DNA of 64,000 bases from Bradyrhizobiaceae bacterium (GTDB taxonomy: Bacteria; Pseudomonadota; Alphaproteobacteria; Rhizobiales; Xanthobacteraceae). This document shows positions 1-64,000 of this stretch, piece after piece. The position numbers were made by a program, and so were the translations under genes. The notes beneath the pieces are model-generated. The model was not told where the DNA came from. It searched no databases and worked only from the letters and a program-made list of their open reading frames with translations. Within the stretch, counting starts at the first letter, position 1; each line of letters starts with the position of its first letter. The DNA lies in assembly GCA_020544565.1 (NCBI GenBank), contig CP078014.1, positions 2,234,016 to 2,298,015 on the forward strand. The letters are read 5' to 3'.

Positions 1-1702
1 CAATTCGGGTCACCTTGGCTTTGAGCTTTTGCGCGGCGTGATAGCACGCGCCGCCCATCATGATGGCCATGCGGCTGCCGACCGGCGTATTAGACGGAAG
101 GCTGGCCAGCGAATCCGGCCGCACAATGCGAATCTTGTCCGGATCGATTTCCAGCACTTCGCCGACCACCGTGGCGGCGAGAGTCTCGTGCCCCTGCCCC
201 GATGAAGTGGTGTGAATGGTCACTGTGACGAAGCCGAGGCCGTCCACATTGATGCGGCACGAATCCATCCATGTGGTGGTGGTGTTCTTCTCGTTGAGCA
301 GCGGCTCGAACGACGAATTGCCGCCACTCGGCTCAAGGCAGGCGGACACACCGATACCGGCCATCATGCCTCGCGCGCGAAGCTCGTCTCGCTCCTTCAC
401 CAGCGCCTCGTAATCCGCACTGGTCAGGACCTTGTCGACAACCGTGTGATAGTCGCCGCTGTCGTAGCGCGTTCCGCTCGGGATCAGGTAAGGAAATTCA
501 TGGCTGCGAATGAAATTGCGGCGGCGAACCTCGATGCGATCCAGCCCCACGGCTTCAGCCACCTTGTCGATCGCGGTTTCGATCGCATAATTGGTGGGCG
601 ACTGGCCGAAACCGCGCACCGCTTCCTGCGCCGCCTTGTTCGACATGGTCGCCATGGCGCGGTACTGCACGCTCTCGATCTTGTAAGGACCGACGATCGC
701 ACCGATCGGCTTGCCGAGCTGGAACGGCGAGCGCCCGGCATAAGCGCCGACATTGTCGAGCGCACGCATCTTCATCGATTTGACAATGCCCTCATCATTG
801 AAGGCGATGTCCACGTCGAACAGCCGCTCCGGTCCGTGCGCATCACCGGCGCGCATGTTCTCGAGCCGGTCCTCGATCAGGCGCACCGGCCGATTGAGGA
901 TGCGGGAGAGATGCGACGCCAGAACCGTGTGCTTGATGCCGCGCTTGACGCCATAACTGCCGCCGACATCGACGTCATGATGCACGCGCACGTTATTGGT
1001 CGGAATGCGCAAGGCGCGGGAAATCTGGTCGGGATATTTCGGCATCTGGATCGAGGCCCAGACATCGAGCATGTCGCGCCAGGCATCCCACTTCGCCACC
1101 ACCCCGAAGGTCTCGATCGGCACCGTGGAATTGCGGCCCCACTTCACCCGAAACGACAGATGCCGCGGGCTTTCCGCGAAATGCCTGTCCACCTCGCCCC
1201 AGACGAATGTCTTGTCGAGCAGCACGTTGGTGCCGTGCTCGGGATGCACGTTCGGACTGGCGTCCGTAATCGCTTCCTCGGCATCGATAACATAAGGCAG
1301 CGGTTCGTATGCGACGCGCACTTTTTCAGCCGCGTCCTCGGCCTGTGCGCGGGTCTCGGCCACGACCGCCACCACCCACTCACCGGCATAACGCACCTGG
1401 CCGACCGCGAGCGGATAGCGCCGCACCTTCGGCGTATCGAGACCGTTCATCAGCGGATCAACGGCCTTGACCAGTTCCTCGCCCGTGAGCGCATAGACCA
1501 CGCCCGGCATCTTCAGCGCCTCGGTCGTATCGATCGAGGCGATGCGCGCCGCCGGATATTGCGACGGCACGAGAGCGACGTGCAGCATATCATCGAGAAC
1601 GATATCGGCGACGTAACGGCCGCCGCCAACAACGAAACGCCGGTCCTCCCGAACCCGCCGATTCGACGAGACGAATTTCAGTTTTGGCGAATGTGCGCTC
1701 AT
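1..1702 (-). CDS. Molybdopterin-binding large subunit of a xanthine dehydrogenase/CO dehydrogenase-family hydroxylase (3' end beyond window)
   Basis: The reading frame is open from the ATG at 1702 to the window edge, about 567 residues of an expected 760-790. The N-terminal part is the aldehyde oxidase a/b hammerhead domain and the rest is the molybdopterin-binding domain. The loop that carries AYRCSFR in true CO dehydrogenase here reads AVRGFGQ, so this is not a CODH; it should hydroxylate an organic substrate such as a heterocycle, aldehyde or acyl-CoA. Its ATG overlaps the stop of the 2Fe-2S subunit gene (ATGA), so the two are translationally coupled. The substrate cannot be read from sequence. 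Confidence 0.9.
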   Translation of the reverse strand, partial: MSAHSPKLKFVSSNRRVREDRRFVVGGGRYVADIVLDDMLHVALVPSQYPAARIASIDTTEALKMPGVVYALTGEELVKAVDPLMNGLDTPKVRRYPLAVGQVRYAGEWVVAVVAETRAQAEDAAEKVRVAYEPLPYVIDAEEAITDASPNVHPEHGTNVLLDKTFVWGEVDRHFAESPRHLSFRVKWGRNSTVPIETFGVVAKWDAWRDMLDVWASIQMPKYPDQISRALRIPTNNVRVHHDVDVGGSYGVKRGIKHTVLASHLSRILNRPVRLIEDRLENMRAGDAHGPERLFDVDIAFNDEGIVKSMKMRALDNVGAYAGRSPFQLGKPIGAIVGPYKIESVQYRAMATMSNKAAQEAVRGFGQSPTNYAIETAIDKVAEAVGLDRIEVRRRNFIRSHEFPYLIPSGTRYDSGDYHTVVDKVLTSADYEALVKERDELRARGMMAGIGVSACLEPSGGNSSFEPLLNEKNTTTTWMDSCRINVDGLGFVTVTIHTTSSGQGHETLAATVVGEVLEIDPDKIRIVRPDSLASLPSNTPVGSRMAIMMGGACYHAAQKLKAKVTRI

Positions 1703-2244
1703 CGGCCACCTCCATGAACCCCGGCGGCCTCAGCCTTGTCGCTGATCCGGTTCGTCTCGGTCACGCGCGGACTGTTGGCCTTGCGTAGACGCTCGGCCGC
1801 GAGTTCGATGGCTTCGATGATCTGGCCGTAGCCGGTGCAGCGGCAGATATTCCCGGAAATCGCGTCGACGATATCCTCGCGGGTCGGCTCCAGCGTGCTT
1901 TCAAGGAGCGAATGAGCCGTCAGGATCATCCCGGGCGTGCAATAACCGCATTGCATGCCGTGCGTTTCACAAAACGCGTCCTGAATGACACCCAATTCGC
2001 CGGGGGCGGGAGCAAGCCCTTCAATGGTGGTGATCTCGTAGCCATCGGCCTGCGCGGCGAACATCAGGCAGGAGCGCACCGGCGCGCCGTCAAGAAGGAT
2101 GGTGCAGGCACCGCAAACGCCATGTTCGCAGCCGGTGTGGCTGCCAACAAGCGCGAGGTCCTCGCGAAGCGTGTCCAGCAGCGTCTTTCGCGGCTCGACA
2201 TCGACCTCACGATGACGACCATTGACCGTGAGAGAAACCTTCAT
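1699..2244 (-). CDS. 2Fe-2S subunit of a molybdenum hydroxylase (CoxS/XdhC-like small subunit)
   Basis: A 181-residue protein with the two-cluster layout of this family. A plant-type 2Fe-2S domain has Cys39, 44, 47 and 59, and a four-helix domain holds the second cluster with Cys99, 102, 134 and 136 (CGYC and CRC motifs). It passes electrons from the molybdenum site in the large subunit to FAD in the medium subunit. The C-terminal 25 residues extend past the usual end. It overlaps both neighbours by 4 bp, giving operon order FAD subunit, 2Fe-2S subunit, molybdopterin subunit. Confidence 0.93.
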   Translation of the reverse strand: MKVSLTVNGRHREVDVEPRKTLLDTLREDLALVGSHTGCEHGVCGACTILLDGAPVRSCLMFAAQADGYEITTIEGLAPAPGELGVIQDAFCETHGMQCGYCTPGMILTAHSLLESTLEPTREDIVDAISGNICRCTGYGQIIEAIELAAERLRKANSPRVTETNRISDKAEAAGVHGGGR

Positions 2245-3137
2245 TGCGCTCCTCCGTGAGCCGCGCGATCACTGCCGCTTCGCGCCTCCTTGATCGCATC
2301 CTCAAGCGCCCGCGCTCCCAGCGTGACAGCGACGCGCATGCGATATTCCGCCGAGGCGTGCAGATCGCTTGTCGGCTCAAGCACCTGGGCCGCTTCGCGC
2401 ACCATCTCGACAATCGCCGCCTGATCGAGCGGCCCACCGACAAGCCCCGACACGTCGAGGCGCACGGCGCGATCACCGACCCCGCCGATACCCAGCGCGG
2501 CATCCACGCACTGGCCATCGTCGTCCAGCGCGACCTGCGCGGCCGCCGCAACGAATGCAAAATCCGACTGCCGCGCGCTGACTTCATGAAATCCCGTACC
2601 CACCCGCGCATGACGCCAGATCGGGAAACGCACAGCGGTGACGCAATCGCCCGGCATCACGGCGGTCAGCATCGGCCCGATGAAGAAATCATCGGCGGGC
2701 ATCGCAGAAACGCCGTCGGGATTCGTGATCTCGATCTCTCCCTGCAGCGTCACCGCAACAAGCGGAATCTCCGCCGACGGGTCGGCATGAGCCACCGAAC
2801 CGCCCACGGTTCCGCGATTGCGCGTCGGCGGATGCCCGACCCACGGCAACGCCCTGGCAAGCAACGGCAATGCCGCTCGCGCGGCCGCACTGCGCTCGAC
2901 CTGGACCTGACGCGTCGTCGCACCGATGGCGAGCACGTCACCCCCGACACGAATGCCGTTCAGTTCCGGCAGACGATAGATATCGACAAGCCGGGCCGGG
3001 CGCGCGAGGCGCATCGCCAGCATCGGAATCAAGGTCTGGCCGCCCGAGATGACCCGCGCATCCTCATCCGCGGCAAGCAACTCGCAGGCTTCAGCGATCG
3101 ATCCCGGTCTGACATATTCAAAGGGAGCTGGCTTCAT
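2241..3137 (-). CDS. FAD-binding medium subunit of a molybdenum hydroxylase (CoxM-like)
   Basis: A 298-residue protein of normal length. The N-terminal PCMH-type FAD domain shows the family's glycine-rich stretches (SGGQTLIPML near residue 33 and RNRGTVGGSVAHADPSAE near residue 108). The C-terminal CO-dehydrogenase flavoprotein domain follows. It takes electrons from the 2Fe-2S subunit. The start ATG at 3137 is 53 bp after the stop of the NIPSNAP gene on the same strand. Its stop overlaps the next gene. Confidence 0.92.
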   Translation of the reverse strand: MKPAPFEYVRPGSIAEACELLAADEDARVISGGQTLIPMLAMRLARPARLVDIYRLPELNGIRVGGDVLAIGATTRQVQVERSAAARAALPLLARALPWVGHPPTRNRGTVGGSVAHADPSAEIPLVAVTLQGEIEITNPDGVSAMPADDFFIGPMLTAVMPGDCVTAVRFPIWRHARVGTGFHEVSARQSDFAFVAAAAQVALDDDGQCVDAALGIGGVGDRAVRLDVSGLVGGPLDQAAIVEMVREAAQVLEPTSDLHASAEYRMRVAVTLGARALEDAIKEARSGSDRAAHGGAQ

Positions 3138-3190
3138 CGGCTTTCTTTCACGCTTGATGCCTTCGACATGGCATCACGATGCAAGAGTAA

Positions 3191-3526
3191 CTATCCCAGC
3201 AGCAGGCCGGCCACGGCTGGCGACAACACCGAGACCGTCTGATTTTTCAGCAGCGGGCCATTCACTTCAGAAGCGGCCTTGATCTCGCGCCATTCGGTGT
3301 CAGCCCCGAACCCGGCCCATGCCTTGGTGCGATCGTCTTCGGACTTGAAGCGCGTCAGATAGGTCAGACGGCCATCTTCCGCCGGCGCCTCGAACACGCC
3401 GATCAACTCGATGCCGTGCCGCGGAAGGCGAGGCACCACATGCTCCTTGAAGCGCGCTCTCATGGCCTGCGCCTTGCCCTCAACAGCCTCATACACGCGA
3501 ATTTCGTAGATCAAGGCACTCTCCAT
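3191..3526 (-). CDS. NIPSNAP family protein
   Basis: A protein of 111 residues opening MESALIYEIRVYE, the signature start of the NIPSNAP dimeric alpha-beta barrel family. A GTG at 3538 could add four residues; neither start has a convincing ribosome site. Such proteins are often linked to catabolic operons, but no reaction is established. It lies upstream of the molybdenum hydroxylase genes and is divergent from a MocR-type regulator, so it probably opens this operon and may be controlled by that regulator. Confidence 0.75.
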   Translation of the reverse strand: MESALIYEIRVYEAVEGKAQAMRARFKEHVVPRLPRHGIELIGVFEAPAEDGRLTYLTRFKSEDDRTKAWAGFGADTEWREIKAASEVNGPLLKNQTVSVLSPAVAGLLLG

Positions 3527-3717
3527 CTGCTTGCGCACTTCGCCGCGATAAAATCAAAACAGAGAGCAATGTCAAATTTATTCTAGTTCAATTGTGGATT
3601 ATGCCGATACTTGCACTGCAACAATGGTGATATGCGTTGAAAATAACGAAAAATCGGGAGAAATTCACCGATTGCTCGATGTTGATTGCAACAATATAAG
3701 AATTGTACTACTCCGAC
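3527..3717. promoter_or_regulatory. Divergent promoter region between the NIPSNAP-molybdenum hydroxylase operon and the MocR regulator
   Basis: This AT-rich gap of 191 bp separates two divergent transcription units. It holds a direct repeat TGCAACAAT at 3617-3625 and 3687-3695, 70 bp apart. MocR/GntR proteins often bind direct repeats beside their own gene, so these are candidate operators. The assignment is an inference from position and spacing; no other copies were searched for. Confidence 0.4.
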
Positions 3718-5127
3718 ATGCCCACCCTGCAGGATATTGCCGCCGTGCCTCACCAGCTCTCGAACGAATGGATCCCCACTCTCCCTGATGCGCCAGGACC
3801 ACGTTATCTCGCGTTTGTGCGCTCGCTGGAAAAGGACATCGAGGCCGGGAGTCTGAAGCCCGGCACGCGCCTGCTGCCTCAGCGCGACATGGCGGCTCAA
3901 CTTGGGCTCAGTGTCGGGACGATCTCCAAAGCCTATGCGGAAGCGGAATCCCGCGGGCTTATTTCGGGCGAAGTCGGCCGCGGCACATTCGTTCAGCGTC
4001 GGCGCCCTGCGACGATGACCGAAAGCCCCTCCTCCACCCTCAATCTCGCTCTCAACGTCCCGCCGCGCACGGGCGAAGACGAACTGATTGCGTCCATCCT
4101 CCAGGATGTCATGGCCGATGGCGCGTTAAAGCGCTTGCTCGGCTATCTGCCGCATCAAGGCGTTCTGCATCATCGCGACAGCATGGTCGGGTGGCTGGCG
4201 CAGCTCGGCATGCCCACCACGACCGACCATTTGTTCATCACCCATGGCGGACAACACGGCCTCTCGATCGCCATGGGGATGGTGACGGCTCCGAATGGCG
4301 TAGTGCTGACCGAGCGCTTCACGTACTCAGGCATGATCGCGCTTTCAGCGCAGAACGGCTATCGCTTGCACGGTGTGGATTGCGATAGGCACGGCTTGTT
4401 GCCCGATGCGCTGGACCGCGCCTTTACGGAGACAAAAGCGAGAGTGCTGTTCTCCATGCCCACGCTGCAAACACCGACCGGCACGACGATGCCGATCGCG
4501 CGACGGCATGAAATTGCAGAGATCATCCGGCGCCATGATGCTTACCTTCTGGAGGATGACGCCTACGCCTTCCTTTTTCCGGCGCCCCCGGCGCCGATTT
4601 CAACCCTCCTGCCCGAGCGAAGCTTCTACATCGTGAGCTTTGCGAAATGTCTGGCGCCAGGCTTGCGCATTGCAGCCATGGTCGTGCCTGATCAATTCCG
4701 CGATCGCTGCAACAATGCCGTTCGCGCCACCGGCTGGATGGCCTCGCCCCTGATGGCGGAAGTGGTCACGCGCATGATCCACAGCGGGGACCTGCAAAGG
4801 CAAGTACGCCTCAAACGCGAGGAAGCGATACGTCGGAACGCCATCGCCGATGACGTGCTCGGCAACTGGCTTCCGGTCATCTCGGACATCCCGGGTTTTC
4901 ACCGCTGGCTGCCGATACCCGCCGGGCGCACGCTGATTGCGCTGGTGGCGCAAGCAGCGCAATCGGGCATCACAATCGCGCCCCCGGGCGCCCTTCAGCA
5001 GGTCGATCGCGGCACGCTCGGCGTTCGCCTTTGCCTCGGTCATCCGAGCACTCATGACGAGCTGAAACGGGCGTTCATCGAGCTTCGGAGAATCCTGGAG
5101 ACGGCCGAGGAAATCTCGTTTGTCTGA
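3718..5127 (+). CDS. MocR-family transcriptional regulator (GntR DNA-binding domain fused to class I aminotransferase domain)
   Basis: A 469-residue regulator. Residues about 25-100 form a GntR winged helix (LPQRDMAAQLGLSVGTISKAY). The remainder is a fold-type I PLP domain with the Schiff-base lysine at about residue 310 in SFAKCLAPGLR. Members usually sense a PLP adduct of an amine or amino acid rather than transaminate. The ATG at 3718 is preferred; a TTG 15 bp upstream is in frame. It is divergent from the NIPSNAP/molybdenum hydroxylase operon, its most likely target. Confidence 0.9.
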   Translation: MPTLQDIAAVPHQLSNEWIPTLPDAPGPRYLAFVRSLEKDIEAGSLKPGTRLLPQRDMAAQLGLSVGTISKAYAEAESRGLISGEVGRGTFVQRRRPATMTESPSSTLNLALNVPPRTGEDELIASILQDVMADGALKRLLGYLPHQGVLHHRDSMVGWLAQLGMPTTTDHLFITHGGQHGLSIAMGMVTAPNGVVLTERFTYSGMIALSAQNGYRLHGVDCDRHGLLPDALDRAFTETKARVLFSMPTLQTPTGTTMPIARRHEIAEIIRRHDAYLLEDDAYAFLFPAPPAPISTLLPERSFYIVSFAKCLAPGLRIAAMVVPDQFRDRCNNAVRATGWMASPLMAEVVTRMIHSGDLQRQVRLKREEAIRRNAIADDVLGNWLPVISDIPGFHRWLPIPAGRTLIALVAQAAQSGITIAPPGALQQVDRGTLGVRLCLGHPSTHDELKRAFIELRRILETAEEISFV

Positions 5128-5190
5128 AGAGTTCACCAGAACCATTGCAAAGCGCCGCAACCGTTTCGAACCCGATGGTCATGTGAGAGA

Positions 5191-6090
5191 ATGATTGAAC
5201 TGCGACAGTTCAAACAGTTCATTGTCGTCGCGGAGGAACTCAGCTTCCGCCGCGCGGCGGATCGGCTCAACATGGCACAGCCGCCTCTGACCGCCACGAT
5301 CAAGCGGCTCGAAGACGCCATCGGCGCGACGCTGATCGAACGCACCAACCGGATAGACCGGCTAACGGAAGCCGGACGGGTTTTCCTCGAAGAAGCACGC
5401 AAGGCCGTCAGTCAGGCCGATCAGGCCATTTTGGCCGCGCAGCGCGCCGGCGCCGGCTTGACAGGTGCGCTGCGCGTTACGTTCGTCGCCAGCGCTGCCC
5501 GCGAAATCCTGCCGTCGATTCTGCTGCGGTTTCGCGAACACTGTCCCGCCGTCAGACTCGAACTGCGAGAAGCAATGACAGCACAGCAGATCGACCTGCT
5601 GAATGCGCAGGAGGTTGATCTCGGCTTTGTCATTCCGCCCCTTCAGAATGCCGACAACCTCAACAGTGAAGTCGTTGCCCGCTTTGGCCTGGTTGCAGCC
5701 CTTCCCGAAGGACACCCGCTCGCGCGGTATGAGCAGATTCAACTGTCCGACCTCGCCCGCGATCCGTGGATACTGTTTTCCGCGCGCCAGGGCCCGGGTC
5801 TTCACCGGATCATTCTCGACGCCTGCGCGCGGTCAGGATTTACGCCGAATATCGGACAGGAAGCTCCGCAAATGGAGACCATCGTCAATCTCGTGGCGGG
5901 TGGAATGGGAGTTGCCCTGGTCTCAAGAGCGCTCGCAACAGGCGGGCGCAAGGGCGTTGCGTTCCGGGAATTGACCGGACCCGGATCGCCGGTGGAATTC
6001 GAACTGGCTGTCGCCTACGCGCAGTCGTCTTCCATCGTCGATGCATTCATTGCGGCCACGAGGCAGTATGCGGAGGTGACGGCCTCCTGA
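5191..6090 (+). CDS. LysR-family transcriptional regulator
   Basis: A 299-residue protein of standard length. The N-terminal winged helix reads MIELRQFKQFIVVAEELSFRRAADRLNMAQPPLTATIKRLE. A LysR substrate-binding domain from about residue 90 resembles those of regulators of aromatic acid degradation (CbnR/BenM type). It lies 63 bp after the MocR gene on the same strand and converges on the exporter gene downstream. Its target and inducer are not evident here. Confidence 0.92.
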   Translation: MIELRQFKQFIVVAEELSFRRAADRLNMAQPPLTATIKRLEDAIGATLIERTNRIDRLTEAGRVFLEEARKAVSQADQAILAAQRAGAGLTGALRVTFVASAAREILPSILLRFREHCPAVRLELREAMTAQQIDLLNAQEVDLGFVIPPLQNADNLNSEVVARFGLVAALPEGHPLARYEQIQLSDLARDPWILFSARQGPGLHRIILDACARSGFTPNIGQEAPQMETIVNLVAGGMGVALVSRALATGGRKGVAFRELTGPGSPVEFELAVAYAQSSSIVDAFIAATRQYAEVTAS

Positions 6091-6101
6091 GTTGCCGGCC
6101 G

Positions 6102-7124
6102 TCAGACCCCGCCATCGAGCCGGACACGCAGGATATCGGCAAGGACCGGCGGTATCCTCAAGACCGCCAGCAGATAATCCGTATGCATCGACACGCCGAT
6201 CGATCCGATCACTGCGACGATCGAACCAACGATCACTGCCGCGTTCATGACTTCATAGTCCCGGTTCAGCAGCTGCGACAGCAGAATTCTGAATATCAGC
6301 GAAAGCTGCAGGATCGGCGTGACCACCATCAGCGGTGCGACAGCGAGCGACGCATAAACAAAACCATGAGAGGCCGCGACGAGGGCTGCGGCCGCGGCAA
6401 ACCATGTCGCGCTGTGGCGATTGACGGTTCGTATGCTTCGCCGCAGTGGTGCCAGCAGGCAAACAAGAACAAGCAGGACGATGGTCGCAGTTGCATAGGC
6501 GATGACGCCTCCCGCGATGATGTTCTTGACCGGCGTGCTTTCGAAGGCCGCCCGCACCAGCAACGGCGCGACGCCATACGCGATTGCCGCCCCGAGACCG
6601 CACATCACCCCCGGCAGATATCGCGGCTTGAATACCGGCTTGGCATTTATCGGTGGGTTCGTCGTCGTCGCCTGCGGTCCCCCCGATGCCGACGACCCGG
6701 ATTTATGCAACTGGGTGCCGAACGAGCCGCCGAGCATCAACACCGTGCCGATGGCCTGCAAAACCGTGAATTCCTCCTTGAGCAGAACCACAGCGAGCAG
6801 CATGGTTACAATGACCTGAAGCTGCACCACGGGCGCAGAGATATTAACGCCCACAAGCCTGTTGGCTTCGTAATTGAAATAGCGACCGACGACAAACTGC
6901 AGCACGCCCTGTGACGCCAGCCAGCAGGCCGCGGCAAAGGGAAAGGAATTGATCGACCAGATCTCCCCGGTGATGATCGCCATAACCAGAAAGCACAGAC
7001 CACCCAACGGCACGGTCAAGGCGATCGCCTGCACGGCCGTTCCGGTCAGCACGCCGCGGCGCATCGCGGCGTTGTTCATGGCAAACGTCAGCGCCGCCAG
7101 CGTTGCGTAAATAGCCCCAAGCAT
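6102..7124 (-). CDS. EamA/DMT-family membrane transporter
   Basis: A 340-residue integral membrane protein with about ten hydrophobic helices in two repeated halves, the layout of drug/metabolite transporters. A hydrophilic linker near residues 135-165 (SGSSASGGPQATTTNPP) splits the halves. It is convergent with the LysR gene, 11 bp apart. The substrate is unknown. Confidence 0.85.
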   Translation of the reverse strand: MLGAIYATLAALTFAMNNAAMRRGVLTGTAVQAIALTVPLGGLCFLVMAIITGEIWSINSFPFAAACWLASQGVLQFVVGRYFNYEANRLVGVNISAPVVQLQVIVTMLLAVVLLKEEFTVLQAIGTVLMLGGSFGTQLHKSGSSASGGPQATTTNPPINAKPVFKPRYLPGVMCGLGAAIAYGVAPLLVRAAFESTPVKNIIAGGVIAYATATIVLLVLVCLLAPLRRSIRTVNRHSATWFAAAAALVAASHGFVYASLAVAPLMVVTPILQLSLIFRILLSQLLNRDYEVMNAAVIVGSIVAVIGSIGVSMHTDYLLAVLRIPPVLADILRVRLDGGV

Positions 7125-7490
7125 GGGTCCGGTTTCCGGAGTGAGATCAAGACGCCCTGCGCTTCCCGTCAGCGACTCAACGCGTCAGCGAGCTTGCTTT
7201 TGACCGATCGTGCGATATTTCGCACCTGCATTTCAATCATATGGCGAGGGCTATTTTTGCATACATCGCAAGACGGTGCGCGGGGACCAATCACCCCGAT
7301 GGCCGAAGGCGCCATGAAAGCCCCTGTGAATGCATCGTCCGGGTTGCCAGGCAATCGTGAGCAAAGCCGATGTTGACCTTGAAGAGGATCAAACAGTGAT
7401 CACGCGCCAAATTTGACAGCGCGCTGACAAAACAGGCCGGCATGTTCACATGCCGGCCTGCGATCGCTTAACCTTTCACGTGCGCCATGA
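7125..7490. other. Non-coding region with a small palindrome and a terminator hairpin
   Basis: No credible gene lies in these 366 bp. A perfect inverted repeat GTGCGA-TATT-TCGCAC sits at 7210-7225, 86 bp upstream of the EamA exporter start, and could be an operator for it. A separate hairpin at 7434-7459 serves the minus-strand gene ending at 7491. Confidence 0.4.
7428..7459 (-). terminator. Rho-independent terminator after the Rieske-chimera operon
   Basis: An 11-bp perfect stem (AGGCCGGCATG / CATGCCGGCCT) with a 4-nt loop at 7434-7459. Read on the minus strand it is followed by GTTTTGTC. It lies 32 bp beyond the stop of the minus-strand chimeric gene. Confidence 0.65.
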
Positions 7491-8951
7491 TTACTCCGGC
7501 GGAATATTCGCCTTCTTCACGACAGCGGCCCATCGCTCGATTTCACTATCAACGAACGCGCGGAATTCGTCGCCGTAGAGATGGCCGGGTTCGACGCCCA
7601 TTTCGGCCAGCTTCTTCCTGACTTCCGGAGATTCATTCACCTCCTTCATCGCCGCAACCAGCTTCTGGTAGATCGGCGAGTTATTCGCCTGCGGCATATA
7701 GAGGCCGAACCAGGCTTGTACATTGAAGCCCTTCACGCCTGATTCATCGAGCGTCGGAACATCGGGAAGCTGCGGTGACCGCTTCAAGCCTGTCAACGCC
7801 AGAACACGCACCAGCCCTCCCTTGGACGCGTTCACAACCGTCGGGAGAGAGTCGAAGAGCATGGGGATATGGCCGCCGATCAGATCGTTCATGGCAGGGC
7901 CATTCCCCTTGTAGGGAATATGGGCAATATCGACGCCGGCCATCTGCTTGAACAATTCACCCGACAGATGATTGGCGCTTCCGGTTCCGGCAGAACCGAA
8001 CGAATACTTGCCCGGATTCTTTTTGAGAATCGCGATCAGCTCAGAAATGTTCTTTGCCGGAAAATCCTTGTTCACCAAAATGGCGTTGGGAGCAGCCGCA
8101 ACCAGCGCAATCGGCGACAGGTCCTTTTTGGTATCGTAAGGAATGCTCTTGTAGAGACTCGGCGTAATCACATGGTGTGTCGCCGTCAACAGCAACACCG
8201 CACCGTCCGGCGGTGAGCGCACCACCGGCTCGGTACCGATAATGCCGGACGCGCCCGGCTTGTTCTCGATGTAGGTCGTGACACCAAGCTTGTCTCCGAG
8301 AGCCTTGTAGCGTGTGCTGGTGACGCAAAAACCGATCACACCCTTCTGGTCGCCGAACTCCTGAACCGCGCGCTCCGCCTCCTTCGGTGTGTTGAAGGGC
8401 AGATAGATCAAGGTTTTGATGCGATCATCGGCCGACAAGATCCTGTCGGCCATCCAGCGGTTATATGCCCGGCCCAGCCAGACCTCCATTTCGGTCTGGG
8501 GATGCATGCCGAGAAACAGCATCGGTGTCGGAAACACCACCATGTTGTCGACACCCAGCGAGTTCATCGCACGGCGCGTCAATGTCACATCGCGATGAAC
8601 GTCAGTTTCTTCAACCTTTTCGCGCTGATCGTCCTGATGCGGAATTCGTCCGCCGACGGACTGATAGCGAAGGCCGAGATCGCCATTCAAGCCATAGGGG
8701 GGCGCGCCGATGCGCTCCAACTGATAGCGCATCGCATTATCGCGGATCACAGGATCCTCGATATACGTCACCACTTCCTTCCAGGAGACGGTCTCGACAT
8801 GGTGGGCATCGATGTCGACGACGAACCAATCCTCAAGGCCGCGCTGGATGGCGGTCTTTCTCGCATGATCCAGCACGTCACGCGTGTCGGTATAGACGTC
8901 GATCTGCTGGGTCTTCGCATATTCGGGGCCGAACGTTTCCCGCTTATTCAT
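7491..8951 (-). pseudogene. Chimeric gene: N-terminal half of an amidohydrolase fused in frame to the C-terminal part of a Bug/TctC solute-binding protein
   Basis: The reading frame from ATG 8951 gives 486 residues but joins two unrelated families. Residues 1 to about 214 (8951 to about 8310) are an amidohydrolase-2/ACMSD-type metal-dependent hydrolase beginning MNKRETFGPEY, with the metal motif VDIDAHH; its second half, with the remaining metal ligands, is missing. From about 8305 to 7491 the protein is a tripartite tricarboxylate transporter binding protein (YIENKPGASGIIGTEPV, then VNKDFPAKNISELIA) lacking its signal peptide and first 70-80 residues. The join lies in KALGDKLG. A two-gene in-frame deletion or a misassembly would explain this. 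The start is fixed by a TAATG overlap with the gene upstream. Neither half should be functional. Confidence 0.85.
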
Positions 8952-9307
8952 TACGGTTGTCCTTGAACGTAAGTGTCTTCGTCGGGGCGCCGGCGATACC
9001 ACAGCGCCAACTCCATCGGGCTGAGATGAAGTGCGCGCAACATTTCCGCGACCGCAGAGAGCAATTCCGTCGGCGTCATCTCGCTGTCGCGCTCGCCGGC
9101 GATCGGCTTGAAGGTTCGTTCCTCGCCATCGGATTTCGCAACGTACAGGCGAATGGCGGCCGTCAGAATATTGGCGACGGATTCATCGGACACCCGGCTT
9201 GCCTGCCCGCTCTCGACGAGTTCGCGCGACGCCCGCAACAGATCCGGCGCGATGGAATCAATCCAGCCGTATTGATCGTTGCGTCGGTTGTCATTGGATG
9301 ACGACAT
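8951..9307 (-). CDS. Small conserved protein of unknown function between Rieske ferredoxin and amidohydrolase genes
   Basis: A 118-residue hydrophilic protein starting MSSSNDNRRNDQYGWIDS. It has no membrane segment and no cysteine cluster, and I do not recognise a family. Its start overlaps the end of the Rieske gene by 17 bp and its stop overlaps the next ATG (TAATG), so the three genes are translationally coupled. The C-terminal half (LHLSPMELALWYRRRP) looks helical. Its place between a ferredoxin and a hydrolase suggests an accessory subunit of one catabolic enzyme, which is inference only. Confidence 0.7.
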   Translation of the reverse strand: MSSSNDNRRNDQYGWIDSIAPDLLRASRELVESGQASRVSDESVANILTAAIRLYVAKSDGEERTFKPIAGERDSEMTPTELLSAVAEMLRALHLSPMELALWYRRRPDEDTYVQGQP

Positions 9308-9659
9308 AGATTTCTCCATCGCGAATGGCGAGATCGGCCTTGCGCAAGCGAACTTTCTCATTGCCCTGATGAGCGCCGGTCCGGATGCTGAACTCATAGC
9401 CGTGCCAGGGACACACGATGTTGATTTCGGTCTCGTCATATTCCATGGCGCGAACGGTGCGATCTTCCGCAACCGGCTCCAATACGCGCTTCATGATACG
9501 TCCCTGACAGACGGGCCCGGCGCGATGCGCACATCGATTGTGCCAGGCAAAGAAGTCATCGCCGATCCGGAAGACGCCGACCTCCTTGTCGCCGCATACG
9601 ATCACCTTGCGATCGCCATCGGCATAATCCGCCACTTTCCCAGCGTTATATTCCGGCAT
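9291..9659 (-). CDS. Rieske-type 2Fe-2S ferredoxin
   Basis: A 122-residue soluble Rieske protein with ligands Cys43/His45 (CAH) and Cys83/His86 (CPWH). The first loop is stretched relative to a classical Rieske ferredoxin and carries an extra CQG. It should deliver electrons to an oxygenase, but no Rieske oxygenase large subunit is adjacent. GGAGAAG precedes ATG 9659 at good spacing. It heads a three-gene minus-strand operon whose distal gene is the chimera. Prophage sequence begins within about 30-75 bp upstream. Confidence 0.88.
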   Translation of the reverse strand: MPEYNAGKVADYADGDRKVIVCGDKEVGVFRIGDDFFAWHNRCAHRAGPVCQGRIMKRVLEPVAEDRTVRAMEYDETEINIVCPWHGYEFSIRTGAHQGNEKVRLRKADLAIRDGEIYVVIQ

Positions 9660-9663
9660 TCAT

Positions 9664-9738
9664 CTTCTCCGTCAGTATCCCGGCCTGCGCGCTGACCGAG
9701 ACGAGCTTCTTGCTGACGCCAATCCGCCCGCGACTTGA
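9664..9738 (+). pseudogene. Possible detached tail of the phage small terminase gene
   Basis: An open frame ending RADRDELLADANPPAT stops at TGA 9736-9738 and overlaps the TTG start of the large terminase gene (TTGA), the coupling expected between small and large terminase genes. The front of a small terminase gene lies at the far end of the prophage (20541 onwards). Only the last 16 codons or so look phage-like, and the 5' limit is uncertain. The assignment rests on the overlap and the permuted order, not on a recognised domain. Confidence 0.25.
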
Positions 9739-11708
9739 ATGACGATATTCTTGGTTTCGACGGCGCCGCGGAGATCCTTCGCGCATGGCGCAGCGGCCTT
9801 ACGCCAGACCCCGACCTGACAGTCTCGCAGTGGGCGGATCGCCATCGCCGGCTGGGATCGCGGGCGTCCGCTGAGCCCGGACGCTATCGTACCGTGCGCA
9901 CGCCCTACATGCGCGAGATCATGGATCGGCTATCGCCTGGCGATCCGGCACAGCGCATCGTGTTCATGAAAGCTGCACAGGTCGGCGCGACCGAGGCCGG
10001 CAACAACTGGATCGGTTTTGTCATCCACCAGGCACCGGGACCGATGCTGGCCGTGCAGCCGACGGTGGAACTGGCCAAACGCAACTCGCGCCAGCGAATC
10101 GATCCGCTGATCGACGAAAGTCCCGAGCTGCGGGACCGCGTCAAACCGGCGCGCTCACGCGACGCCGGCAACACCATGCTGTCCAAGGAATTCGCTGGCG
10201 GCATCCTGATCATGACGGGCGCCAACTCGGCGGTGGGCCTGCGCTCGACGCCGGCCCGCTACATCTTTCTCGACGAGGTCGACGCCTATCCGGCTTCGGC
10301 CGACGAGGAAGGCGATCCGGTGACGCTCGCCGAGGCCCGGTCGCTGACCTTCGCGCATCGGCGGAAAGTGTTGCTGGTCTCAACGCCGACGATCCGCGGT
10401 CTCTCGCGCATCGAGCGTGAATATGAGGCAAGCGACCGACGGCGCTACTTCGTGCCGTGCCCGCATTGCCGCGAGATGCAGTGGCTGAAGTTCGAGCGGC
10501 TGCGCTGGGACAAGGGGAGACCAGAAAGCGCGCATTATTCATGTGGCTCCTGCGATGGCGCGATCGCCGAGCACCATAAGGCGACGATGCTGGAGCGCGG
10601 CGAATGGCGTCCGACGGCAGCAGCTGTTGATCCTACGACGGTCGGCTACCACCTCTCGGCGCTGTATTCGCCGCCGGGTTGGATGAGCTGGATGCAGATC
10701 GCGCGAGCGCACGAGGCGGCGATGGGCTCGGACGAGGCGCTGCGAGCCTTCCGCAACACTGTCCTTGGTGAGAGCTGGGTCGAGACCGGTGAGGCGCCGG
10801 ACTGGCGGCGGCTCTATGATCGGCGTGAGCACTGGACATCAGGCACGGTTCCTGTGGGCGGGTTATTCCTGACTGCAGGCGCCGACGTCCAGAAGGACCG
10901 GATCGAGATCGATGTCTGGGCCTGGGGCCGCGGGCTGGAGAGCTGGCTCGTCGATCATATCGTGATCGCAGGCGGGCCCGACCGGCCGGAAGCATGGGCG
11001 GAATTGTCGGCGCTGTTGGATCGTATCTGGTCGCACCAGCGCGGCGCTCACTTGAGGATCGCGCGGCTCGCCATCGACACCGGCTTCGAGGCGCCAGCGG
11101 TCTATGCCTGGTCGCGCCGGCAGGGATTTATGCAGGTCGCGCCAGTCAAGGGCGTCGAGGGCTTCAACCGCTCAAGCCCGGTATCGGGCCCGACTTTCGT
11201 CGACGCGACCGAGGGTGGCAAGCGCCTGCGCCGCGGCGCGCGGCTGTGGACCGTGGCGGTGTCGACCTTCAAGGCCGAGACCTATCGTTTTCTGCGGCTG
11301 GAACAACCAACCGAGGAAGAACGTGCAAGCGGTGGCGTGTTTCCGCCTGGAGCGGTGCATTTGCCGCACTGGGTCGAGAACGAATGGCTCAAGCAGTTCA
11401 CGGCTGAGCAGCTGGTGACCGTGCGCACAAAGCGCGGTTTCGCCCGCCTCGAATGGCAAAAGCTCAGAGAGCGCAACGAAGCGCTCGACTGCCGCGTCTA
11501 CGCCCGTGCCGCCGCCTGGATCGTCGGCGCCGACCGCTGGACCGAGGCGATGTGGTCCGATCTGGAACGACAGATCGGACCAGTGGAGGAGGTCGACAGC
11601 AAACAGTCGGCCAATCCGCAATTGGAGAGCGGTGCCGTAGCCGGCGTCATTCGTCATCGGCCAACGCGCCACGGCCGCCGCGTATTCCAGTCGAGCTATC
11701 TGAGTTGA
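9735..11708 (+). CDS. Phage terminase large subunit, GpA family
   Basis: A 657-residue, apparently full-length lambda gpA-type packaging motor. The ATPase region has an adenine/Walker A-like segment KAAQVGATEAGNN at residues 79-90 and Walker B YIFLDEVDAYP with D180/E181. A zinc-ribbon-like pair, Cys242/245 and Cys270/273, follows. The C-terminal half is the nuclease domain. It starts at TTG 9735. The gene order terminase, gpW, portal, S49 protease is that of lambda-like head modules. It is intact although the prophage around it is decayed. Confidence 0.93.
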   Translation: MNDDILGFDGAAEILRAWRSGLTPDPDLTVSQWADRHRRLGSRASAEPGRYRTVRTPYMREIMDRLSPGDPAQRIVFMKAAQVGATEAGNNWIGFVIHQAPGPMLAVQPTVELAKRNSRQRIDPLIDESPELRDRVKPARSRDAGNTMLSKEFAGGILIMTGANSAVGLRSTPARYIFLDEVDAYPASADEEGDPVTLAEARSLTFAHRRKVLLVSTPTIRGLSRIEREYEASDRRRYFVPCPHCREMQWLKFERLRWDKGRPESAHYSCGSCDGAIAEHHKATMLERGEWRPTAAAVDPTTVGYHLSALYSPPGWMSWMQIARAHEAAMGSDEALRAFRNTVLGESWVETGEAPDWRRLYDRREHWTSGTVPVGGLFLTAGADVQKDRIEIDVWAWGRGLESWLVDHIVIAGGPDRPEAWAELSALLDRIWSHQRGAHLRIARLAIDTGFEAPAVYAWSRRQGFMQVAPVKGVEGFNRSSPVSGPTFVDATEGGKRLRRGARLWTVAVSTFKAETYRFLRLEQPTEEERASGGVFPPGAVHLPHWVENEWLKQFTAEQLVTVRTKRGFARLEWQKLRERNEALDCRVYARAAAWIVGADRWTEAMWSDLERQIGPVEEVDSKQSANPQLESGAVAGVIRHRPTRHGRRVFQSSYLS

Positions 11709-11711
11709 GCC

Positions 11712-11924
11712 ATGACACTCGAAGAGATGTTGGCGCAACGCGATGCGCTGCTCGCAGCGCGCTTTCGCGGCGTGCGCACCGTCGAAATCGACGGCCGCCG
11801 GGTCACATATGCGAGCGATGCCGAGATGGCGGCCGCTATCACCGATCTCGAGCGCCGCATTGCCGCGACCCGGGAAGGTGGCCGCAAGCGCCGCATTCTC
11901 ACGTCTGCGTCGAAGGGGCTTTGA
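11712..11924 (+). CDS. gpW-like head-tail joining protein
   Basis: A 70-residue protein (MTLEEMLAQRDALLAARFRG) matching gpW-type connectors in size and position between the terminase and portal genes. In lambda gpW closes the portal after DNA packaging. It begins 3 bp after the terminase stop and ends next to the portal GTG. Confidence 0.8.
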   Translation: MTLEEMLAQRDALLAARFRGVRTVEIDGRRVTYASDAEMAAAITDLERRIAATREGGRKRRILTSASKGL

Positions 11925-13391
11925 GTGCTCGCCTCACTGACAGCATTTCGTCGCCGCGTCGGTGCCTTCATTGGCGGGTTCGAGGCAGGGCTTGCAAATC
12001 GGCGACTAAGAGGATTTCAGCCGAGCCGGGCGCATCTCAACACGCTGATTGCGGCAGCAGGCCCCGATATCATGGCCCGCGCCCGCTGGCTGGTGCGCAA
12101 CAATGGTTATGCCGCCAATGCGATCGAGAGCTGGGCTGGCAATGTCGTTGGCGCAGGCATCAAACCGTCGTCTCTCATCAAGGATGCTGGCTTGAAAGCC
12201 GCGGTTCAGGAGCTTTGGCTCAGCTGGACCGATGAAGCCGATGCGGAGAGCTTCACCGACTTCTATGGCCTGCAGCGCCGCGCCGCGCGCGAAGTGTTTA
12301 TTGCCGGCGAGGTATTCTTTCGATTTCGGCCGCGGCGACCTCAGGATGGATTGACCGTCCCGCTGCAGTTGCAGATGTTGCCGTCGGAGATGCTACCGCT
12401 CAGTCGTAACGAAGTTATGCCCGGCGGCAATGTGATTCGACAGGGGATCGAATTCGATCGCGTAGGTCGTCGTGTTGCCTATCACTTTCTGCGGAGACAC
12501 CCGGGCGACATCACCGATCTCGGCCTCGCTGGCGAAACCGTCCGCATCCCGGCCTCCGAGATCGTGCACGTCATCGATCCGGTCGATGCCGGTCAGTTGC
12601 GCGGCGTGTCACGGTTTGCCGCTGGCATCGTCAAGCTGTTCCTGCTTGATCAGTATGACGACGCCGAACTCGACCGCAAGAAGGTCGCGGCAATGCACGC
12701 GCTGTTTATCACGACGCCAGCGCCAGCCGAACCGCTCGATACCGCGGAGGGCCGGGACGACAACGACGAGCGTACCATCGACCTGCAGCCCGGCCAGATC
12801 ACCATGCTGGAGCCGGGTGAGGAGGTGCAGACCTCCGCGCCGGCCGACTCAGGACAGACCTACGAGCCGTTTCAGTACCGTACGCTGCTGCAGGTCTCAG
12901 CGGCGTTGGGTGTACCTTATGCGTATCTGTCGAACGATATGCTCAAGGCGAATTACTCGAATTCTCGCCTGGCTCTGCTCGAATTTCGCAGGCGGATCGA
13001 GGCCTATCAACATGCGGTCATGGTCTGGCAGCTCTGCCGACAGGTCTGGGCACGATGGATGGACACTGCAGTGCTTGCGGGCACGCTTGCATTGCCGGAC
13101 TATAATCAGCGCCGGCGCGAGCATCTCGCCTGCGGATGGTTACCGCCGAAGTGGGATTGGGTCGATCCGCTCAAGGATGCCCGCGCCGAAATCGAACAGA
13201 TCGATGCCGGCCTCAAGAGCCGCACCCAAGCGCTGGCCGAGCGCGGTTACGACGCCGAGCAGGTCGACGCCGAGATTGCAGCGGACAAGGCAAGGGAGCA
13301 GCGGCTCGGGTTGACGTTCAATACCACGCCGCACGCTCCAGGCGACAGTGCGGAAACCCAAACTATATCCGATCAGGCAGCCCTCGGATGA
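11925..13391 (+). CDS. Phage portal protein, lambda gpB family
   Basis: A 488-residue protein of normal length, starting at GTG 11925 directly after the gpW stop. The core is typical of lambda-family portals: ARWLVRNNGYAANAIESWAGNVVGAGI near residue 50 and PYAYLSNDMLKANYSNSRLALLEFRRRIE near residue 325. It forms the dodecameric DNA entry ring. The 3' end overlaps the antitoxin gene on the opposite strand by 19 bp. Confidence 0.93.
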   Translation: MLASLTAFRRRVGAFIGGFEAGLANRRLRGFQPSRAHLNTLIAAAGPDIMARARWLVRNNGYAANAIESWAGNVVGAGIKPSSLIKDAGLKAAVQELWLSWTDEADAESFTDFYGLQRRAAREVFIAGEVFFRFRPRRPQDGLTVPLQLQMLPSEMLPLSRNEVMPGGNVIRQGIEFDRVGRRVAYHFLRRHPGDITDLGLAGETVRIPASEIVHVIDPVDAGQLRGVSRFAAGIVKLFLLDQYDDAELDRKKVAAMHALFITTPAPAEPLDTAEGRDDNDERTIDLQPGQITMLEPGEEVQTSAPADSGQTYEPFQYRTLLQVSAALGVPYAYLSNDMLKANYSNSRLALLEFRRRIEAYQHAVMVWQLCRQVWARWMDTAVLAGTLALPDYNQRRREHLACGWLPPKWDWVDPLKDARAEIEQIDAGLKSRTQALAERGYDAEQVDAEIAADKAREQRLGLTFNTTPHAPGDSAETQTISDQAALG

Positions 13392-13666
13392 ACCCGTGCG
13401 TTGATCTTCTTGCCGACTTGATCGCGGGCCATTTCCAGGTCGTAGGTCGCCTGCATCCCCATCCAGAATTCAGCACTGGTTCCGAAATAGCGCGCAAGCC
13501 GCAACGCAGTATCGGGCGTGATCGCACGCTTGCCGTTGACAACCTCACTCACACGGATCTGCGGGACGTCGATTGCCTTGGCGAGCGCGTACTGGCTCAG
13601 CCCAAGCGGCTTGAGAAAGTCTTCACGCAGCACTTCGCCGGGATGGGCGGGAGCAAAATCGGCCAT
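13373..13666 (-). CDS. higA: HigA-family antitoxin (XRE helix-turn-helix)
   Basis: A 97-residue protein beginning MADFAPAHPGEVLREDFLKPLGLSQYALAKAI, the signature of HigA/VapI antitoxins. The helix-turn-helix spans about residues 24-60, and a C-terminal tail binds toxin. The ATG at 13666 lies 10 bp after the toxin stop, giving the toxin-first order usual for higBA. It likely represses its own promoter. It sits antisense inside a phage head module. Confidence 0.9.
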   Translation of the reverse strand: MADFAPAHPGEVLREDFLKPLGLSQYALAKAIDVPQIRVSEVVNGKRAITPDTALRLARYFGTSAEFWMGMQATYDLEMARDQVGKKINARVHPRAA

Positions 13667-13676
13667 GGTTTTGTCC

Positions 13677-13958
13677 TCAATGATAGTCAACGATCTCCAC
13701 GTCGTAGGCATCGCCATCGCGCCAGCGAAAGCAGATCCGCCACTGATCGTTGATCCGGACGCTATGCTGGCCCCGCCGGTCCTTGGTGAGGGCTTCCAGT
13801 CGATTGCCGGGCGGCGCCCGAAGATCATCGAGACTGCGGGCGTTATGGATCTGGATCAGCTTACGGTTCGCCACCTTCAGAATGTCGTTCGGAACGCCCT
13901 TGATAAAGCGGCGCGCCCACGCGGCCTCCGCTGCCGCATTCCGGAACAATTTGATCAT
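13677..13958 (-). CDS. higB: HigB-type RelE/ParE-fold toxin
   Basis: A 93-residue ribosome-dependent mRNA interferase-like protein. Family features are the central LEALTKDRRGQHSVRINDQWRICFRW and the ending DAYDVEIVDYH. It is the first gene of the pair with higA. The promoter should lie at 13959-14012, where an AT-rich stretch carries GCGTTAGCTAACGC at 13977-13990, a perfect 14-bp palindrome and a probable HigA operator. Confidence 0.9.
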   Translation of the reverse strand: MIKLFRNAAAEAAWARRFIKGVPNDILKVANRKLIQIHNARSLDDLRAPPGNRLEALTKDRRGQHSVRINDQWRICFRWRDGDAYDVEIVDYH

Positions 13959-13976
13959 CGCTAATACTAATGCAAT

Positions 13977-13990
13977 GCGTTAGCTAACGC
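13977..13990. promoter_or_regulatory. Palindrome upstream of higBA, candidate HigA operator
   Basis: GCGTTAGCTAACGC is a perfect 14-bp palindrome in the AT-rich gap between higB (minus) and the phage protease gene (plus). TA operators are usually such palindromes overlapping the promoter. It could also affect the protease promoter. Confidence 0.5.
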
Positions 13991-14012
13991 AACACATAAG
14001 TATTTCCGCTCC

Positions 14013-15299
14013 ATGATGACCAACCTTCCGTATGTCGCCTCCCGGGTGTTCGGAAGGCCGCTATTGATTGCGCGCGCCAAGCTGGAGGTCATCCTTGACG
14101 TACTCGGGCCTCGCTTTGCCGGCGGCTCCCTGGAGGTGGTCAATCAGAAAGCCGATCCGTTACCGCTGACATCGATCACTGTCGAGCGGATCGCGGTCAT
14201 TTCGGTGATCGGTACGCTTGTGAGCCGCTCGGGCTACCTCGATGCCGCCAGCGGCCTCCAGGCCTACAGCGATATTGCAGGTGCCATCACTGCAGCGATG
14301 GATGACGCGAGCGTGCGCGGCGTCATCCTCGACATCGACTCCCCCGGCGGGGAAGTCGGCGGTCTGTTCGACCTCGTCGAGCAGATTCTGGCCATCCGAA
14401 GCGCGAGCGCAAAGCCGCTCTGGGCCATGGCCAACGAGTGCGCCTTGTCGGCCGCCTATGCCATCGCCAGCGCCGCCGACCGGCTTTACGTCACGCGTAC
14501 CGGCGAGGTCGGCTCGATTGGCGTCGTCGCCGTTCATGTCGACGAAAGTGGCGCGGATGCTAAGGCCGGGCTGTCATGGAGCTTCGTTTTCGCTGGTGAT
14601 CAGAAGGTCGACGGCAATGCCCATGAACCGCTGTCTCAGCGCGCACGAGCCAGCATTCAGGCCGACGTCGACCGCCTTTACTCCGAGTTCTGCGCGCTGG
14701 TTGCCGCAAACCGAGGCATGGGCTCCGAGGCGGTGCGCGGCACGGCCGCGGCGATCTACCGCGGCGCGCTCGCAGTTCGCACCGGTCTTGCCGACCGGCT
14801 AGGTACGCTCGATCTCGCTATCGCCGAGATGGCCGCCGAACTCGACCGCGCCGCACCGGGGCGCATGCACGTCAACCCGACACCAAGGAGGAGCCTGTCC
14901 ATGGCGACCAACGAGACTGAACATACGCAGAATCAACCGGGCGAGCAGCAGCATGCAGTCGCTCCTGAGCAAGCGCCAACGAGCGCTGCCCCTGCGCTTC
15001 CACCTCTGCCAGCTCCTGAGACGACGACGGAAGTGGGGATCGCCGAAAAGCTGCGGGTGGAGTTTGCCGAAGTGGCTACAATCGTAAGCCAGGCCGCCCG
15101 GCTCGGCGTCACAATCGATGCCGCCGACGCGCTGAAGAAGGGCATCACGCCCGACGCGCTGCGCCGCTCCGTGCTCGACACACTTGCCGCGCGGGCCGAG
15201 GCCACCACCGTGATCGCTGCCGCCCCTTCCACCCAGGCTACTGGCGATAGTCCGATTGTGCGGCGTGCCAGAGAGCGCGCGGCAGCGGCGCGCGTCTGA
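14013..15299 (+). CDS. Phage S49-family (SppA-like) capsid assembly protease with C-terminal scaffold
   Basis: A 428-residue protein equivalent to lambda gpC. The protease domain, about residues 1-285, holds the Ser/Lys dyad expected of S49 enzymes: Ser146 in NECALSAAY and Lys198 in GDQKVDGN, with DIDSPGGEVGG at 108-117. The region after about residue 297 is Pro/Gln/Glu-rich, then helical, as in scaffolding domains. It would mature the procapsid. It is intact, although the capsid gene it serves is destroyed. Confidence 0.9.
   Translation: MMTNLPYVASRVFGRPLLIARAKLEVILDVLGPRFAGGSLEVVNQKADPLPLTSITVERIAVISVIGTLVSRSGYLDAASGLQAYSDIAGAITAAMDDASVRGVILDIDSPGGEVGGLFDLVEQILAIRSASAKPLWAMANECALSAAYAIASAADRLYVTRTGEVGSIGVVAVHVDESGADAKAGLSWSFVFAGDQKVDGNAHEPLSQRARASIQADVDRLYSEFCALVAANRGMGSEAVRGTAAAIYRGALAVRTGLADRLGTLDLAIAEMAAELDRAAPGRMHVNPTPRRSLSMATNETEHTQNQPGEQQHAVAPEQAPTSAAPALPPLPAPETTTEVGIAEKLRVEFAEVATIVSQAARLGVTIDAADALKKGITPDALRRSVLDTLAARAEATTVIAAAPSTQATGDSPIVRRARERAAAARV
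14901..15299 (+). CDS. Internal in-frame start: Nu3-like scaffolding protein
   Basis: Within the protease gene, AAGGAGGAG at 14885-14893 stands 7 bases before an in-frame ATG at 14901. This would give a separate 132-residue protein (MATNETEHTQNQPGEQQ...). Lambda makes its scaffold Nu3 from the same kind of nested start within gene C. The strong ribosome site inside a coding frame supports real use. Confidence 0.75.
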   Translation: MATNETEHTQNQPGEQQHAVAPEQAPTSAAPALPPLPAPETTTEVGIAEKLRVEFAEVATIVSQAARLGVTIDAADALKKGITPDALRRSVLDTLAARAEATTVIAAAPSTQATGDSPIVRRARERAAAARV

Positions 15300-15325
15300 T
15301 CATGGAAACTTGAGGAGCCCCCGAC

Positions 15326-15433
15326 ATGCCTACACTGATCATGGCGCCGACGCTTGGCGACCTGCTCAAATACGAGCTCAATGGCAACTATAGCCGCGAG
15401 ACCGTTACCCTTATGGTGCGCCGGCCAACCTGA
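15326..15433 (+). pseudogene. Head decoration protein D, N-terminal remnant
   Basis: From ATG 15326, preceded by TTGAGGAGCC, the frame reads MPTLIMAPTLGDLLKYELNG then YSRETVTL, which is the start of lambda D-type decoration proteins. After about 28 codons it leaves the family and stops at TGA 15431. About three quarters of the gene is missing. The break coincides with the start of capsid-protein sequence in another frame. Confidence 0.75.
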
Positions 15434-15582
15434 TCGAGACCGTCAACACCATGGGGCTGCCGATCTATGCCCGCCAGATTGCGCGGCTGGACGGTAGCGC
15501 CATCGACGTCAAGACCGAGGCCTCGCCACTGCCGATCAACAAGCGACCGCGCCTCGCCGTCAAGATTACTACCAGCAACTAA
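15412..15582 (+). pseudogene. Major capsid protein E, C-terminal remnant
   Basis: In the frame ending at TAA 15580-15582 the sequence reads ANLIETVNTMGLPIYARQ and then SPLPINKRPRLAVKITTSN, the C-terminus of lambda E-type major capsid proteins. Only the last 55 or so residues of about 340 remain. The front of this gene and the rest of the upstream decoration gene are gone, consistent with one deletion of somewhat over 1 kb. The prophage cannot build its own capsid. Confidence 0.75.
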
Positions 15583-15588
15583 GCTATC

Positions 15589-15909
15589 GTGGTGGACGCA
15601 TTCACCGCGGCGATCGATGCGCTGTTCGCCGACCCGAATATTGCCCGCGTCGCGATCTGGCGTCCGGGCGGGGTGGGGTCGGGCGTCGCTGTTCGTGTCA
15701 CCGTACGGCGGCCCGACCAGATCGTCGGCTTTGGCGACAGCCGAGCAATCCTGCCGACGGTGCTCATCGATGTGCGGCGCTCGGAGGTTGCAGAACCTGC
15801 GAGCGGCGACACGGTCGAGTTCGATGGCGACACCTTTGAAATCATTGCGCCGCCCATTGCTGACAGCCTGCGGCTGGTGTGGGTCTGCGAGGCCTCATTG
15901 CAGGGTTGA
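15589..15909 (+). CDS. Phage head-tail attachment protein (probable)
   Basis: A 106-residue protein starting at GTG 15589 (VDAFTAAIDALFADPNIAR) and ending SLRLVWVCEASLQG. Size and position after the capsid gene match head completion/attachment proteins such as lambda FII. The family is not certain from sequence. It begins 6 bp after the capsid remnant stop and is followed by the DUF6441-like gene. Confidence 0.65.
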   Translation: MVDAFTAAIDALFADPNIARVAIWRPGGVGSGVAVRVTVRRPDQIVGFGDSRAILPTVLIDVRRSEVAEPASGDTVEFDGDTFEIIAPPIADSLRLVWVCEASLQG

Positions 15910-15913
15910 ACTG

Positions 15914-16588
15914 ATGCGCTTCACGTTGAAGGCCAACGATCTCGCTAAAATTCTCACTGACAACGAAATACAGGCAGCGCGCTCGGTCACCGGCGCCATG
16001 CGCGAGGTAACCGATGGGCTCAAGGGCGATCTCCGCGCCGATATCGTCGATGCCGGCCTCGGACGTCGACTCGCCAACACCTGGCGCGGCAAGACCTTTC
16101 CCGAGAGCGGCACAAGCCTCGATGCGGCTGCCTTTATCTGGTCGAAGGCACCGAACCTTGTCGACGTCTTCGATCGCGGCGTAACCATCCGCTCGAAGAA
16201 CGGTTTCTGGCTTGCGATCCCGACGCCGGCCGCGGGCGCGACTGGTCTGACGACGACCGGCGCTCGTGCACGGATTACGCCCGGCGGCTTCGAGCGGCGC
16301 ACCGGCATGCGGCTGCGCTTCGTCTATCGTCGCGGAAAGCCGTCGCTGCTGGTTGTCGACAACGCACGGCTGAGCAAACGAGGGCTGGCACGGCCGAACG
16401 CCGGTCGGACCCGCAACGGCGAGCAGTTCACCCGCCTGACAGGTCGATCGACCGTCGTCGTATTCATCCTGGTGCCGCAGGTCACGCTACGCAAGCGGCT
16501 CGATGTCGAGCCGATCGCACAGCGCTGGGCAACTCGACCGGCAAGGACGCAATCCTCGATAGTGACAGGAGAACATTCGCTACGGTGA
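15914..16588 (+). CDS. DUF6441-like phage structural protein, C-terminus probably altered
   Basis: A 224-residue frame from ATG 15914 (MRFTLKANDLAKILTDNEIQAARSVTGAM). It resembles the basic protein that follows the head-tail attachment gene in alphaproteobacterial phages, with SGTSLDAAAFIWSKAPNLVDVFDRG in the middle. The family pattern continues to LDVEPIAQRWA near 16530. The last 20 or so residues look unrelated, and a different open frame takes over there, so the end is probably a deletion joint. Expected downstream tail genes are absent. Confidence 0.6.
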   Translation: MRFTLKANDLAKILTDNEIQAARSVTGAMREVTDGLKGDLRADIVDAGLGRRLANTWRGKTFPESGTSLDAAAFIWSKAPNLVDVFDRGVTIRSKNGFWLAIPTPAAGATGLTTTGARARITPGGFERRTGMRLRFVYRRGKPSLLVVDNARLSKRGLARPNAGRTRNGEQFTRLTGRSTVVVFILVPQVTLRKRLDVEPIAQRWATRPARTQSSIVTGEHSLR

Positions 16589-16713
16589 AGGCCGAGCGGC
16601 TCGATAAAGTGCAGCCAGCGGACGTAACAGTATCCAGTACGAATGCTACGGCGAGTGCTCGTGCTAGCGCCAGAGCCAAAGCACCAGCACACGAGCCTCG
16701 CCAAGCAGTATGA
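16525..16713 (+). pseudogene. Unidentified C-terminal gene fragment after the phage head module
   Basis: An open frame without its own start reads GNSTGKDAILDSDRRTFATV, then KAERLDKVQPADVTVSSTNA, and ends in an Ala/Arg/Ser-rich tail at TGA 16711. It has protein-like composition but I do not recognise it. It begins where the DUF6441-like frame loses similarity, so it is probably the end of another gene brought in by a deletion. Confidence 0.4.
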
Positions 16714-16801
16714 TTTACTCTTTCACTATGCTGCAGGTGTGAGTCACAAAAAAGCTAAAGCCGCTCACGTCTCCGCGCTTTTGCAACATCGCAGCACGTC
16801 G

Positions 16802-17248
16802 CTATCGAATGACCAGCACAGGAATCTCTGTCTTTACCAGCACCTCCGACGTCTGGCTCCCCAACAGCATCTTCTGAATACCGCGCCGGCCATGAGAGGA
16901 CATCACGATGAGATCACAACTTCTGAGTCTCGCAAATCTGACGATCGCCTCAGCTGGCGATTCGTCGATTTCATGCGCCAGTTCGGCCAAAAGGCCATGC
17001 TCTCTCGCGCGCCTTTCGATATATGCAAAACGATCCTTCATGAGGTTCTCGATCTGCTGATCGTAACGGGTCGCCGGGTTTCCAACGCCACCCTGTTGAG
17101 CCGCGCGTACTTCTTCAGGGCGCAATGGTTCCGAGACGGTTAGAACCGTAACTTTCGCATCGAGTGCCTTGGCAAGCTGAAAACCATGTTCGAGCCCCTT
17201 ACGAGCGAGGTCCGATCCATCTGTCGCAACCATAATGTGTCTGTACAT
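16802..17248 (-). CDS. Universal stress protein (UspA family)
   Basis: A 148-residue protein beginning MYRHIMVATDGSDLARKGLEHG. Near the C-terminus lies an ATP-binding type motif (SSHGRRGIQKMLLGSQTSEVL), so this is the nucleotide-binding UspA class. Length is standard. It lies 15 bp downstream of the first heme protein gene on the same strand, suggesting a stress-related pair. It is not a usual phage gene and marks accessory DNA in the prophage debris. Confidence 0.9.
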   Translation of the reverse strand: MYRHIMVATDGSDLARKGLEHGFQLAKALDAKVTVLTVSEPLRPEEVRAAQQGGVGNPATRYDQQIENLMKDRFAYIERRAREHGLLAELAHEIDESPAEAIVRFARLRSCDLIVMSSHGRRGIQKMLLGSQTSEVLVKTEIPVLVIR

Positions 17249-17263
17249 ATCTGCTCGCTATTG

Positions 17264-17494
17264 TCATTCGCGCCAGTAATTGTTTGCGGCAGCGACCGTC
17301 TGGAAATGAATGGCGATCACCTGCGAGGAGGCGATTAGCTGGGTACTGTCCTGCTCATAGGCGGCGCGCAGCTTGTCGCGGATCTCAGCGGAAGGCTGGG
17401 TCAGCTTGACGCCGACGCGCGCCAGCTTGGTAGCAAGCTCGAAGCCTTCCTGTGGCGTTGCGGTCTTGAGCGAGGGAAGCCAGGTTTCGGCCAT
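17264..17494 (-). CDS. Hexameric tyrosine-coordinated heme protein (HTHP), copy 1
   Basis: A 76-residue protein, MAETWLPSLKTATPQEGFEL onwards, closely following the HTHP family first described from Silicibacter pomeroyi. That protein is a hexamer binding heme through tyrosine, with peroxidase and weak catalase activity. The probable heme ligand is Tyr46 in LRAAYEQDS; the conserved end is HFQTVAAANNYWRE. It differs from copy 2 at only two residues (Glu/Asp at 16 and 76). It lies upstream of the universal stress gene. Confidence 0.85.
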   Translation of the reverse strand: MAETWLPSLKTATPQEGFELATKLARVGVKLTQPSAEIRDKLRAAYEQDSTQLIASSQVIAIHFQTVAAANNYWRE

Positions 17495-17517
17495 GATGAT
17501 GTCCTTTCGGTTTGCGG
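17268..17517. repeat. 250-bp direct repeat, copy 1 (HTHP gene plus 23 bp upstream)
   Basis: This aligns without gaps to 18931-19180. The repeat covers almost the whole HTHP gene and its ribosome site and ends about 23 bp upstream of the ATG at GTCCTTTCGGTTTGCGG. The copies have diverged at a modest number of mostly silent positions, so the duplication is not brand new. Recombination between them would excise about 1.66 kb including the LysE gene. Confidence 0.9.
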
Positions 17518-17702
17518 CGATTCTGCCCAGGTTAGCTGTGGAATTCGTTTCGGCAAACCATTTGCCGCAGAAGGAGAGAACTGGCGCCGTATTGCCTTGA
17601 GCGGTAATTTCGTAACAAGTGCGGGTCCGAGCATCTTGCCATCGATCCATTTATCGTCATACACCGCGCCGGACGAAGCATCGCGGAAAGGCTGCCAGTA
17701 TC

Positions 17703-18326
17703 ATGTCGCTCGAACTCTGGCTGGTCTATTTGCTGGCGGCTATCGGGCTTTCGCTCACACCCGGGCCAAATGGATTGTTGTCGCTGACCCATGGCGCGGT
17801 GTTCGGGTTTCGGTTGACGATCTACACGGTGTTCGGCGGAGCACTTGGCTTCCTGATTCTGATCATTGCCTCCCTCGTCGGTCTGGGTGCACTGCTCGCT
17901 GCGTCGGAGGAGGCATTCACAGTCTTGAAGTGGGTCGGGGCGGCCTACCTCGTCTATCTCGGGTTTCGAACCTGGCGAGCGCCGCCGCCACTTATCTCGA
18001 CCATACCCGGCTGCGACAAGATGAACACGGCAAGGCCGCTGCGCCTGTTCAGCCAGGGTTTTCTGGTCGCCGTCTCTAACCCTAAGGGGCTTATCTTCTT
18101 CGCGGCCTTTCTACCGCAGTTCATGGTGGCGGGAATGTCGTTTCCGGTTCAGCTTGCCATTTTCGGCGGCACCTTCGTGATTGTCGAAGTCGTCTATGAA
18201 TTGTTGCTGGCACAGGCGGCGCAAAAGATTGCGCCATGGCTTGCCCGGCATGGGCGCTGGTTCAATCGGGCAACTGGCGGTATGTTCGTCGGCATCGGCG
18301 TTGCCATGACCGCGATGAGCCGCTGA
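17703..18326 (+). CDS. LysE/RhtB-family amino acid exporter
   Basis: A 207-residue membrane protein starting MSLELWLVYLLAAIGLSLTPGPNGLLSLTHG, the family signature with the TPGPN motif in the first helix. About six transmembrane segments are present and the length is normal. It exports amino acids or related metabolites. It lies between the two HTHP copies, divergent from copy 1, and is apparently intact cargo rather than a phage gene. Confidence 0.9.
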   Translation: MSLELWLVYLLAAIGLSLTPGPNGLLSLTHGAVFGFRLTIYTVFGGALGFLILIIASLVGLGALLAASEEAFTVLKWVGAAYLVYLGFRTWRAPPPLISTIPGCDKMNTARPLRLFSQGFLVAVSNPKGLIFFAAFLPQFMVAGMSFPVQLAIFGGTFVIVEVVYELLLAQAAQKIAPWLARHGRWFNRATGGMFVGIGVAMTAMSR

Positions 18327-18329
18327 CCC

Positions 18330-18515
18330 CTGACCTGCTCGTATTACTTGTGGAAGCATGAGCCGTGCTTGATGGACTGGATCAAGGGCAAGCGCCCGCC
18401 GAAAGTGGCCGAGGAGACGCTGCGCTCGATTTGGCTGCTACCCAGCTTCACGAAAGACGAACGGCCCGACCATCCGACGCCAAAGCCGCTCGACGCCTTC
18501 GGCATCCCGATGCGT
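18330..18515 (+). pseudogene. Remnant of a phage DNA (adenine/cytosine-N4) methyltransferase
   Basis: A frame running directly from the LysE stop reads LWKHEPCLMDWIKGKRPPKV and later SFTKDERPDHPTPKPLDAFG. The HPTPKP motif and preceding region are typical of amino-methyltransferases carried by phages (often ParB-linked). Both the catalytic front and the SAM-binding end are missing. No start codon or ribosome site is evident. Confidence 0.65.
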
Positions 18516-18535
18516 CAGCATGTTGCGCGCAGCGG

Positions 18536-18925
18536 GCTCTGGCGCGGGATTGGCCGACACCGATGGCCAACGACGGTTGCAAACCGAGTGCTGGCAACCG
18601 AAAAACGGCCGACCTGACCCATGCAGCCGGAATATGGATGACGCCGACGGCTCGCGATCACAAGGATGGAGCAACGAGTCTTGCCAACACGCCGGTGAAC
18701 GGACTGCTTGGCCGCCAGGTCCTCACAACGCCGATGGCTGGCAGCGATACCTGCGAGCAGCGCCGGACCTTGAACCCGCTGTTCGTCGAGGCGCTGATGG
18801 GCTGGCCCACCGGGTGGACCGGCTTCGCCTCTGTGGCAACGGCGTGGTCCCACTGGTTGCCGCGCATGCGCTTCGAACTCTCGCAGCTGAGCTGCTGGTC
18901 GACGATTGAGGGGAGTTCGGCTTAG
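18536..18925 (+). pseudogene. Remnant of a phage modification-associated protein (MGWPTGWTGF motif)
   Basis: In another frame the sequence reads DWPTPMANDGCKPSAGNRKT, then TPTARDHKDGATSLANTPVN, and ends LNPLFVEALMGWPTGWTGFA with a short tail to TAG 18923. This C-terminal pattern is common in phage proteins encoded beside DNA methylases; its function is not known to me. The N-terminus is lost in the joint with the methylase remnant near 18515-18540. Confidence 0.5.
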
Positions 18926-18926
18926 A

Positions 18927-19157
18927 TCAGTCGCGCCAGTAATTGTTGGCGGCAGCGACCGTCTGGAAATGAATGGCGATCACCTGGGATGAGGCGATCA
19001 GCTGCGTGCTGTCCTGCTCATAGGCGGCGCGCAGCTTGTCGCGGATCTCAGCGGAGGGCTGGGTCAGCTTGACGCCGACGCGCGCCAGCTTGGTGGCAAG
19101 CTCGAAGCCATCTTGCGGCGTTGCGGTCTTGAGCGAGGGCAGCCAGGTTTCGGCCAT
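18927..19157 (-). CDS. Hexameric tyrosine-coordinated heme protein (HTHP), copy 2
   Basis: A 76-residue near twin of the gene at 17264-17494 (74 of 76 residues identical), with the same putative heme ligand Tyr46 and the ending HFQTVAAANNYWRD. It is complete, with the same upstream sequence AAAGGACATTATC before the ATG. It converges on the phage modification remnant and is preceded by the DUF3489 gene on the same strand. Both copies retaining an intact frame suggests selection or a fairly recent duplication. Confidence 0.85.
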   Translation of the reverse strand: MAETWLPSLKTATPQDGFELATKLARVGVKLTQPSAEIRDKLRAAYEQDSTQLIASSQVIAIHFQTVAAANNYWRD

Positions 19158-19180
19158 GATAATGTCCTTTCGGTTTGCGG
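18931..19180. repeat. 250-bp direct repeat, copy 2
   Basis: Partner of 17268-17517, in the same orientation and gap-free. Outside these limits the flanks differ completely, so the repeat ends are sharp. Confidence 0.9.
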
Positions 19181-19282
19181 TGCGGCCTATAAGCTTACCG
19201 GAAGAACCTATTTGGGCAATCCATCAACCAGAGAAAACCGCCGCCCGGTTGCACGAGCGGCGGTTCACGGGCTTTATCACGG

Positions 19283-20020
19283 TCAATCGTGTATGGCGTA
19301 GACTCGCCCGCGCCCTTCGATCCTTTCAGATGTAATCTCGAGGCCAAGTTTCTTTTTGAGCGCGCCGGCCATGGCGCCGCGCACGGTGTGTGGCTGCCAG
19401 CCGGTGACGGCGACGATCTCGGCGATGGTGGCGCCCTCCGGCGTGCGCAGCATGGCAATCAGCGTGGCCTGCTTGGTGTCCCGACGCGGCGGGCGTGGGG
19501 CGTGCGACGTTGCGGGTGTGGGCGCCACGGGTGCGATATTCGTCGTACTGGCGTCATGGTCCGCCGTGTCAGGGAGCGCGTATGTGTCGGCGCATGTGTC
19601 GGCGCCTGTGGCGAGCTGTGGCACTTCCGGCTCGGGGGCGTCCATGGTCGCCGGCATGCTTTCGGGATCGCCCTCCGGTTCGCCATCGGGCACATTGCCT
19701 GATCCAGCATGGTCTTCGCCGGAGGCAGCGTCTTCGCCGGAGGCGGCATCGACATCATCTGCGGCATCCGGCGCAATGCCGAGCGCGGCGAAGGCGTGTT
19801 CGGTCAGCACCAGCGTGGTGCCGTGACCGTCGCCGGTTTCGCGCCAGATCGGATCGCCGCGCACGGCCTCACACTCCTCGATCAGGTTTTTGCCGAGCAG
19901 GCTGGCGATAACCTTGTTGGCAGCGCCGCCCTTGAGGTGAGCCGGCAGTGGCAGGACGTGCCAGTCGCTACGCTGGCTGGCGGCACTGAGAATGATGAGC
20001 TGGGTATCGGAGAGTTGCAT
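19283..20020 (-). CDS. DUF3489 domain protein with N-terminal winged-helix-like region
   Basis: A 245-residue protein from ATG 20020 (MQLSDTQLIILSAASQRSDW). The N-terminal 75 residues look like a small DNA-binding fold. The middle is an acidic, low-complexity linker with a tandem AASGEDAASGED. The C-terminal 65 residues (TKQATLIAMLRTPEGATIAE) are a DUF3489 helix-turn-helix-like domain. Such proteins are common in prophages and plasmids of alphaproteobacteria, and a regulatory role is inferred. It is transcribed opposite to the structural genes. Confidence 0.75.
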   Translation of the reverse strand: MQLSDTQLIILSAASQRSDWHVLPLPAHLKGGAANKVIASLLGKNLIEECEAVRGDPIWRETGDGHGTTLVLTEHAFAALGIAPDAADDVDAASGEDAASGEDHAGSGNVPDGEPEGDPESMPATMDAPEPEVPQLATGADTCADTYALPDTADHDASTTNIAPVAPTPATSHAPRPPRRDTKQATLIAMLRTPEGATIAEIVAVTGWQPHTVRGAMAGALKKKLGLEITSERIEGRGRVYAIHD

Positions 20021-20124
20021 CGGGATGCTTTCTTCGTCGCAGATGCGGCCGGACCATTCCGCCGCTTCCACAACCCCGAGCCCCGAAGGTTTCGGGGCTG
20101 GAGCATCCGTTGGCGGGGATTGCG

Positions 20125-20343
20125 CTATCTTGCGTATTCGCCCTCGTGGAAGGCGCTGTCGCAGATCTCGCGCAGTCTGTCGCCGTAGTGGCTCAGCGTG
20201 CCGACGTCGCCCCAATCGATATCGTCGGGGTGGGTGTTAAAGTGCTCGTCGCTAAGCGTCTGCAGCCGCTGCAGCATTCCGTCGATCTCGAGCTTTTTGG
20301 CGATGAATACGTCCAGAGCCGTCGATTTCGTACCCTTTTCCAT
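20125..20343 (-). CDS. Small hypothetical phage-associated protein
   Basis: A 72-residue protein, MEKGTKSTALDVFIAKKLEI onwards, preceded by GAAGGAGG at ideal spacing, which favours ATG 20343 over an in-frame ATG 33 bp upstream. Charged and probably helical (IDGMLQRLQTLSDEHF). No family recognised. It lies upstream of the DUF3489 gene on the same strand and likely shares its operon. Confidence 0.6.
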   Translation of the reverse strand: MEKGTKSTALDVFIAKKLEIDGMLQRLQTLSDEHFNTHPDDIDWGDVGTLSHYGDRLREICDSAFHEGEYAR

Positions 20344-20540
20344 AACGGCCTCCTTCGGTCTGATGCTGACAGTCATGCTCCGATCGCGGTGATCATCAAC
20401 TGAATTAGACGATCATTTTGTTGCTATTTTCGGGAGCGTCGCCGCGGATGATCGATCTCGCATGCGAGCAGGGATGAGCTATCGCGGCGATGTATGGGCT
20501 AATCGCCCACGGGCTTGAGAGGAATACTGTCGTGCAGGGC
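20344..20540. promoter_or_regulatory. Divergent intergenic region in the phage remnant
   Basis: This 197-bp gap separates the minus-strand small gene and DUF3489 operon from the small terminase gene. An AT-rich core at 20400-20435 (including GACGATCATTTTGTTGCTATTTT) could hold promoters. No clear operator was seen. Confidence 0.35.
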
Positions 20541-21329
20541 ATGAGCGAGCGCCAGTACGCCGCCCATGCCGGACTGTCGCGCGGCGCCATCCAGAAGGCG
20601 AAGACGGCCGGCCGGCTGATTCTCTATCCGGATGGCAGCATCGATGCGACGGCTTCAAATCGGCGTCGTGCGGAAACGACCGATCTGTCGAAGATCAGGA
20701 CGCCGTCCCAGCCAAAGCTCAAGCCGGTGTCTGAGGAAGCTGTAACCGCCGTTGGCGACACGCTGCGCGAACAGGGTTTGGCGGCACCGGCCGCTGGTAG
20801 CGGCACGACCTACCTGCAGGCCAAGACCGCCAACGAAGTGCTGAAGGCGCAGGAGCGGCGGTTGAAGCTGCAGATCTTGAGGGGTGAGCTGATCGATCGG
20901 GCACGCACCGAGATGCTGGTGTTCCGGCTGGCGCGCGAGGAACGCGATGCCTGGGTGACGTGGCCGGCACGGGCGGCAGCGTTGATGGCGGCGGAGCTGT
21001 CCGGCGAACTGGGTCAGGGCATCATGGTGGAGGCGGCGCTGATGCAGAAGGTTCTGGAAGCCCATGTCCGCAGCCAGCTTGGCAGCCTTGCGGAAATGGG
21101 CATCGGCAGTTTTTTTATTCATTCCAAACTGGGAAGGATCGCAATAATCCGTTTCATAAGGCGTGATACGCGCGCCGTATCACGCGCGCAGCAATTTGCT
21201 GCGCTGCAGTCTCATGACGGATCGCCGAAATCGCTGGAAACAAGGCAGAGCCGGTCGCGCCAGCGAACAACATCGCTCATACCCGCCGCGGCGAGCGGCA
21301 GGCAGCTGGCCTCGTGGCGCAACGTTTGA
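20541..21329 (+). pseudogene. Phage terminase small subunit (Nu1-like), 3' end replaced
   Basis: From ATG 20541 (MSERQYAAHAGLSRGAIQKA) the frame has an N-terminal helix-turn-helix for cos/pac binding and a C-terminal part with AREERDAWVTWPARAAALMA and EAALMQKVLEAHVRSQLGSL, like Nu1-type small terminases. Similarity fades at about 21108. The remaining 70 or so codons to 21329 (FFIHSKLGRIAIIRF...) look like read-through into unrelated DNA. In lambdoid phages this gene directly precedes the large terminase, which here is 11 kb upstream; see the permutation finding. It marks the right edge of the prophage. Confidence 0.7.
21162..21204. repeat. Two adjacent perfect palindromes at the prophage right edge
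   Basis: CGTGATACG-CGCGC-CGTATCACG (21162-21184) is followed at once by GCGCAGCAA-T-TTGCTGCGC (21186-21204). Both are perfect 9-bp inverted repeats. They lie just past the end of recognisable small terminase sequence. No T-run follows, so a simple terminator is unlikely. They could be a recombination end, an operator pair or a structured site. Confidence 0.6.
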
Positions 21330-21511
21330 ATATGAGCGGCAGAATCATGAGGAAGCGTGACGCGTATCTCTCGCTTCCAGGCCTGGATTTTCAGCACGAG
21401 ACAGCTCGACGCGCGCGCACGTCCAATTCGAGAGCCTCAATCTCTCTGAACTGGCCGCACCTTTCGAACGCGCATCATACTGTCAGGGGCATCGTCATTG
21501 TGGAATGGCGA
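21330..21511. other. Intergenic DNA right of the prophage
   Basis: No gene, terminator or repeat could be supported here. It lies between the end of the small terminase read-through frame and the stop of the aldehyde dehydrogenase gene. No copy of an attachment-site core was recognised against the left edge. Confidence 0.4.
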
Positions 21512-22948
21512 TCACGATGCCGGACTGCCTTGCGACACGAACTTGGTGGCGAGATAGGCCTCCACCGCTTCAAGTCCGCCTTCGGAGCCGTAGCCTGAGT
21601 CCTTGACGCCGCCGAACGGCAACTCAGGCAGCGCCAATCCGTAATGATTGATTGACAGCATCCCGCTTTCAATCCCGGCCGCGAGGGCGGTGGAAGTCTT
21701 GACCGAGCGCGTATAGGCATAGGACGCAAGGCCGTATGGAAGCCGGTTGGCTTCCGTCATGACCTCGTCGAACTCCTTGAAGCGGCTCATCAGGGCGACG
21801 GGGCCGAACGGCTCTTCGTTCATGGCGCGCGCGGACTTCGGCACGTCGACAAGCACAGTCGGCTCGAAAAAGTAACCCTTGTTCTGGCTGCGCTTGCCGC
21901 CGGTCAGCGCCTTGGCGCCATTTTTGAGCGCGTCATCGACAAGAGCGCCGATCGCTGTCTGGCGTCGATCGTTGGCCAGCGGCCCGATGGTGACCCCTTC
22001 ATCAAGGCCGCTCCCCATCTTGAGAGCCTTCGTTCTCGCCATGAATTCATCGACGAACTGATCGTAGACGCCATCCTGAATCAGAAAGCGCGTGGGCGCG
22101 ATGCAGACCTGACCGGCATTGCGATATTTGCTGCCCGCAAGCACGCTGGCAGCGAACTTCACGTCAGCATCGTTGAACACGATCGCCGGCGCATGTCCGC
22201 CGAGTTCCATGGTGATGCGCTTCATGTGCGCGCCGGCGAGCGAGGCAAGCTGCTTGCCGACCGGAGTGGATCCGGTGAAGGAGACCTTGCGGATCACAGG
22301 ATGCGAGATCAGGTATTCCGAAATCTCCGACGGCACACCGTAAACCAGATTGACGACGCCCTTCGGCAGACCGGCATCGGTCAATACACGGATCAACTCC
22401 GCCGGAGACGCCGGGGTTTCTTCCGGCGGCTTGATCACCATCGAGCAACCGGCGGCCAGCGCCGCGCCAAGCTTGCGCACTGCCTGACTCATGGGGAAGT
22501 TCCACGGCGTGAACGCCGCGACCGGACCGACCGGTTCTTTCATCACGAGATTGTAGATACCTTCGCCACGCGCCGGAATGATGCGTCCATACGTGCGACG
22601 GCCCTCTTCGGCGAACCAGTCAAGGAAATCGGCGCATCCGAGAATCTCGATCTTGGCCTCGGCAACAGGCTTGCCCTGTTCGAGGGTCATCGTCGTCGCG
22701 ATTGAATCGGCGCGTTGACGCAACAACTCACCGGCCTTGCGGAGAATCACGGAACGATCGAGCGGCGACATCCTGCGCCAGGTCCGGAAACCGTTCGCTG
22801 CGGCATTCACTGCACGTTCAAGATCTTCGCGTTGAGCGTGAGCGACCTCCCCGATCTTTTCCTCGGTCGCCGGATTAACGACCGCGATCGTGCGTCCGGA
22901 CAGGCTGTCGCACCACTCACCATCGATAAAGAGCTGAACTTTGGTCAC
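21512..22948 (-). CDS. NAD(P)-dependent aldehyde dehydrogenase, succinate-semialdehyde dehydrogenase type
   Basis: A 478-residue ALDH-superfamily enzyme of normal length. Catalytic residues are in place: Asn150 (PWNFP), Glu249 (MELGGHAP) and Cys282 (GQVCIAPTR). The GabD-like pattern suggests it oxidises succinate semialdehyde or a similar omega-oxo acid; the exact substrate is uncertain. It is divergent from the ABC binding-protein gene, and the shared gap carries the palindromic operator at 23111-23122, linking it to the TetR cluster downstream. Confidence 0.88.
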   Translation of the reverse strand: MTKVQLFIDGEWCDSLSGRTIAVVNPATEEKIGEVAHAQREDLERAVNAAANGFRTWRRMSPLDRSVILRKAGELLRQRADSIATTMTLEQGKPVAEAKIEILGCADFLDWFAEEGRRTYGRIIPARGEGIYNLVMKEPVGPVAAFTPWNFPMSQAVRKLGAALAAGCSMVIKPPEETPASPAELIRVLTDAGLPKGVVNLVYGVPSEISEYLISHPVIRKVSFTGSTPVGKQLASLAGAHMKRITMELGGHAPAIVFNDADVKFAASVLAGSKYRNAGQVCIAPTRFLIQDGVYDQFVDEFMARTKALKMGSGLDEGVTIGPLANDRRQTAIGALVDDALKNGAKALTGGKRSQNKGYFFEPTVLVDVPKSARAMNEEPFGPVALMSRFKEFDEVMTEANRLPYGLASYAYTRSVKTSTALAAGIESGMLSINHYGLALPELPFGGVKDSGYGSEGGLEAVEAYLATKFVSQGSPAS

Positions 22949-23110
22949 GTGAATCCCCCGTTTGCGTTTCTACAAGCTCAATCGATGGGCCGTTGAGCTC
23001 ATCAATTCAGGTCTGATCATCGGCGCCCGCGGCTCTCTCTGCGATGCAAAATATGATGCGCCGCGAGCCCCATCGCGCCGGAAGTTACTTGACTTGTTCG
23101 CCTCTCAATC

Positions 23111-23122
23111 GCACGATCGTGC
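23111..23122. promoter_or_regulatory. TetR-cluster operator, site 1
   Basis: The perfect palindrome GCACGATCGTGC within TCGCACGATCGTGCAAATAA lies between the divergent aldehyde dehydrogenase and binding-protein genes, 32 bp before the TTG of the latter. Identical 12-bp cores occur at 26783 and 27630. Confidence 0.8.
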
Positions 23123-23153
23123 AAATAAAGCAATTGTGATGGGGAGGAAGGAA

Positions 23154-24251
23154 TTGTCACATCGCATCAATCGGCGCAAATCATCTCTGCTGACACTCGC
23201 GGCAGCGGTTGCAGGCAGCATGCTTGCCTCAGCCGCGTTCGCTCAGCCGCTTGAAGTCGTCAAGATCGGCTGGCCCGCCGGCTTCGCCTCCAATATGGCG
23301 CACCTGACATTCGGCAAGGAGCTTGGCCTCTTCAAGGACGAGAACCTCGACTACGAAATCGTCTCCATGCAGGGCACCTACCCTGTCATTCAGCAGATCC
23401 TCTCGGGCGGATTCCACACCGGCTATGTCGGCGTAGAAACCGTGGTCAATGCGCTGCAGCCCGGCGCCACGCCGATCCCGCTGAAATTCGTTTTCAACTA
23501 TACGCGGCAATCGATCTGGGAAATCGTCGTTCCCGAGTCCAGCCCGATCAAGAAACTCGCCGACCTGAAGGACAAGACGATCGGTATCGCCGGCCCGACC
23601 TTCGGCAACGTTCCCGTCACCAAGGCAGCGCTCGGCGCTGTCGGCATCCAGCCCAACCAGTTCACGTTCCTCACTGTCGGCACCGGCGGTCCGGCGTTCC
23701 GGGCGATGACCACCGGACAGATAGACGCCCTGAACCTGTGGGACACGATGCACGCAACTCTTGAAGCCACCGGTTTCAAACTGCGCGAACTCGAGCTTCC
23801 TTCCGAATTCCAGGGCAATCCAAGTCATGGATTCGCCGTTACCGACGATCTGATAAAGAACAACCCGGAATTCATTGCTCGTTTTGGCCGCGCCATCGCG
23901 AAGACCATCGTCGCCTGCGACGCCAATCTGGAGGAATGCATCCGGTCGTTCTGGCGGGCCTACCCGGCACAAAAGCCGCAGGGCCCCGAGAATGAGGCCA
24001 TGGCAAGAGAGATGAAGATCCTGTCGGCGCGCATGAAGAAACTGATGTACTTCGAGCCGGGTGAAAAGCCGCTGCTGGGCAGCTTCACCGATGCCCAGTG
24101 GAAAAGGGTCATCAACTCCCTCAAGCTCGGTGGCGTGATCAAAGTCACCGACCTGCCGATGGACAAGCTTTATACGAACCGCTTTGTGGCCGACTTCAAC
24201 AAATTCGATCGCGCGGACGTGATCAGGCGAGCCAAGGCTGCGACCAAGTAG
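23154..24251 (+). CDS. ABC transporter substrate-binding protein, NitT/TauT (SsuA/THI5-like) family
   Basis: A periplasmic binding protein of 365 residues from TTG 23154, chosen because GGGGAGGAAGGAA stands directly before it. An in-frame ATG at 23139 overlaps that site. The signal peptide is clear (MSHRINRRKSSLLTLAAAVA, cleavage after ASAAFA). The mature part is NMT1/SsuA-like (KIGWPAGFASNMAHLTFGKE). It should feed the ATPase and permease encoded at 27728-29385. A terminator follows at 24282. Confidence 0.9.
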   Translation: MSHRINRRKSSLLTLAAAVAGSMLASAAFAQPLEVVKIGWPAGFASNMAHLTFGKELGLFKDENLDYEIVSMQGTYPVIQQILSGGFHTGYVGVETVVNALQPGATPIPLKFVFNYTRQSIWEIVVPESSPIKKLADLKDKTIGIAGPTFGNVPVTKAALGAVGIQPNQFTFLTVGTGGPAFRAMTTGQIDALNLWDTMHATLEATGFKLRELELPSEFQGNPSHGFAVTDDLIKNNPEFIARFGRAIAKTIVACDANLEECIRSFWRAYPAQKPQGPENEAMAREMKILSARMKKLMYFEPGEKPLLGSFTDAQWKRVINSLKLGGVIKVTDLPMDKLYTNRFVADFNKFDRADVIRRAKAATK

Positions 24252-24281
24252 CCGTATCAGGTCAGGAACCCTCACAAACAA

Positions 24282-24311
24282 GCCGCCGACAAACTGTCGG
24301 CGGCTTTTCTT
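24282..24311 (+). terminator. Rho-independent terminator after the binding-protein gene
   Basis: A perfect 10-bp stem GCCGCCGACA / TGTCGGCGGC with an AAC loop, followed by TTTTCTTT, 31 bp after the stop. Confidence 0.9.
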
Positions 24312-24348
24312 TCGAGCAGGCAGAAGCGCCAGTATTGATGAGACAGCC

Positions 24349-24768
24349 TTAGGCCGGCTCGAACACCGGATAGTTCGAGGAGCCGGCCAGCACCCACGTC
24401 AGACGAACCGGCATGTCGATCTTGAGCGTTTTCGGATCGCAGTTGATGATGTTGGTCAGAATGCGCACGCCCTCCTCAAGCTCAACCGTCGCGACGACGT
24501 AAGGCTTCACATCCTTGAACGGCGGAGGCGCCTTGTAGGACAGCGAGAACGAATAGATCCGCCCCCTGCCGCTCGCCTCCCGCCATTCGAGATCGCGCGA
24601 ACCGGTATAGACGCTGACAGGCCGCGGATAGAACTGATACTTGCCTGCCTTCGGGCAGTATTGAAGCATCAGTTTCTTGTCGTTGGCGCCATCCCAGAAC
24701 GGCTTGCTGAAGTTCAACTGGATCGGTGCGGGACGTTGTCCTGCGAGAGGATCGGATTCGATCGACAT
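24349..24768 (-). CDS. DUF35 OB-fold acyl-CoA-associated protein with a degenerate zinc ribbon
   Basis: A 139-residue protein from ATG 24768, whose codon overlaps the thiolase stop (TAATG). The C-terminal OB fold (GRGRIYSFSLSYKAPPPFKD, then PYVVATVELEEGVRILTNII) is typical. The rubredoxin-like ribbon that usually has two CxxC pairs is reduced to a single Cys in QYCPKAGKYQFYPRP, so it probably binds no zinc. DUF35 proteins form complexes with thiolase-like enzymes, as the gene coupling suggests here. Confidence 0.85.
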   Translation of the reverse strand: MSIESDPLAGQRPAPIQLNFSKPFWDGANDKKLMLQYCPKAGKYQFYPRPVSVYTGSRDLEWREASGRGRIYSFSLSYKAPPPFKDVKPYVVATVELEEGVRILTNIINCDPKTLKIDMPVRLTWVLAGSSNYPVFEPA

Positions 24769-25937
24769 TATGCGGCCTCCAAAATCAATGCGGTGCTTGA
24801 GCCCCAATTGCGTCCATACGGGATCCAGCCGATGCCGGTGACGATGGCATTCGAATGATCCTTCACCTGGCGCGCGCCGGCTTCACCGAACAACTGACGC
24901 AGCGCTTCGGACAGATTGTGCGCGCCGCCCGCAAGCCCCGCTTGGCCCGCCGAGATCTGGCCGCCACCGGTATTCAACGGAAGATCGCCGCGATAGCTCA
25001 TATCGTGCTCGTTGACGAACTGGCAGCCGCGCCCGGTTTCGCAGAAGCCGAGATGTTCGAGCTGCATGACGATAGCAATGAGAAAATCGTCGTAAGGCTG
25101 GAACATCTTGATATCGGACGGCTTCATGCCTGCACGCTCGAATGCGCGCTTGCCCGCGGCGCGGTGACCGCCCTCGGTAATATCGGGCGTCGGGTTGGTT
25201 TCAAGGTAGTTGACCCGCTCGCCATATCCGATCGGGTGAACCATCTTCTTCGCGCCCATTTTCTTGGCGCGCTCCGTGGTGGTGACGATGAACGCACTGG
25301 CGCCATCGCACACCATGACACAGTCCAGCATGCGGATCGGATCGGAAATCATCGGCGATGCGAGATAGTCCTCGACCGTAATGGGCTTGCGCAGCTTGTC
25401 ACAGGCAAGGTCGTTCATCAGCGCATGATTGCGCTGCGTGACCGCGAGTTTGCCAAGCGCCTTGGAATCCAGCCCATACTGATGATCGTAGCGCTGGCTG
25501 ATCAACGCAAAATATCCCGGAGGGCCCATAATGCCCATCGGGTACTGAAATTCACCGCGGAACGCGCCGATGGCCTGCTTGTTCGCGGTGGATTGCGGAT
25601 CAGAGGCGATGACGACCACCGTTTCGCACAACCCGGCCTTGATGGCCGCGGCCGCGCGCGCGATGTTTCCGGACGCAGATGCACCGCCCAGATCCGTGAC
25701 CTGACACCAGTCCAGTTCAAGCCCGAGATAAGCGGACAGGATCGGCCCGTAAAACGGATTGCCCGCATCTGCAAAGCTCGACGACACCGCCATGCCGTCG
25801 ATCTCGGATTTTTCAATTCCCGCATGCGCGAGCGCGCCGGCCATGGCTTCGCCGGCCAGATCGTAAACGCTGCGCCCCGATCGAAACTCGATCTTTGTCT
25901 CGGCATAGCCGATGATTGCAATATCGCGATTTATCAT
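24768..25937 (-). CDS. Thiolase-like (SCP-x/lipid-transfer type) acyl-CoA enzyme
   Basis: A 389-residue member of the thiolase superfamily in the subfamily that pairs with DUF35 proteins. Where classical thiolases have the nucleophilic Cys this one reads TDLGGASASGN (residues 81-91), with no cysteine. The C-terminal motif is GGGQISAGQAGLAGG rather than GHPxGxSG. It may bind or cleave an acyl-CoA without the standard cysteine chemistry. It lies between the DUF35 and enoyl-CoA hydratase genes in one minus-strand operon. Confidence 0.85.
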   Translation of the reverse strand: MINRDIAIIGYAETKIEFRSGRSVYDLAGEAMAGALAHAGIEKSEIDGMAVSSSFADAGNPFYGPILSAYLGLELDWCQVTDLGGASASGNIARAAAAIKAGLCETVVVIASDPQSTANKQAIGAFRGEFQYPMGIMGPPGYFALISQRYDHQYGLDSKALGKLAVTQRNHALMNDLACDKLRKPITVEDYLASPMISDPIRMLDCVMVCDGASAFIVTTTERAKKMGAKKMVHPIGYGERVNYLETNPTPDITEGGHRAAGKRAFERAGMKPSDIKMFQPYDDFLIAIVMQLEHLGFCETGRGCQFVNEHDMSYRGDLPLNTGGGQISAGQAGLAGGAHNLSEALRQLFGEAGARQVKDHSNAIVTGIGWIPYGRNWGSSTALILEAA

Positions 25938-25964
25938 TGATTTTCCTCGGTGCTCCTCGACCTA

Positions 25965-26723
25965 CTATTTGCCCGCAAAGACGGCGGCTCGTTTTTCGGA
26001 AAACGCCTTGACACCTTCCCGCATGTCCGCCGTGCCAAACATCAACTGATAGCCTCGCCGTTCCAGCTTCAATCCGGCATCAAGCGAGGTATCAAGACCC
26101 GCGTTCACCACTTCCTTGATCTGCTGAGCCGCCAAAGGCGCGAGCGTTGCGATCTGCGCCGCGATCTCAAGCGCGCGCGGCTCGCAATTGCCAGAAACGA
26201 CCTCGCTGACGAGGCCCATGCGATGAGCATCGTTTGCGCTGATGAATGCGCCTGTCAGCAACAGATACATCGCGTTGTATTTTCCCACCGTCCTCGGCAG
26301 ACGCTGCGTGCCGCCGGCACCGGGGATCAGGCCGAGCTTGATTTCGGGCTGGCCAAACTTGGCTTTGTCGTTGGCGATGATGATGTCGCATTGCATCGCG
26401 AACTCACACCCCCCGCCCAGCGCAAAACCGTTGACCGCCGCAATAACCGGCTTCGGGAAATCCATGACGGCGCGGGTCGTATAAGCCTCGATCGCGCCGA
26501 CAACATCACGGCCGGCCTGCTCCTGGATATCCGCACCCGCCGCGAAAGCCTGCTCGTTTCCCGTCAGCACAACACAGCGCACTTCCTCATCTTCCGTCAA
26601 TTTGGCGAAGTGCATGTGAAGAAGCCGGCGCACTTCCGTGTTGAGCGCATTGCGCACGTCCGGACGATTGAAACGCACAATGGCGATGTGGGGTGAGGGT
26701 CTTTCAACAAGGACGACGGACAT
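25965..26723 (-). CDS. Enoyl-CoA hydratase/isomerase family protein
   Basis: A 252-residue crotonase-fold protein starting MSVVLVERPSPHIAIVRFNR. The oxyanion-hole residues lie in QAFAAGADIQE and GFALGGGCEFAM, and the catalytic Glu region in PEIKLGLIPGAGGTQRLPR. It should hydrate or isomerise an enoyl-CoA in the same pathway as the thiolase and ligase nearby. It heads the ECH-thiolase-DUF35 operon. The operator at 26783-26794 lies 60 bp before its ATG. Confidence 0.9.
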   Translation of the reverse strand: MSVVLVERPSPHIAIVRFNRPDVRNALNTEVRRLLHMHFAKLTEDEEVRCVVLTGNEQAFAAGADIQEQAGRDVVGAIEAYTTRAVMDFPKPVIAAVNGFALGGGCEFAMQCDIIIANDKAKFGQPEIKLGLIPGAGGTQRLPRTVGKYNAMYLLLTGAFISANDAHRMGLVSEVVSGNCEPRALEIAAQIATLAPLAAQQIKEVVNAGLDTSLDAGLKLERRGYQLMFGTADMREGVKAFSEKRAAVFAGK

Positions 26724-26782
26724 GGCGAACGGTCTTTCTTTTGATCTTGCTTCATGCAGATCACAACCCGATACCATAATTC

Positions 26783-26794
26783 GCACGATCGTGC
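26783..26794. promoter_or_regulatory. TetR-cluster operator, site 2
   Basis: GCACGATCGTGC inside ATTCGCACGATCGTGCAAAT, upstream of the enoyl-CoA hydratase operon. Flanking bases match the other two sites (A/T-rich AAT arms). Confidence 0.8.
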
Positions 26795-26810
26795 AAATAA
26801 TTGAAAGGCA

Positions 26811-26837
26811 AAAAAAGCCGGCTCTTTCGGAGCCGGC
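26811..26837 (-). terminator. Rho-independent terminator after the tetR gene
   Basis: A stem GCCGGCTC/GAGCCGGC with a short loop at 26817-26837. Read on the minus strand it is followed by a run of seven Ts. It lies 25 bp past the tetR stop and insulates it from the hydratase operon promoter. Confidence 0.9.
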
Positions 26838-26861
26838 GCCTCTATTATTGCGATCAGGACA

Positions 26862-27524
26862 TCAGTTGATCTCGGACAACTCTCGAACGGATACGTATCC
26901 GGCCAAGCCGTCTGATCTCGGCTTAAGCCCCTCCATCGCTTCGAAGTATTCTTCGAGCAGCTTCTCGCAATGCGCGCGGCTTTCCGTATCCGGACGCAAT
27001 ATCTGCCGCATCACAAGGCCATGGACGAAAATCAGAAGATGCTCGGAAGCGTGGTCGGCCTTGAGATCGGCCGGCAATTCGCCGGCCCTGATCGCGTTCT
27101 CGATCAGCTTCCGCCAGAACCCAAGCTGTTTTTCGAACCGACGATTTTGATGCTTGCGCAGTTCGGCGCTTCTCGTGCCGGCGGCCGCATAGTTGATCCA
27201 GAACCGCCAGAACCGGTCGTTCGACGACCTGAAAATGTGACTGAAAGCAAAGACCTTGAGTTGCGCCAGCGGCGATGAACTCGGCTCTTCCTCGGAAGGC
27301 GTCTCGTAAGCGGCCTGGAGCGCCGCCATGATCAGCTTCTGCTTATTGCCAAAATGATAGTTGATCGTGCCGGTACTGACTTCCGCCCGTTCCGCAATCT
27401 GCCGCATACTCGCGCCATCAATTCCGAACTCCGAAATGACCTCGTAAACGGTGCCAAGCAAGTCCTTGCGTCTTTGAACTCGACCCGGCCGCTTGCCAGC
27501 AAGGGTCTTTGATTTTGTTCTCAT
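26862..27524 (-). CDS. TetR-family transcriptional regulator
   Basis: A 220-residue repressor with the helix-turn-helix at about residues 20-65 (IDGASMRQIAERAEVSTGTI, NYHFGNKQKL). The C-terminal domain is of the type seen in regulators of acyl-CoA or aromatic catabolism. It is divergent from the ABC-ligase operon, with an operator palindrome in the gap. The three identical palindromes around the cluster make it the likely repressor of all four transcription units and of itself. The inducer is probably an acyl-CoA or the transported acid, by inference. Confidence 0.9.
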   Translation of the reverse strand: MRTKSKTLAGKRPGRVQRRKDLLGTVYEVISEFGIDGASMRQIAERAEVSTGTINYHFGNKQKLIMAALQAAYETPSEEEPSSSPLAQLKVFAFSHIFRSSNDRFWRFWINYAAAGTRSAELRKHQNRRFEKQLGFWRKLIENAIRAGELPADLKADHASEHLLIFVHGLVMRQILRPDTESRAHCEKLLEEYFEAMEGLKPRSDGLAGYVSVRELSEIN

Positions 27525-27629
27525 GTTCGAAATATCCAGTTCACGAACCGTCTTTGATCGGCGGCTATTGCATTGTGCGACAATGTATCAGTTTTGCCGC
27601 TCAATAAACCTACCCTTCTGAAATTATTT

Positions 27630-27641
27630 GCACGATCGTGC
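27630..27641. promoter_or_regulatory. TetR-cluster operator, site 3
   Basis: GCACGATCGTGC inside ATTTGCACGATCGTGCGAAT in the 203-bp gap between tetR and the divergent ABC-ligase operon. It is placed to control both. Confidence 0.85.
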
Positions 27642-27727
27642 GAATTGTGCAAAATGACTTGCGTCCCGTCATGCGGCAGGACAAGCTTGCGGCAGGCATC
27701 GCTCCGCATTGATAAAAATAACGATCC

Positions 27728-28603
27728 GTGGCCAGGAAGTCGCGGACACTGCGTGAGAGGCTCAAGGTCGCGTCAGATATGCTGAACCCCGATCAAACCA
27801 GTCGCGGACCCGGCGCAGCACTGAATCCGGTGCTCTCGATCAACCAGATGAATCTGGTTTATCATTCAACGCGTGGTCCGATCACCGCCATTCGCGATCT
27901 CTCGTTCTCAATCCGGAAGGGGGAATTCGTTTCCATTCTGGGGCCGTCGGGTTGCGGCAAATCGACTCTGCTGAAAATCGTTTCCGGGTTGCTGCGTCCG
28001 ACATCCGGCAATGTTGTCCTGGCCAATGTCGAGGTCAAGGGGCCGCGGCCGGACATTGGAATCGTCTTCCAGCAGCCGACGCTGCTGCCCTGGAAAACCG
28101 TTCTGGAGAACGTTCTCGTTCCCATCCGGGCCATGAGGCTGCCGGTCGCCGAGTACAAGGATCGCGCGCACGATCTGTTGCGCCTCGTCGGCCTGGGCGA
28201 CTTTGTGAGTCACTATCCATACGAATTGTCCGGCGGCATGCAGCAGCGCGTCGGCATCGCGCGCGGCCTTATTCATGACCCCGCGATGCTGTTGATGGAC
28301 GAGCCGTTCGCTGCACTCGATGCGATGTCGCGCGAATTCATGATGGACGAACTGCAGCAGATCTGGATGACAACCGGAAAGTTGGTCCTGTTCATCACAC
28401 ATTCGATCCCCGAGGCTGTCTATCTTTCGGATCGCGTCCTCACCCTCTCGCCGCGCCCAGGCCGCGTTATCGACGACATCAAGATCGACCTGCCCCGCGC
28501 GCGCAATGTCGAGACCATGGGGCAATCCGCATTTGGTGAATACGCGACGCACCTCAGGGCACTGTTCAAGTCAAGCAATCTGCGATCGACGGGGCCGGCA
28601 TGA
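27728..28603 (+). CDS. ABC transporter ATP-binding protein, NitT/TauT type
   Basis: A 291-residue ATPase (GTG start at 27728; an ATG at 27779 would shorten it by 17 residues). It has Walker A GPSGCGKST, Q-loop VFQQPTLLPW, signature LSGGMQQRVGIARGL and Walker B LLMDEPFAALD. It energises uptake with the permease encoded next (4-bp overlap) and the binding protein at 23154. Confidence 0.92.
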   Translation: MARKSRTLRERLKVASDMLNPDQTSRGPGAALNPVLSINQMNLVYHSTRGPITAIRDLSFSIRKGEFVSILGPSGCGKSTLLKIVSGLLRPTSGNVVLANVEVKGPRPDIGIVFQQPTLLPWKTVLENVLVPIRAMRLPVAEYKDRAHDLLRLVGLGDFVSHYPYELSGGMQQRVGIARGLIHDPAMLLMDEPFAALDAMSREFMMDELQQIWMTTGKLVLFITHSIPEAVYLSDRVLTLSPRPGRVIDDIKIDLPRARNVETMGQSAFGEYATHLRALFKSSNLRSTGPA

Positions 28604-29385
28604 CAAGATTTCGCTGGATTGAAATCGGCCTCTCCGTGGCTTTCTTCATCGCAACGCTTCTGGTGTGGGATCTGTCGGTCCGCGTCTTCAAGGTCCCGGC
28701 CTATCTCGTTCCTGCCCCGCTTGCCGTCGGCGGGGCCCTCGTCGACGGACTGGTCCACGGAACCTTCTATCCGCACATCGCCGCCACGCTCCACGCGGTG
28801 GTCGTCGGCTATGTGCTCGGCTGCGTTCTCGCCATCGTTATCGGCGCATTTCTCGCCGAGGTTCCGATCATCGAGCGAGCCCTGATGCCCTATATCGTCG
28901 CGCTCCAATCTATGCCGAAGGTCGCACTCGCTCCCCTCATCATTGTCTGGTTCGGATTCGGCATATCCTCCAAGATCGTTCTGGTCGCGCTGATCTGCTT
29001 CTTTCCGGTGTTTATCAACACCCTGGTCGGCATCCGATCCGTCAATCCGGATATCGTGAACCTGTATCGCGCATTCAGCGCTTCGCGATGGAATATCCTG
29101 CTCAACGTCAAGCTCCCCGCGTCTGCCTCTTCCATTTTCGCGGGTTTGCAGATCAGCGTCGCCATGGCGCTGATCGGCGCGGTGGTCGGTGAATTCATCG
29201 CCTCGAAGGCCGGCCTTGGAAACCTGCTGCAGGCTTCATCCATGACCATGGACGTCGCCACCATGTTTGCGGTGGTGATCGTGCTCGCCGCCATCGGCGT
29301 GATCGGGAACCAGATTCTACAATACCTGCACCGCAAGGTGGTCTTCTGGGAAAACCGAACCCATGTTGCAACGGAAGGCACGTGA
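28600..29385 (+). CDS. ABC transporter permease, NitT/TauT type
   Basis: A 261-residue membrane protein with about six transmembrane segments and the BPD_transp_1 EAA-like loop (NLYRAFSASRWNILLNVKLPASASSIFAGLQ). ATG 28600 overlaps the ATPase stop. Its own stop overlaps the GTG of the ligase, so the three genes are translationally coupled. Confidence 0.92.
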   Translation: MTRFRWIEIGLSVAFFIATLLVWDLSVRVFKVPAYLVPAPLAVGGALVDGLVHGTFYPHIAATLHAVVVGYVLGCVLAIVIGAFLAEVPIIERALMPYIVALQSMPKVALAPLIIVWFGFGISSKIVLVALICFFPVFINTLVGIRSVNPDIVNLYRAFSASRWNILLNVKLPASASSIFAGLQISVAMALIGAVVGEFIASKAGLGNLLQASSMTMDVATMFAVVIVLAAIGVIGNQILQYLHRKVVFWENRTHVATEGT

Positions 29386-31007
29386 GCCGTGCGCCTGCGG
29401 TGCATTCGCGCAATCCATTCAGCAAGACGAGTCCAATGAGCCGTTCCGCGCAGAACGTATTTGACGGCGGCAGCGCCGAGAAACTGCTGGCATCCATGCC
29501 GCCACGGCTGGCGGGACTGGTCCAACGACAGGCGATGGTCGCACCCGACAGGCGTGCGCTGATTTCGGGCGACAAGACCCTCACCTATGCCGAGCTATGG
29601 CAAGCGATTGGCCGCGCCAAGGAGTTGTTGAAAGCCGCAGGTGTTGTCCCCGGCGATCGCGTCATGATCGTGAACGAGAACTCCATCGCGGCCGTAACAT
29701 TCATTTTCGCAGCAACCGATCTCGATGCATGGGCGAGCCCCATCAACGCACGCATGTCCCCACGGGAAATCGATGCATGCCGCACTTTCAGCGGTTGCCG
29801 TACCGTCGTCTATACGGTCGGAGATTCGCCCGCCGCCGCAGACCATGCGTCGCGCGCGCAGGCCCGTGCGCATGACGATCCCGTTTTCGGCAAGGTTGCT
29901 TTCGCACCGACGGACGTGAACGCCCGCGCCGAACCCGTCTATGCGGAAAAGGAACGACAGACCGCGATCCTGCTGTTTTCATCAGGAACGACGGGGGCGC
30001 CGAAGGGCGTTATGCTCAGCCATCAGGCCATCATGTATATGGGCGGCAACATGGCGGAGCTGCGCAAGATCACACCCGACGACATGTTCTACAATATCGC
30101 GCCGCTCAGCCACGTCATCGGGTTCGGCGCGATGCTGACCACCGCGATTTGGGCCGGCGGAACGACCGAACTCGTGACGCAATTCCGCCCGGACAATTTC
30201 GTTGCCGCGCTGCAGGCGAACCGCATCAGCTACGTGATGGGCGTTCCGACGATTTTCGCACGGGTGCTCGAATACGCGAAGGCCAACGGCCTCTCGCTCC
30301 GTTCCGATCGCCTGCGCTTCATTGCCGTCGGAGGCATGCCGCTCGACCTGACGTTGAAATCGCAGATCGAGGCTGCGTTTGGCGTCGAGATCGGCAATTC
30401 CTATGGCATGACGGAAATGGCGCCGATCACACGATCTGCCGGCGCGACATCCGGCAGCACCGTCGGCGTGCCGCAACCGGGTATCAAGATTCGCATCATG
30501 CGCGAGGACGGCCAAAGCGCCGCGGTCGACGAGCCCGGCGAAATATGGGTCAAAGGCCCTAACCTCATGCTGGGTTACTACAAGAACGACGCGGCCAACG
30601 AGGATGTCAGGCGCCCGGACGGATTCATGACCACCGGCGACATCGGATCGATGGACCAGGACGGCAACCTGTCATTGGTGGGCCGGACCAAGGACGTCAT
30701 CATCCGCAGCGGGTTCAATGTCTATCCCATCGAGGTGGAAGCCGTGCTGTCGCAGGTGCCGGGTGTCGCGATGGTGGCCGTGGTCGGCCGCGCCGCGGGG
30801 GATAACGAGGAGATCATCGCCTACGTTCAGCCGGCAGTGGGTCGCCAGCTCGATATCGCGGAACTTGAGGCGTGGGCGAGAGAGAATCTCACCGCTTACA
30901 AGCGGCCCAAGGAAATCATTCTGACCAACGAATTGCCGATTGGGCCGACGGGCAAGATCCTGAAATCAAGGTTGAAGGCCGATCTTGCGAGCGGTCATAA
31001 ACACTAA
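29382..31007 (+). CDS. AMP-dependent acyl-CoA synthetase/ligase
   Basis: An ANL-superfamily enzyme of 541 residues if GTG 29382 is used (GTGA overlap), or 523 from ATG 29436. Motifs are P-loop LLFSSGTTGAPKGVMLSH, SYGMTEMAPI, the adenylation motif GFMTTGDIGSMDQDGNL, and the C-terminal catalytic Lys in GPTGKILKSRLK. It activates the imported acid to its CoA thioester, feeding the hydratase and thiolase-like enzymes. The acid itself is not identifiable. Confidence 0.9.
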   Translation: MSRAPAVHSRNPFSKTSPMSRSAQNVFDGGSAEKLLASMPPRLAGLVQRQAMVAPDRRALISGDKTLTYAELWQAIGRAKELLKAAGVVPGDRVMIVNENSIAAVTFIFAATDLDAWASPINARMSPREIDACRTFSGCRTVVYTVGDSPAAADHASRAQARAHDDPVFGKVAFAPTDVNARAEPVYAEKERQTAILLFSSGTTGAPKGVMLSHQAIMYMGGNMAELRKITPDDMFYNIAPLSHVIGFGAMLTTAIWAGGTTELVTQFRPDNFVAALQANRISYVMGVPTIFARVLEYAKANGLSLRSDRLRFIAVGGMPLDLTLKSQIEAAFGVEIGNSYGMTEMAPITRSAGATSGSTVGVPQPGIKIRIMREDGQSAAVDEPGEIWVKGPNLMLGYYKNDAANEDVRRPDGFMTTGDIGSMDQDGNLSLVGRTKDVIIRSGFNVYPIEVEAVLSQVPGVAMVAVVGRAAGDNEEIIAYVQPAVGRQLDIAELEAWARENLTAYKRPKEIILTNELPIGPTGKILKSRLKADLASGHKH

Positions 31008-31200
31008 GTCCGTCACCATCATTTCATAGCCATCGAGATGCTTCCGCGATCAGGAAATCGCGGGCGGCAAGGCCGCCGCGCGTTGCCGGCATCTCGCTCG
31101 TTCTCGAATTCCGGAGAGAGCGGGCGGTAGCCCGGCAAATATCCGAGATTGATTGCGGTGCAATCACCGCCTAGTGTCGTGAAAGCCGACGGAGCAATCC

Positions 31201-31335
31201 ATGGCCGACATCGCGACCCGGACTCCCGAAAACGATCTGAAGCGACGCCGGCGCGCCGCCGAACGCGGCCGTTCGATGGAGGAAGGGGCGCGGGCAATTC
31301 TCCGGAAAGGTCGTGCAACGGAGGCGACGGCATGA
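31201..31335 (+). CDS. Orphan FitA-like ribbon-helix-helix antitoxin, shortened
   Basis: A 44-residue protein reading MADIATRTPENDLKRRRRAA then ERGRSMEEGARAILRKGRAT, which follows the FitA/VapB-type RHH antitoxin pattern, including RSMEEEARAILR. GGAGCA precedes the ATG. The toxin-binding C-terminal half (a further 30-40 residues) is missing and no PIN-domain toxin follows. Its stop overlaps the ATG of the TDT transporter, where the toxin gene would be expected. Confidence 0.6.
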   Translation: MADIATRTPENDLKRRRRAAERGRSMEEGARAILRKGRATEATA

Positions 31336-32483
31336 CCGGGACGCGTCCACCGGCGGGAGCGCGGCCGCCCATCCCCGACCATTCCTCTTGCGAGGGAGAA
31401 GCAGAGTACCGTGACCGCCTGCCTCACAGGCCCGGCTTGCGGCAGGCCGTCGACGCCCTCGAAGACATGTCGCCGGCCTATTTCGGCCTGGTCATGGCCA
31501 CGGGGATCGTTTCGCTAGCGTCGTTTCTCATGGGCAATCCCCGCATCGCCTCTGCCCTGTTCTATCTCAACATCGTTCAGTTCCTGATCCTGTGGGTCTT
31601 ATACACTGCGCGGGCGGTTTTTCATCCACGCCGGTTTTTCGGCGATATGATCGGCCATCTGAGCGGACCCGGCTATTTCACCGCCGTGGCCGGCGCCGGC
31701 ATTCTGGCGAGCCAGTTCATGGTGCAGCGGGAGAACGTCGCCGTCGGTGCGGGGCTTTGGCTGCTGGCGGTCGTGCTCTGGCTCGGCCTCACCTACACGA
31801 TCTTCACCGCCTTCACCGTCAAACGCGACAAGCCGACGCTCGACAAGGGGATCACCGGCGGCTGGCTGCTTGCGGTCGTCGCCACGCAGTCCCTCTCCGT
31901 ATCGAGCGCGCTACTGGCAGCTCGGACCGGGCAGCCGTTCCGGCTGGAGCTGAACCTAATGGCGCTGTCCATGTGGCTGTGGGGCGGCATGCTCTACATC
32001 TGGATGATGTCGCTGATCTTCTATCGCTACGCATTTTTCCAGTTCTCGCCGGGTGATCTCGCGCCGCCGTACTGGATCAACATGGGGGCAATGGCGATCT
32101 CGACACTGGCCGGGTCGCTGCTCATTCTCAATGCGCCACAAGCGCCCTACCTGCAATCGCTGCTGCCGTTTCTAAAAGGGTTCACATTGTTCTACTGGGC
32201 GACCGGAACATGGTGGATTCCGATGCTGCTGTTGCTCGGCATCTGGCGTCACGGCTTCATGCGTTTTCCGTTCGAATACGATCCGCTTTATTGGGGCGCG
32301 GTATTTCCACTCGGAATGTACGCGGCGTGCACCTGGCAGATGGACCGTGCGATGGAGTTCGGCTTTCTCGGCGGCCTGCCGCGCGCGTTTCTCTATATCG
32401 CGATGGCGGCGTGGACGATCACGTTCTTGGGTATGGTGTCCACGGTGGCGCGAGGGCTCACAGGGGCGCGTCGCCCGACGTAG
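31332..32483 (+). CDS. TDT-family transporter (tellurite resistance/C4-dicarboxylate, TehA/Mae1-like)
   Basis: A 383-residue protein from ATG 31332. A hydrophilic 50-residue lead is followed by about ten transmembrane helices, beginning MSPAYFGLVMATGIVSLASF. The fold belongs to the SLAC1/TehA channel-transporter group. The lead may be spurious, with the true start nearer the MSP at residue 46. It is convergent with fbiC. Substrate unknown; dicarboxylates or sulfite are possible. Confidence 0.8.
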   Translation: MTGTRPPAGARPPIPDHSSCEGEAEYRDRLPHRPGLRQAVDALEDMSPAYFGLVMATGIVSLASFLMGNPRIASALFYLNIVQFLILWVLYTARAVFHPRRFFGDMIGHLSGPGYFTAVAGAGILASQFMVQRENVAVGAGLWLLAVVLWLGLTYTIFTAFTVKRDKPTLDKGITGGWLLAVVATQSLSVSSALLAARTGQPFRLELNLMALSMWLWGGMLYIWMMSLIFYRYAFFQFSPGDLAPPYWINMGAMAISTLAGSLLILNAPQAPYLQSLLPFLKGFTLFYWATGTWWIPMLLLLGIWRHGFMRFPFEYDPLYWGAVFPLGMYAACTWQMDRAMEFGFLGGLPRAFLYIAMAAWTITFLGMVSTVARGLTGARRPT

Positions 32484-32586
32484 AGCCTGCACTTAGGCAG
32501 CCTCGCCTCGTGCACGAAAATGAGATGTGGCTGGCGTAGCGCGGACGCAGCCTTCCCAGCCTTTGCGGCTGATCTGCGATGATGTC

Positions 32587-35061
32587 CTAAGACACCACCG
32601 CGTCCGTCAGATCCCGGCTTCGCGATTTTTTCATGCCGATGTCGGAAGTCCCTGCCCCCGTTGAGGTCAATGCCAATTCGGCGGCATTGAGCGAAGCACG
32701 ATAGCGGTCATCGTGCGCGTCGCCGTAAAGGGTTGTCCGCTGCCGCGGCGTGCGATTCATGCTGCGGATAAGGCTCTCCATCTCCAGCGGCGCCATTTCA
32801 TGGCCATGCTGGGCGCCGGCCGAGCGAGAGATGGTCTCATCCATCAGCGTGCCACCGAGATCGTTGACGCCGGCCTGCAGACACGCGCGAACGCCGGATT
32901 CACCAAGCTTGACCCAGGATGTCTGGATATTGGGCACCAGCGTATGGAGCGTCAGGCGCCCGACGGCATGCATAAGCACCACCTCCCGGAAGGTCGGCCC
33001 CTTGCGCGACCGGCCCTTGAGATAGATCGGCGCTTCCATATGCACAAAAGGCAACGGCACGAACTCGGTAAATCCACCCGTCTCGGCCTGCAGATCGCGA
33101 ATATGCAGCAGATGCCGCGCCCAATGATCATAGCGATCGACATGACCAAACATGATGGTGGCGGTGCTGCGCAGACCCGTGCGATGCGCAGCCGTTATCA
33201 CCTCCAGCCATTCCGCCGTCTTGATCTTGTCGGGACAGAGGATCGCGCGGACTTCATCATCGAGGATCTCTGCCGCTGTTCCCGGCAGCGTTCCGAGACC
33301 TGCCAGTTTCAGCTCGTGCAGGAATTCGCCAACCGAAATGCCGAGTGTCTTGGCTCCCTGAAACACCTCCAGCGGCGAAAAGGCATGGATATGCATCTCC
33401 GGCGCGTAGTCCTTCACCGTGCGGCAGATCGCGAGATAGGTCGCGCCGGTATAGGATGGATGGATACCACCCTGCATGCAGACTTCGGTCGCGCCGCGAT
33501 CCCATGCCTCGCGGACACGCCTGCCGATTTCCGCATGCGGCAGGTCGTAAGGCTTGCCGCGCAGGTTCTCCGCCAGCTTTCCCTTGGAAAAGGCGCAGAA
33601 CTGGCACTTGAAATAGCAAATGTTGGTGTAGTTGATGTTCCGGGTGACGACATAACTGACCGTATCGCCGTTGACGTCTCGGCGCAGTTCGTCGGCCGCA
33701 CGGCAGATCGCGGTAAACTCGCCGTCCTCGGCGGCGAACAGCGAAACGATCTCATTTTCGTCGAGCCGTTTTCCTGACTGCGCCTTGGCCAATAGGCCAT
33801 CAACATTGCTCCCCTTGATCGCGGGCGCAGGCGGAGCCGCGCGCAACAAGGCGATGTCATGTACCGGCGGCTCCGACGTAGCGCCGGGACACCAGTCATC
33901 AAGGCGCGGCCAGCCATTGCCATCGACAAAGCCGAGCAGCGCCGTTTGCAGCGACCTGTCCGCCCAACGCTCGCTGTGCCGGGCATAGGAGGGATAGATC
34001 GCCAATCGCTCGACCAGCTTCTTGCCGCACTGGGCGGTCGCTTCCTGCAGACGGGTCAGATGCGGCCAGGGCGCTTCAGGATTGACGTGATCAGGCGTCA
34101 CCGGCGACACGCCGCCCCAATCGTTGATCCCGGCCGCGACAATCATGTCCAACACGCCCGGGCTGAGATTGGGGGGCGCCTGGATGTTCATGTCCGGACG
34201 GAACAGCAGACGCGCAAGCGCGATCGTCCACAGATGTTCCTCCAGCGGCGCCGCTTCGACATCCGCCATGCGCGTATCCGGCTTCGGCCGGAAGTTCTGC
34301 ACAATGATTTCCTGGATATGGCCGTAGCGTTCGTCGAGCGCGCGCAGTGCAAGCAGTGACTCGATACGCTCCTCGCGCGTCTCGCCGATGCCGATCAATA
34401 TCCCCGTCGTGAACGGCACCGCCTGCTGGCCAGCGAGTTCGATCGTCCGCAGGCGCGCTGCAGGATCCTTGTCCGGCGAACCGAAATGCGGGCCACCACG
34501 CTCGCACAAACGCGCCGACGCGCTCTCCAGCATGATCCCTTGCGAGATCGAGACCTTCCGCAACGCCGCGAGATCGTCTGCCTCCATGAGCCCCGGATTG
34601 AGGTGGGGAAGAAGACCGACTTCCTTGAAAACAGCGCGCGCGACGTCTTCGAGATAGGCGAGCGTCGTCGGATAGCCCATCGCCTGCAGTTCGTCCTGAG
34701 CATGGCGGTAGCGCAGCTCCGGCTTGTCGCCGAGGGTGAACAGCGCCTCCTTGCAGCCGGCGGCATGGCCGGCCCGCGCGATCGCCAGAACTTCATCTAC
34801 CGTCAGATAGGCGCGTTGCCCTTTGCGCGGCGCATGCGCAAACGTGCAGTAGTGACAGACGTCGCGACACAACTGCGTCAGCGGAATGAAAACCTTGCGG
34901 GAAAAGGAGATCTTGTGGCCGTGAGCCTCGTCGCGCAACGACGACGCGAGGCGCATCAGATCATCAAGCGAGACATCATCGACAAGGCTCATCACCTCGC
35001 AGGACGAAATGTCACGACGGCGGAGCAGATCTGAAAGCTGTCGATCAGCGGTGACCTTCAC
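32587..35061 (-). CDS. fbiC: FO synthase (fused CofG-CofH), F420 biosynthesis
   Basis: An 824-residue bifunctional radical SAM protein. The N-terminal CofG half has Cys65, 69 and 72 (CRDVCHYC); the C-terminal CofH half has Cys482, 486 and 489 (CYFKCQFC). Together they make FO, the 8-hydroxy-5-deazaflavin chromophore of F420, from tyrosine and 5-amino-6-ribitylaminouracil. Both clusters are intact and the length matches fused FbiC proteins of actinobacteria and proteobacteria. It is the last gene of the long minus-strand operon, 25 bp after cofC. Confidence 0.96.
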   Translation of the reverse strand: MKVTADRQLSDLLRRRDISSCEVMSLVDDVSLDDLMRLASSLRDEAHGHKISFSRKVFIPLTQLCRDVCHYCTFAHAPRKGQRAYLTVDEVLAIARAGHAAGCKEALFTLGDKPELRYRHAQDELQAMGYPTTLAYLEDVARAVFKEVGLLPHLNPGLMEADDLAALRKVSISQGIMLESASARLCERGGPHFGSPDKDPAARLRTIELAGQQAVPFTTGILIGIGETREERIESLLALRALDERYGHIQEIIVQNFRPKPDTRMADVEAAPLEEHLWTIALARLLFRPDMNIQAPPNLSPGVLDMIVAAGINDWGGVSPVTPDHVNPEAPWPHLTRLQEATAQCGKKLVERLAIYPSYARHSERWADRSLQTALLGFVDGNGWPRLDDWCPGATSEPPVHDIALLRAAPPAPAIKGSNVDGLLAKAQSGKRLDENEIVSLFAAEDGEFTAICRAADELRRDVNGDTVSYVVTRNINYTNICYFKCQFCAFSKGKLAENLRGKPYDLPHAEIGRRVREAWDRGATEVCMQGGIHPSYTGATYLAICRTVKDYAPEMHIHAFSPLEVFQGAKTLGISVGEFLHELKLAGLGTLPGTAAEILDDEVRAILCPDKIKTAEWLEVITAAHRTGLRSTATIMFGHVDRYDHWARHLLHIRDLQAETGGFTEFVPLPFVHMEAPIYLKGRSRKGPTFREVVLMHAVGRLTLHTLVPNIQTSWVKLGESGVRACLQAGVNDLGGTLMDETISRSAGAQHGHEMAPLEMESLIRSMNRTPRQRTTLYGDAHDDRYRASLNAAELALTSTGAGTSDIGMKKSRSRDLTDAVVS

Positions 35062-35086
35062 GTCTCAATCCTTTGCCCCAGCGGGC

Positions 35087-35836
35087 TCATTGGCGGGTCG
35101 CAAGCGGCACGCTCTCGCTCCGGGGCAGGCTCGCGCCCGCAAGGTAGCCAACCTCATGCCAATCCTCATGAGCGGACCATTCCATTCGGCGGCTTAATCC
35201 CAGCGAGCGTAAATACGCATCCGTCCGAGTCTTCGTGCACAATTCGAGAAATTCGACGAGATGGCGCGGTTCATCGAGATCGAGCCCCAGCCGGCCATTC
35301 ATCACCACAACCGGACGAAGACCACCCTGGTTGGCGACCTGAATATGCCGTACGAAGCTGTCGGACCCGAAGCACGGCGCAATCCGTCCAGGAACATCGC
35401 ACGCCAGCGCATTGGTGCCGCCATCGCGAAGTGCCGGCGCAATCGCTACCCCCGTCTTTCTCACCGCGGCGAACAACGCAACGATATCCGCCGGAAGGAT
35501 GCCCGGCACATCGCTCGGCAAAGCAACTACCGCGCCCCCTCGCCGGCTCGCCACATCCACAAAGCCGACCTTGACCGCGGCGTTCGTGCCGGCGGCACCA
35601 TGATCGTCAATGACGACGACACCCAATTGCCGGGCATAGTTCGCGACCTCATCGGCGCTGGTGACAACCGCGACATTGCGGAGCCCGGGCACGCCGAGAG
35701 CCGCATCGAGCACATCACCCAACATCGTCCATGCCAATTTTGCCCGCTCCGCAACGCTCAGCAACGGGGACAGCCGCTGCTTCGCACCGTCGAAGGACTT
35801 CACCGGCACGATCACCCATGCGTCGGACTCGATCAC
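35087..35836 (-). CDS. cofC: 2-phospholactate (or related) guanylyltransferase CofC
   Basis: A 249-residue nucleotidyltransferase from GTG 35836, with GGAG seven bases upstream. It opens [26 protein letters not shown], the CofC signature of the GT-A fold with the metal/GTP loop. It makes the GPP-activated C3 acid for CofD. Homologues use 2-phospholactate, phosphoenolpyruvate or 3-phosphoglycerate; which applies here cannot be told from sequence. It lies between cofD and fbiC. Confidence 0.9.
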
Positions 35837-35858
35837 AATGCATCTCCGTAACAGGCGA

Positions 35859-36821
35859 TCACTTTTCCGATTGCGCGTCGGGCATCGAAAGGCGCTCGCC
35901 AAAAGCGACCACCTGTTCAGCCAATTCGATCTTGGACGCCATATCCGTCATCAACGTCGGAGCCAGATGAACCGCCACGTCGAGACCGGTCACCTCGGCC
36001 GCATCAGCCGAGTCGACGACCAGTCCGTCGATCAGCCCGTGATAGTGCGCGGCAATCGCGGCCGTGGTTGGCTGTATCCCGAGCTCATCCATGATCTTCC
36101 GGGTCGGTCCTTTCACCGCCTGTCCACCCAGGATCGGCGACACAGCAACAATCGGAACGCCGGCGGCGCGTAACGCGTCGCGTAATCCAGGCACCGACAG
36201 AATGGGATCGATGCTCAGATAGGGGTTCGACGGACAGATCACGATCAGCTGGAGATCATCGGCCCCAAGGGCAGCGCGCACTTCCGGCGTCATCCGCGCG
36301 GAGGCGGCACCGTCGAACCGGATCTGCTTTACGACAGGCTCACAACGGCGCTCGACGAAATACCGTTGGAATGCGAGCTCTTCGGAAGGGGTGACGACCA
36401 TGGTGCGGATATCGTCGTCAGTCACGGGCAGAATCTTTGCAGAAATTCCAAACCGCCTGGCGACATCATCCGCTATCGTCGTCAGACGCTCGCCGCCCGC
36501 CCGTCGCCGCGTTCGTTCCACATGCAGCGCGAGATCGCGATCGCCAAGCGCAAACCAGGTTTCACCGCCGACCTGCGCCAACGCCTCCATGAAGTTCCAG
36601 CTCTCATCAGCCCGGCCCCAACCGCGCTGAAGATCATTCAAGCCACCGAGCGTATACAGCACCGTGTCGAGATCGGGCGAAATGTGCAGGCCGAGATGCG
36701 TGAAATCGTCGGCCATGTTGACGACGACGTTCAGCCGCTTCCCCAGCACATGCTGAAGCCCGTGCGCCAACTTCGCGCCGCCCACGCCACCACATAGTGC
36801 GACGACCCTGGACGAACTCAT
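35859..36821 (-). CDS. cofD: 2-phospho-L-lactate transferase CofD (FO transferase)
   Basis: A 320-residue protein with the opening [20 protein letters not shown] and the later [20 protein letters not shown] characteristic of CofD. It transfers the phospho-C3 acid from the CofC product to FO, giving F420-0 or its dehydro or glyceryl form. Its ATG overlaps the cofE stop by 4 bp. Confidence 0.95.
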
Positions 36822-37585
36822 CTGAACATGTCCCGTTCCTTGGGGCGCACCAGCGCCGATGCCGGATTGACCGGCGCGTCGCTGGCGAAGCCCCGAACAT
36901 GCACGACGGGCAGCCCCTCGCTGCCCTGCCCCATGACCAGCGACGCAGCCGCTGCCAATTCGTCCGCGACGGCAACCTCGGTGACCTGCATCGGCCGCCC
37001 GAACAGATCGGGCGAGCCGATCATGTTCTGCAACGACGGGATGCCGGCGCTTCCCAAGGCGACGCCCACCACCCCGTTGCGCCAGGGGCGACCAAAACTG
37101 TCGTTCATGACGACGCCTACCGCGACGCCCAAAGCTCGACTAAGACCGGATCGCAGAGCTTCGCAACTGGCGTCCGGATTTTCCGGCAGCAGCAGCACCC
37201 GTCCGTCCCCGTCCGCATGCACGATGTTGGATTCGTCGATCCCCGCATTCGCCATCACAAACCCCAGCCGGTGGGCCACGATCATGACGTTCTGCCGCGT
37301 GCGCACGACCTCGCTGGACTCCGTTAACACCACCTCGATGTGACGAGGATCCTTGCCGACAACTTTCGCCAGCTCCAGCGCCTGCGGCGACGGAACCACA
37401 TCGCGCAGCTCGACGTATCGATTCTCGGATTTGGAGACGATTTTCTGGGCCAGCACGAAGATATCACCGGCGGCGACCTCGATTCCCGCGCGGCTTGCAC
37501 CCTCGACAATGATAGCGACGAGATCGTCCCCCGGCTCGACCAAAGGCAGCCCGGGAAGCGCGGTATAAGTAATACTCTTGATCAT
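36818..37585 (-). CDS. cofE: Coenzyme F420-0:L-glutamate ligase CofE
   Basis: A 255-residue ligase starting MIKSITYTALPGLPLVEPGD. It adds gamma-linked glutamates to F420-0. Key segments are ALGVAVGVVMNDSFGRPWRNG and SLQNMIGSPDLFGRP. It is a stand-alone CofE, without the FMN-binding nitroreductase domain fused in mycobacterial FbiB. That domain reduces dehydro-F420-0 when PEP is the precursor, so its absence is informative. It lies 62 bp after the LLM gene and overlaps cofD. Confidence 0.95.
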   Translation of the reverse strand: MIKSITYTALPGLPLVEPGDDLVAIIVEGASRAGIEVAAGDIFVLAQKIVSKSENRYVELRDVVPSPQALELAKVVGKDPRHIEVVLTESSEVVRTRQNVMIVAHRLGFVMANAGIDESNIVHADGDGRVLLLPENPDASCEALRSGLSRALGVAVGVVMNDSFGRPWRNGVVGVALGSAGIPSLQNMIGSPDLFGRPMQVTEVAVADELAAAASLVMGQGSEGLPVVHVRGFASDAPVNPASALVRPKERDMFR

Positions 37586-37647
37586 CGTGCCCGTTTTCTC
37601 AACCAATGATTGCGCGACCGGTCGTCGATGCAACCATCGCCTTTTTA

Positions 37648-38655
37648 CTACCTTTTCATCACACCCTTGAACACGTTGTGCAATCCCAACACATTGCCTT
37701 CGTAATCCAGCGCCTTGAGAATCGCCCCGGCCGGACGCACACCGACCATGTCGGCCCCGGCCTCATGCAGCGCCGCGAGGCGGCGCGTGCATTCTTCGGC
37801 AGAACCGAGGATCGCCATTTTGGCGACCAGGTCGTTCGGCACCAGTTCGCGCTCTATCGGGAACTGCTTGGCCTTGACCCGCGCCACAATGGTCTCGACC
37901 TGAGCCGGATCAAGACCCAGCAGCGTCCGGATCTTCGAATGTGATGCCGTGATGGTGCGCGCGATCATCTCACGGATGATATCGGCGAGCTGATCAACAT
38001 CGTCGCCATGCAGAACCATGTTCCAGGCGACGATGGTCACATCCTCGCGCTTGCGGCCGGAAGCTTTCAGCCCCTCATCGACGAAGCGAATGACCTCGCG
38101 CATCGCCTCGGGCTCGCCGACGTTACCGACGATCACGCCGTCTGCAACTTCTCCCGCCATCCGGAAAGCGTCCGGGTGGGTGCTGGCGACATAGAATTTC
38201 GGCGTCACATGCGGCAGAAAATTGAGCTTGGCGTCCTCCATCTTGAAGACGCTGTTTGCGACAGAGACGCTCTCTCCCGCGAACAGCCGCTTCATCGCGA
38301 GGATCGCATCCCGCGTCACATCCACGAACTTGCCGTCGGGCGCAGCGAGCGCCGCCCGTGTGTGCTTCAATCCCGCGCCGATTCCAACGATCACAGGCTC
38401 ATCGCGATAATCCTGCACGGTTGCCATTGCGCGTGCAACCTGCACCGGATGGCGCGTGTAAGGATTGGTGATACCGAGCCCGAGGCTTATCTTGTTTGTC
38501 TTGGCGCCAATGGCAGCAAGCACGGCGAACGGATCGCGATAGAACTCTTCGTCCGGAATCCACAGCAGATCGACGCCAGCCTGTTCGGACTTCAGCGCGA
38601 TATCCACAAGCGTCTTCGTCGAACGGTTCGGGATCGTGCAATAGGAAAATTTCAT
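37648..38655 (-). CDS. LLM-class (luciferase-like) F420-dependent oxidoreductase
   Basis: A 335-residue TIM-barrel protein of the luciferase-like superfamily, starting MKFSYCTIPNRSTKTLVDIA, in the branch of 5,10-methylenetetrahydromethanopterin reductase-like enzymes that use F420. Position between coxG and cofE in one operon argues strongly for F420 over FMN. It probably reduces or oxidises the product of the molybdenum hydroxylase; the substrate is not known. Confidence 0.88.
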   Translation of the reverse strand: MKFSYCTIPNRSTKTLVDIALKSEQAGVDLLWIPDEEFYRDPFAVLAAIGAKTNKISLGLGITNPYTRHPVQVARAMATVQDYRDEPVIVGIGAGLKHTRAALAAPDGKFVDVTRDAILAMKRLFAGESVSVANSVFKMEDAKLNFLPHVTPKFYVASTHPDAFRMAGEVADGVIVGNVGEPEAMREVIRFVDEGLKASGRKREDVTIVAWNMVLHGDDVDQLADIIREMIARTITASHSKIRTLLGLDPAQVETIVARVKAKQFPIERELVPNDLVAKMAILGSAEECTRRLAALHEAGADMVGVRPAGAILKALDYEGNVLGLHNVFKGVMKR

Positions 38656-38683
38656 AAGCGCCCCTCGGCCTGGCGTGTTGTCG

Positions 38684-39295
38684 TTATTGCTGACTGGACT
38701 TGAAGATACCGGTAATGCGTCGCCAGATCAGCGACAGCATCAGCGACGCAAAATTCAGCGATTGCGGCTCGGCCGCCGGGACCTGCGCCGCAGGCGTGGT
38801 GGCGACAGTTGCATCACGCGCATCGCCTGTCACAGCCGGCGCCGCGCTCGAATCCAGCATCTTGCCGAGATTTGTGGCGAACATCTTGGTGATACTGCCG
38901 GCGATTTCCTTGACGATTCCGCCACGGCTGAACTGCGCAAGCGGGCCGGTAATACCGTAATCCACTTTCAGTTCAATCCGGGTTTTGGCGGCGTCCATTG
39001 CGATCAGACGATAGTCCACCGTCGCGTTCACACGCGTGGCATTCTTGCCATCACGCCCCGCGCCTTTGATGATGCCGGAATGAGTGGCATCATCCCGGGT
39101 CACTTCAGCCTCTCCTGCGAACGCCGCCTTGATCGGACCGAGTTGCACGCGGAAGATTCCGCTGGCCTTGCGATTGTCCTCGACATTGGTGATCTCTGCA
39201 CCGGGAATGCACGTCGCTGTGGCGCGCAAATCCTCCAGCGCCTTCCAGACGGCCTCAAGAGAATACGGAACCTCGAACGATTGCTCTAGCTGCAC
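38684..39295 (-). CDS. coxG: CoxG-like SRPBCC protein with C-terminal membrane anchor
   Basis: A 203-residue protein starting MQLEQSFEVPYSLEAVWKAL, the CoxG branch of the START/SRPBCC fold. A variable Ala/Pro linker follows at about 150-175. The C-terminal hydrophobic helix (SLNFASLMLSLIWRRI) should bind the membrane. In CO-oxidisers CoxG helps recruit the dehydrogenase to the membrane; here it probably does so for the CoxLMS-like hydroxylase encoded upstream. Confidence 0.88.
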   Translation of the reverse strand: MQLEQSFEVPYSLEAVWKALEDLRATATCIPGAEITNVEDNRKASGIFRVQLGPIKAAFAGEAEVTRDDATHSGIIKGAGRDGKNATRVNATVDYRLIAMDAAKTRIELKVDYGITGPLAQFSRGGIVKEIAGSITKMFATNLGKMLDSSAAPAVTGDARDATVATTPAAQVPAAEPQSLNFASLMLSLIWRRITGIFKSSQQ

Positions 39296-39307
39296 GGCGT
39301 ATTCTCC

Positions 39308-39781
39308 TCACCCTACCTTGCTGTTCGCCGCATAGATATTTCGAAGGGCTCGGACAATGCCCTGATATCCCGTGCAGCGACAGATATTTCCCGACATCTC
39401 CCTGCGGATATCGGCCTCATCCAGCCCCGGAAACCGCGTAACAAGATCGTGCGAGGTCATCAGCATGCCCGACGTGCAGTAACCGCACTGAAGCGCGTGC
39501 TCCCTGGAAAACTCGACGCGGATCGCATCCATCAGCGGGTCAGCCTCGAATCCTTCGATCGTCTTGACATCGCGCCCATCGCAGGCCGCCGCCAATGTGA
39601 TGCATGATCGCGCCGAGACCCCGTCAAGATGAACCGTGCAGGCCCCGCACACACCATGCTCGCAACCGATATGCGTGCCGGTGAGATGCAGTCGTTCGCG
39701 CAGGAAGTCGGCCAGCGACATCCGCGCATCAACGCTTGTTTCCACCGTCTCGCCGTTAACGGTCAGGGAGATTGCAATCAT
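39308..39781 (-). CDS. 2Fe-2S small subunit of the second molybdenum hydroxylase
   Basis: A 157-residue protein of standard length with both clusters complete: Cys40, 45, 48 and 60, then Cys99, 102, 134 and 136. ATG 39781 overlaps the FAD-subunit stop. It transfers electrons from molybdenum to FAD. It is clearly a different lineage from the small subunit at 1699-2244 (no C-terminal extension). Confidence 0.93.
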   Translation of the reverse strand: MIAISLTVNGETVETSVDARMSLADFLRERLHLTGTHIGCEHGVCGACTVHLDGVSARSCITLAAACDGRDVKTIEGFEADPLMDAIRVEFSREHALQCGYCTSGMLMTSHDLVTRFPGLDEADIRREMSGNICRCTGYQGIVRALRNIYAANSKVG

Positions 39782-40596
39782 GGCCGCGCACCGCCTTGAA
39801 GGGCACGCATGACCGCGGCCGCATGGAAATGAACCTGGGCGCCTTCGACAGCGGGCGCTGCTTCGCGGACGGCCGCGCGGATCTCGTCGATCGCCATCTG
39901 CTGCGGCCAACCGCCCGCAGCCGCAAACAGCAACACGGGCGGGGATGACAACGCGCCCGCCACGATCCGGCGCATGCCGCGCGCTTGATCATCGATAAAG
40001 CATCCGATCGCCTCGGCGAATTCGCCGACCTTGCGATTGTGCTTGTAGTAGCCCCAACGCGCGGTCGCGCTCAAAGCGGGAATATGCAAATGCGTAAGAA
40101 ACTCACCCGGCTCGAGCGCCACGGTGAAGCTGCCGATCAGGAACTCGCCGATCGGCAATCGCCGCGCGCCGGACGGCCCGGCAATGCCGACACTGGCGTC
40201 GAGCGCCAACAGGCACGACAGCCAGTCGGCCGCCGGATCGGCATGGGCGACGCTTCCGCCCATGGTTCCGCGATTGCGGACGCCGCGATAAGCGATACCG
40301 CCGGCGACCTTGCGCAGCAGATCGAACGTCGCCCCCGCCTCCTTCGACAACTCGAGCGCGCCGTGCGTTACCAGCGCTCCGATGGAGATTTCGGACGGCG
40401 ACACCTCAACGGTTTTCAATTCATCGAGCGCCGATATATCGACGACCGCGGAGGGCCGCACCAACCGAAGATTGAGCATCGGCCCCAGGGATTGTCCTCC
40501 TGCAAGCACGCGGGCATCGCCCTGGTGCTGCGCGAGGATTTCCGTCGTCTCCTGAATGCTCGACGGTCGAACGAAATCGAAGCTCGATGCTTTCAC
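39778..40596 (-). CDS. FAD-binding medium subunit of the second molybdenum hydroxylase
   Basis: A 272-residue PCMH-type flavoprotein with GGQSLGPMLNLRLVRP near residue 33 and VRNRGTMGGSVAHADPAADW near residue 105. The C-terminal flavoprotein domain is present. It overlaps the large-subunit gene upstream and the small-subunit gene downstream by 4 bp each, so the three subunits are made together. Confidence 0.92.
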   Translation of the reverse strand: MKASSFDFVRPSSIQETTEILAQHQGDARVLAGGQSLGPMLNLRLVRPSAVVDISALDELKTVEVSPSEISIGALVTHGALELSKEAGATFDLLRKVAGGIAYRGVRNRGTMGGSVAHADPAADWLSCLLALDASVGIAGPSGARRLPIGEFLIGSFTVALEPGEFLTHLHIPALSATARWGYYKHNRKVGEFAEAIGCFIDDQARGMRRIVAGALSSPPVLLFAAAGGWPQQMAIDEIRAAVREAAPAVEGAQVHFHAAAVMRALQGGARP

Positions 40597-42956
40597 GACG
40601 CGCCTCCCGCAGTGAAGCCGGGACCCAGTCCCACGGTTTCGAGCGCACTCAGAATCCGGTCGGGTGTGACCGGGACTGCCGCGACTTCCGCACCGAACGG
40701 AATCAATGCATCGTTGACCGCGTTCACGATCGCAGCAGGAGGCGCAATCGCCCCACCCTCTCCGACGCCCTTGATTCCAAAGCGCGTGAAGGGCGATGCG
40801 GTCTCGGTCTTGAACAACCGGATGTTCGGCACGTCCCCGCAGCCCGGCAACAGATAATCGGCGAAGGTCGATGCCTGAGGTTGACCGGATTCGTCGTACC
40901 GCACCTCCTCGAAGAGTGCCGTTCCGATCCCCTGGACGATGCCGCCAAGGATCTGACCGTCGACGATCATCGGATTGACCTGAATTCCGCAGTCGTCCAC
41001 CGCCACGTAATCACGCAGCTTCACCGTCGCGAAGTCGCGGTCGATCTCGAGCACCGCGACGTGGGTGGAATAGGCGAACGCGCCGGAATCGATCTTCGGC
41101 CGGTAGCCGCCGATCACTTCAAGACCCGCGGAGTCCATATCCGGCGGAAGCTCCGCCGGGGCGAAATAGAGAATATGAGCGATCTCCCGTATGCTCATCG
41201 ATGCGGAGTCGGCATAAAAAGCGCCATCGCGAAACGACAGGTCCGCGGGAGTCCGTTGCATCAGATGGGCCGCCGCCACCCGCAGCCGGGCGATCAGGCG
41301 GTCGCATCCGTCGGCGATGGCGCCCCCGACCATGATCATGCATCGCGACGCATAGGTGCCCGTCGAATAAGGCGTCAGCGCCGTGTCACCGTGCGTCACC
41401 TGAATCTTGTCGATATGAATGCCGAGAACATCGGATGCGACCTGGGCCAGGGACGTTTCCATTCCCTGTCCATGCGACTGAACCCCGGTGCGGATATCGA
41501 CGCCGCCGTCGGGCGTGATCCGCACCGCCGCCTGTTCATGCCCCGGCATCAGGCGCGTCCCCATCCCCGCCAGCACCGAGGTGCTGACCCCGGTGTGCTC
41601 GGTATAGGTCGCAAACCCGATGCCCAGCAGCGGCCGGCCATCGGCAAGCCGCTGTTTCTGCTCTGCGCGCAGTTGCGCAAGATCGATCGCGCCCAGCGCC
41701 GTATCGAGGCTGTGGCGATAATCGCCGCTGTCGTAGAGCTTGCCGGTGACGGACTTGTACGGCATCGCCTCGACCGGCACCAGATTCTCGCGCCGGACCA
41801 GATACGCCTCCCGCTTCACCGCCCGCGCCAGCGCGTCGATCGTGAGTTCGGTGGCAAAGCACGCGCCGGGACGCGCGACCGCGCGATAAGCCTGGATCGG
41901 CGGCTTGTTGGTCGCAACCGTTTTCGTCACGACACGATAGTTCTGCACCTGATACGGGCCGGGCAGGATCCCGGCCGCCTGGATCGCATCGAAGGCGCAG
42001 GTGTGCGGCCAGATCGAATAAGCCCCAGCGTCTACGATGACCTCGGCATCAAGACCGAGCAAGCGGCCCTGGTCGTCGCCATATGCGGTGATGTTGTAGA
42101 TGTGCTCGCGGCAGTTCGCGCCGGCGGTGAGATGCTCGCGGCGATCTTCCAGCCAGCGCACCGGCCGCTTCAGCTTCAGCGCCAGATACCCCAGAATAAG
42201 CTCTTCCGGATGCAGGATCGCCTTGTACCCGAACCCGCCACCCACGTCGGGGGCGACCACGCGAATGCGGTTCTGGTCGAGCTTCAGGAAATCCGCCAGA
42301 CCGTTGCGAATGAGATGCGGCGACTGCGTCGACGAATGGACCACAAGCTGGTTCGCGCGCTCGTCCCACAGCGCGACAATGCCGCGCCCCTCGAGCGGGG
42401 CGATCGCCTGACGGGCAAGCTTGTATGTCCGTGTCACGCGGACAGGGGCCGAGGCCCGCACCTCTGCAAAATCCTGCCCCAGCTCCATCTGATGGAAGAT
42501 ATTGTTGGTCAATTCGGAATGGATCACGGGTGCGTCCGACGCCGTGGCGGCAATGGCATCAGTAATCGCGTCGAGCTCGTCAAAATCGAAAAATACTCGC
42601 TCCGCAAGATCCTCAGCCTCGGCGCGCGACGGCGCAAGGCACGCTGCCAGGATCTGGCCGACAAAATTGGCCTTCTTCCTGGCCATGACGGGATATTCGG
42701 TCTTGATGTAGCCGGGAATGGTGCCCTCGGCGACAATCGGCGAAATAGCCTCGATATCGGCGGCCGTAAACACATGCGCGCGATCGTCGGCGTCGATCTC
42801 CGCTTCCTTGATCACGGCATGCGCCACGGGACTGCGCACGAACGCCACGTCCAGCATTCGTGGGAAACTGAGATCGCCCACAAAGGTGCTTTTGCCGTGG
42901 AGATGACGCTTGTCTTCCTTCCGCGGAACACTTGCGCCAATACCGGTGGAACTCAT
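40593..42956 (-). CDS. Molybdopterin-binding large subunit of the second molybdenum hydroxylase
   Basis: A 787-residue complete subunit starting at ATG 42956, preceded by CGGGAGACGAGC (an ATG 15 bp upstream is less well placed). The hammerhead domain is followed by the two-part molybdopterin domain. The active-site loop reads QAYRAVARPGACFATE near residue 355, not AYRCSFR, so CO oxidation is excluded. The catalytic Glu lies in GVGEGGAIAPP near residue 730. It probably hydroxylates a heterocycle or another organic compound imported by the Liv system encoded directly upstream. Confidence 0.92.
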   Translation of the reverse strand: MSSTGIGASVPRKEDKRHLHGKSTFVGDLSFPRMLDVAFVRSPVAHAVIKEAEIDADDRAHVFTAADIEAISPIVAEGTIPGYIKTEYPVMARKKANFVGQILAACLAPSRAEAEDLAERVFFDFDELDAITDAIAATASDAPVIHSELTNNIFHQMELGQDFAEVRASAPVRVTRTYKLARQAIAPLEGRGIVALWDERANQLVVHSSTQSPHLIRNGLADFLKLDQNRIRVVAPDVGGGFGYKAILHPEELILGYLALKLKRPVRWLEDRREHLTAGANCREHIYNITAYGDDQGRLLGLDAEVIVDAGAYSIWPHTCAFDAIQAAGILPGPYQVQNYRVVTKTVATNKPPIQAYRAVARPGACFATELTIDALARAVKREAYLVRRENLVPVEAMPYKSVTGKLYDSGDYRHSLDTALGAIDLAQLRAEQKQRLADGRPLLGIGFATYTEHTGVSTSVLAGMGTRLMPGHEQAAVRITPDGGVDIRTGVQSHGQGMETSLAQVASDVLGIHIDKIQVTHGDTALTPYSTGTYASRCMIMVGGAIADGCDRLIARLRVAAAHLMQRTPADLSFRDGAFYADSASMSIREIAHILYFAPAELPPDMDSAGLEVIGGYRPKIDSGAFAYSTHVAVLEIDRDFATVKLRDYVAVDDCGIQVNPMIVDGQILGGIVQGIGTALFEEVRYDESGQPQASTFADYLLPGCGDVPNIRLFKTETASPFTRFGIKGVGEGGAIAPPAAIVNAVNDALIPFGAEVAAVPVTPDRILSALETVGLGPGFTAGGAS

Positions 42957-42995
42957 GCTCGTCTCCCGCACCGAACCGGATCATGACGATCCGGA

Positions 42996-43709
42996 TCAGC
43001 CTCCCAGATATGCAGCCTTTATGCTTTCGTCCTGCAACAGTGCCGCAGATGTCATCTGCTGCGATACAGTGCCGCGTTCAATCACGTAAGCGAGGCTGCT
43101 GTATTCAAGCGCCATGAAGGCGTTCTGCTCGACCAGAAGGATCGAAACACCCTGCTCGTTGATGTTCTTAAGCTTGTCGAAAACTTCTTCCACGAGGTTC
43201 GGCGCAAGCCCGAGCGACGGCTCGTCGAGTAGCATCAGCTTCGGCCGCGCCATGATCGCGCGGCCGATCGCCAGCATCTGCTGCTGGCCACCGGAGAGCG
43301 ACCAGCCAAGCTGCTTGCGCCGTTCGGCCAGAATCGGAAACAGCCCGAAAACGCGGTCCAGATCCTCCGCCATCGACTTGCCGCGGCCGAACCAGGGCGT
43401 GGTCGCCACCCGCAGATTGTCATAGACGCTGAGACCGGGGAACACGCCTCGCCCTTCGGGGACCATCGAGATTCCCAGCCGGGCGATATCCGGCGTCTCG
43501 CGGCCCAGAATGTCCTGTCCTGCAAACTTCACCGATCCGCTGCCGCGAACAAGCCCCATGATCGCGCGCAATGTCGTGGTCTTGCCGGCGCCGTTCGCGC
43601 CGATCAGCGTGACGATCTCCCCCTCGCGAACGGAGATGTTGACCTTGTGCAGGACCTCGACCCCGTCGGGGTAGGCCGCGCTGACATCCCGGACTTCAAG
43701 CAACGACAT
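42996..43709 (-). CDS. livF: Branched-chain amino acid-type ABC transporter ATPase LivF
   Basis: A 237-residue ATPase with Walker A GANGAGKTT, LSGGQQQMLAIGRAI and Walker B LLLDEPSLGLAP, characteristic of LivF. It overlaps the LivMG fusion gene upstream by 14 bp. It is followed 39 bp later by the molybdenum hydroxylase large subunit, so transport and metabolism share a transcript. Confidence 0.94.
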   Translation of the reverse strand: MSLLEVRDVSAAYPDGVEVLHKVNISVREGEIVTLIGANGAGKTTTLRAIMGLVRGSGSVKFAGQDILGRETPDIARLGISMVPEGRGVFPGLSVYDNLRVATTPWFGRGKSMAEDLDRVFGLFPILAERRKQLGWSLSGGQQQMLAIGRAIMARPKLMLLDEPSLGLAPNLVEEVFDKLKNINEQGVSILLVEQNAFMALEYSSLAYVIERGTVSQQMTSAALLQDESIKAAYLGG

Positions 43710-45519
43710 TTTGAACGTCCTTGGCCACGCCCCTTTTACCGAGATAGGCGCTGATTACTTCCGGATTGCTGCGGATCGCAGCCGGCACGCCATCGGCGAT
43801 CTTCTTGCCGAAATTAAGAACCGTGATGTCGTCTGCAATCTTCATGACGAACGGCATGTTATGTTCGACAATCACAACAGTGATGCCGATAGCTTTCATC
43901 TTCTGAATATAGCCGACCAGCCGTTCGACTTCCGTCGGGTTCATGCCTGCCGCCGGCTCATCGAGCAGAATCATCTTCGGGCGCATGGCCAGGGCGCGGG
44001 CGATTTCGACCAGACGCTGCTGCTCGTGCGGCAACGCGCTGACCTGGATGTCCCGAACGTTCCAGAGTCCGACAAACCGCAGCGCGGCCTTCGCCGTCTC
44101 GTGCAGATCGCTTTCTTCGGCGACCGCGGCGGGCGTTCCAAGCATCACCGAGGTCCAGCCTGCGCGCTTCGGGCTTCTGCACCCGACGAGAACATTTTCC
44201 ATGACCGTCAGAGAATGGAACGAGCGCAGGTTCTGGAACGTGCGTGCAATGCCGAGGTCGGCCAGATTCCATGATGCCGTCGGCTGAAGCTTTCGGCCAT
44301 CGAATGTCATTGTGTTCGGCTCGGGCGTGTATACACCCGACACAAGATTGATGAAGGTCGACTTGCCCGCCCCATTGGGACCGATCAGCGCATGAACCGT
44401 TCCGGCGCGAACGGTCATCGACAGATCGTTGATCGCGATCAGGCCACCGAACCTGCATGTCAGATGATCGATCGACAGCATGACGCCTTGGGCCGGCTTT
44501 GTATCGTTCACCTGGCGGATCGGACGTAGCAGGTCGATCGACGGATCGTTGATCGACAACTCATCCACCTGCCCGCCCTCGCCGAGAGACGGCACTCTCA
44601 CTGCTTTGCGGCCCTTGAGCAATCCGAGGAAACCCTCCGGCAGGAAGAGAACCGCGAACGCGACGCCCGCGCCGTAGATCACCTGATAATATTCCTTGGA
44701 GACCCGCAGCACTTCGGGGAGCATGATGATGAAAATCGCGCCCAGCACCGGACCAAACATAGTCCCCATGCCGCCCAGCAACACCATGCTGAGAACCTGT
44801 GCCGTCACTTCAAAGGTGAAGGTATCGGGACTGATGAAACCGACGAGATGTGCATAGAGCGATCCTGCGCAGCCGGCAATCACCGAGCTGATGACGAACG
44901 CAAGGATCTTCATCCGCGTAACATTGACGCCGGTCGTGCCCGCCGCCATTTCGGCATCGCGAAGCGCCGCGAAGCTGCGGCCATACTTCGACGTTTCCGT
45001 GCGGCGGGCGAGAGCCAGCACGAACAGCAGAACAGCGATGCAGAGGTAGTAGTATTTCTGATCGGTGTCGAACTGGAAACCGAACGCGACCGGCGGGGGA
45101 ATCGCTCCGATTCCGTCGCCGCCGTGGGTCACCTCGCGCCAGTTGAACAATACGATCCGGATGATTTCACCAAAGCCGAGGGTGCCGAAGGCAAGATAAT
45201 GCCCCTTCAGGCGCAGCGCCGGAACGCCGATGATGATGCCGGCGATGCCTGCCATCACGCCCGCGAGAACGAACCCCGGCCAGAAAAGCATGCCGGAGCC
45301 CCCATGGCTCAGGATCGCCGCGGTATAGGCGCCGATGCCGAAGAAGCCGGCGTGGCCCAGCGAAATCTGCCCCGCATATCCAAGAACGAAATTGAGGCTG
45401 ACCGCGAGAATGGCATAGATGATGCCCACATTGATCAGGCGAAGCAGATAGTCGTTGTGAAACGAGAAGGGCAAAGCCAGCAGCGCGATCGCGACCGCGA
45501 ACGGAATGAACTTACGCAT
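43696..45519 (-). CDS. Fused LivM permease-LivG ATPase
   Basis: A 607-residue fusion. Residues 1 to about 310 are a LivM permease with about ten membrane helices (NFVLGYAGQISLGHAGFFGI). Residues about 345-600 are a LivG ATPase (Walker A GPNGAGKST near 376, signature ALPHEQQRLVEIARALAMRP, Walker B ILLDEPAAGMNP). A linker joins them at about 310-345. It couples the permease stoichiometrically to one ATPase; LivH and LivF complete the transporter. Fusions of this kind recur in alphaproteobacteria. Confidence 0.93.
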   Translation of the reverse strand: MRKFIPFAVAIALLALPFSFHNDYLLRLINVGIIYAILAVSLNFVLGYAGQISLGHAGFFGIGAYTAAILSHGGSGMLFWPGFVLAGVMAGIAGIIIGVPALRLKGHYLAFGTLGFGEIIRIVLFNWREVTHGGDGIGAIPPPVAFGFQFDTDQKYYYLCIAVLLFVLALARRTETSKYGRSFAALRDAEMAAGTTGVNVTRMKILAFVISSVIAGCAGSLYAHLVGFISPDTFTFEVTAQVLSMVLLGGMGTMFGPVLGAIFIIMLPEVLRVSKEYYQVIYGAGVAFAVLFLPEGFLGLLKGRKAVRVPSLGEGGQVDELSINDPSIDLLRPIRQVNDTKPAQGVMLSIDHLTCRFGGLIAINDLSMTVRAGTVHALIGPNGAGKSTFINLVSGVYTPEPNTMTFDGRKLQPTASWNLADLGIARTFQNLRSFHSLTVMENVLVGCRSPKRAGWTSVMLGTPAAVAEESDLHETAKAALRFVGLWNVRDIQVSALPHEQQRLVEIARALAMRPKMILLDEPAAGMNPTEVERLVGYIQKMKAIGITVVIVEHNMPFVMKIADDITVLNFGKKIADGVPAAIRSNPEVISAYLGKRGVAKDVQNVVA

Positions 45520-45522
45520 GGC

Positions 45523-46386
45523 TCACCCCCGCTCCTTGATGGCTTCGCCCAGCAATCCGCGTGGGAATGCGATCAAGAAAACGATGAGGATCGCGATGCA
45601 AATCGCGTCCTTGTAGACAGACGAGATGTAGACCGCGGTCAATATCTCGATCAGCCCGATGCTGATGCCGCCGATCACAACGCCCGGAATGGAGCCGAAG
45701 CCGCCAATCACGACGGCGATAAACGCCTTCAGCAAAACTGCGCCGCCCATATCGGTGTCGATCAGGAAGATCGGCGCGAGAAGAACGCCCGCGAAACCGG
45801 AGATCGCGCCGGACATCGCGAATGTGATGCCGATCATCCTGCGCGGATAGATGCCCATGAGCTGCGCGGTCTGCGCATTCTGCGCCGTGGCGCGCAGCCT
45901 ACGGCCGAGATCGGTATGAAAAAACAATGCATATTGCGCGAGCAGAAGAACCGCCGTCACTACGATGACGGCGATATTCTCCGGCGACAGCACGATGCCG
46001 CCGATCGAAATCGAGTCCACCGAGGTCATCGGCGCAACCTTGAGCGGGTTCGGCCCCCAGACGATCAGCGCCAGATTGCGGACGCAGATCGAGAAACCGA
46101 TCGTGACGATGACGAAGTAGAGAAACGAGCGATCTTTCAGCGGATAGAACAGCACCCGCTGAAAGAGCCAGCCCAGACCGCCAAGCGCGGCGATCGAGAC
46201 GAGCACGGCGAGCCAGTAAGGCATATGGAGCGCCGTGGTCGTAAACAGGGCGAAAGCCCCAAGCATCACGAACTCACCCTGCGAGAAGTTAAGCCCGCCA
46301 GAGGCATTGTAGATGAGGACGAAAGCCAGGCCGACGAGAGCATAAATGCAGCCCATCGCAATTCCCGAGGCAATAATCTGTGACAT
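45523..46386 (-). CDS. livH: Branched-chain amino acid-type ABC transporter permease LivH
   Basis: A 287-residue membrane protein starting MSQIIASGIAMGCIYALVGL with the LivH signature YNASGGLNFSQGEFVMLGA and about eight helices. It lies 42 bp after livK and 3 bp before the livMG fusion. Confidence 0.93.
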   Translation of the reverse strand: MSQIIASGIAMGCIYALVGLAFVLIYNASGGLNFSQGEFVMLGAFALFTTTALHMPYWLAVLVSIAALGGLGWLFQRVLFYPLKDRSFLYFVIVTIGFSICVRNLALIVWGPNPLKVAPMTSVDSISIGGIVLSPENIAVIVVTAVLLLAQYALFFHTDLGRRLRATAQNAQTAQLMGIYPRRMIGITFAMSGAISGFAGVLLAPIFLIDTDMGGAVLLKAFIAVVIGGFGSIPGVVIGGISIGLIEILTAVYISSVYKDAICIAILIVFLIAFPRGLLGEAIKERG

Positions 46387-46428
46387 CTCGAGTCCGTTAT
46401 CCTTGAGGACTATCCGAGCCCGCATCCG

Positions 46429-47577
46429 TTATTTGCGTGCAACAACCTTGACGTCGCCGTTGCCCTCGATCTTCATGATGACAGAGCTGTGCCAGAGATT
46501 GCCTTCCGCATCGGCCTTGTAGTTGCCGAGGATGCCGTCATACGACTTGCTCTTGAGGCCGTCGCGAATGGCCTCACGATCCACGCCCTTTTCCTTCATG
46601 ATCGAAGCCAGCATGCCGACGGCATCGTAGTCCTGGGCAATGTACATGTCGGGTGCGAAGCCGGTCTTCTTCTTGTAGTTTTCGACGAAAGCCTTGACCG
46701 CAGGCTTGTCATTGTGTGACGGCAGAACGTCGGGCGCCTGACAGTATTTGCCGTCCATCTCGGCTGCCGTAACGAGACCGCGCAGAAACGCCTTGCAGAG
46801 GCTGGCCGAGGCCACGTAGTCGGCCTTGTTGCCGATCTGATTGAACTTCTTGACGACAAGAGCTTCATCGATCGGATAGCCCTGCGTGTAGATCACGTCC
46901 ACGCCGGCGCTGTTCATCGCCGTGATCTGCGCGGTCATGTCCTTGTCGGTCGCCTGATAGGATGCAACCGCCACCGGCTCGATCCCGAGTTTCTTCAATT
47001 CCTGAGTGAGATAGTCGCGCCCCGAATAACCCCACTCCGCCATCACGTGAAGAATGCCGACCTTCTTCTTTTTCAGATCCTGCGCGATGAACTTTGCCAG
47101 GACAGCCTTGTCTCCTTCATCGTGCGACGAGTCGCGGAAGAAGTATTTCGCGTCCTGCTGCGTCACCCTGCGCGTGCTGGGGCCGGCGATCAACGGGACC
47201 TTCGCCTTTTCCGTCAGCGGAAGCATGGCAAGAATCTGCGTGCCGAGGCCCGGCCCGATAACCGCCACCGGCTCCGACTGCAGGACCTTGTTCAAGGCAT
47301 TGATGGCCGTCGTGTTGGACGCCTGCGTGTCTTCGGCGACGATTTCGATCTGGCGACCATTGATGCCGCCGCTCTTGTTCACTTCATCGACCGCGAGCGT
47401 GATCGCATCGAGATTGGGCTTGCCATAAGGCGCGAGCACGCCGGTCAGGGGAAGAACCACGCCCAGCACGATATTCGGCTTGGCCTGAGCATAGAGCGGC
47501 GTCGCGGCGATCGACGCAACCAGCATGACGGAGGCAGTCAACAAAGACAGCAGCGGCCGACGACTCAACTGTTTCAT
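46429..47577 (-). CDS. livK: Branched-chain amino acid-type ABC transporter substrate-binding protein LivK
   Basis: A 382-residue periplasmic protein from ATG 47577 with GAGGAAGGG upstream. The signal peptide (MKQLSRRPLLSLLTASVMLV) is cleaved after TPLYAQA. The mature domain is a type I periplasmic-binding fold (KPNIVLGVVLPLTGVLAPYG). Family members linked to catabolic genes often bind aromatic or heterocyclic compounds rather than amino acids. It heads the long operon, and an IclR-type repeat lies upstream at 47704-47720. Confidence 0.92.
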   Translation of the reverse strand: MKQLSRRPLLSLLTASVMLVASIAATPLYAQAKPNIVLGVVLPLTGVLAPYGKPNLDAITLAVDEVNKSGGINGRQIEIVAEDTQASNTTAINALNKVLQSEPVAVIGPGLGTQILAMLPLTEKAKVPLIAGPSTRRVTQQDAKYFFRDSSHDEGDKAVLAKFIAQDLKKKKVGILHVMAEWGYSGRDYLTQELKKLGIEPVAVASYQATDKDMTAQITAMNSAGVDVIYTQGYPIDEALVVKKFNQIGNKADYVASASLCKAFLRGLVTAAEMDGKYCQAPDVLPSHNDKPAVKAFVENYKKKTGFAPDMYIAQDYDAVGMLASIMKEKGVDREAIRDGLKSKSYDGILGNYKADAEGNLWHSSVIMKIEGNGDVKVVARK

Positions 47578-47834
47578 TTTCAAATCCCTTCCTCACCTTT
47601 GACGTGTTCAGCTCTTGGTTTCAGCTCTTTGCCTGACATTGATATTCTGCTGATTTTGATACGTTAACATCACATTTCAGCCATTTCAAAGTTAAATAAC
47701 GCTGTTTCTTTAGATGAAACGGTGCTATTTATTTTCCATTCCTCACCCGGCGGTCAACGCACGATCCAAGGCATCCGGCTCAAAGAATGAGCAAGCAAAT
47801 GCAACGCCCCGACCGGCGCTTTTCACCTCCACGC
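47578..47834. promoter_or_regulatory. Promoter region of the liv-cox-F420 operon
   Basis: This 257-bp gap before livK is distinctly AT-rich around 47640-47740. It carries the IclR-type inverted repeat at 47704-47720 about 127 bp before the livK start. No gene is visible. The PLP-enzyme gene upstream is on the same strand and ends at 47835, so this promoter serves livK onward. Confidence 0.6.
47704..47720. promoter_or_regulatory. IclR-type operator, site A (upstream of livK)
   Basis: GTTTCT-TTAGA-TGAAAC: 6-bp arms with one mismatch separated by 5 bp. The right arm and spacing are identical to the two sites at 51242 and 51405. Confidence 0.6.
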
Positions 47835-49121
47835 TCAAAGTCCGGGCAATCCCTGGGACTTTGCTGCAGTCGCGAGTTGGTCCCACGTGCCGTCACAAGC
47901 GGGCAGCGGACGACTTCCCACGCCGACATCCTTGAAACCGGACGATGTCGCGATGCATACGATCGGGCGATGGTCGCCGGCGCTGCGCGGCAATTTGCGC
48001 AATGCAGCCACGCTGGAAGCCGCGGACAACTCCGCCCACAGCCCTTCGCGAGCCAGCATGGCCTGCGCCTCGATCATCTCGCTATCGCTCACCAGGATCG
48101 CCTGCCCGCCGCTGCGAAGCGCCGCGGCAACCGCCCGGTGCCCGCCGATCTCCACGGCGATCGAAAGCGCGTCCGTGGCGCCCGAGGGCTTGATCGAGGC
48201 CGCCGGAGCACCCTCATCGATCGCCTTCTTGTGGGCGCCATAGGCACTCGTCTCGCACACCACAATTCGCGGCAAATCCTGCGTCAGGCCCAGCAGCTTC
48301 AGTTCGACGAATCCTTTCCAGACGCCATAGGCGACTTCGCCGTACCCGGTCGGGATCAGAACGACGGACGGTACAACGCGGTCGAGCTCGATGAAGAGCT
48401 CATACGCAATGGTCTTGTAGCCTTCGGTGCCGAACGCATGCCCGGTGTGGCTCTCTTCCGTCATGTTGCTCACCGGATGAAAGCCGAGACGCGACACAAC
48501 CTCCCGCAGCAATGGCCATCGCTTGGCCGCAGGCACGGCTACGACGGCGGCTCCATAAGCATTGACGAACGTCTGCATCGCAGGAGGCGCCGTCGAACTC
48601 GCCAGCACGATGCAGGGCAACCCGAGCCTTGCGCTATAGGCGGCCGCCGATGCGCCGTGATTTCCGGAGGATGCGACCACCACGCCGGACGCTCCCGACA
48701 ACCGGGCGGCGCTGATGGTGCACCGGTTCAGCCGGTCCTTATGGCTCCAGGTGGGATTGCGGCTTTCGTCCTTGACAAAAACCCGCCCCTCGAGATTCGC
48801 CCATGCGCCGAGCTTTGGCATCTCGACCAGGGCCGTATTGCCCTCGCCCAGTCCCATGCCGGCCACGAGAGGCGGCAGCAGCGACGACCATTGATCGATG
48901 CCGCGACCCGAAACAACCTGGCCGAAGATCGAGATATCCACATCCGCATAATTGTAGACAACCTCGACCGGCGCCCTGAACCGATCACCGCGATCCGAGG
49001 CGCTTCCATTGACGATGGGAGGCAAAAGCGGAAACTTGCTGCTATCGTCATAAACGGATTGCTGACCCATCGCCGTGGTCGGGCAGCAATCGATATTTGC
49101 GATTTTTTGATGAATCGACAT
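47835..49121 (-). CDS. PLP-dependent fold-type II enzyme, threonine synthase/diaminopropionate ammonia-lyase-like
   Basis: A 428-residue PLP enzyme. The Schiff-base lysine is in NPTWSHKDRLNRC, and the phosphate loop region SSGNHGASAAAYSARLGLPC is typical of threonine synthase-like lyases. No homoserine or threonine genes are nearby, so a catabolic ammonia-lyase or beta-elimination on a pathway intermediate is more likely. It is divergent from the iclR gene and may be read as a separate unit. Confidence 0.75.
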   Translation of the reverse strand: MSIHQKIANIDCCPTTAMGQQSVYDDSSKFPLLPPIVNGSASDRGDRFRAPVEVVYNYADVDISIFGQVVSGRGIDQWSSLLPPLVAGMGLGEGNTALVEMPKLGAWANLEGRVFVKDESRNPTWSHKDRLNRCTISAARLSGASGVVVASSGNHGASAAAYSARLGLPCIVLASSTAPPAMQTFVNAYGAAVVAVPAAKRWPLLREVVSRLGFHPVSNMTEESHTGHAFGTEGYKTIAYELFIELDRVVPSVVLIPTGYGEVAYGVWKGFVELKLLGLTQDLPRIVVCETSAYGAHKKAIDEGAPAASIKPSGATDALSIAVEIGGHRAVAAALRSGGQAILVSDSEMIEAQAMLAREGLWAELSAASSVAALRKLPRSAGDHRPIVCIATSSGFKDVGVGSRPLPACDGTWDQLATAAKSQGLPGL

Positions 49122-49220
49122 TCTGGATCATGCCCCCGCTTGCAGTTGCTTTCCCTGAACCCTCGTCCCCGCGCTCGCTAATCCGCCCCACCAGATTCCG
49201 CAGGAAAGATTGACCCTCCC

Positions 49221-50006
49221 ATGAAGGCGCCCACTGAAGCCGGAAACCAGTCGCTCATACGCGGCCTCAAGATTCTTGAAGCCTATTCGGCGACGAAGCA
49301 GAGTTGGGGTATTCGCGAGCTCGGCAGAGAGCTCGACATCAATGCCGCGACCACCTACCGGCTTGTGTCCACGCTGGCCAGCCGCGGCTATCTTGAGCAG
49401 AACCGCGAAACCCAGAAATATCATCTGGGACCCAAGGTCGTGCAGCTGGCGGCGAACTATTCGACGCAGAACTCGCTGATCGAGATCAGCCTTCGGCTGT
49501 TTGCCAAATACGAGAAAGCATTCCCCTACAATTTCTATCTCGGGGTGATGCATTCGAGCGAGGTGATCTACGTCGCGGTCTATGAATCGCGCGGACCTCT
49601 CAAAATCACCACCGAGCCGGGACAGAGCGTCAGCCTCTACAGTTCCGCGCTCGGGAAACTGCTGCTCGCCAACGAAAGCGACTCCTTCATCAAGGCGCTC
49701 CTTGCGGACAAGCCGATCGAGCGCATCACGCCGCTCACCATCACCAGCGAGAAGGAGTTGATGCGACAAATCCGGGAGATCAGGAAGCTCGGCTATGCCG
49801 TCAACCGCGGCGAGGTCTACGAGGAGATTGCAGCCGTCGCGACGCCCATCAGGGGTCCTGACGGCACCGTCATTGCCGGGCTCTCGTTGAGCTTTCCGAT
49901 GCATTATCTGGACACCAAAAAACTTGACCTCGACGAAATCATCTCGCTTGCACAGACCATCGCCGACGAAATATCGACGATGAACCGTCGGACCGTCATT
50001 CGCTGA
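49221..50006 (+). CDS. IclR-family transcriptional regulator
   Basis: A 261-residue regulator. The winged helix is at about residues 10-70 (SLIRGLKILEAYSATKQSWG, INAATTYRLVSTLASRGYLE). An IclR effector-binding domain follows. It lies between the PLP enzyme and M24 hydrolase genes, inside the group of catabolic units whose promoters carry GTTTC-type inverted repeats. It is the only IclR gene in the window and the best candidate for binding them. Confidence 0.92.
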   Translation: MKAPTEAGNQSLIRGLKILEAYSATKQSWGIRELGRELDINAATTYRLVSTLASRGYLEQNRETQKYHLGPKVVQLAANYSTQNSLIEISLRLFAKYEKAFPYNFYLGVMHSSEVIYVAVYESRGPLKITTEPGQSVSLYSSALGKLLLANESDSFIKALLADKPIERITPLTITSEKELMRQIREIRKLGYAVNRGEVYEEIAAVATPIRGPDGTVIAGLSLSFPMHYLDTKKLDLDEIISLAQTIADEISTMNRRTVIR

Positions 50007-50023
50007 TGGCCCGCGCCACATCC

Positions 50024-51223
50024 TCAAGACAGAACATCGAGTTCTCGTGGTGAGCCCGACGTCAACACCACGTTGGAACCATTCTCCGAGACGACGAACG
50101 GATCCTCGACGTGAACAGCGCCGATACCGAATTCGTAGTACGGCGTCTCGATATTGATCACCATTCCGGCCTCGATCATCACGTCGTTGCCATCGGCCAG
50201 AATGGGCTGCTCGTAGACTTCCGCACCGATGCCATGGCCGACGTGGTGCCGCCGATAACGCGGCTCGCCGTGCGCGCGGACCCCCTCCATGGTCAGATGA
50301 AAGACATCACTCCCGGTCATCCCGGGGCGGGTCTTGTCGATGCCGACCTGCTCGCCGGCCACCATGGCGCGATACAGCGTCTGGACCCGTGCCGAGGGTT
50401 CGCCAAAGCTGAATGTCCGGGCGAGGTCCGACCAGTAACCGAGATAGGAACTGCCGACATCGAACCAGATCGTGTCGCCCTTCTGCAGCCCGGTGCGATT
50501 TGAGAGGACCTGACCGCCGATACCGTTCCGGCCAAACTTGATCATCGTGAATTCCGCACGGCCACCCTGCGAGGCCACGGACCGATTGAACTCGAGATAC
50601 AATTCGTGCTCGGTCACGCCCGTGCGGGCGATTGCGACGGCCGCCTGAATGGCCTGCTCCGTGATGCGCGCGGAACGTCCGATCCGAACGATTTCCTCCT
50701 GCGTCTTCACTCGGCGAACCCACGCAAGCGCCGCATGCGCCGGCACGAACGTGGTCCGCGGCAGCGCGCGCTTCAGCGCATCCTCGACACCGATCCGCAA
50801 TCCGGCCTCGTCCAGTCCGACCCGCTTGCCCGCCAATCCGGCCCGCTTGATCGCCGATGCCAGCGCAGCCGCGCCATTCGGCTCGGCCGGATTGTAGGTC
50901 ATCTGATAAAGGCGCTGCTCGTGCTCCGGCAGCACGTCATCGCCATAACGTTCCCGATAGAACGTGCCGAAATTCACCGCATCGACAATCTGCGCGGAGC
51001 TATCGAGCACCTGATCGATCTCGCCCGTCGACGACACCAGCGCGACCCGCTCGGGAGCATCGCGGGTGATGACCGCATAGCACTGACCGAAATAGGGATG
51101 CAGATGCAGCGACACGCTGCTGATGCCCGTCAGGTAGTGGATGTTCTCCGTCGTCGCGGCGACGATGCCGTCGAGGTCGTCCTCGACCATCCTCTGTTTC
51201 AATCGCCCGACATGAGCAAGCAT
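50024..51223 (-). CDS. M24-family metallohydrolase (Xaa-Pro peptidase/creatinase-like)
   Basis: A 399-residue protein from ATG 51223, chosen because CCGGAGGCGACG precedes it and because an earlier in-frame ATG (51241) abuts the operator. The N-terminal creatinase-like domain precedes a pita-bread domain with metal ligands in DVGSSYLGYWSDLART, GHGIGAEVYEQP and NIETPYYEFGIGAVHVED. It may cleave a peptide, or an amide or C-N bond as creatinases do. It converges on iclR and is divergent from the LLM operon, which shares its regulatory gap. Confidence 0.88.
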   Translation of the reverse strand: MLAHVGRLKQRMVEDDLDGIVAATTENIHYLTGISSVSLHLHPYFGQCYAVITRDAPERVALVSSTGEIDQVLDSSAQIVDAVNFGTFYRERYGDDVLPEHEQRLYQMTYNPAEPNGAAALASAIKRAGLAGKRVGLDEAGLRIGVEDALKRALPRTTFVPAHAALAWVRRVKTQEEIVRIGRSARITEQAIQAAVAIARTGVTEHELYLEFNRSVASQGGRAEFTMIKFGRNGIGGQVLSNRTGLQKGDTIWFDVGSSYLGYWSDLARTFSFGEPSARVQTLYRAMVAGEQVGIDKTRPGMTGSDVFHLTMEGVRAHGEPRYRRHHVGHGIGAEVYEQPILADGNDVMIEAGMVINIETPYYEFGIGAVHVEDPFVVSENGSNVVLTSGSPRELDVLS

Positions 51224-51241
51224 CGTCGCCTCCGGATACAT

Positions 51242-51258
51242 GTTTTAAATATTGAAAC
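51242..51258. promoter_or_regulatory. IclR-type operator, site B (M24 side)
   Basis: GTTTTA-AATAT-TGAAAC: 6-bp arms with one mismatch and a 5-bp spacer, 18 bp upstream of the M24 gene start. Same layout as sites at 47704 and 51405. Confidence 0.6.
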
Positions 51259-51404
51259 ACTAGTTCATTACACGATGTCACGACCATCGTCTCTCGTCAA
51301 TTGATATTGACTAATAAAAATAGGAATAAGATTGCATCATAGAGACCTTGACGGATTTCGGCTTGACGAAAAATGCATCGGATGATTGACTTATTTCTAT
51401 AAGC

Positions 51405-51421
51405 GTTTCATTTATTGAAAC
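51405..51421. promoter_or_regulatory. IclR-type operator, site C (LLM side)
   Basis: GTTTCA-TTTAT-TGAAAC, a perfect inverted repeat, 39 bp before the LLM oxidoreductase ATG. It is the best match to the shared pattern. The 50-90 bp around it are unusually AT-rich for this genome. Confidence 0.7.
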
Positions 51422-51460
51422 AGAGATAATGTGCGCGGCAACGCTCCAAGGAGATCGATC

Positions 51461-52474
51461 ATGAAGATTAGCGTCGGACTTCCCACCGGGATGGAAGGCT
51501 TGATGTACCCGGTCCCATTCTCGACTCCGAAGGACATCGTCGACATCGCCGTTCATGCCGAGCGTCTCGGGTATCATTCGGTCTGGGGCAACGATCACAT
51601 GACCACGCAGCACTACGTGCGTGAGGAGTTCACGACCCCGCCGAATTACTGGGAGCCGCTGATCACCTACGGCTTCATCGCCGCCGCCACAAAGACGCTG
51701 CGCATGGGCACCGGAATGCTCGTACTGCCCATGCGTCGCGATATCGTCGTCACGGCCAAGCAGATCGCGACGCTGGATCAATTCAGCGGCGGCCGGATCG
51801 AAATCGGCCTTGGCGTCGGCGCCTATCGCGAGGAGTTCGAGGCGCTGCAGCCGCACTTCAAGGCTCATCGCGGCAACATGGTGGACGAAGGGCTTCATGC
51901 CCTGCGGCAGCTGTTCACCGAACGCACTGCCACCCACGAGGGCGAGTATTACCAGTACCGCGACGTCGAGATGTTTCCGAAGCCGCTTCAGAAACAACTG
52001 CCGCTCTATCTCGGTGGCAACAATAAGAACGCGATCTTGCGTGCGGCAAATGCCGGCGACGGCTGGATGCCCGCCTGCGTCGAAGTCAGCAAACTGCGCG
52101 AATCCACCAAGATTCTTCACGATCTCGCCGCGAAGAACGGTCGCGATGCGGCCGCCCTCGAAGTCGCGCCGCAATACATCGTCTATCTCGGCAAAAACCG
52201 GGAAGAAGCGATCGCGAAGTTCAAGCAGTCACAGATGTACAATCATCTTGTCTCGTTGAGCAAATCCACGCTCAAGGATCAAGGCGAAATCGCGCACGAA
52301 GACATCAATCTGGTCGGCGATGCCCAGCATATCATCGACCTTGGCTTGAAGTTGAAGGAAGCCGGAGCCACCCATCTTCTCGGTCTCTACTTCGCCGTCA
52401 ACACCATGCCGGAACTGCTCGACCAGATGCAGGCTTTCGCCGAGGAAGTGATGCCTCATCTCGTGAAGGCATAA
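51461..52474 (+). CDS. LLM-class flavin/F420-dependent oxidoreductase
   Basis: A 337-residue luciferase-like TIM-barrel protein starting MKISVGLPTGMEGLMYPVPF, with AAGGAGATCGATC directly upstream. It has ATKTLRMGTGMLVLPMRRDI and QFSGGRIEIGLGVGAYREEF, the conserved barrel segments. The adjacent NADPH:F420 reductase gene suggests it uses reduced F420, though FMN cannot be excluded. It is the first gene of a plus-strand operon and different from the LLM protein at 37648. Confidence 0.88.
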   Translation: MKISVGLPTGMEGLMYPVPFSTPKDIVDIAVHAERLGYHSVWGNDHMTTQHYVREEFTTPPNYWEPLITYGFIAAATKTLRMGTGMLVLPMRRDIVVTAKQIATLDQFSGGRIEIGLGVGAYREEFEALQPHFKAHRGNMVDEGLHALRQLFTERTATHEGEYYQYRDVEMFPKPLQKQLPLYLGGNNKNAILRAANAGDGWMPACVEVSKLRESTKILHDLAAKNGRDAAALEVAPQYIVYLGKNREEAIAKFKQSQMYNHLVSLSKSTLKDQGEIAHEDINLVGDAQHIIDLGLKLKEAGATHLLGLYFAVNTMPELLDQMQAFAEEVMPHLVKA

Positions 52475-52522
52475 GGTCTCCTCGCTCCGCTCACGATCAC
52501 CGCATGTCACCGAAGGTACAGA

Positions 52523-53185
52523 ATGTCTGAGAACTCGCTTCCTACGCTCTCCATCATTGGCGGCACCGGTGATCTCGGGTCCGGGCTTGCCCGCGTCTGG
52601 AGCAAGGCCGGTTATCCGGTCATTCTCGGCTCGCGCGCCAGCGAAAAGGCCGAGCAGTCCGCCGCTGCGCTTCAGGCCGAAGGCTTCGCCCATATCAGCG
52701 GCGCAACCAACAGCGCCGCCGCCGCAAAGGGCGACATCATCATCGTGGCGGTGCCGTTTTCCAATTACGAAGCGTCGCTTTCCGAGATCCGGGATGCGGT
52801 CAAGAACAAGATCGTCGTCACGGCGGTGGTGCCGCTGGTGCCGCCGAAGGTCTTCGTCGTGCAGCTCCCGCAGGCCGGCTCCGCGGCGATCATGGCGCAG
52901 AGCGCGCTGGACCCCAGCACCAGGGTCGTCGGCGCCTTCCACAATGTCGGCGCGCAGAAATTGCACGCCGGGGACAAGGCCGATTGCGACGTGCTGGTGT
53001 TCAGCGACGATGCAGCAGCGCGCGCCGACGTCATCAGGCTCGCCGATGCGGTCAGCAACCGCGGCGTTGACGGCGGCGCCCTTGCCAATTCGGCCGCAGC
53101 CGAAGCCTTGACTTCGGTCCTGATTGCCATCAACCGGAAGTACAAGGTCAAGGGCGCGGGAATCTCGATTTCCGGATTGTCCTGA
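52523..53185 (+). CDS. NADPH-dependent F420 reductase-like protein (Fno/NpdG family)
   Basis: A 220-residue Rossmann protein with GGTGDLGSGLARVWSKAGYP and the GSRASEKAE segment typical of NADPH binding in this family. Fno proteins pass hydride between NADP(H) and F420. It closes the loop for an organism that makes F420 from the operon at 32587-37585. It lies 48 bp after the LLM gene, consistent with co-transcription. Confidence 0.88.
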   Translation: MSENSLPTLSIIGGTGDLGSGLARVWSKAGYPVILGSRASEKAEQSAAALQAEGFAHISGATNSAAAAKGDIIIVAVPFSNYEASLSEIRDAVKNKIVVTAVVPLVPPKVFVVQLPQAGSAAIMAQSALDPSTRVVGAFHNVGAQKLHAGDKADCDVLVFSDDAAARADVIRLADAVSNRGVDGGALANSAAAEALTSVLIAINRKYKVKGAGISISGLS

Positions 53186-53221
53186 TCGTCATTCCCACCG
53201 GACTTTACGAAAGACAAATCG

Positions 53222-53701
53222 ATGCCTCGGATCGAAAACAACCTGAAGCAGGCAGGCGTTGTCCTGCCGAATCCCGCCGCCCCGGTCGCCAACTATGTCG
53301 GCTCCGTCATCACCGGAAATCTGCTGGTGATTTCGGGCCAGCTCTGCCTCGGCGCGGACGGCAAGCTCGACGCTGCTCATCGCGGCAAGCTGGGCGATAA
53401 CGTCTCGCTCGAGGCAGGACAGGCCGCTGCCCGGCTCTGCGCGATCAACCTGCTCGCGCAGGCCAGCATCGCTCTCGGCGGCAATCTTGATCGTATCCGC
53501 CGCTGCGTGCGGCTGGGCGGCTTCATCAATTCCACGCCGACCTATGCCCAGATACCGCAGGTGATGAACGGCGCGTCCGACCTGATGGTGCAGATACTAG
53601 GCGATAGTGGCCGCCACGCGCGCTCGACCGTCGGCGTCGCCCAGTTGCCGCTGGATTGCGCGGTGGAAGTCGAAGCCATGTTCGAGATCGCGCAGAACTG
53701 A
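53222..53701 (+). CDS. RidA/YjgF-family protein
   Basis: A 159-residue member of the RidA family, in the larger group with an N-terminal extension (MPRIENNLKQAGVVLPNPAA). RidA proteins hydrolyse enamines/imines, and RutC-like members act on pathway intermediates. The mid-protein segment ISGQLCLGADGKLDAAHRGK is typical. Its position between an F420 reductase and L-serine dehydratase fits detoxifying or hydrolysing an imine product, as in the Rut pyrimidine pathway. Confidence 0.88.
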   Translation: MPRIENNLKQAGVVLPNPAAPVANYVGSVITGNLLVISGQLCLGADGKLDAAHRGKLGDNVSLEAGQAAARLCAINLLAQASIALGGNLDRIRRCVRLGGFINSTPTYAQIPQVMNGASDLMVQILGDSGRHARSTVGVAQLPLDCAVEVEAMFEIAQN

Positions 53702-53791
53702 GCAGCAGCCGGAATCGGCCACCCCTCTTCGGGAGATGATAATAAATCCGGGGCGATTGCATCGCCGCGGATTTTTGGGAAAGATGCGAGC

Positions 53792-55177
53792 ATGTTTCTC
53801 AGTGTGTTCGACATCTTCAAGATCGGTATCGGGCCCTCAAGCTCCCATACGATGGGACCGATGGCTGCGGCAGCGCGGTTCGTGACGGACGATATCCGGC
53901 GACTGCTACTGATGCCGAAACGCATCGCGGTCTCACTTCACGGCTCATTGGCCTTCACCGGCAGGGGACACGGCACCGACCGAGCCGTTGCGCTGGGCCT
54001 GCTCGGTCACACCGCCCAACACATCGACATCGAGCGTGTCGACGGCTTCCTCAAGGCGCTTGCGAGCAGCAATGTGCTGGATGGACCGGCCGCGGGCGTC
54101 CTTTTCGACCCCGCCAACGACATTCATTTCGACTACGGCGCCCCCCTCCCCGGCCACGTCAACGGCATGATGTTTCACGCCTATGGTGACGGCAACGCGC
54201 CCTTGCTCAGCCGCACCTATTATTCGGTCGGCGGCGGATTCATCGTGTCGGAGGAAGAACTCTCCGCCGATCATGGCGCCCGGCAGGCGGAGCCCTGTTC
54301 CGCGGTGCCGTTTCCCTTCGACAGCGCCGATACCATGCTGCGGATGGGTGCAGCCTCAGGTCTGCCGATCGTCGCCATGAAACGCGCGAACGAGACCCTG
54401 GCGATGCCGGACGAAGCTCTCGACAGGCGCCTGGACGAGATATGGCAGGTCATGGATGGCTGTATCGACCGTGGCCTCGTCAGACAGGGCGTTCTTCCAG
54501 GCGGGCTCAACGTCAAGCGCCGCGCGCCCGGCATCTACCAGCAACTCCTGCAATCCGGCCCTTCAACCAATTCCGGCTTGTCGCCGGGCGTCATGGATTG
54601 GCTCAGCGTCTTCGCCATGGCCGTTAACGAAGAGAACGCGGCTGGCGGCCGCGTTGTCACCGCGCCCACCAATGGCGCCGCAGGCGTTGTTCCTGCGGTG
54701 ATCCGCTACTATCGGGACCACATCAACGGCGCCACCCAGCAAGGTATCCGGGATTTCCTGCTCGCGGCAGCGGCCATCGGCGGCATCATCAAGCACAAGG
54801 CGTCGATCTCCGGGGCCGAGGTTGGCTGTCAGGGCGAAGTCGGCTCCGCCTCCGCCATGGCGGCGGCCGGACTTGCAGCGGCGCTTGGCGCGACAAATGC
54901 GCAGATCGAGAATGCCGCCGAGATCGCATTGGAGCACCATCTGGGCATGACCTGCGACCCGATCGGCGGACTTGTGCAAATCCCGTGTATCGAACGAAAC
55001 GGCTTCGGCGCGTTGAAAGCGGTCAATTCGACCATCCTCGCCATGCGGGGCGATGGATCGCATATCGTCTCGCTGGACAACTGCATCAGAACGATGCGCG
55101 ACACCGGGCGGGATATGAACTCGAAGTACAAGGAAACGTCGACCGGCGGCCTCGCCGTCAACGCCGTCGAGTGCTGA
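53792..55177 (+). CDS. sdaA: L-serine ammonia-lyase, iron-sulfur type, single chain
   Basis: A 461-residue one-chain enzyme. The N-terminal beta domain begins [20 protein letters not shown]. The catalytic alpha domain holds the 4Fe-4S cysteines in the [11 protein letters not shown] and [16 protein letters not shown] segments. It converts L-serine to pyruvate and ammonia. It is the last gene of the LLM-Fno-RidA operon, 90 bp after ridA, so serine or a serine-like compound may be an end product of the pathway. Confidence 0.93.
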
Positions 55178-55429
55178 TATATGCACGAAGACGCGAGATC
55201 TTTGTCAAAGCTTCAGCGGGGACGTCACCCTTCGAGGTAGACCCGCATCAGATCGGTGTTGGATCGCAGTTCGCCAGCCCCTGAAGAACCCACGCATCCA
55301 CGCTGCAGGACATACGCCCGATCAGAAATATCGAGTCCGAGCGCAGCATTCTGCGGCCATCAGCACGGTCTCGCCGCTCTTCGATCCCGCTTCGCGGGTG
55401 AGAGCAAACCGGCCATTCCGGCGCACCAT
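55178..55429. other. Non-coding convergent gap
   Basis: No gene is supported in these 252 bp between the convergent sdaA and amidohydrolase genes. No strong terminator hairpin was seen. Confidence 0.5.
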
Positions 55430-57187
55430 TCATCGATCGGCTGCGCCAGACAGGTCAGGCGTCTCGTATACCGCGCGTCCGCCGACCAGGGTCAGGACCG
55501 GTTTCAGGTGCTGAATGTTCTCCTCCGCAACCGTCAGATAGTCCTCGCTCAGCACGACGAGATCGGCGTATTTCCCGACCTCGATCGAACCCAGATCATC
55601 CTCCATGCGCAGCAAGTGCGCGCCATTTTCCGTGTAGATACGCAAGGCTTGCTCGCGGGTCACGCACTCGTCCGCACCGAGCTGGAGACCTGTTTCGCCG
55701 TCCGTTCGCGTGATCATGGCCCACAGGGAGAGAAACGGATTCCACGGATAGGCGTCGGTCCCGTTGCTGACGCGAATGCCCGCCTTCAGCCAGCTGCGAT
55801 AAGGCACAGCCCGATGGATCAGGTCCTCGCCATAAGCGCGCACCATGTTCATGCCGTGATTCCACAGGAACGAAATGCAGGTCGTTGGCAGAACGTTGAG
55901 CTCCTTCAGCCGCGGCATATGCCGCTGCGGATGGGCGAAAGCGCTGTGCATCATGACGAAGCGTGTATCGCGGATTCCGAATTCCGCATCCACCTCGCCG
56001 TAGATCTTGATCACCCGATCGATCATGGCCTCGCCATCGGCCTTGGTCGTGACGCGCATGCCGCGGCGCGCCGCTTCCCAGACCAGCGCGCGGTATTTGT
56101 CCTCGGGGACGCGGGCGATGCCGTTGCGGATTTCTCCCCAGCGCTTGCCCTTCCATTGCAGCAGCTTCTGCTGAACGCAATCCAGACAGCCGCATGCGCC
56201 ATCCAGCGTCACGCTGACGCCGACAAACCGCAACATGTCATCGCCGGCCCCGCGATGGCTTACATGCGGAAGGCTGTCCAGCCGGGCAACAATCTCCGGG
56301 ATCGTCCCCGACGTATGCACGTTCGTTGCGATCTGCGTGCGGACGGTCAGGGTGTCGCGGGCCCGCGCCTCAAGAAAGGCGCGCGTATTGCGGCCAACGG
56401 GCTCGGCCAGTCCGTGGCCCTCATAGATCGAGGTGATGCCGAGGGAATTGAACTCCAACGAACGCGCTTCGATATTTTCCAGATACGCGTCGTATCCGGG
56501 GGGCGGGACAAGATGATAGAAGTAGCTGGTGACCGTGCGCGCGACGAGGTCGTTGCCGTCCGCGATCACCCCGGTTGGCTCGCCCGTCTTGGGATCCTTT
56601 TCGATGGTCCCGCCCGGAGACGGCACCATGTCCCCGGTTCGCCAATCGAGCGCGGGAACGAGCTGGCGTGGCGACGGCGTATCGCGCGTGATGCCCGCAA
56701 GCTCAAGCGCGGCGCTGTTGAGGATGCTCGGGGTGAGATATCCGCCGCGCAGCCAGACCGGATTGTTCGGTGCGACGCGGTCCAGATCATGCCGGTTTGG
56801 AAAGCGCTTTTCCTTGTACACGTTCGGCGCCCTGCTATCGGGCTCGGCGAACCGGTGGAACAGCAGCCATTGCCCCGTGCCGGCCTGGGCTGCCGCCGCC
56901 GCCACGCGATCGAGCACCTCATCGATCGACGAACAGCCGGCAAGACTGCGAAAATAGCTGCGCCATGTATCGAGATGAGGATGGGTGTCGATCAGTCCCG
57001 GAATGACCGTGCGCCCGCCTAGCTCAACGCGTTTCGTTCCCGACGTCTCATGCTTCAGGATCTCGTCGTTCGAGCCGACCGCGATGATGCGGCCATCACG
57101 CACCGCGATGGCCTGACGAATGCTGAAATCCTTGTCGACCGTAACGATCTTGCCGTTCAAAAGAATCAGGTCTGCGCTCCCCGACAT
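55430..57187 (-). CDS. YtcJ-like amidohydrolase (Amidohydro_3, urease superfamily)
   Basis: A 585-residue protein from ATG 57187 (MSGSADLILLNGKIVTVDKD). The metal site begins with DTHPHLDTW and the domain is large, as is usual for YtcJ-type enzymes. These hydrolyse cyclic or linear amides with few known substrates. It may act on a nitrogen ring or amide in the pathway encoded around it, but no regulatory repeat was seen upstream. A Bug binding protein is encoded 38 bp upstream on the same strand. Confidence 0.9.
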   Translation of the reverse strand: MSGSADLILLNGKIVTVDKDFSIRQAIAVRDGRIIAVGSNDEILKHETSGTKRVELGGRTVIPGLIDTHPHLDTWRSYFRSLAGCSSIDEVLDRVAAAAAQAGTGQWLLFHRFAEPDSRAPNVYKEKRFPNRHDLDRVAPNNPVWLRGGYLTPSILNSAALELAGITRDTPSPRQLVPALDWRTGDMVPSPGGTIEKDPKTGEPTGVIADGNDLVARTVTSYFYHLVPPPGYDAYLENIEARSLEFNSLGITSIYEGHGLAEPVGRNTRAFLEARARDTLTVRTQIATNVHTSGTIPEIVARLDSLPHVSHRGAGDDMLRFVGVSVTLDGACGCLDCVQQKLLQWKGKRWGEIRNGIARVPEDKYRALVWEAARRGMRVTTKADGEAMIDRVIKIYGEVDAEFGIRDTRFVMMHSAFAHPQRHMPRLKELNVLPTTCISFLWNHGMNMVRAYGEDLIHRAVPYRSWLKAGIRVSNGTDAYPWNPFLSLWAMITRTDGETGLQLGADECVTREQALRIYTENGAHLLRMEDDLGSIEVGKYADLVVLSEDYLTVAEENIQHLKPVLTLVGGRAVYETPDLSGAADR

Positions 57188-57225
57188 CGCGCCCTCGCTT
57201 CCGTCTATCGCGTTGTGTTGATCGG

Positions 57226-58203
57226 TCAGTCGGCCTTGATGCCGGCTTTGCTGATGACGCTGCCCCACCGGGCGAATTCCTCGGCATACAGCTTCGAGGT
57301 CTCCGCCGGCGTCCAGCCGGAAACCGGCGTGCCGCCAATGGACTCGATCCGCGCTTTGGTTGCCGGCTCGCTCAGAATCTCATTGAGCACGGCGTTGAGC
57401 TTCTCGACCTCGGCCTTCGGGGTCTTCGCCGGCACCGCAAATGTGTACCAGGAGATCACCTGCGAGATGTTGTAGCCCTGCTCGGCCATCGTCGGCACCT
57501 GGGGCAGTTCCTTCAACCTCCGCGACCCCGTGACCGCCAGAGCGTTCAGTTTTCCTTCGACGATGAACTGGCTCACCAGCGGCGCCGGAAGGAATCCGAA
57601 ATGAACCCGCCCCTCAAGAAGATCAGAAATGGCCTGGGGAACGCCGCGGTAGGCCACGGGCACAAGCCGGATGTCGTTCATCTGCTCGAGCAGCACCACG
57701 CTGAGGGTGAACGACGAACTGGTTCCGGGCGCAATGTAGTTGATGGTCCCCGGCTTCGACTTCGCCACCGCAATGAACGAACTGATGTCCCGCGCCGGAA
57801 TGGATGGATGCGCGGCGGCGACCGATGCGATCTGCCCCATATAGGCGACGCCGGCGAAGTCCTTGATCGGATCCCATGTCACTTTCTGCAAATGGGGCGT
57901 GATGACGAGCCCGGACGTCGCCATCAGAATCGTGCGCCCATCGGGCTCCGCCCGTGCAACCGCTTCGGTGCCGATGGCCGTATTCGCGCCCGGCTTCGTC
58001 TCGACGACGACCGGAACGCCGAGCTTATCGGCCAGCCTGTCACTGACCGCGCGCGCCATCAGATCGACGATTCCGCCAGCCGGATACGGAACGATGATCT
58101 TCATCGGTCGGGACATCAGGCCCTGAGCGGACGCCCCCTCCGCCGATAGCGTCAGCAGCAGCACGGTCCATGCAGCACACGCCGCGAGCACGCGTTTTTT
58201 CAC
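57226..58203 (-). CDS. Bug/TctC-family tripartite tricarboxylate transporter substrate-binding protein
   Basis: A protein of 325 residues from GTG 58203 (AGGAG seven bases upstream; an adjacent GTG at 58206 is equally possible). The signal peptide VKKRVLAACAAWTVLLLTLS is cleaved after GASA. The mature protein has the family hallmark MKIIVPYPAGGIVDLMARAV. TctA/TctB membrane partners are absent, so it is an orphan, common for this family in Nitrobacteraceae and Burkholderiales. It probably binds the amidohydrolase substrate. Confidence 0.9.
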   Translation of the reverse strand: MKKRVLAACAAWTVLLLTLSAEGASAQGLMSRPMKIIVPYPAGGIVDLMARAVSDRLADKLGVPVVVETKPGANTAIGTEAVARAEPDGRTILMATSGLVITPHLQKVTWDPIKDFAGVAYMGQIASVAAAHPSIPARDISSFIAVAKSKPGTINYIAPGTSSSFTLSVVLLEQMNDIRLVPVAYRGVPQAISDLLEGRVHFGFLPAPLVSQFIVEGKLNALAVTGSRRLKELPQVPTMAEQGYNISQVISWYTFAVPAKTPKAEVEKLNAVLNEILSEPATKARIESIGGTPVSGWTPAETSKLYAEEFARWGSVISKAGIKAD

Positions 58204-58943
58204 CACATATCTCCTCGTCAGTTTCCCGGGCCTGCTGAGAATGGCCATGTTCATGATCGCGACGATCGGCACCGGGGCCGCACGCCGTGGATTCAGGATT
58301 CGTCTTGACAGGCTGACGCTATGACGACGGCCGCCAGCAGGGCCAATTCAATTTTATCGGCCGCCCATACAGCGAAGACATGGGCACAAGACATGAGCTG
58401 GAAATCATGGGTGAGAAGTCGTGGGCTAGAAGTGATGGGCTAGAAGTCAGCGCTCGAAGGCTGACTGTCCCGGCGCACCGGCCCCTGTGGGAATTACTGC
58501 GCGGACACATTGCATCGGTGATCGGCGGCGGAACCGGTGCGTTCCAACATCACGTCTGGTTGAAAGCCATCACGACAATCGCGCTGCAGCGCAGCGAGTA
58601 AATTCGCGCTGCGTCGAAACCGCACGCCACGATGTTGCAGATGCACGAAAGCCGGCACACCGATGCGACGTCCTCGACAACGCCGATACCAGATATAGAC
58701 CTGTTCCATCGCGCGCGATCAGAATGCAACGTGCACTGCAATGACAGCACGATGCCTGCAACATTGATGAAACAAATATGACTGGAGCATTTCCAAATTC
58801 ACATCGTCGTTTGTCGGCGTCGATTCATGATATCGACCCACATCTGCCCCATTGCGACGGCACGGTCCGCCGCCTCACCAGGAGCGCGATGGCCGCTGCA
58901 GACAAGGCGGCCATTGCGCTCCGAACTGACGGAGGAGAAGCGC
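58204..58943. other. Long gap without a convincing gene
   Basis: These 740 bp contain only short overlapping frames on both strands, with no recognisable domain, ribosome site or repeat. The promoter of the Bug-amidohydrolase unit probably lies at 58210-58330. Nothing else could be supported. Confidence 0.5.
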
Positions 58944-59162
58944 ATGATCAATCGCCCGCCGGAAAAATTCGATCCCGAGTATGTCTCCACCCTGCGGAGG
59001 ATTCTCGATATCGCGGTGGAAGAGATTGCGGAGGAAAACCGCACGCCTGCAACCAAGGCGAAGATGGCGCAAACCATCGTGCGCGATGCCGCGGGCGGCA
59101 TTACCGATGCCGGCGTTCTGGTGTCGCGCGCCGTCCATGTCGGCGCAACGCGAGCAGCGTGA
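58944..59162 (+). CDS. Small conserved hypothetical protein
   Basis: A 72-residue protein, MINRPPEKFDPEYVSTLRRI onwards, with GGAGGAGAAG seven bases before the ATG. Helical and charged, with no membrane segment or metal motif. I do not recognise a family, but codon use and the ribosome site make it a credible gene. It stands alone between gaps. Confidence 0.6.
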   Translation: MINRPPEKFDPEYVSTLRRILDIAVEEIAEENRTPATKAKMAQTIVRDAAGGITDAGVLVSRAVHVGATRAA

Positions 59163-59379
59163 CAACGCGGAGACCTTTGCAGCCACCCCGCATGCGCAGC
59201 AGCGCACTATCCATTAAACTCTGATCGCCGGGCGTCCGTTCCTGACCGGATCGCGACGCAGCGGCGATCCTGCCCGGCCTCCCCGACAACAATATCTGGC
59301 CAATTGGGCCGCCGGCCGGCGGGCATCAATGCGCGACCACCCAACGACGTCGCGCTCGGAATTCGAACGATGGAAAAAC

Positions 59380-60012
59380 CTAGGACGCCGACGCCGCGTG
59401 CCGTGGCGCAGCGTGAACTGCGATCGCATCCAGCCGCGGAGCGCTGGTGGCGAACTGCTCGTCCTGCGGCCGCGACGACAAGGCGCCGGTCGCCTTCGCC
59501 TGATCGATCACCTGCGCCAGCAACCGCAGCCCGAGCGGCGCCAGCGCCCGCTCCCACAGCTCGCGCGCGGTCTCGCCCTTTTTCACGAACACCCAGTCCT
59601 GCGCGGCGATCGCCCCGGCGTCGAGCCGGTCGGAGAGGTGATAGATGGTGCCGCCGGCGATCGGATCGCCCTCGCGGATGGTCCATTCCACGGCGGCGAT
59701 GCCGCGATGGCGCGGCAGCAGCGAGGGATGATAGCCGATGCCACCGAGGCGCGCCGCCTGCAGCGCCGCGTGGCTGACGCGGGCATGGCAATGGGCGGTG
59801 ACGATGAGATCGGTGCCCGGCGCGATCTCGGAGGGCACGATCAGTTTCGGCTCCGCCTGCACCACGACCTCGACACCCGCCGCGCGCGCCGCCGCCGCGA
59901 GCCGGTCGCCGCCATCGGCCACCACCACGCGCGCCACGTCGATCGCGTGGGCGCGCAGCATCTGGAAGGTCTCCACGCCGAAATGCCGCGAGCCCGCCAG
60001 CGTGACCTTCAT
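59380..60012 (-). CDS. Formyltransferase family protein (Fmt/PurN-like)
   Basis: A 210-residue protein from ATG 60012 (MKVTLAGSRHFGVETFQMLR) with the formyltransferase core, including GIGYHPSLLPRHRGIAAVEW (His-Pro-Ser-Leu-Leu-Pro loop) and ETARELWERALAPLG. It is shorter than methionyl-tRNA formyltransferase and lacks its C-terminal domain, so it probably formylates a sugar nucleotide or other amine with formyl-tetrahydrofolate. It starts 1 bp after the stop of the membrane protein gene. Confidence 0.85.
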   Translation of the reverse strand: MKVTLAGSRHFGVETFQMLRAHAIDVARVVVADGGDRLAAAARAAGVEVVVQAEPKLIVPSEIAPGTDLIVTAHCHARVSHAALQAARLGGIGYHPSLLPRHRGIAAVEWTIREGDPIAGGTIYHLSDRLDAGAIAAQDWVFVKKGETARELWERALAPLGLRLLAQVIDQAKATGALSSRPQDEQFATSAPRLDAIAVHAAPRHAASAS

Positions 60013-60013
60013 G

Positions 60014-61531
60014 CTATTCGCCCCACGCCGTGAAAGCCTCGTTGAAGGCGCGCTCGCCCGGCGCGCCCTTTTCGATAGCGATGATGGAGCGGCGCTGGTT
60101 GGCGTAGACCAGCGGAATATCGAACCACGACCGCTCCTTGAGAAGCTGCAGGTTGCGGGCGCGGTCGGCCTCGACATTGGACAGCCCGACCAGGAAGAAG
60201 CCGTCGGTGACCTTGACTGCAAGGCCGGCCAGCGGCGTACCGCGGGTCTGCTCGTTGGACTTCATCAGGATGCCGGGCACGTTGGCGATGGTGGTGCCGA
60301 AGTCGGGCGGCAGCACGAAGGTCAGCTCCACCGTATGGCTCGCGGGCAGCGAGGCATCAGTGTTGCGGCGGATCAGCATCGACATCTTGAAATTCCGCTC
60401 GGGAACCTCGATGTCGGCGCGCACCGCGATATCCGGCGGTTGCCCGGCCGGGACCTTGACCGGTTCGGTCCGCCAGATCACCGAGCCGACGAACTGCTTG
60501 CCCTGCGGCGAGGACGGGTCCTCGTCATACAGCACCACGCGCTGCGCCACCGGAGCCACTTGGGTTGAGCCGGGCTGGCCGACGCGATCGGTGATCTTGG
60601 GCCGAACCCCGGTGTCCTTCGCCGTATCGGTCACCTGCGCCGCCGGCTTGAGCAGCGGGCGCACCGAAGGCAGCACCTTCTGATAGATCAGGATGCCGCC
60701 GCCCGCGAGCAGCAGCAGCAGGCCGGCAATCATCGCGGCCTTGAGCGGGAACCGGCGTCTCGGCTTGTCGTCGCGCGCGGGGATGCGCGTCCGCGGCAGA
60801 TCGGACGGCGGAAGGTAGGCGGCCTCGTCGACGGACTCGTCGTAGCTGTAGGGCACTTCCTCGGCAGCGCCGCGCGGATCGACCGGCTGGTCGTAATCCT
60901 GCTGCCCGTAATTGCGCCGCACCGTGCGCCCGGCCTCGGCGGTGGCGCGGCCGAGATCGTTGGCGTCGGCCACCAGATCGCGCATGCCATGGGTGGACGG
61001 TGAATGGGCCGATGGCGGATGCGGATCGTCCAGACGCGGATCGCCGCGCTGCGGACGAATGTCGCGCATCGAGGTGGGCAGGCCGGCGGGAGGTTGCGGC
61101 TGGTCGCCGCGCAGGCTGCGTGACGGTGGCGGGGCGGAGGGATCATGGGACGCGCGCGCGCCGCGGGCGCTTTCCCGCAGGGCGTCCCCCGGGCGCGGAC
61201 CGTCGCGGCGCGGCGGCGCGGGCCGGGGCGCGGCCGGGGCGGAGGGGGACGCGGATGCCGGCGATTCGGTGCGTCCGCGGGATTCCGGCCGGGCCGCATC
61301 GGGCAGGCTGGCGGCGCGGCGCACGGCGTCGGCCTCGACCCGGCGCACCGCATCTTCCAGCGCCAGCCGCTCGCGGGTGATCTCGGCCTCGCTCAAAGGC
61401 GGCTGCACGCTGCGCAACTGCGAAATCAGCGCCGTGCGCGCACGTTCATAAAGGGCGCGCCGGCTTTCGCCGGGCGCGCTGGGGTCCAGTCCGGCGATGG
61501 CGCGGGCTATGAGGGGGTAGTAATCTGCCAT
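60014..61531 (-). CDS. Proline-rich single-pass membrane protein, conserved in the group
   Basis: A 505-residue protein. A conserved helical N-terminus (MADYYPLIARAIAGLDPSAP) is followed by a long Pro/Arg/Ser-rich disordered segment at about 90-250. One transmembrane helix lies near 270-290 (AAMIAGLLLLLAGGGILIYQ), and a conserved domain from about 300 ends the protein. Topology suggests a cytoplasmic N-terminus and periplasmic C-terminal domain. Function unknown. It is common beside purA in this bacterial group, as I recall. Confidence 0.8.
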   Translation of the reverse strand: MADYYPLIARAIAGLDPSAPGESRRALYERARTALISQLRSVQPPLSEAEITRERLALEDAVRRVEADAVRRAASLPDAARPESRGRTESPASASPSAPAAPRPAPPRRDGPRPGDALRESARGARASHDPSAPPPSRSLRGDQPQPPAGLPTSMRDIRPQRGDPRLDDPHPPSAHSPSTHGMRDLVADANDLGRATAEAGRTVRRNYGQQDYDQPVDPRGAAEEVPYSYDESVDEAAYLPPSDLPRTRIPARDDKPRRRFPLKAAMIAGLLLLLAGGGILIYQKVLPSVRPLLKPAAQVTDTAKDTGVRPKITDRVGQPGSTQVAPVAQRVVLYDEDPSSPQGKQFVGSVIWRTEPVKVPAGQPPDIAVRADIEVPERNFKMSMLIRRNTDASLPASHTVELTFVLPPDFGTTIANVPGILMKSNEQTRGTPLAGLAVKVTDGFFLVGLSNVEADRARNLQLLKERSWFDIPLVYANQRRSIIAIEKGAPGERAFNEAFTAWGE

Positions 61532-61625
61532 CCTCGTCCAGTCTGCCTCGTCGAGTCTGCCGGATTCCCGAGGGAATCCTGTGATCTAACAACCATGGTC
61601 GCCCCAGGAACTTAAGCGATCAGGG

Positions 61626-62918
61626 TCACGCCTCAAACGGATTTTGCACCAGGATCGTATCCTCGCGTTCAGGACTTGTGGACAGCAACGCGATGGGACA
61701 GCCTACCAATTCTTCCACGCGGCGGACATATTTGATGGCCTGAGCCGGCAAATCCGCCCATGACCGGGCGCTCGCGGTCGGCTCCTTCCAGCCTTCGATG
61801 GTCTCATAGATCGGGGTGACCCGCGCCTGTGCTCCTTCGCCGGCTGGGAAATAATCGATTTCCTTGCCATCCAGCTTGTAGCCGACGCAGACCTGAATTT
61901 CATCGAAACCGTCGAGAATATCGAGCTTGGTCAGGGCGAGACCGTGAATGCCGCTGGTCCGCGCGGTCTGGCGCACCAGCACGGCGTCGAACCAGCCGCA
62001 GCGACGCTTGCGCCCGGTATTGACGCCGAACTCCTTGCCGCGGCGACCGATCTCCTCGCCGATCTCGTCCGTCAGTTCGGTCGGGAACGGCCCCTGGCCG
62101 ACGCGGGTGGTGTAAGCCTTGCAGATGCCGAGCACATAGCCGACCGCGCTCGGGCCCATACCGGTGCCGGTGGCAGCCTGCGCCGCCACGGTGTTCGACG
62201 AGGTGACGTAGGGATAGGTGCCGTGATCGACGTCGAGCAGCGCGCCTTGCGCACCCTCGAACAGGATGCGCTTGCCCTCGCGACGCTTGAGGTCGAGCAG
62301 GCTCCACACCGAATCCGCGAACGGCAACACCCGCGGCGCGATGGCGGTCAACTCGGTCATCACCTTGGCGCCGTCGATCTCCGCCAGGCCGAGGCCGCGG
62401 CGCAGCGCGTTGTGATGGGCCAGCAGACGGTCGATCTTGTGCGGCAGCGTCTGCGGATCGGCGAGGTCCATCAGGCGGATGGCGCGGCGACCGACCTTGT
62501 CCTCGTAGGCCGGGCCGATGCCGCGCTGGGTGGTGCCGATGGCGGTGGCCTTGCTGGCGTTCTCGCGCACCGCATCGAGTTCGCGATGCAGCGGCAGGAT
62601 CAGCGTGACGTTTTCCGCCACGCGCAGATTGTCCGGCGAGATCGCCACGCCCTGGCTCTTGAGCTTGTCCAGCTCGGCGACGAACGCCTCGGCGTCGAAC
62701 ACCACGCCGTTGCCGATCACCGACAGCTTGGAAGACCGCAGCACGCCGGACGGCATCAACGCCAGCTTGTAGGTGTTGCCATTGATGACGAGAGTATGGC
62801 CGGCGTTATGGCCGCCCTGAAAGCGCACGACGATGTCGGCCTGCTCCGACAGCCAATCGACGATCTTGCCTTTTCCCTCGTCGCCCCACTGGGCGCCGAC
62901 AACGACGACATTGGACAT
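61626..62918 (-). CDS. purA: Adenylosuccinate synthetase
   Basis: A 430-residue enzyme from ATG 62918, [20 protein letters not shown], the defining GTP-binding opening. [10 protein letters not shown] and [14 protein letters not shown] are also present. It joins IMP and aspartate using GTP, the first committed step to AMP. An open frame extends upstream to 63278, but it has no family similarity there. A housekeeping gene. Confidence 0.97.
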
Positions 62919-63276
62919 TTCCAGACAGTCTCCCGCAACCCGCAAATCCGCCGGACGTCCGGCGCCTTGCAGCTTGGGCTGGTCGCTTGCGAGGCATGTC
63001 ACCGGATAACGGATGCGCGCAGGGGACGCAAGCGCGAACGGCATCGGCGCCCTGCGGCGATGCCGCACAAACCGTTGATATTCCCGGAAAATCCGGATAG
63101 CGCGAAGCACGTTCCACAACGGCGCGCCGGCCGGTCGCCTCGCGTTCGCCCCGGTCGCGCGGGCAGACGAATCCCCGTCGGCGCTGGGCGCGCAGCGCAA
63201 TGGAGCAATCCGGGATTGTCGGTTGTGAACGTCCCGAATATCGGCACAACTCGCGTCTTCCCGTCGCAAGAAGTCC
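62919..63276. promoter_or_regulatory. Divergent gap between purA and the EamA gene
   Basis: These 358 bp hold the divergent promoters of purA and the exporter. No operator, hairpin or small gene was recognised. GC content remains high throughout. Confidence 0.5.
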
Positions 63277-64000
63277 ATGACCGTCGCTGATCCGCCTTCG
63301 CTGCGCCCGTCCCCGATCGCCCGGATGGCCGACCAGCCCTATCTGCTGCTGAGCCTGATGTCGCTGTTCTGGGCCGGCAACATCGTGCTCGGGCGCTACG
63401 TCGCCGGGCATGTGCCGCCATTCGCGCTGACCTTCGTGCGCTGGGGCGGCACCGCCCTGCTGCTGGCGCCATTCGCATGGCCGCATCTGCAGCGCGACTG
63501 GCCCGTGATCAAACGGCACCTGCCGCTGCTGCTGGCACTGGCGTTCACCGGCTTCGCCGCCAACAACGCGCTGTCCTACTGGGGCCTGCAACACACCCAG
63601 GCGCTGAACGCGCTGCTGATCCAGTCGTCCGGACCGCTGTTCGTGGCGCTGTGGTCGCTGGTGCTGTTCGGCATCCGCCTGACATGGGCGCAGACCGTCG
63701 GCATCGCCATCTCGCTGCTTGGCGTGCTCATCATCATCCTGCGCGGCAATCTCACGGCGCTGACGGCGATCGAAATCAATGCTGGCGACGTCATGTTCGC
63801 CGTCGCCCTGTCGGTGTTCGGACTGTATTCATCGCTGATGCCACGCCGGCCGCCGATGCATCCGCTCTCCCTGATGGCCTTCACCACCGGAGCCGGAGCC
63901 TTGATGCTGATGCCGCTGGTCGGCTGGGAAATCTCCACCGGCGAGACGCTGGTGTTCGACGCGCTCACCATGGCGACGATCGTGTTCGTGGTCGTGTTTC
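63277..64000 (+). CDS. EamA/DMT-family transporter (3' end beyond window)
   Basis: From ATG 63277 ([20 protein letters not shown]) the frame is open to the window edge, about 241 residues of an expected 300. It has seven or eight hydrophobic helices and the first-repeat pattern [20 protein letters not shown] typical of EamA exporters. Substrate unknown. Divergent from purA. Confidence 0.88.

Follow-up and report, generated by a model that had tools for sequence, protein, structure and literature searches.

In the 64,000-nt stretch of bacterial DNA analysed here (the window), a TetR-family gene lies among genes of acyl-CoA metabolism and transport, and the locus raises two questions: whether this regulator governs its neighbours as one regulon, and by which route their products would degrade their substrate. 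An earlier note on this DNA had claimed that one palindrome with A/T arms occurs exactly at three intergenic spots and defines a TetR regulon.

The palindrome GCACGATCGTGC is indeed present in exactly three copies in the window, all intergenic and at the spots which the note had named: between the aldehyde dehydrogenase and binding-protein genes, between the hydratase start and the 3' end of tetR, and between tetR and the ABC ATPase gene (Table 1). There are 0 copies with one mismatch and 10 with two. The window holds 29 distinct perfect 12-bp palindromes, and no other among them reaches three copies (the next highest count being 2). Under a first-order Markov model the expected count is 0.027 copies for the window and 1.8 for the genome. 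For the 4.5-kb stretch holding the three it is 0.0019, which puts P at about 1e-9 in a stretch picked after the fact. The whole genome (4.13 Mb) contains four copies, the palindrome being rare outside the locus; the sole off-locus copy was rejected as an extra target because of its position inside a ribosomal protein L21 gene (Pfam Ribosomal_L21p, E 5.9e-33). A genome-wide search for the flanked site NTTNGCACGATCGTGCNAANNA, allowing 3 mismatches at most, gave as its best match outside the locus one place with 2 mismatches, and six other places with 3. All seven are inside stop-to-stop frames of at least 150 codons, although frames of this length do not by themselves prove coding where the DNA is rich in G+C. 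The A/T flanks are found at all three sites; their symmetry, however, is not, because in one orientation every site reads TCGCACGATCGTGCAAAT, with one edge fixed as C and the other as A. The 12-mer was not found in print in a search of the main texts of open papers.

Table 1. Predicted operators, promoter elements and genes of the cluster (window coordinates)
Feature	Position	Strand	Remarks
Operator 1 (predicted)	23111..23122		Exact palindrome; 162 bases to aldehyde dehydrogenase, 31 to binding protein; 18/18 columns invariant in 5 genomes
Operator 2 (predicted)	26783..26794		59 bases upstream of hydratase-aldolase-OB operon; 16/18 columns invariant in 5 genomes
Operator 3 (predicted)	27630..27641		tetR/ABC-ligase operon gap; 105 bases to tetR, 86 to listed ABC-ligase operon start; 16/18 columns invariant in 5 genomes
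Probable -35 TTGACT of binding-protein promoter	23089..23094	+	CTTGACT invariant in 5/5 aligned genomes
Promoter-like -35 and -10	27651-27646 and 27628-27623	tetR strand	Operator 3 between both
Aldehyde dehydrogenase, 478 aa, alpha-ketoglutaric/succinic-semialdehyde dehydrogenase type	21512..22948	-	Pfam Aldedh E 5.7e-161
Periplasmic binding protein, NMT1/SsuA type	23154..24251	+	TTG start; Pfam NMT1 E 1.8e-21
DUF35/ChsH2-type OB-fold partner, degenerate zinc ribbon	24349..24768	-	Pfam OB_ChsH2_C E 8.4e-24
Thiolase-superfamily protein, probable retro-aldolase	24768..25937	-	Gly85 at nucleophile position; Y282-D283-D284-F285, Gln327, Gln332
Enoyl-CoA hydratase (crotonase)	25965..26723	-	Pfam ECH_1 E 5.2e-68
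TetR-family regulator, 220 aa	26862..27524	-	Pfam TetR_N E 2.4e-12, TetR_C_6 E 2.9e-12; relatives aligned
ABC transporter ATPase	27728..28603	+	Start codon uncertain; Pfam ABC_tran E 1.2e-35
ABC transporter permease	28600..29385	+	Pfam BPD_transp_1 E 4.5e-30
Acyl/aryl-CoA ligase	29382..31007	+	Start codon uncertain; Pfam AMP-binding E 4.1e-74

Comparative genomics strongly supports the predicted local regulon, since the same site accompanies this TetR at the same promoters in three alpha- and two betaproteobacterial genera. Four further alphaproteobacterial genomes (G001, G005, G077 and G530; three genera including the window's own) have the site at the same three promoters; in two Cupriavidus genomes it stands between tetR and an aldehyde dehydrogenase gene and before the hydratase operon, and in Schlegelella, which has no site near tetR, the one upstream of the hydratase operon is the only match to TNGCACGATCGTGCNA with at most one mismatch in a 5.6-Mb genome. 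Exact copies of this 16-mer in G001, G005, G077, G530 and both Cupriavidus are inside the cluster without exception (12/12), and 15 of the 20 operators compared are exact, the changes being confined to the middle four bases. TTNGCACGATCGTGCNAA was found in 0 of 288 other alphaproteobacterial genomes. In addition, in each intergenic alignment of 5 genomes the operator falls within the 18 columns with the highest conservation (18, 16 and 16 invariant columns against means of 3.4, 3.9 and 6.4), and the surrounding sequences diverge while the sites stay conserved across genera and two classes. In eight related enzyme clusters where this TetR has no match, the stretches fetched contain no such site; they score at most 8.4 and the 20 operators at least 25.9, with a matrix built from those same 20 operators. 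Clusters with more distant TetRs carry changed palindromes. Against the regulon, the cluster of G028 has only changed palindromes, the best matrix score there falling on a seemingly unrelated place, and the one exact 16-mer of this genome lies away from the cluster.

The earlier note had also linked four gene units into a full catabolic route, and import, CoA activation, hydration and aldehyde oxidation do appear as such units, whereas the thiolase-like step gives way to one resembling an aldolase. The hydratase (PF00378, 229.5 bits) shows GGGCE and GQPE motifs, which we take to hold both catalytic Glu residues, and the nearest solved chains of the CoA ligase are 8weu (deposited as a fatty-acyl-CoA synthase) and 8wev (feruloyl-CoA synthetase). 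No aldehyde dehydrogenase lies near the cluster in G005 and G077 (and none in the G077 genome at E up to 1e-120), which had prompted the idea that the enzyme is a bystander. This idea was dropped after G530, where a 90% identical enzyme has the same divergent arrangement and a second cluster holds an 80% identical one, and G001, where a 91% identical enzyme belongs to a colinear block divergent from the same site; these, together with the Cupriavidus arrangement and the recurrence of the enzyme in related clusters, speak for its membership of the regulon, with G005 and G077 against. Its best solved relative is 5x5t (623 bits), and it scores 497.4 bits with the NCBIfam SSADH subfamily, below the cut-off of 646.35. 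Six aligned rows share the catalytic Cys282 (6/6) and Arg158 (6/6), and five of them Arg276, which is absent in the Bosea enzyme; the matching arginines of AbKGSADH, Arg281 and Arg163, are substrate-contacting residues on the basis of docking (PMC5385487).

Hints at the substrate conflict. A CYP199A-like P450 block in G001, a UbiD/UbiX pair beside the Bosea cluster and the feruloyl-CoA synthetase among the nearest solved chains of the ligase hint at an aromatic (cinnamate-type) acid. The semialdehyde-type arginines of the dehydrogenase point, on the contrary, to a carboxylated aldehyde.

The protein labelled as a thiolase lacks the thiolase nucleophile: Gly85 occupies the position of the nucleophilic Cys (alignments read by hand, and the CtSal paper). 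There is no Cys at this position in 13 of 13 rows or in any of the 35 rows of a wider set, in which three rows repeat a protein, and the YDDF motif with Tyr282 is present in all rows of both sets. Against the aldolase reading, a Cys adjoins the Gly in 27 of the 35 family rows, though not in the window protein. The window protein's best solved relatives by sequence (9myr, E 5.9e-64; 6ok1, E 1.1e-44) include Sal and Ltp2, and those of known function nearest to it are CoA-dependent retro-aldolases. Gly85, Tyr282, Gln327 and Gln332 match Gly89, Tyr302, Gln347 and Gln352 of CtSal; the catalytic Cys of Sal, or the His and second Tyr of Ltp2, are absent, with Asp284 and Gln332 at these places. Moreover, the OB-fold partner, whose zf-ChsH2 match (21.6 bits) is below the cut-off of 23.2, retains only the first Cys of the four zinc-ligand positions in 13 of 13 rows. 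The enzyme is thus a probable retro-aldolase that would work like Sal without being Sal or Ltp2 itself, a kinship read from sequence only, the AlphaFold model being built from 7 rows with a mean pLDDT of 46.7. As for the residue itself, Asp284 replaces the Cys or His which known aldolases need, and this counts against an aldolase; according to the CtSal paper, no activity was left when Cys304 was replaced by Ala, Ser or His. No description of a YDDF aldolase type was found in the main texts of open papers, and seven papers containing the word YDDF all have titles on subjects other than this family.

An unlikely alternative would keep the regulon and assign it to ordinary beta-oxidation, in which the thiolase-like/DUF35 pair cleaves a 3-ketoacyl-CoA, a hydroxyacyl-CoA dehydrogenase is encoded elsewhere and the aldehyde dehydrogenase has a different part of the substrate as its target. 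The family names (acetyl-CoA acetyltransferase or thiolase) agree with it, as does the relationship to benzoylsuccinyl-CoA thiolase, whose DUF35 subunit is related as well, and PMC6449761 reads a related pJP4 gene as a beta-ketoadipyl-CoA thiolase. However, the missing nucleophile and the aldolases as nearest relatives of known function argue against it, as does the scan of 20 window proteins, which revealed no hydroxyacyl-CoA dehydrogenase.

No regulator other than the TetR lies inside the cluster, and both domains of the TetR are above their cut-offs (PF00440, 46.9 bits against 24; PF13977, 47.2 bits against 27). It falls short of all 16 NCBIfam cut-offs listed, the KstR profile being a weak match. 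The loci used were the best 5 of 45 (identity at least 46%); in the other 40 the match is limited to a portion of the DNA-binding end. Among 398 genomes of the phylum searched with a profile, 2 had a match, the window's own and G530. The regulators of the two Cupriavidus and Schlegelella are only 46-50% identical to the window TetR, and STGTINYHFGNK, presumably the recognition helix, is identical in the Afipia-type and Cupriavidus proteins. That the palindrome belongs to a different regulator and lies near tetR by coincidence seems very unlikely. Two close relatives of the TetR in G109 (64%, with the same recognition helix) and G527 (73%) do have no pathway genes nearby and 0 genome-wide site matches with at most 1 mismatch, LysR genes are found in the flanking DNA in the window (5191-6090), in G005 and in C. 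numazuensis, and Schlegelella lacks the site at tetR. Against this, the site stands upstream of tetR in five alphaproteobacterial clusters and both Cupriavidus, the LysR genes of the window and G005 have no site near them, and the palindrome changes where the TetR is more distant.

The promoter context bears on the direction of control. By our own reading and not by a tool prediction, TTGACT is probably a -35 element, and a 17-bp spacer would place the -10 element at 23112-23117, inside operator 1; a sigma-70 scan did no better than shuffles (3 found against a mean of 1.9). The orientation of the asymmetric site relative to the genes varies between promoters, which could suit a TetR that activates, or represses at some promoters and activates at others. 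We hold this to be improbable, since TetR regulators mostly repress and the operators overlap or sit within probable core promoter elements, the latter being partly our reading. Finally, chance or a recent DNA duplication that left repeats with no regulatory role, to which the identical 12-mers might point, can be dismissed on the rarity of the palindrome and on the conservation of the sites over genera and two classes amid differing surroundings.

Taken together, it is fairly probable that the whole explanation holds, namely an autoregulated TetR repressor regulon with an import, CoA activation, hydratase, retro-aldolase and aldehyde oxidation route. The TetR would repress its own gene and three further units (the aldehyde dehydrogenase with the divergent binding-protein gene, the hydratase-aldolase-OB operon and the ABC-CoA-ligase operon) by binding the 18-bp operator with half-sites GCACG/CGTGC, and the bound protein would block RNA polymerase through the overlap of this operator with core promoter elements. 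Its release would be brought about by an intermediate of the pathway, most probably a CoA thioester. The organic acid would then be imported, activated with CoA and hydrated at the enoyl-CoA stage; the thiolase-like/DUF35 pair would cleave the 3-hydroxyacyl-CoA by a retro-aldol reaction to acetyl- (or propionyl-) CoA and an aldehyde, and oxidation of the released aldehyde would be the last step. Sad is an aldehyde dehydrogenase; as the putative aldolase is a relative of Sal and Ltp2, hydratase, aldolase and aldehyde dehydrogenase would therefore follow a Shy-Sal-Sad-like order.

The gene set probably imports and breaks down an organic acid, and a guess from a single window has become a testable regulon with a defined operator, a regulator and a gene list in eight genomes. 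Of the 248 genomes of the family that were searched, 37 encode the protein group named thiolase, which has a relative on the model plasmid pJP4. If the proposal is true, retro-aldol cleavage in this group relies on a residue that no characterised enzyme employs; the routes assigned to 2,4-D and aromatic-acid degraders would then be corrected and a new aldolase scaffold would be gained. More tentatively, and with somewhat less than even confidence, the group may form a class of its own among CoA-dependent retro-aldolases, the third and as yet undescribed, marked by YDDF and a zinc-free OB partner. It would act on non-steroid acids, occur in alpha- and betaproteobacteria as well as on 2,4-D plasmids, and have a TetR lineage to itself, with an operator drifting together with the regulator from GCACG-NN-CGTGC to GTACG-NN-YGTAC.

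KstR, PaaR, LiuR and the like are autoregulated TetR proteins, each controlling a local regulon for the catabolism of acyl-CoAs or aromatic acids. The window resembles these systems in having one TetR with palindromic sites at its own and neighbouring catabolic promoters, and differs in an operator sequence not found in print in the open papers searched and in a TetR below the listed family cut-offs. The plasmids pJP4 and pDB1 carry, beside tfdA-type genes, a 46-49% identical YDDF protein, an OB partner and a CoA ligase, but their annotated TetR-family gene has no match to the window TetR (E up to 1e-8; a search of plasmids with this TetR gave nothing at E up to 1e-20) and the operator is absent there. 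Shy-Sal-Sad of Comamonas testosteroni, the bile-acid side-chain pathway (PMC12329534, PMC11321319), shares with the window a hydratase and a thiolase-fold aldolase with DUF35 partner, and Sal the conserved Tyr, the two Gln and the Gly in place of the nucleophilic Cys. It differs in YDCY for YDDF and a MaoC for a crotonase-type hydratase, and the OB partner in the window stands alone as a protein and keeps a single one of the four zinc ligands. An aldehyde dehydrogenase comes next in both. None of the 20 window proteins scanned was recognised as the product of a steroid-ring gene. Ltp2-ChsH2 of cholesterol degradation (6ok1) is likewise a thiolase-fold protein with a DUF35 partner and a catalytic Tyr in a YDxF motif, whereas in the window protein the His of YDHF is an Asp and the second catalytic Tyr344 is replaced, through the CtSal alignment, by Gln332.

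The 12-mer GCACGATCGTGC occurs exactly at three places in the window, as the earlier note had said, and these copies are here called operators 1 to 3. The remaining ten matches in the window each carry two mismatches, and of the 29 distinct perfect 12-bp palindromes found there this one alone occurs three times. A scan of the genome (4,127,363 bases, one contig, 98% complete), which the note had suggested as a check for frequent occurrence in unrelated genes, gave four copies, the fourth being within the ribosomal protein L21 gene. When the shared flanks are included, no place outside the locus matches with fewer than two mismatches; one place has two and six further places have three; all seven sit within stop-to-stop frames of at least 150 codons, a weak sign of coding.

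Features in and around the cluster (window positions; operators are predicted; distances in bases to start codons)
Feature	Position	Strand	Assignment (Pfam unless stated) or distance
GntR/aminotransferase-type regulator	3703-5127
LysR gene	5191-6090
Amidohydrolase-TctC fusion	7491-9002	-	single 503-aa frame
Phage genes	9735-16588		terminase large subunit GpA, lambda-type portal, S49 peptidase, DUF6441
Frame	20490-21326		no match in the Pfam search
Dehydrogenase	21512-22948	-	aldehyde dehydrogenase
Operator 1	23111-23122		31 to binding protein; 162 to dehydrogenase
Predicted -10	23112-23117		17-base spacer from CTTGACT
Binding protein	23154-24251	+	NMT1-type
OB protein			ChsH2-type OB-fold
Aldolase (thiolase-like, putative retro-aldolase)	24768-25937	-	thiolase superfamily
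Operator 2	26783-26794		59 to hydratase
Hydratase			enoyl-CoA hydratase
tetR	26862-27524	-	TetR regulator
Operator 3	27630-27641		105 to tetR; 86 to listed ATPase start
ABC genes			ATPase, permease
CoA ligase			AMP-dependent
Coenzyme F420-type genes	32587-36821	-	Radical SAM/CofH_C, CofC, CofD

Relatives of the TetR were matched in 6 of 200 related genomes, 9 of 391 family genomes and 2 of 398 phylum genomes, the window's own genome being counted each time, and a scan of named genomes gave 45 loci, of which the best five were used. Four relatives' genomes (G001, G005 and, from two further genera, G077 and G530) have the same order of TetR, hydratase, aldolase, OB protein, binding protein, ABC genes and ligase, and in every one of them the same three promoters each carry a site. 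Together with the window this gives 15 alphaproteobacterial sites, 12 of them exact and three with one or two mismatches. In Cupriavidus numazuensis and Cupriavidus sp. LEh25, whose TetRs are 46-48% identical to that of the window, one site separates tetR from an aldehyde dehydrogenase and another precedes the hydratase operon (3/4 exact in total). Furthermore, in Schlegelella koreensis, a member of the Burkholderiales that the taxonomy lists as Rhizobacter koreensis (TetR 50% identical), a single site with one mismatch stands immediately before the hydratase operon; the genome holds no other match of this quality, and near tetR no site was found. GCAC and GTGC are invariant over these 20 operators, variation being confined to the middle four bases, and the five betaproteobacterial sites score 19.4-34.9 on a weight matrix built from the alphaproteobacterial sites only. 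In alignments of the three intergenic regions from five genomes the operator lies within the most conserved 18 columns, of which 18, 16 and 16 are invariant, versus means of 3.4, 3.9 and 6.4. The TetR regulon of predicted operators that the earlier note proposed is thus well supported by comparison, since the sites accompany relatives of the TetR at the same promoters.

The controls are as follows. TTNGCACGATCGTGCNAA was found in none of 288 other alphaproteobacterial genomes, a class-wide draw without the cluster-bearing relatives. All 12 copies of the exact 16-mer TNGCACGATCGTGCNA in G001, G005, G077, G530 and both Cupriavidus are in the cluster; it was absent from G109, G527, G749 and G486, and G028 has one exact copy outside its cluster. 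When one mismatch is allowed, some off-cluster matches appear in G005, G077, G530, G749 and both Cupriavidus. Eight aldolase clusters without a match to the window TetR (stretches L096-L099 and L154-L157), among which two belong to the genome of the window itself, have no site above 8.4, while the operators score at least 25.9 on the matrix that they themselves built.

Against the regulon count G109 and G527 (L076/L166), which keep a close TetR (64% and 73%) near which neither pathway genes nor operator sites were found; these TetRs could be duplicates that serve a different function, or regulator and site may be separable. Also counted against it are the flanking LysR genes found in the window, in G005 (L074) and in C. 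numazuensis (L031), together with the GntR/aminotransferase-type regulator of the window; within the cluster there is no regulator of either type.

More distant TetRs come with altered palindromes. A second full cluster in G530 (L165, 5865-14000), with its own TetR (47% identical) and a dehydrogenase 80% identical, has tandem TCGCACAAATGTGCAAAT and TCGCACGATTGTGCTATT upstream of the binding-protein-hydratase-aldolase-OB genes and TTCGCACAAGTGTGCG upstream of the ligase, and G028 and G749 (TetR 41-42%) have palindromes such as TCGTACG-NN-TGTAC upstream of aldolase and binding protein. The evidence for these as TetR operators is weaker: they were located by eye and matrix, score 3.7 to 20.2, and an apparently unrelated place in L077 scores 12.9, exceeding both palindromes there.

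As to the mechanism, CTTGACT is invariant ahead of operator 1 in all five genomes, and the -10 predicted from it would lie inside the operator. Promoter-like -35 and -10 elements of tetR stand on either side of operator 3, though the scan that gave them yields no more hits here than in shuffled sequence. Bound TetR would repress by steric block, which the placement at both promoters fits, and tetR would be autoregulated. The releasing ligand, judged from the pathway, would be a CoA thioester.

In the flanks, the phage genes separate the amidohydrolase/TctC block from the dehydrogenase, and similarity to G001, G005 and G530 stops near 9686 and returns near 21.1-21.5 kb. The fusion combines an amidohydrolase's front part with a TctC receptor; G005 encodes the two separately, with about 800 bases more. 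The radical SAM gene has a 62% relative next to a second aldolase cluster of the same genome (L154).

Alpha-ketoglutaric semialdehyde dehydrogenase (5x5t) is the closest relative of the window's dehydrogenase, whose Arg158 and Arg276 are equivalents of Arg163 and Arg281 of AbKGSADH, placed at the substrate by docking according to PMC5385487. This kinship and the kept arginines favour a carboxylated aldehyde as its substrate; both Cupriavidus enzymes (41%) keep the two, and a Bosea enzyme is without the second. In G001 (L109, 3667-13999) genes for a P450, a ferredoxin and its reductase, a branched-chain-type ABC transporter (in part assigned by reading) and an SDR stand between the operator and the aldehyde dehydrogenase. 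They form one colinear block with the dehydrogenase, divergent from the binding-protein gene on the other side of the operator. The best solved relatives of this P450 are CYP199A enzymes, which act on para-substituted benzoic acids. Because of this block, and of feruloyl-CoA synthetase among the nearest solved chains of the CoA ligase, an aromatic acid is a candidate pathway substrate.

The thiolase-like step of the earlier note is probably not a thiolase reaction. For the 389-aa aldolase, the best matches among solved structures are 9myr, 4u4e and 6ok1, and 9myr is taken for CtSal because PMC12329534 holds the code and the chain has the YDCY motif. According to that paper, CtSal uses Tyr302 and Cys304, the latter perhaps stabilised by Gln347 and Gln352, Ltp2 uses Tyr294 and Tyr344 with the histidine of YDHF, and glycine replaces the nucleophilic cysteine of SCP-2 thiolases. 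In an alignment with the solved relatives, read by hand, the window protein has Tyr282, Asp284, Gln327, Gln332 and Gly85 at these positions. YDDF, both glutamines and the glycine are found in all rows of two alignments, of 13 and 35 rows (the latter from 30 loci for 45 matches and five fetched stretches, three rows duplicating a protein); a cysteine adjoins the glycine in 27 of the 35, the window's group having alanine there. Of the four zinc ligands, the first alone remains in the OB partner (13/13 rows). From these comparisons a thiolase is an unlikely reading of the pair, and a Sal-like mode of action, with Asp replacing Cys, is the most likely one.

On the 2,4-D plasmids pDB1 (L098) and pJP4 (L099) a YDDF aldolase-like protein annotated as thiolase, an OB partner and a CoA ligase adjoin tfdA-type genes. 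The pJP4 relative was read as a beta-ketoadipyl-CoA thiolase in PMC6449761; its motif argues against this.

A small autoregulated TetR regulon is of a familiar kind; the enzyme at its centre seems, by its residues, to be a novel form of a known type of aldolase: compared with Sal and Ltp2, the pair lacks two defining features and is filed as neither.
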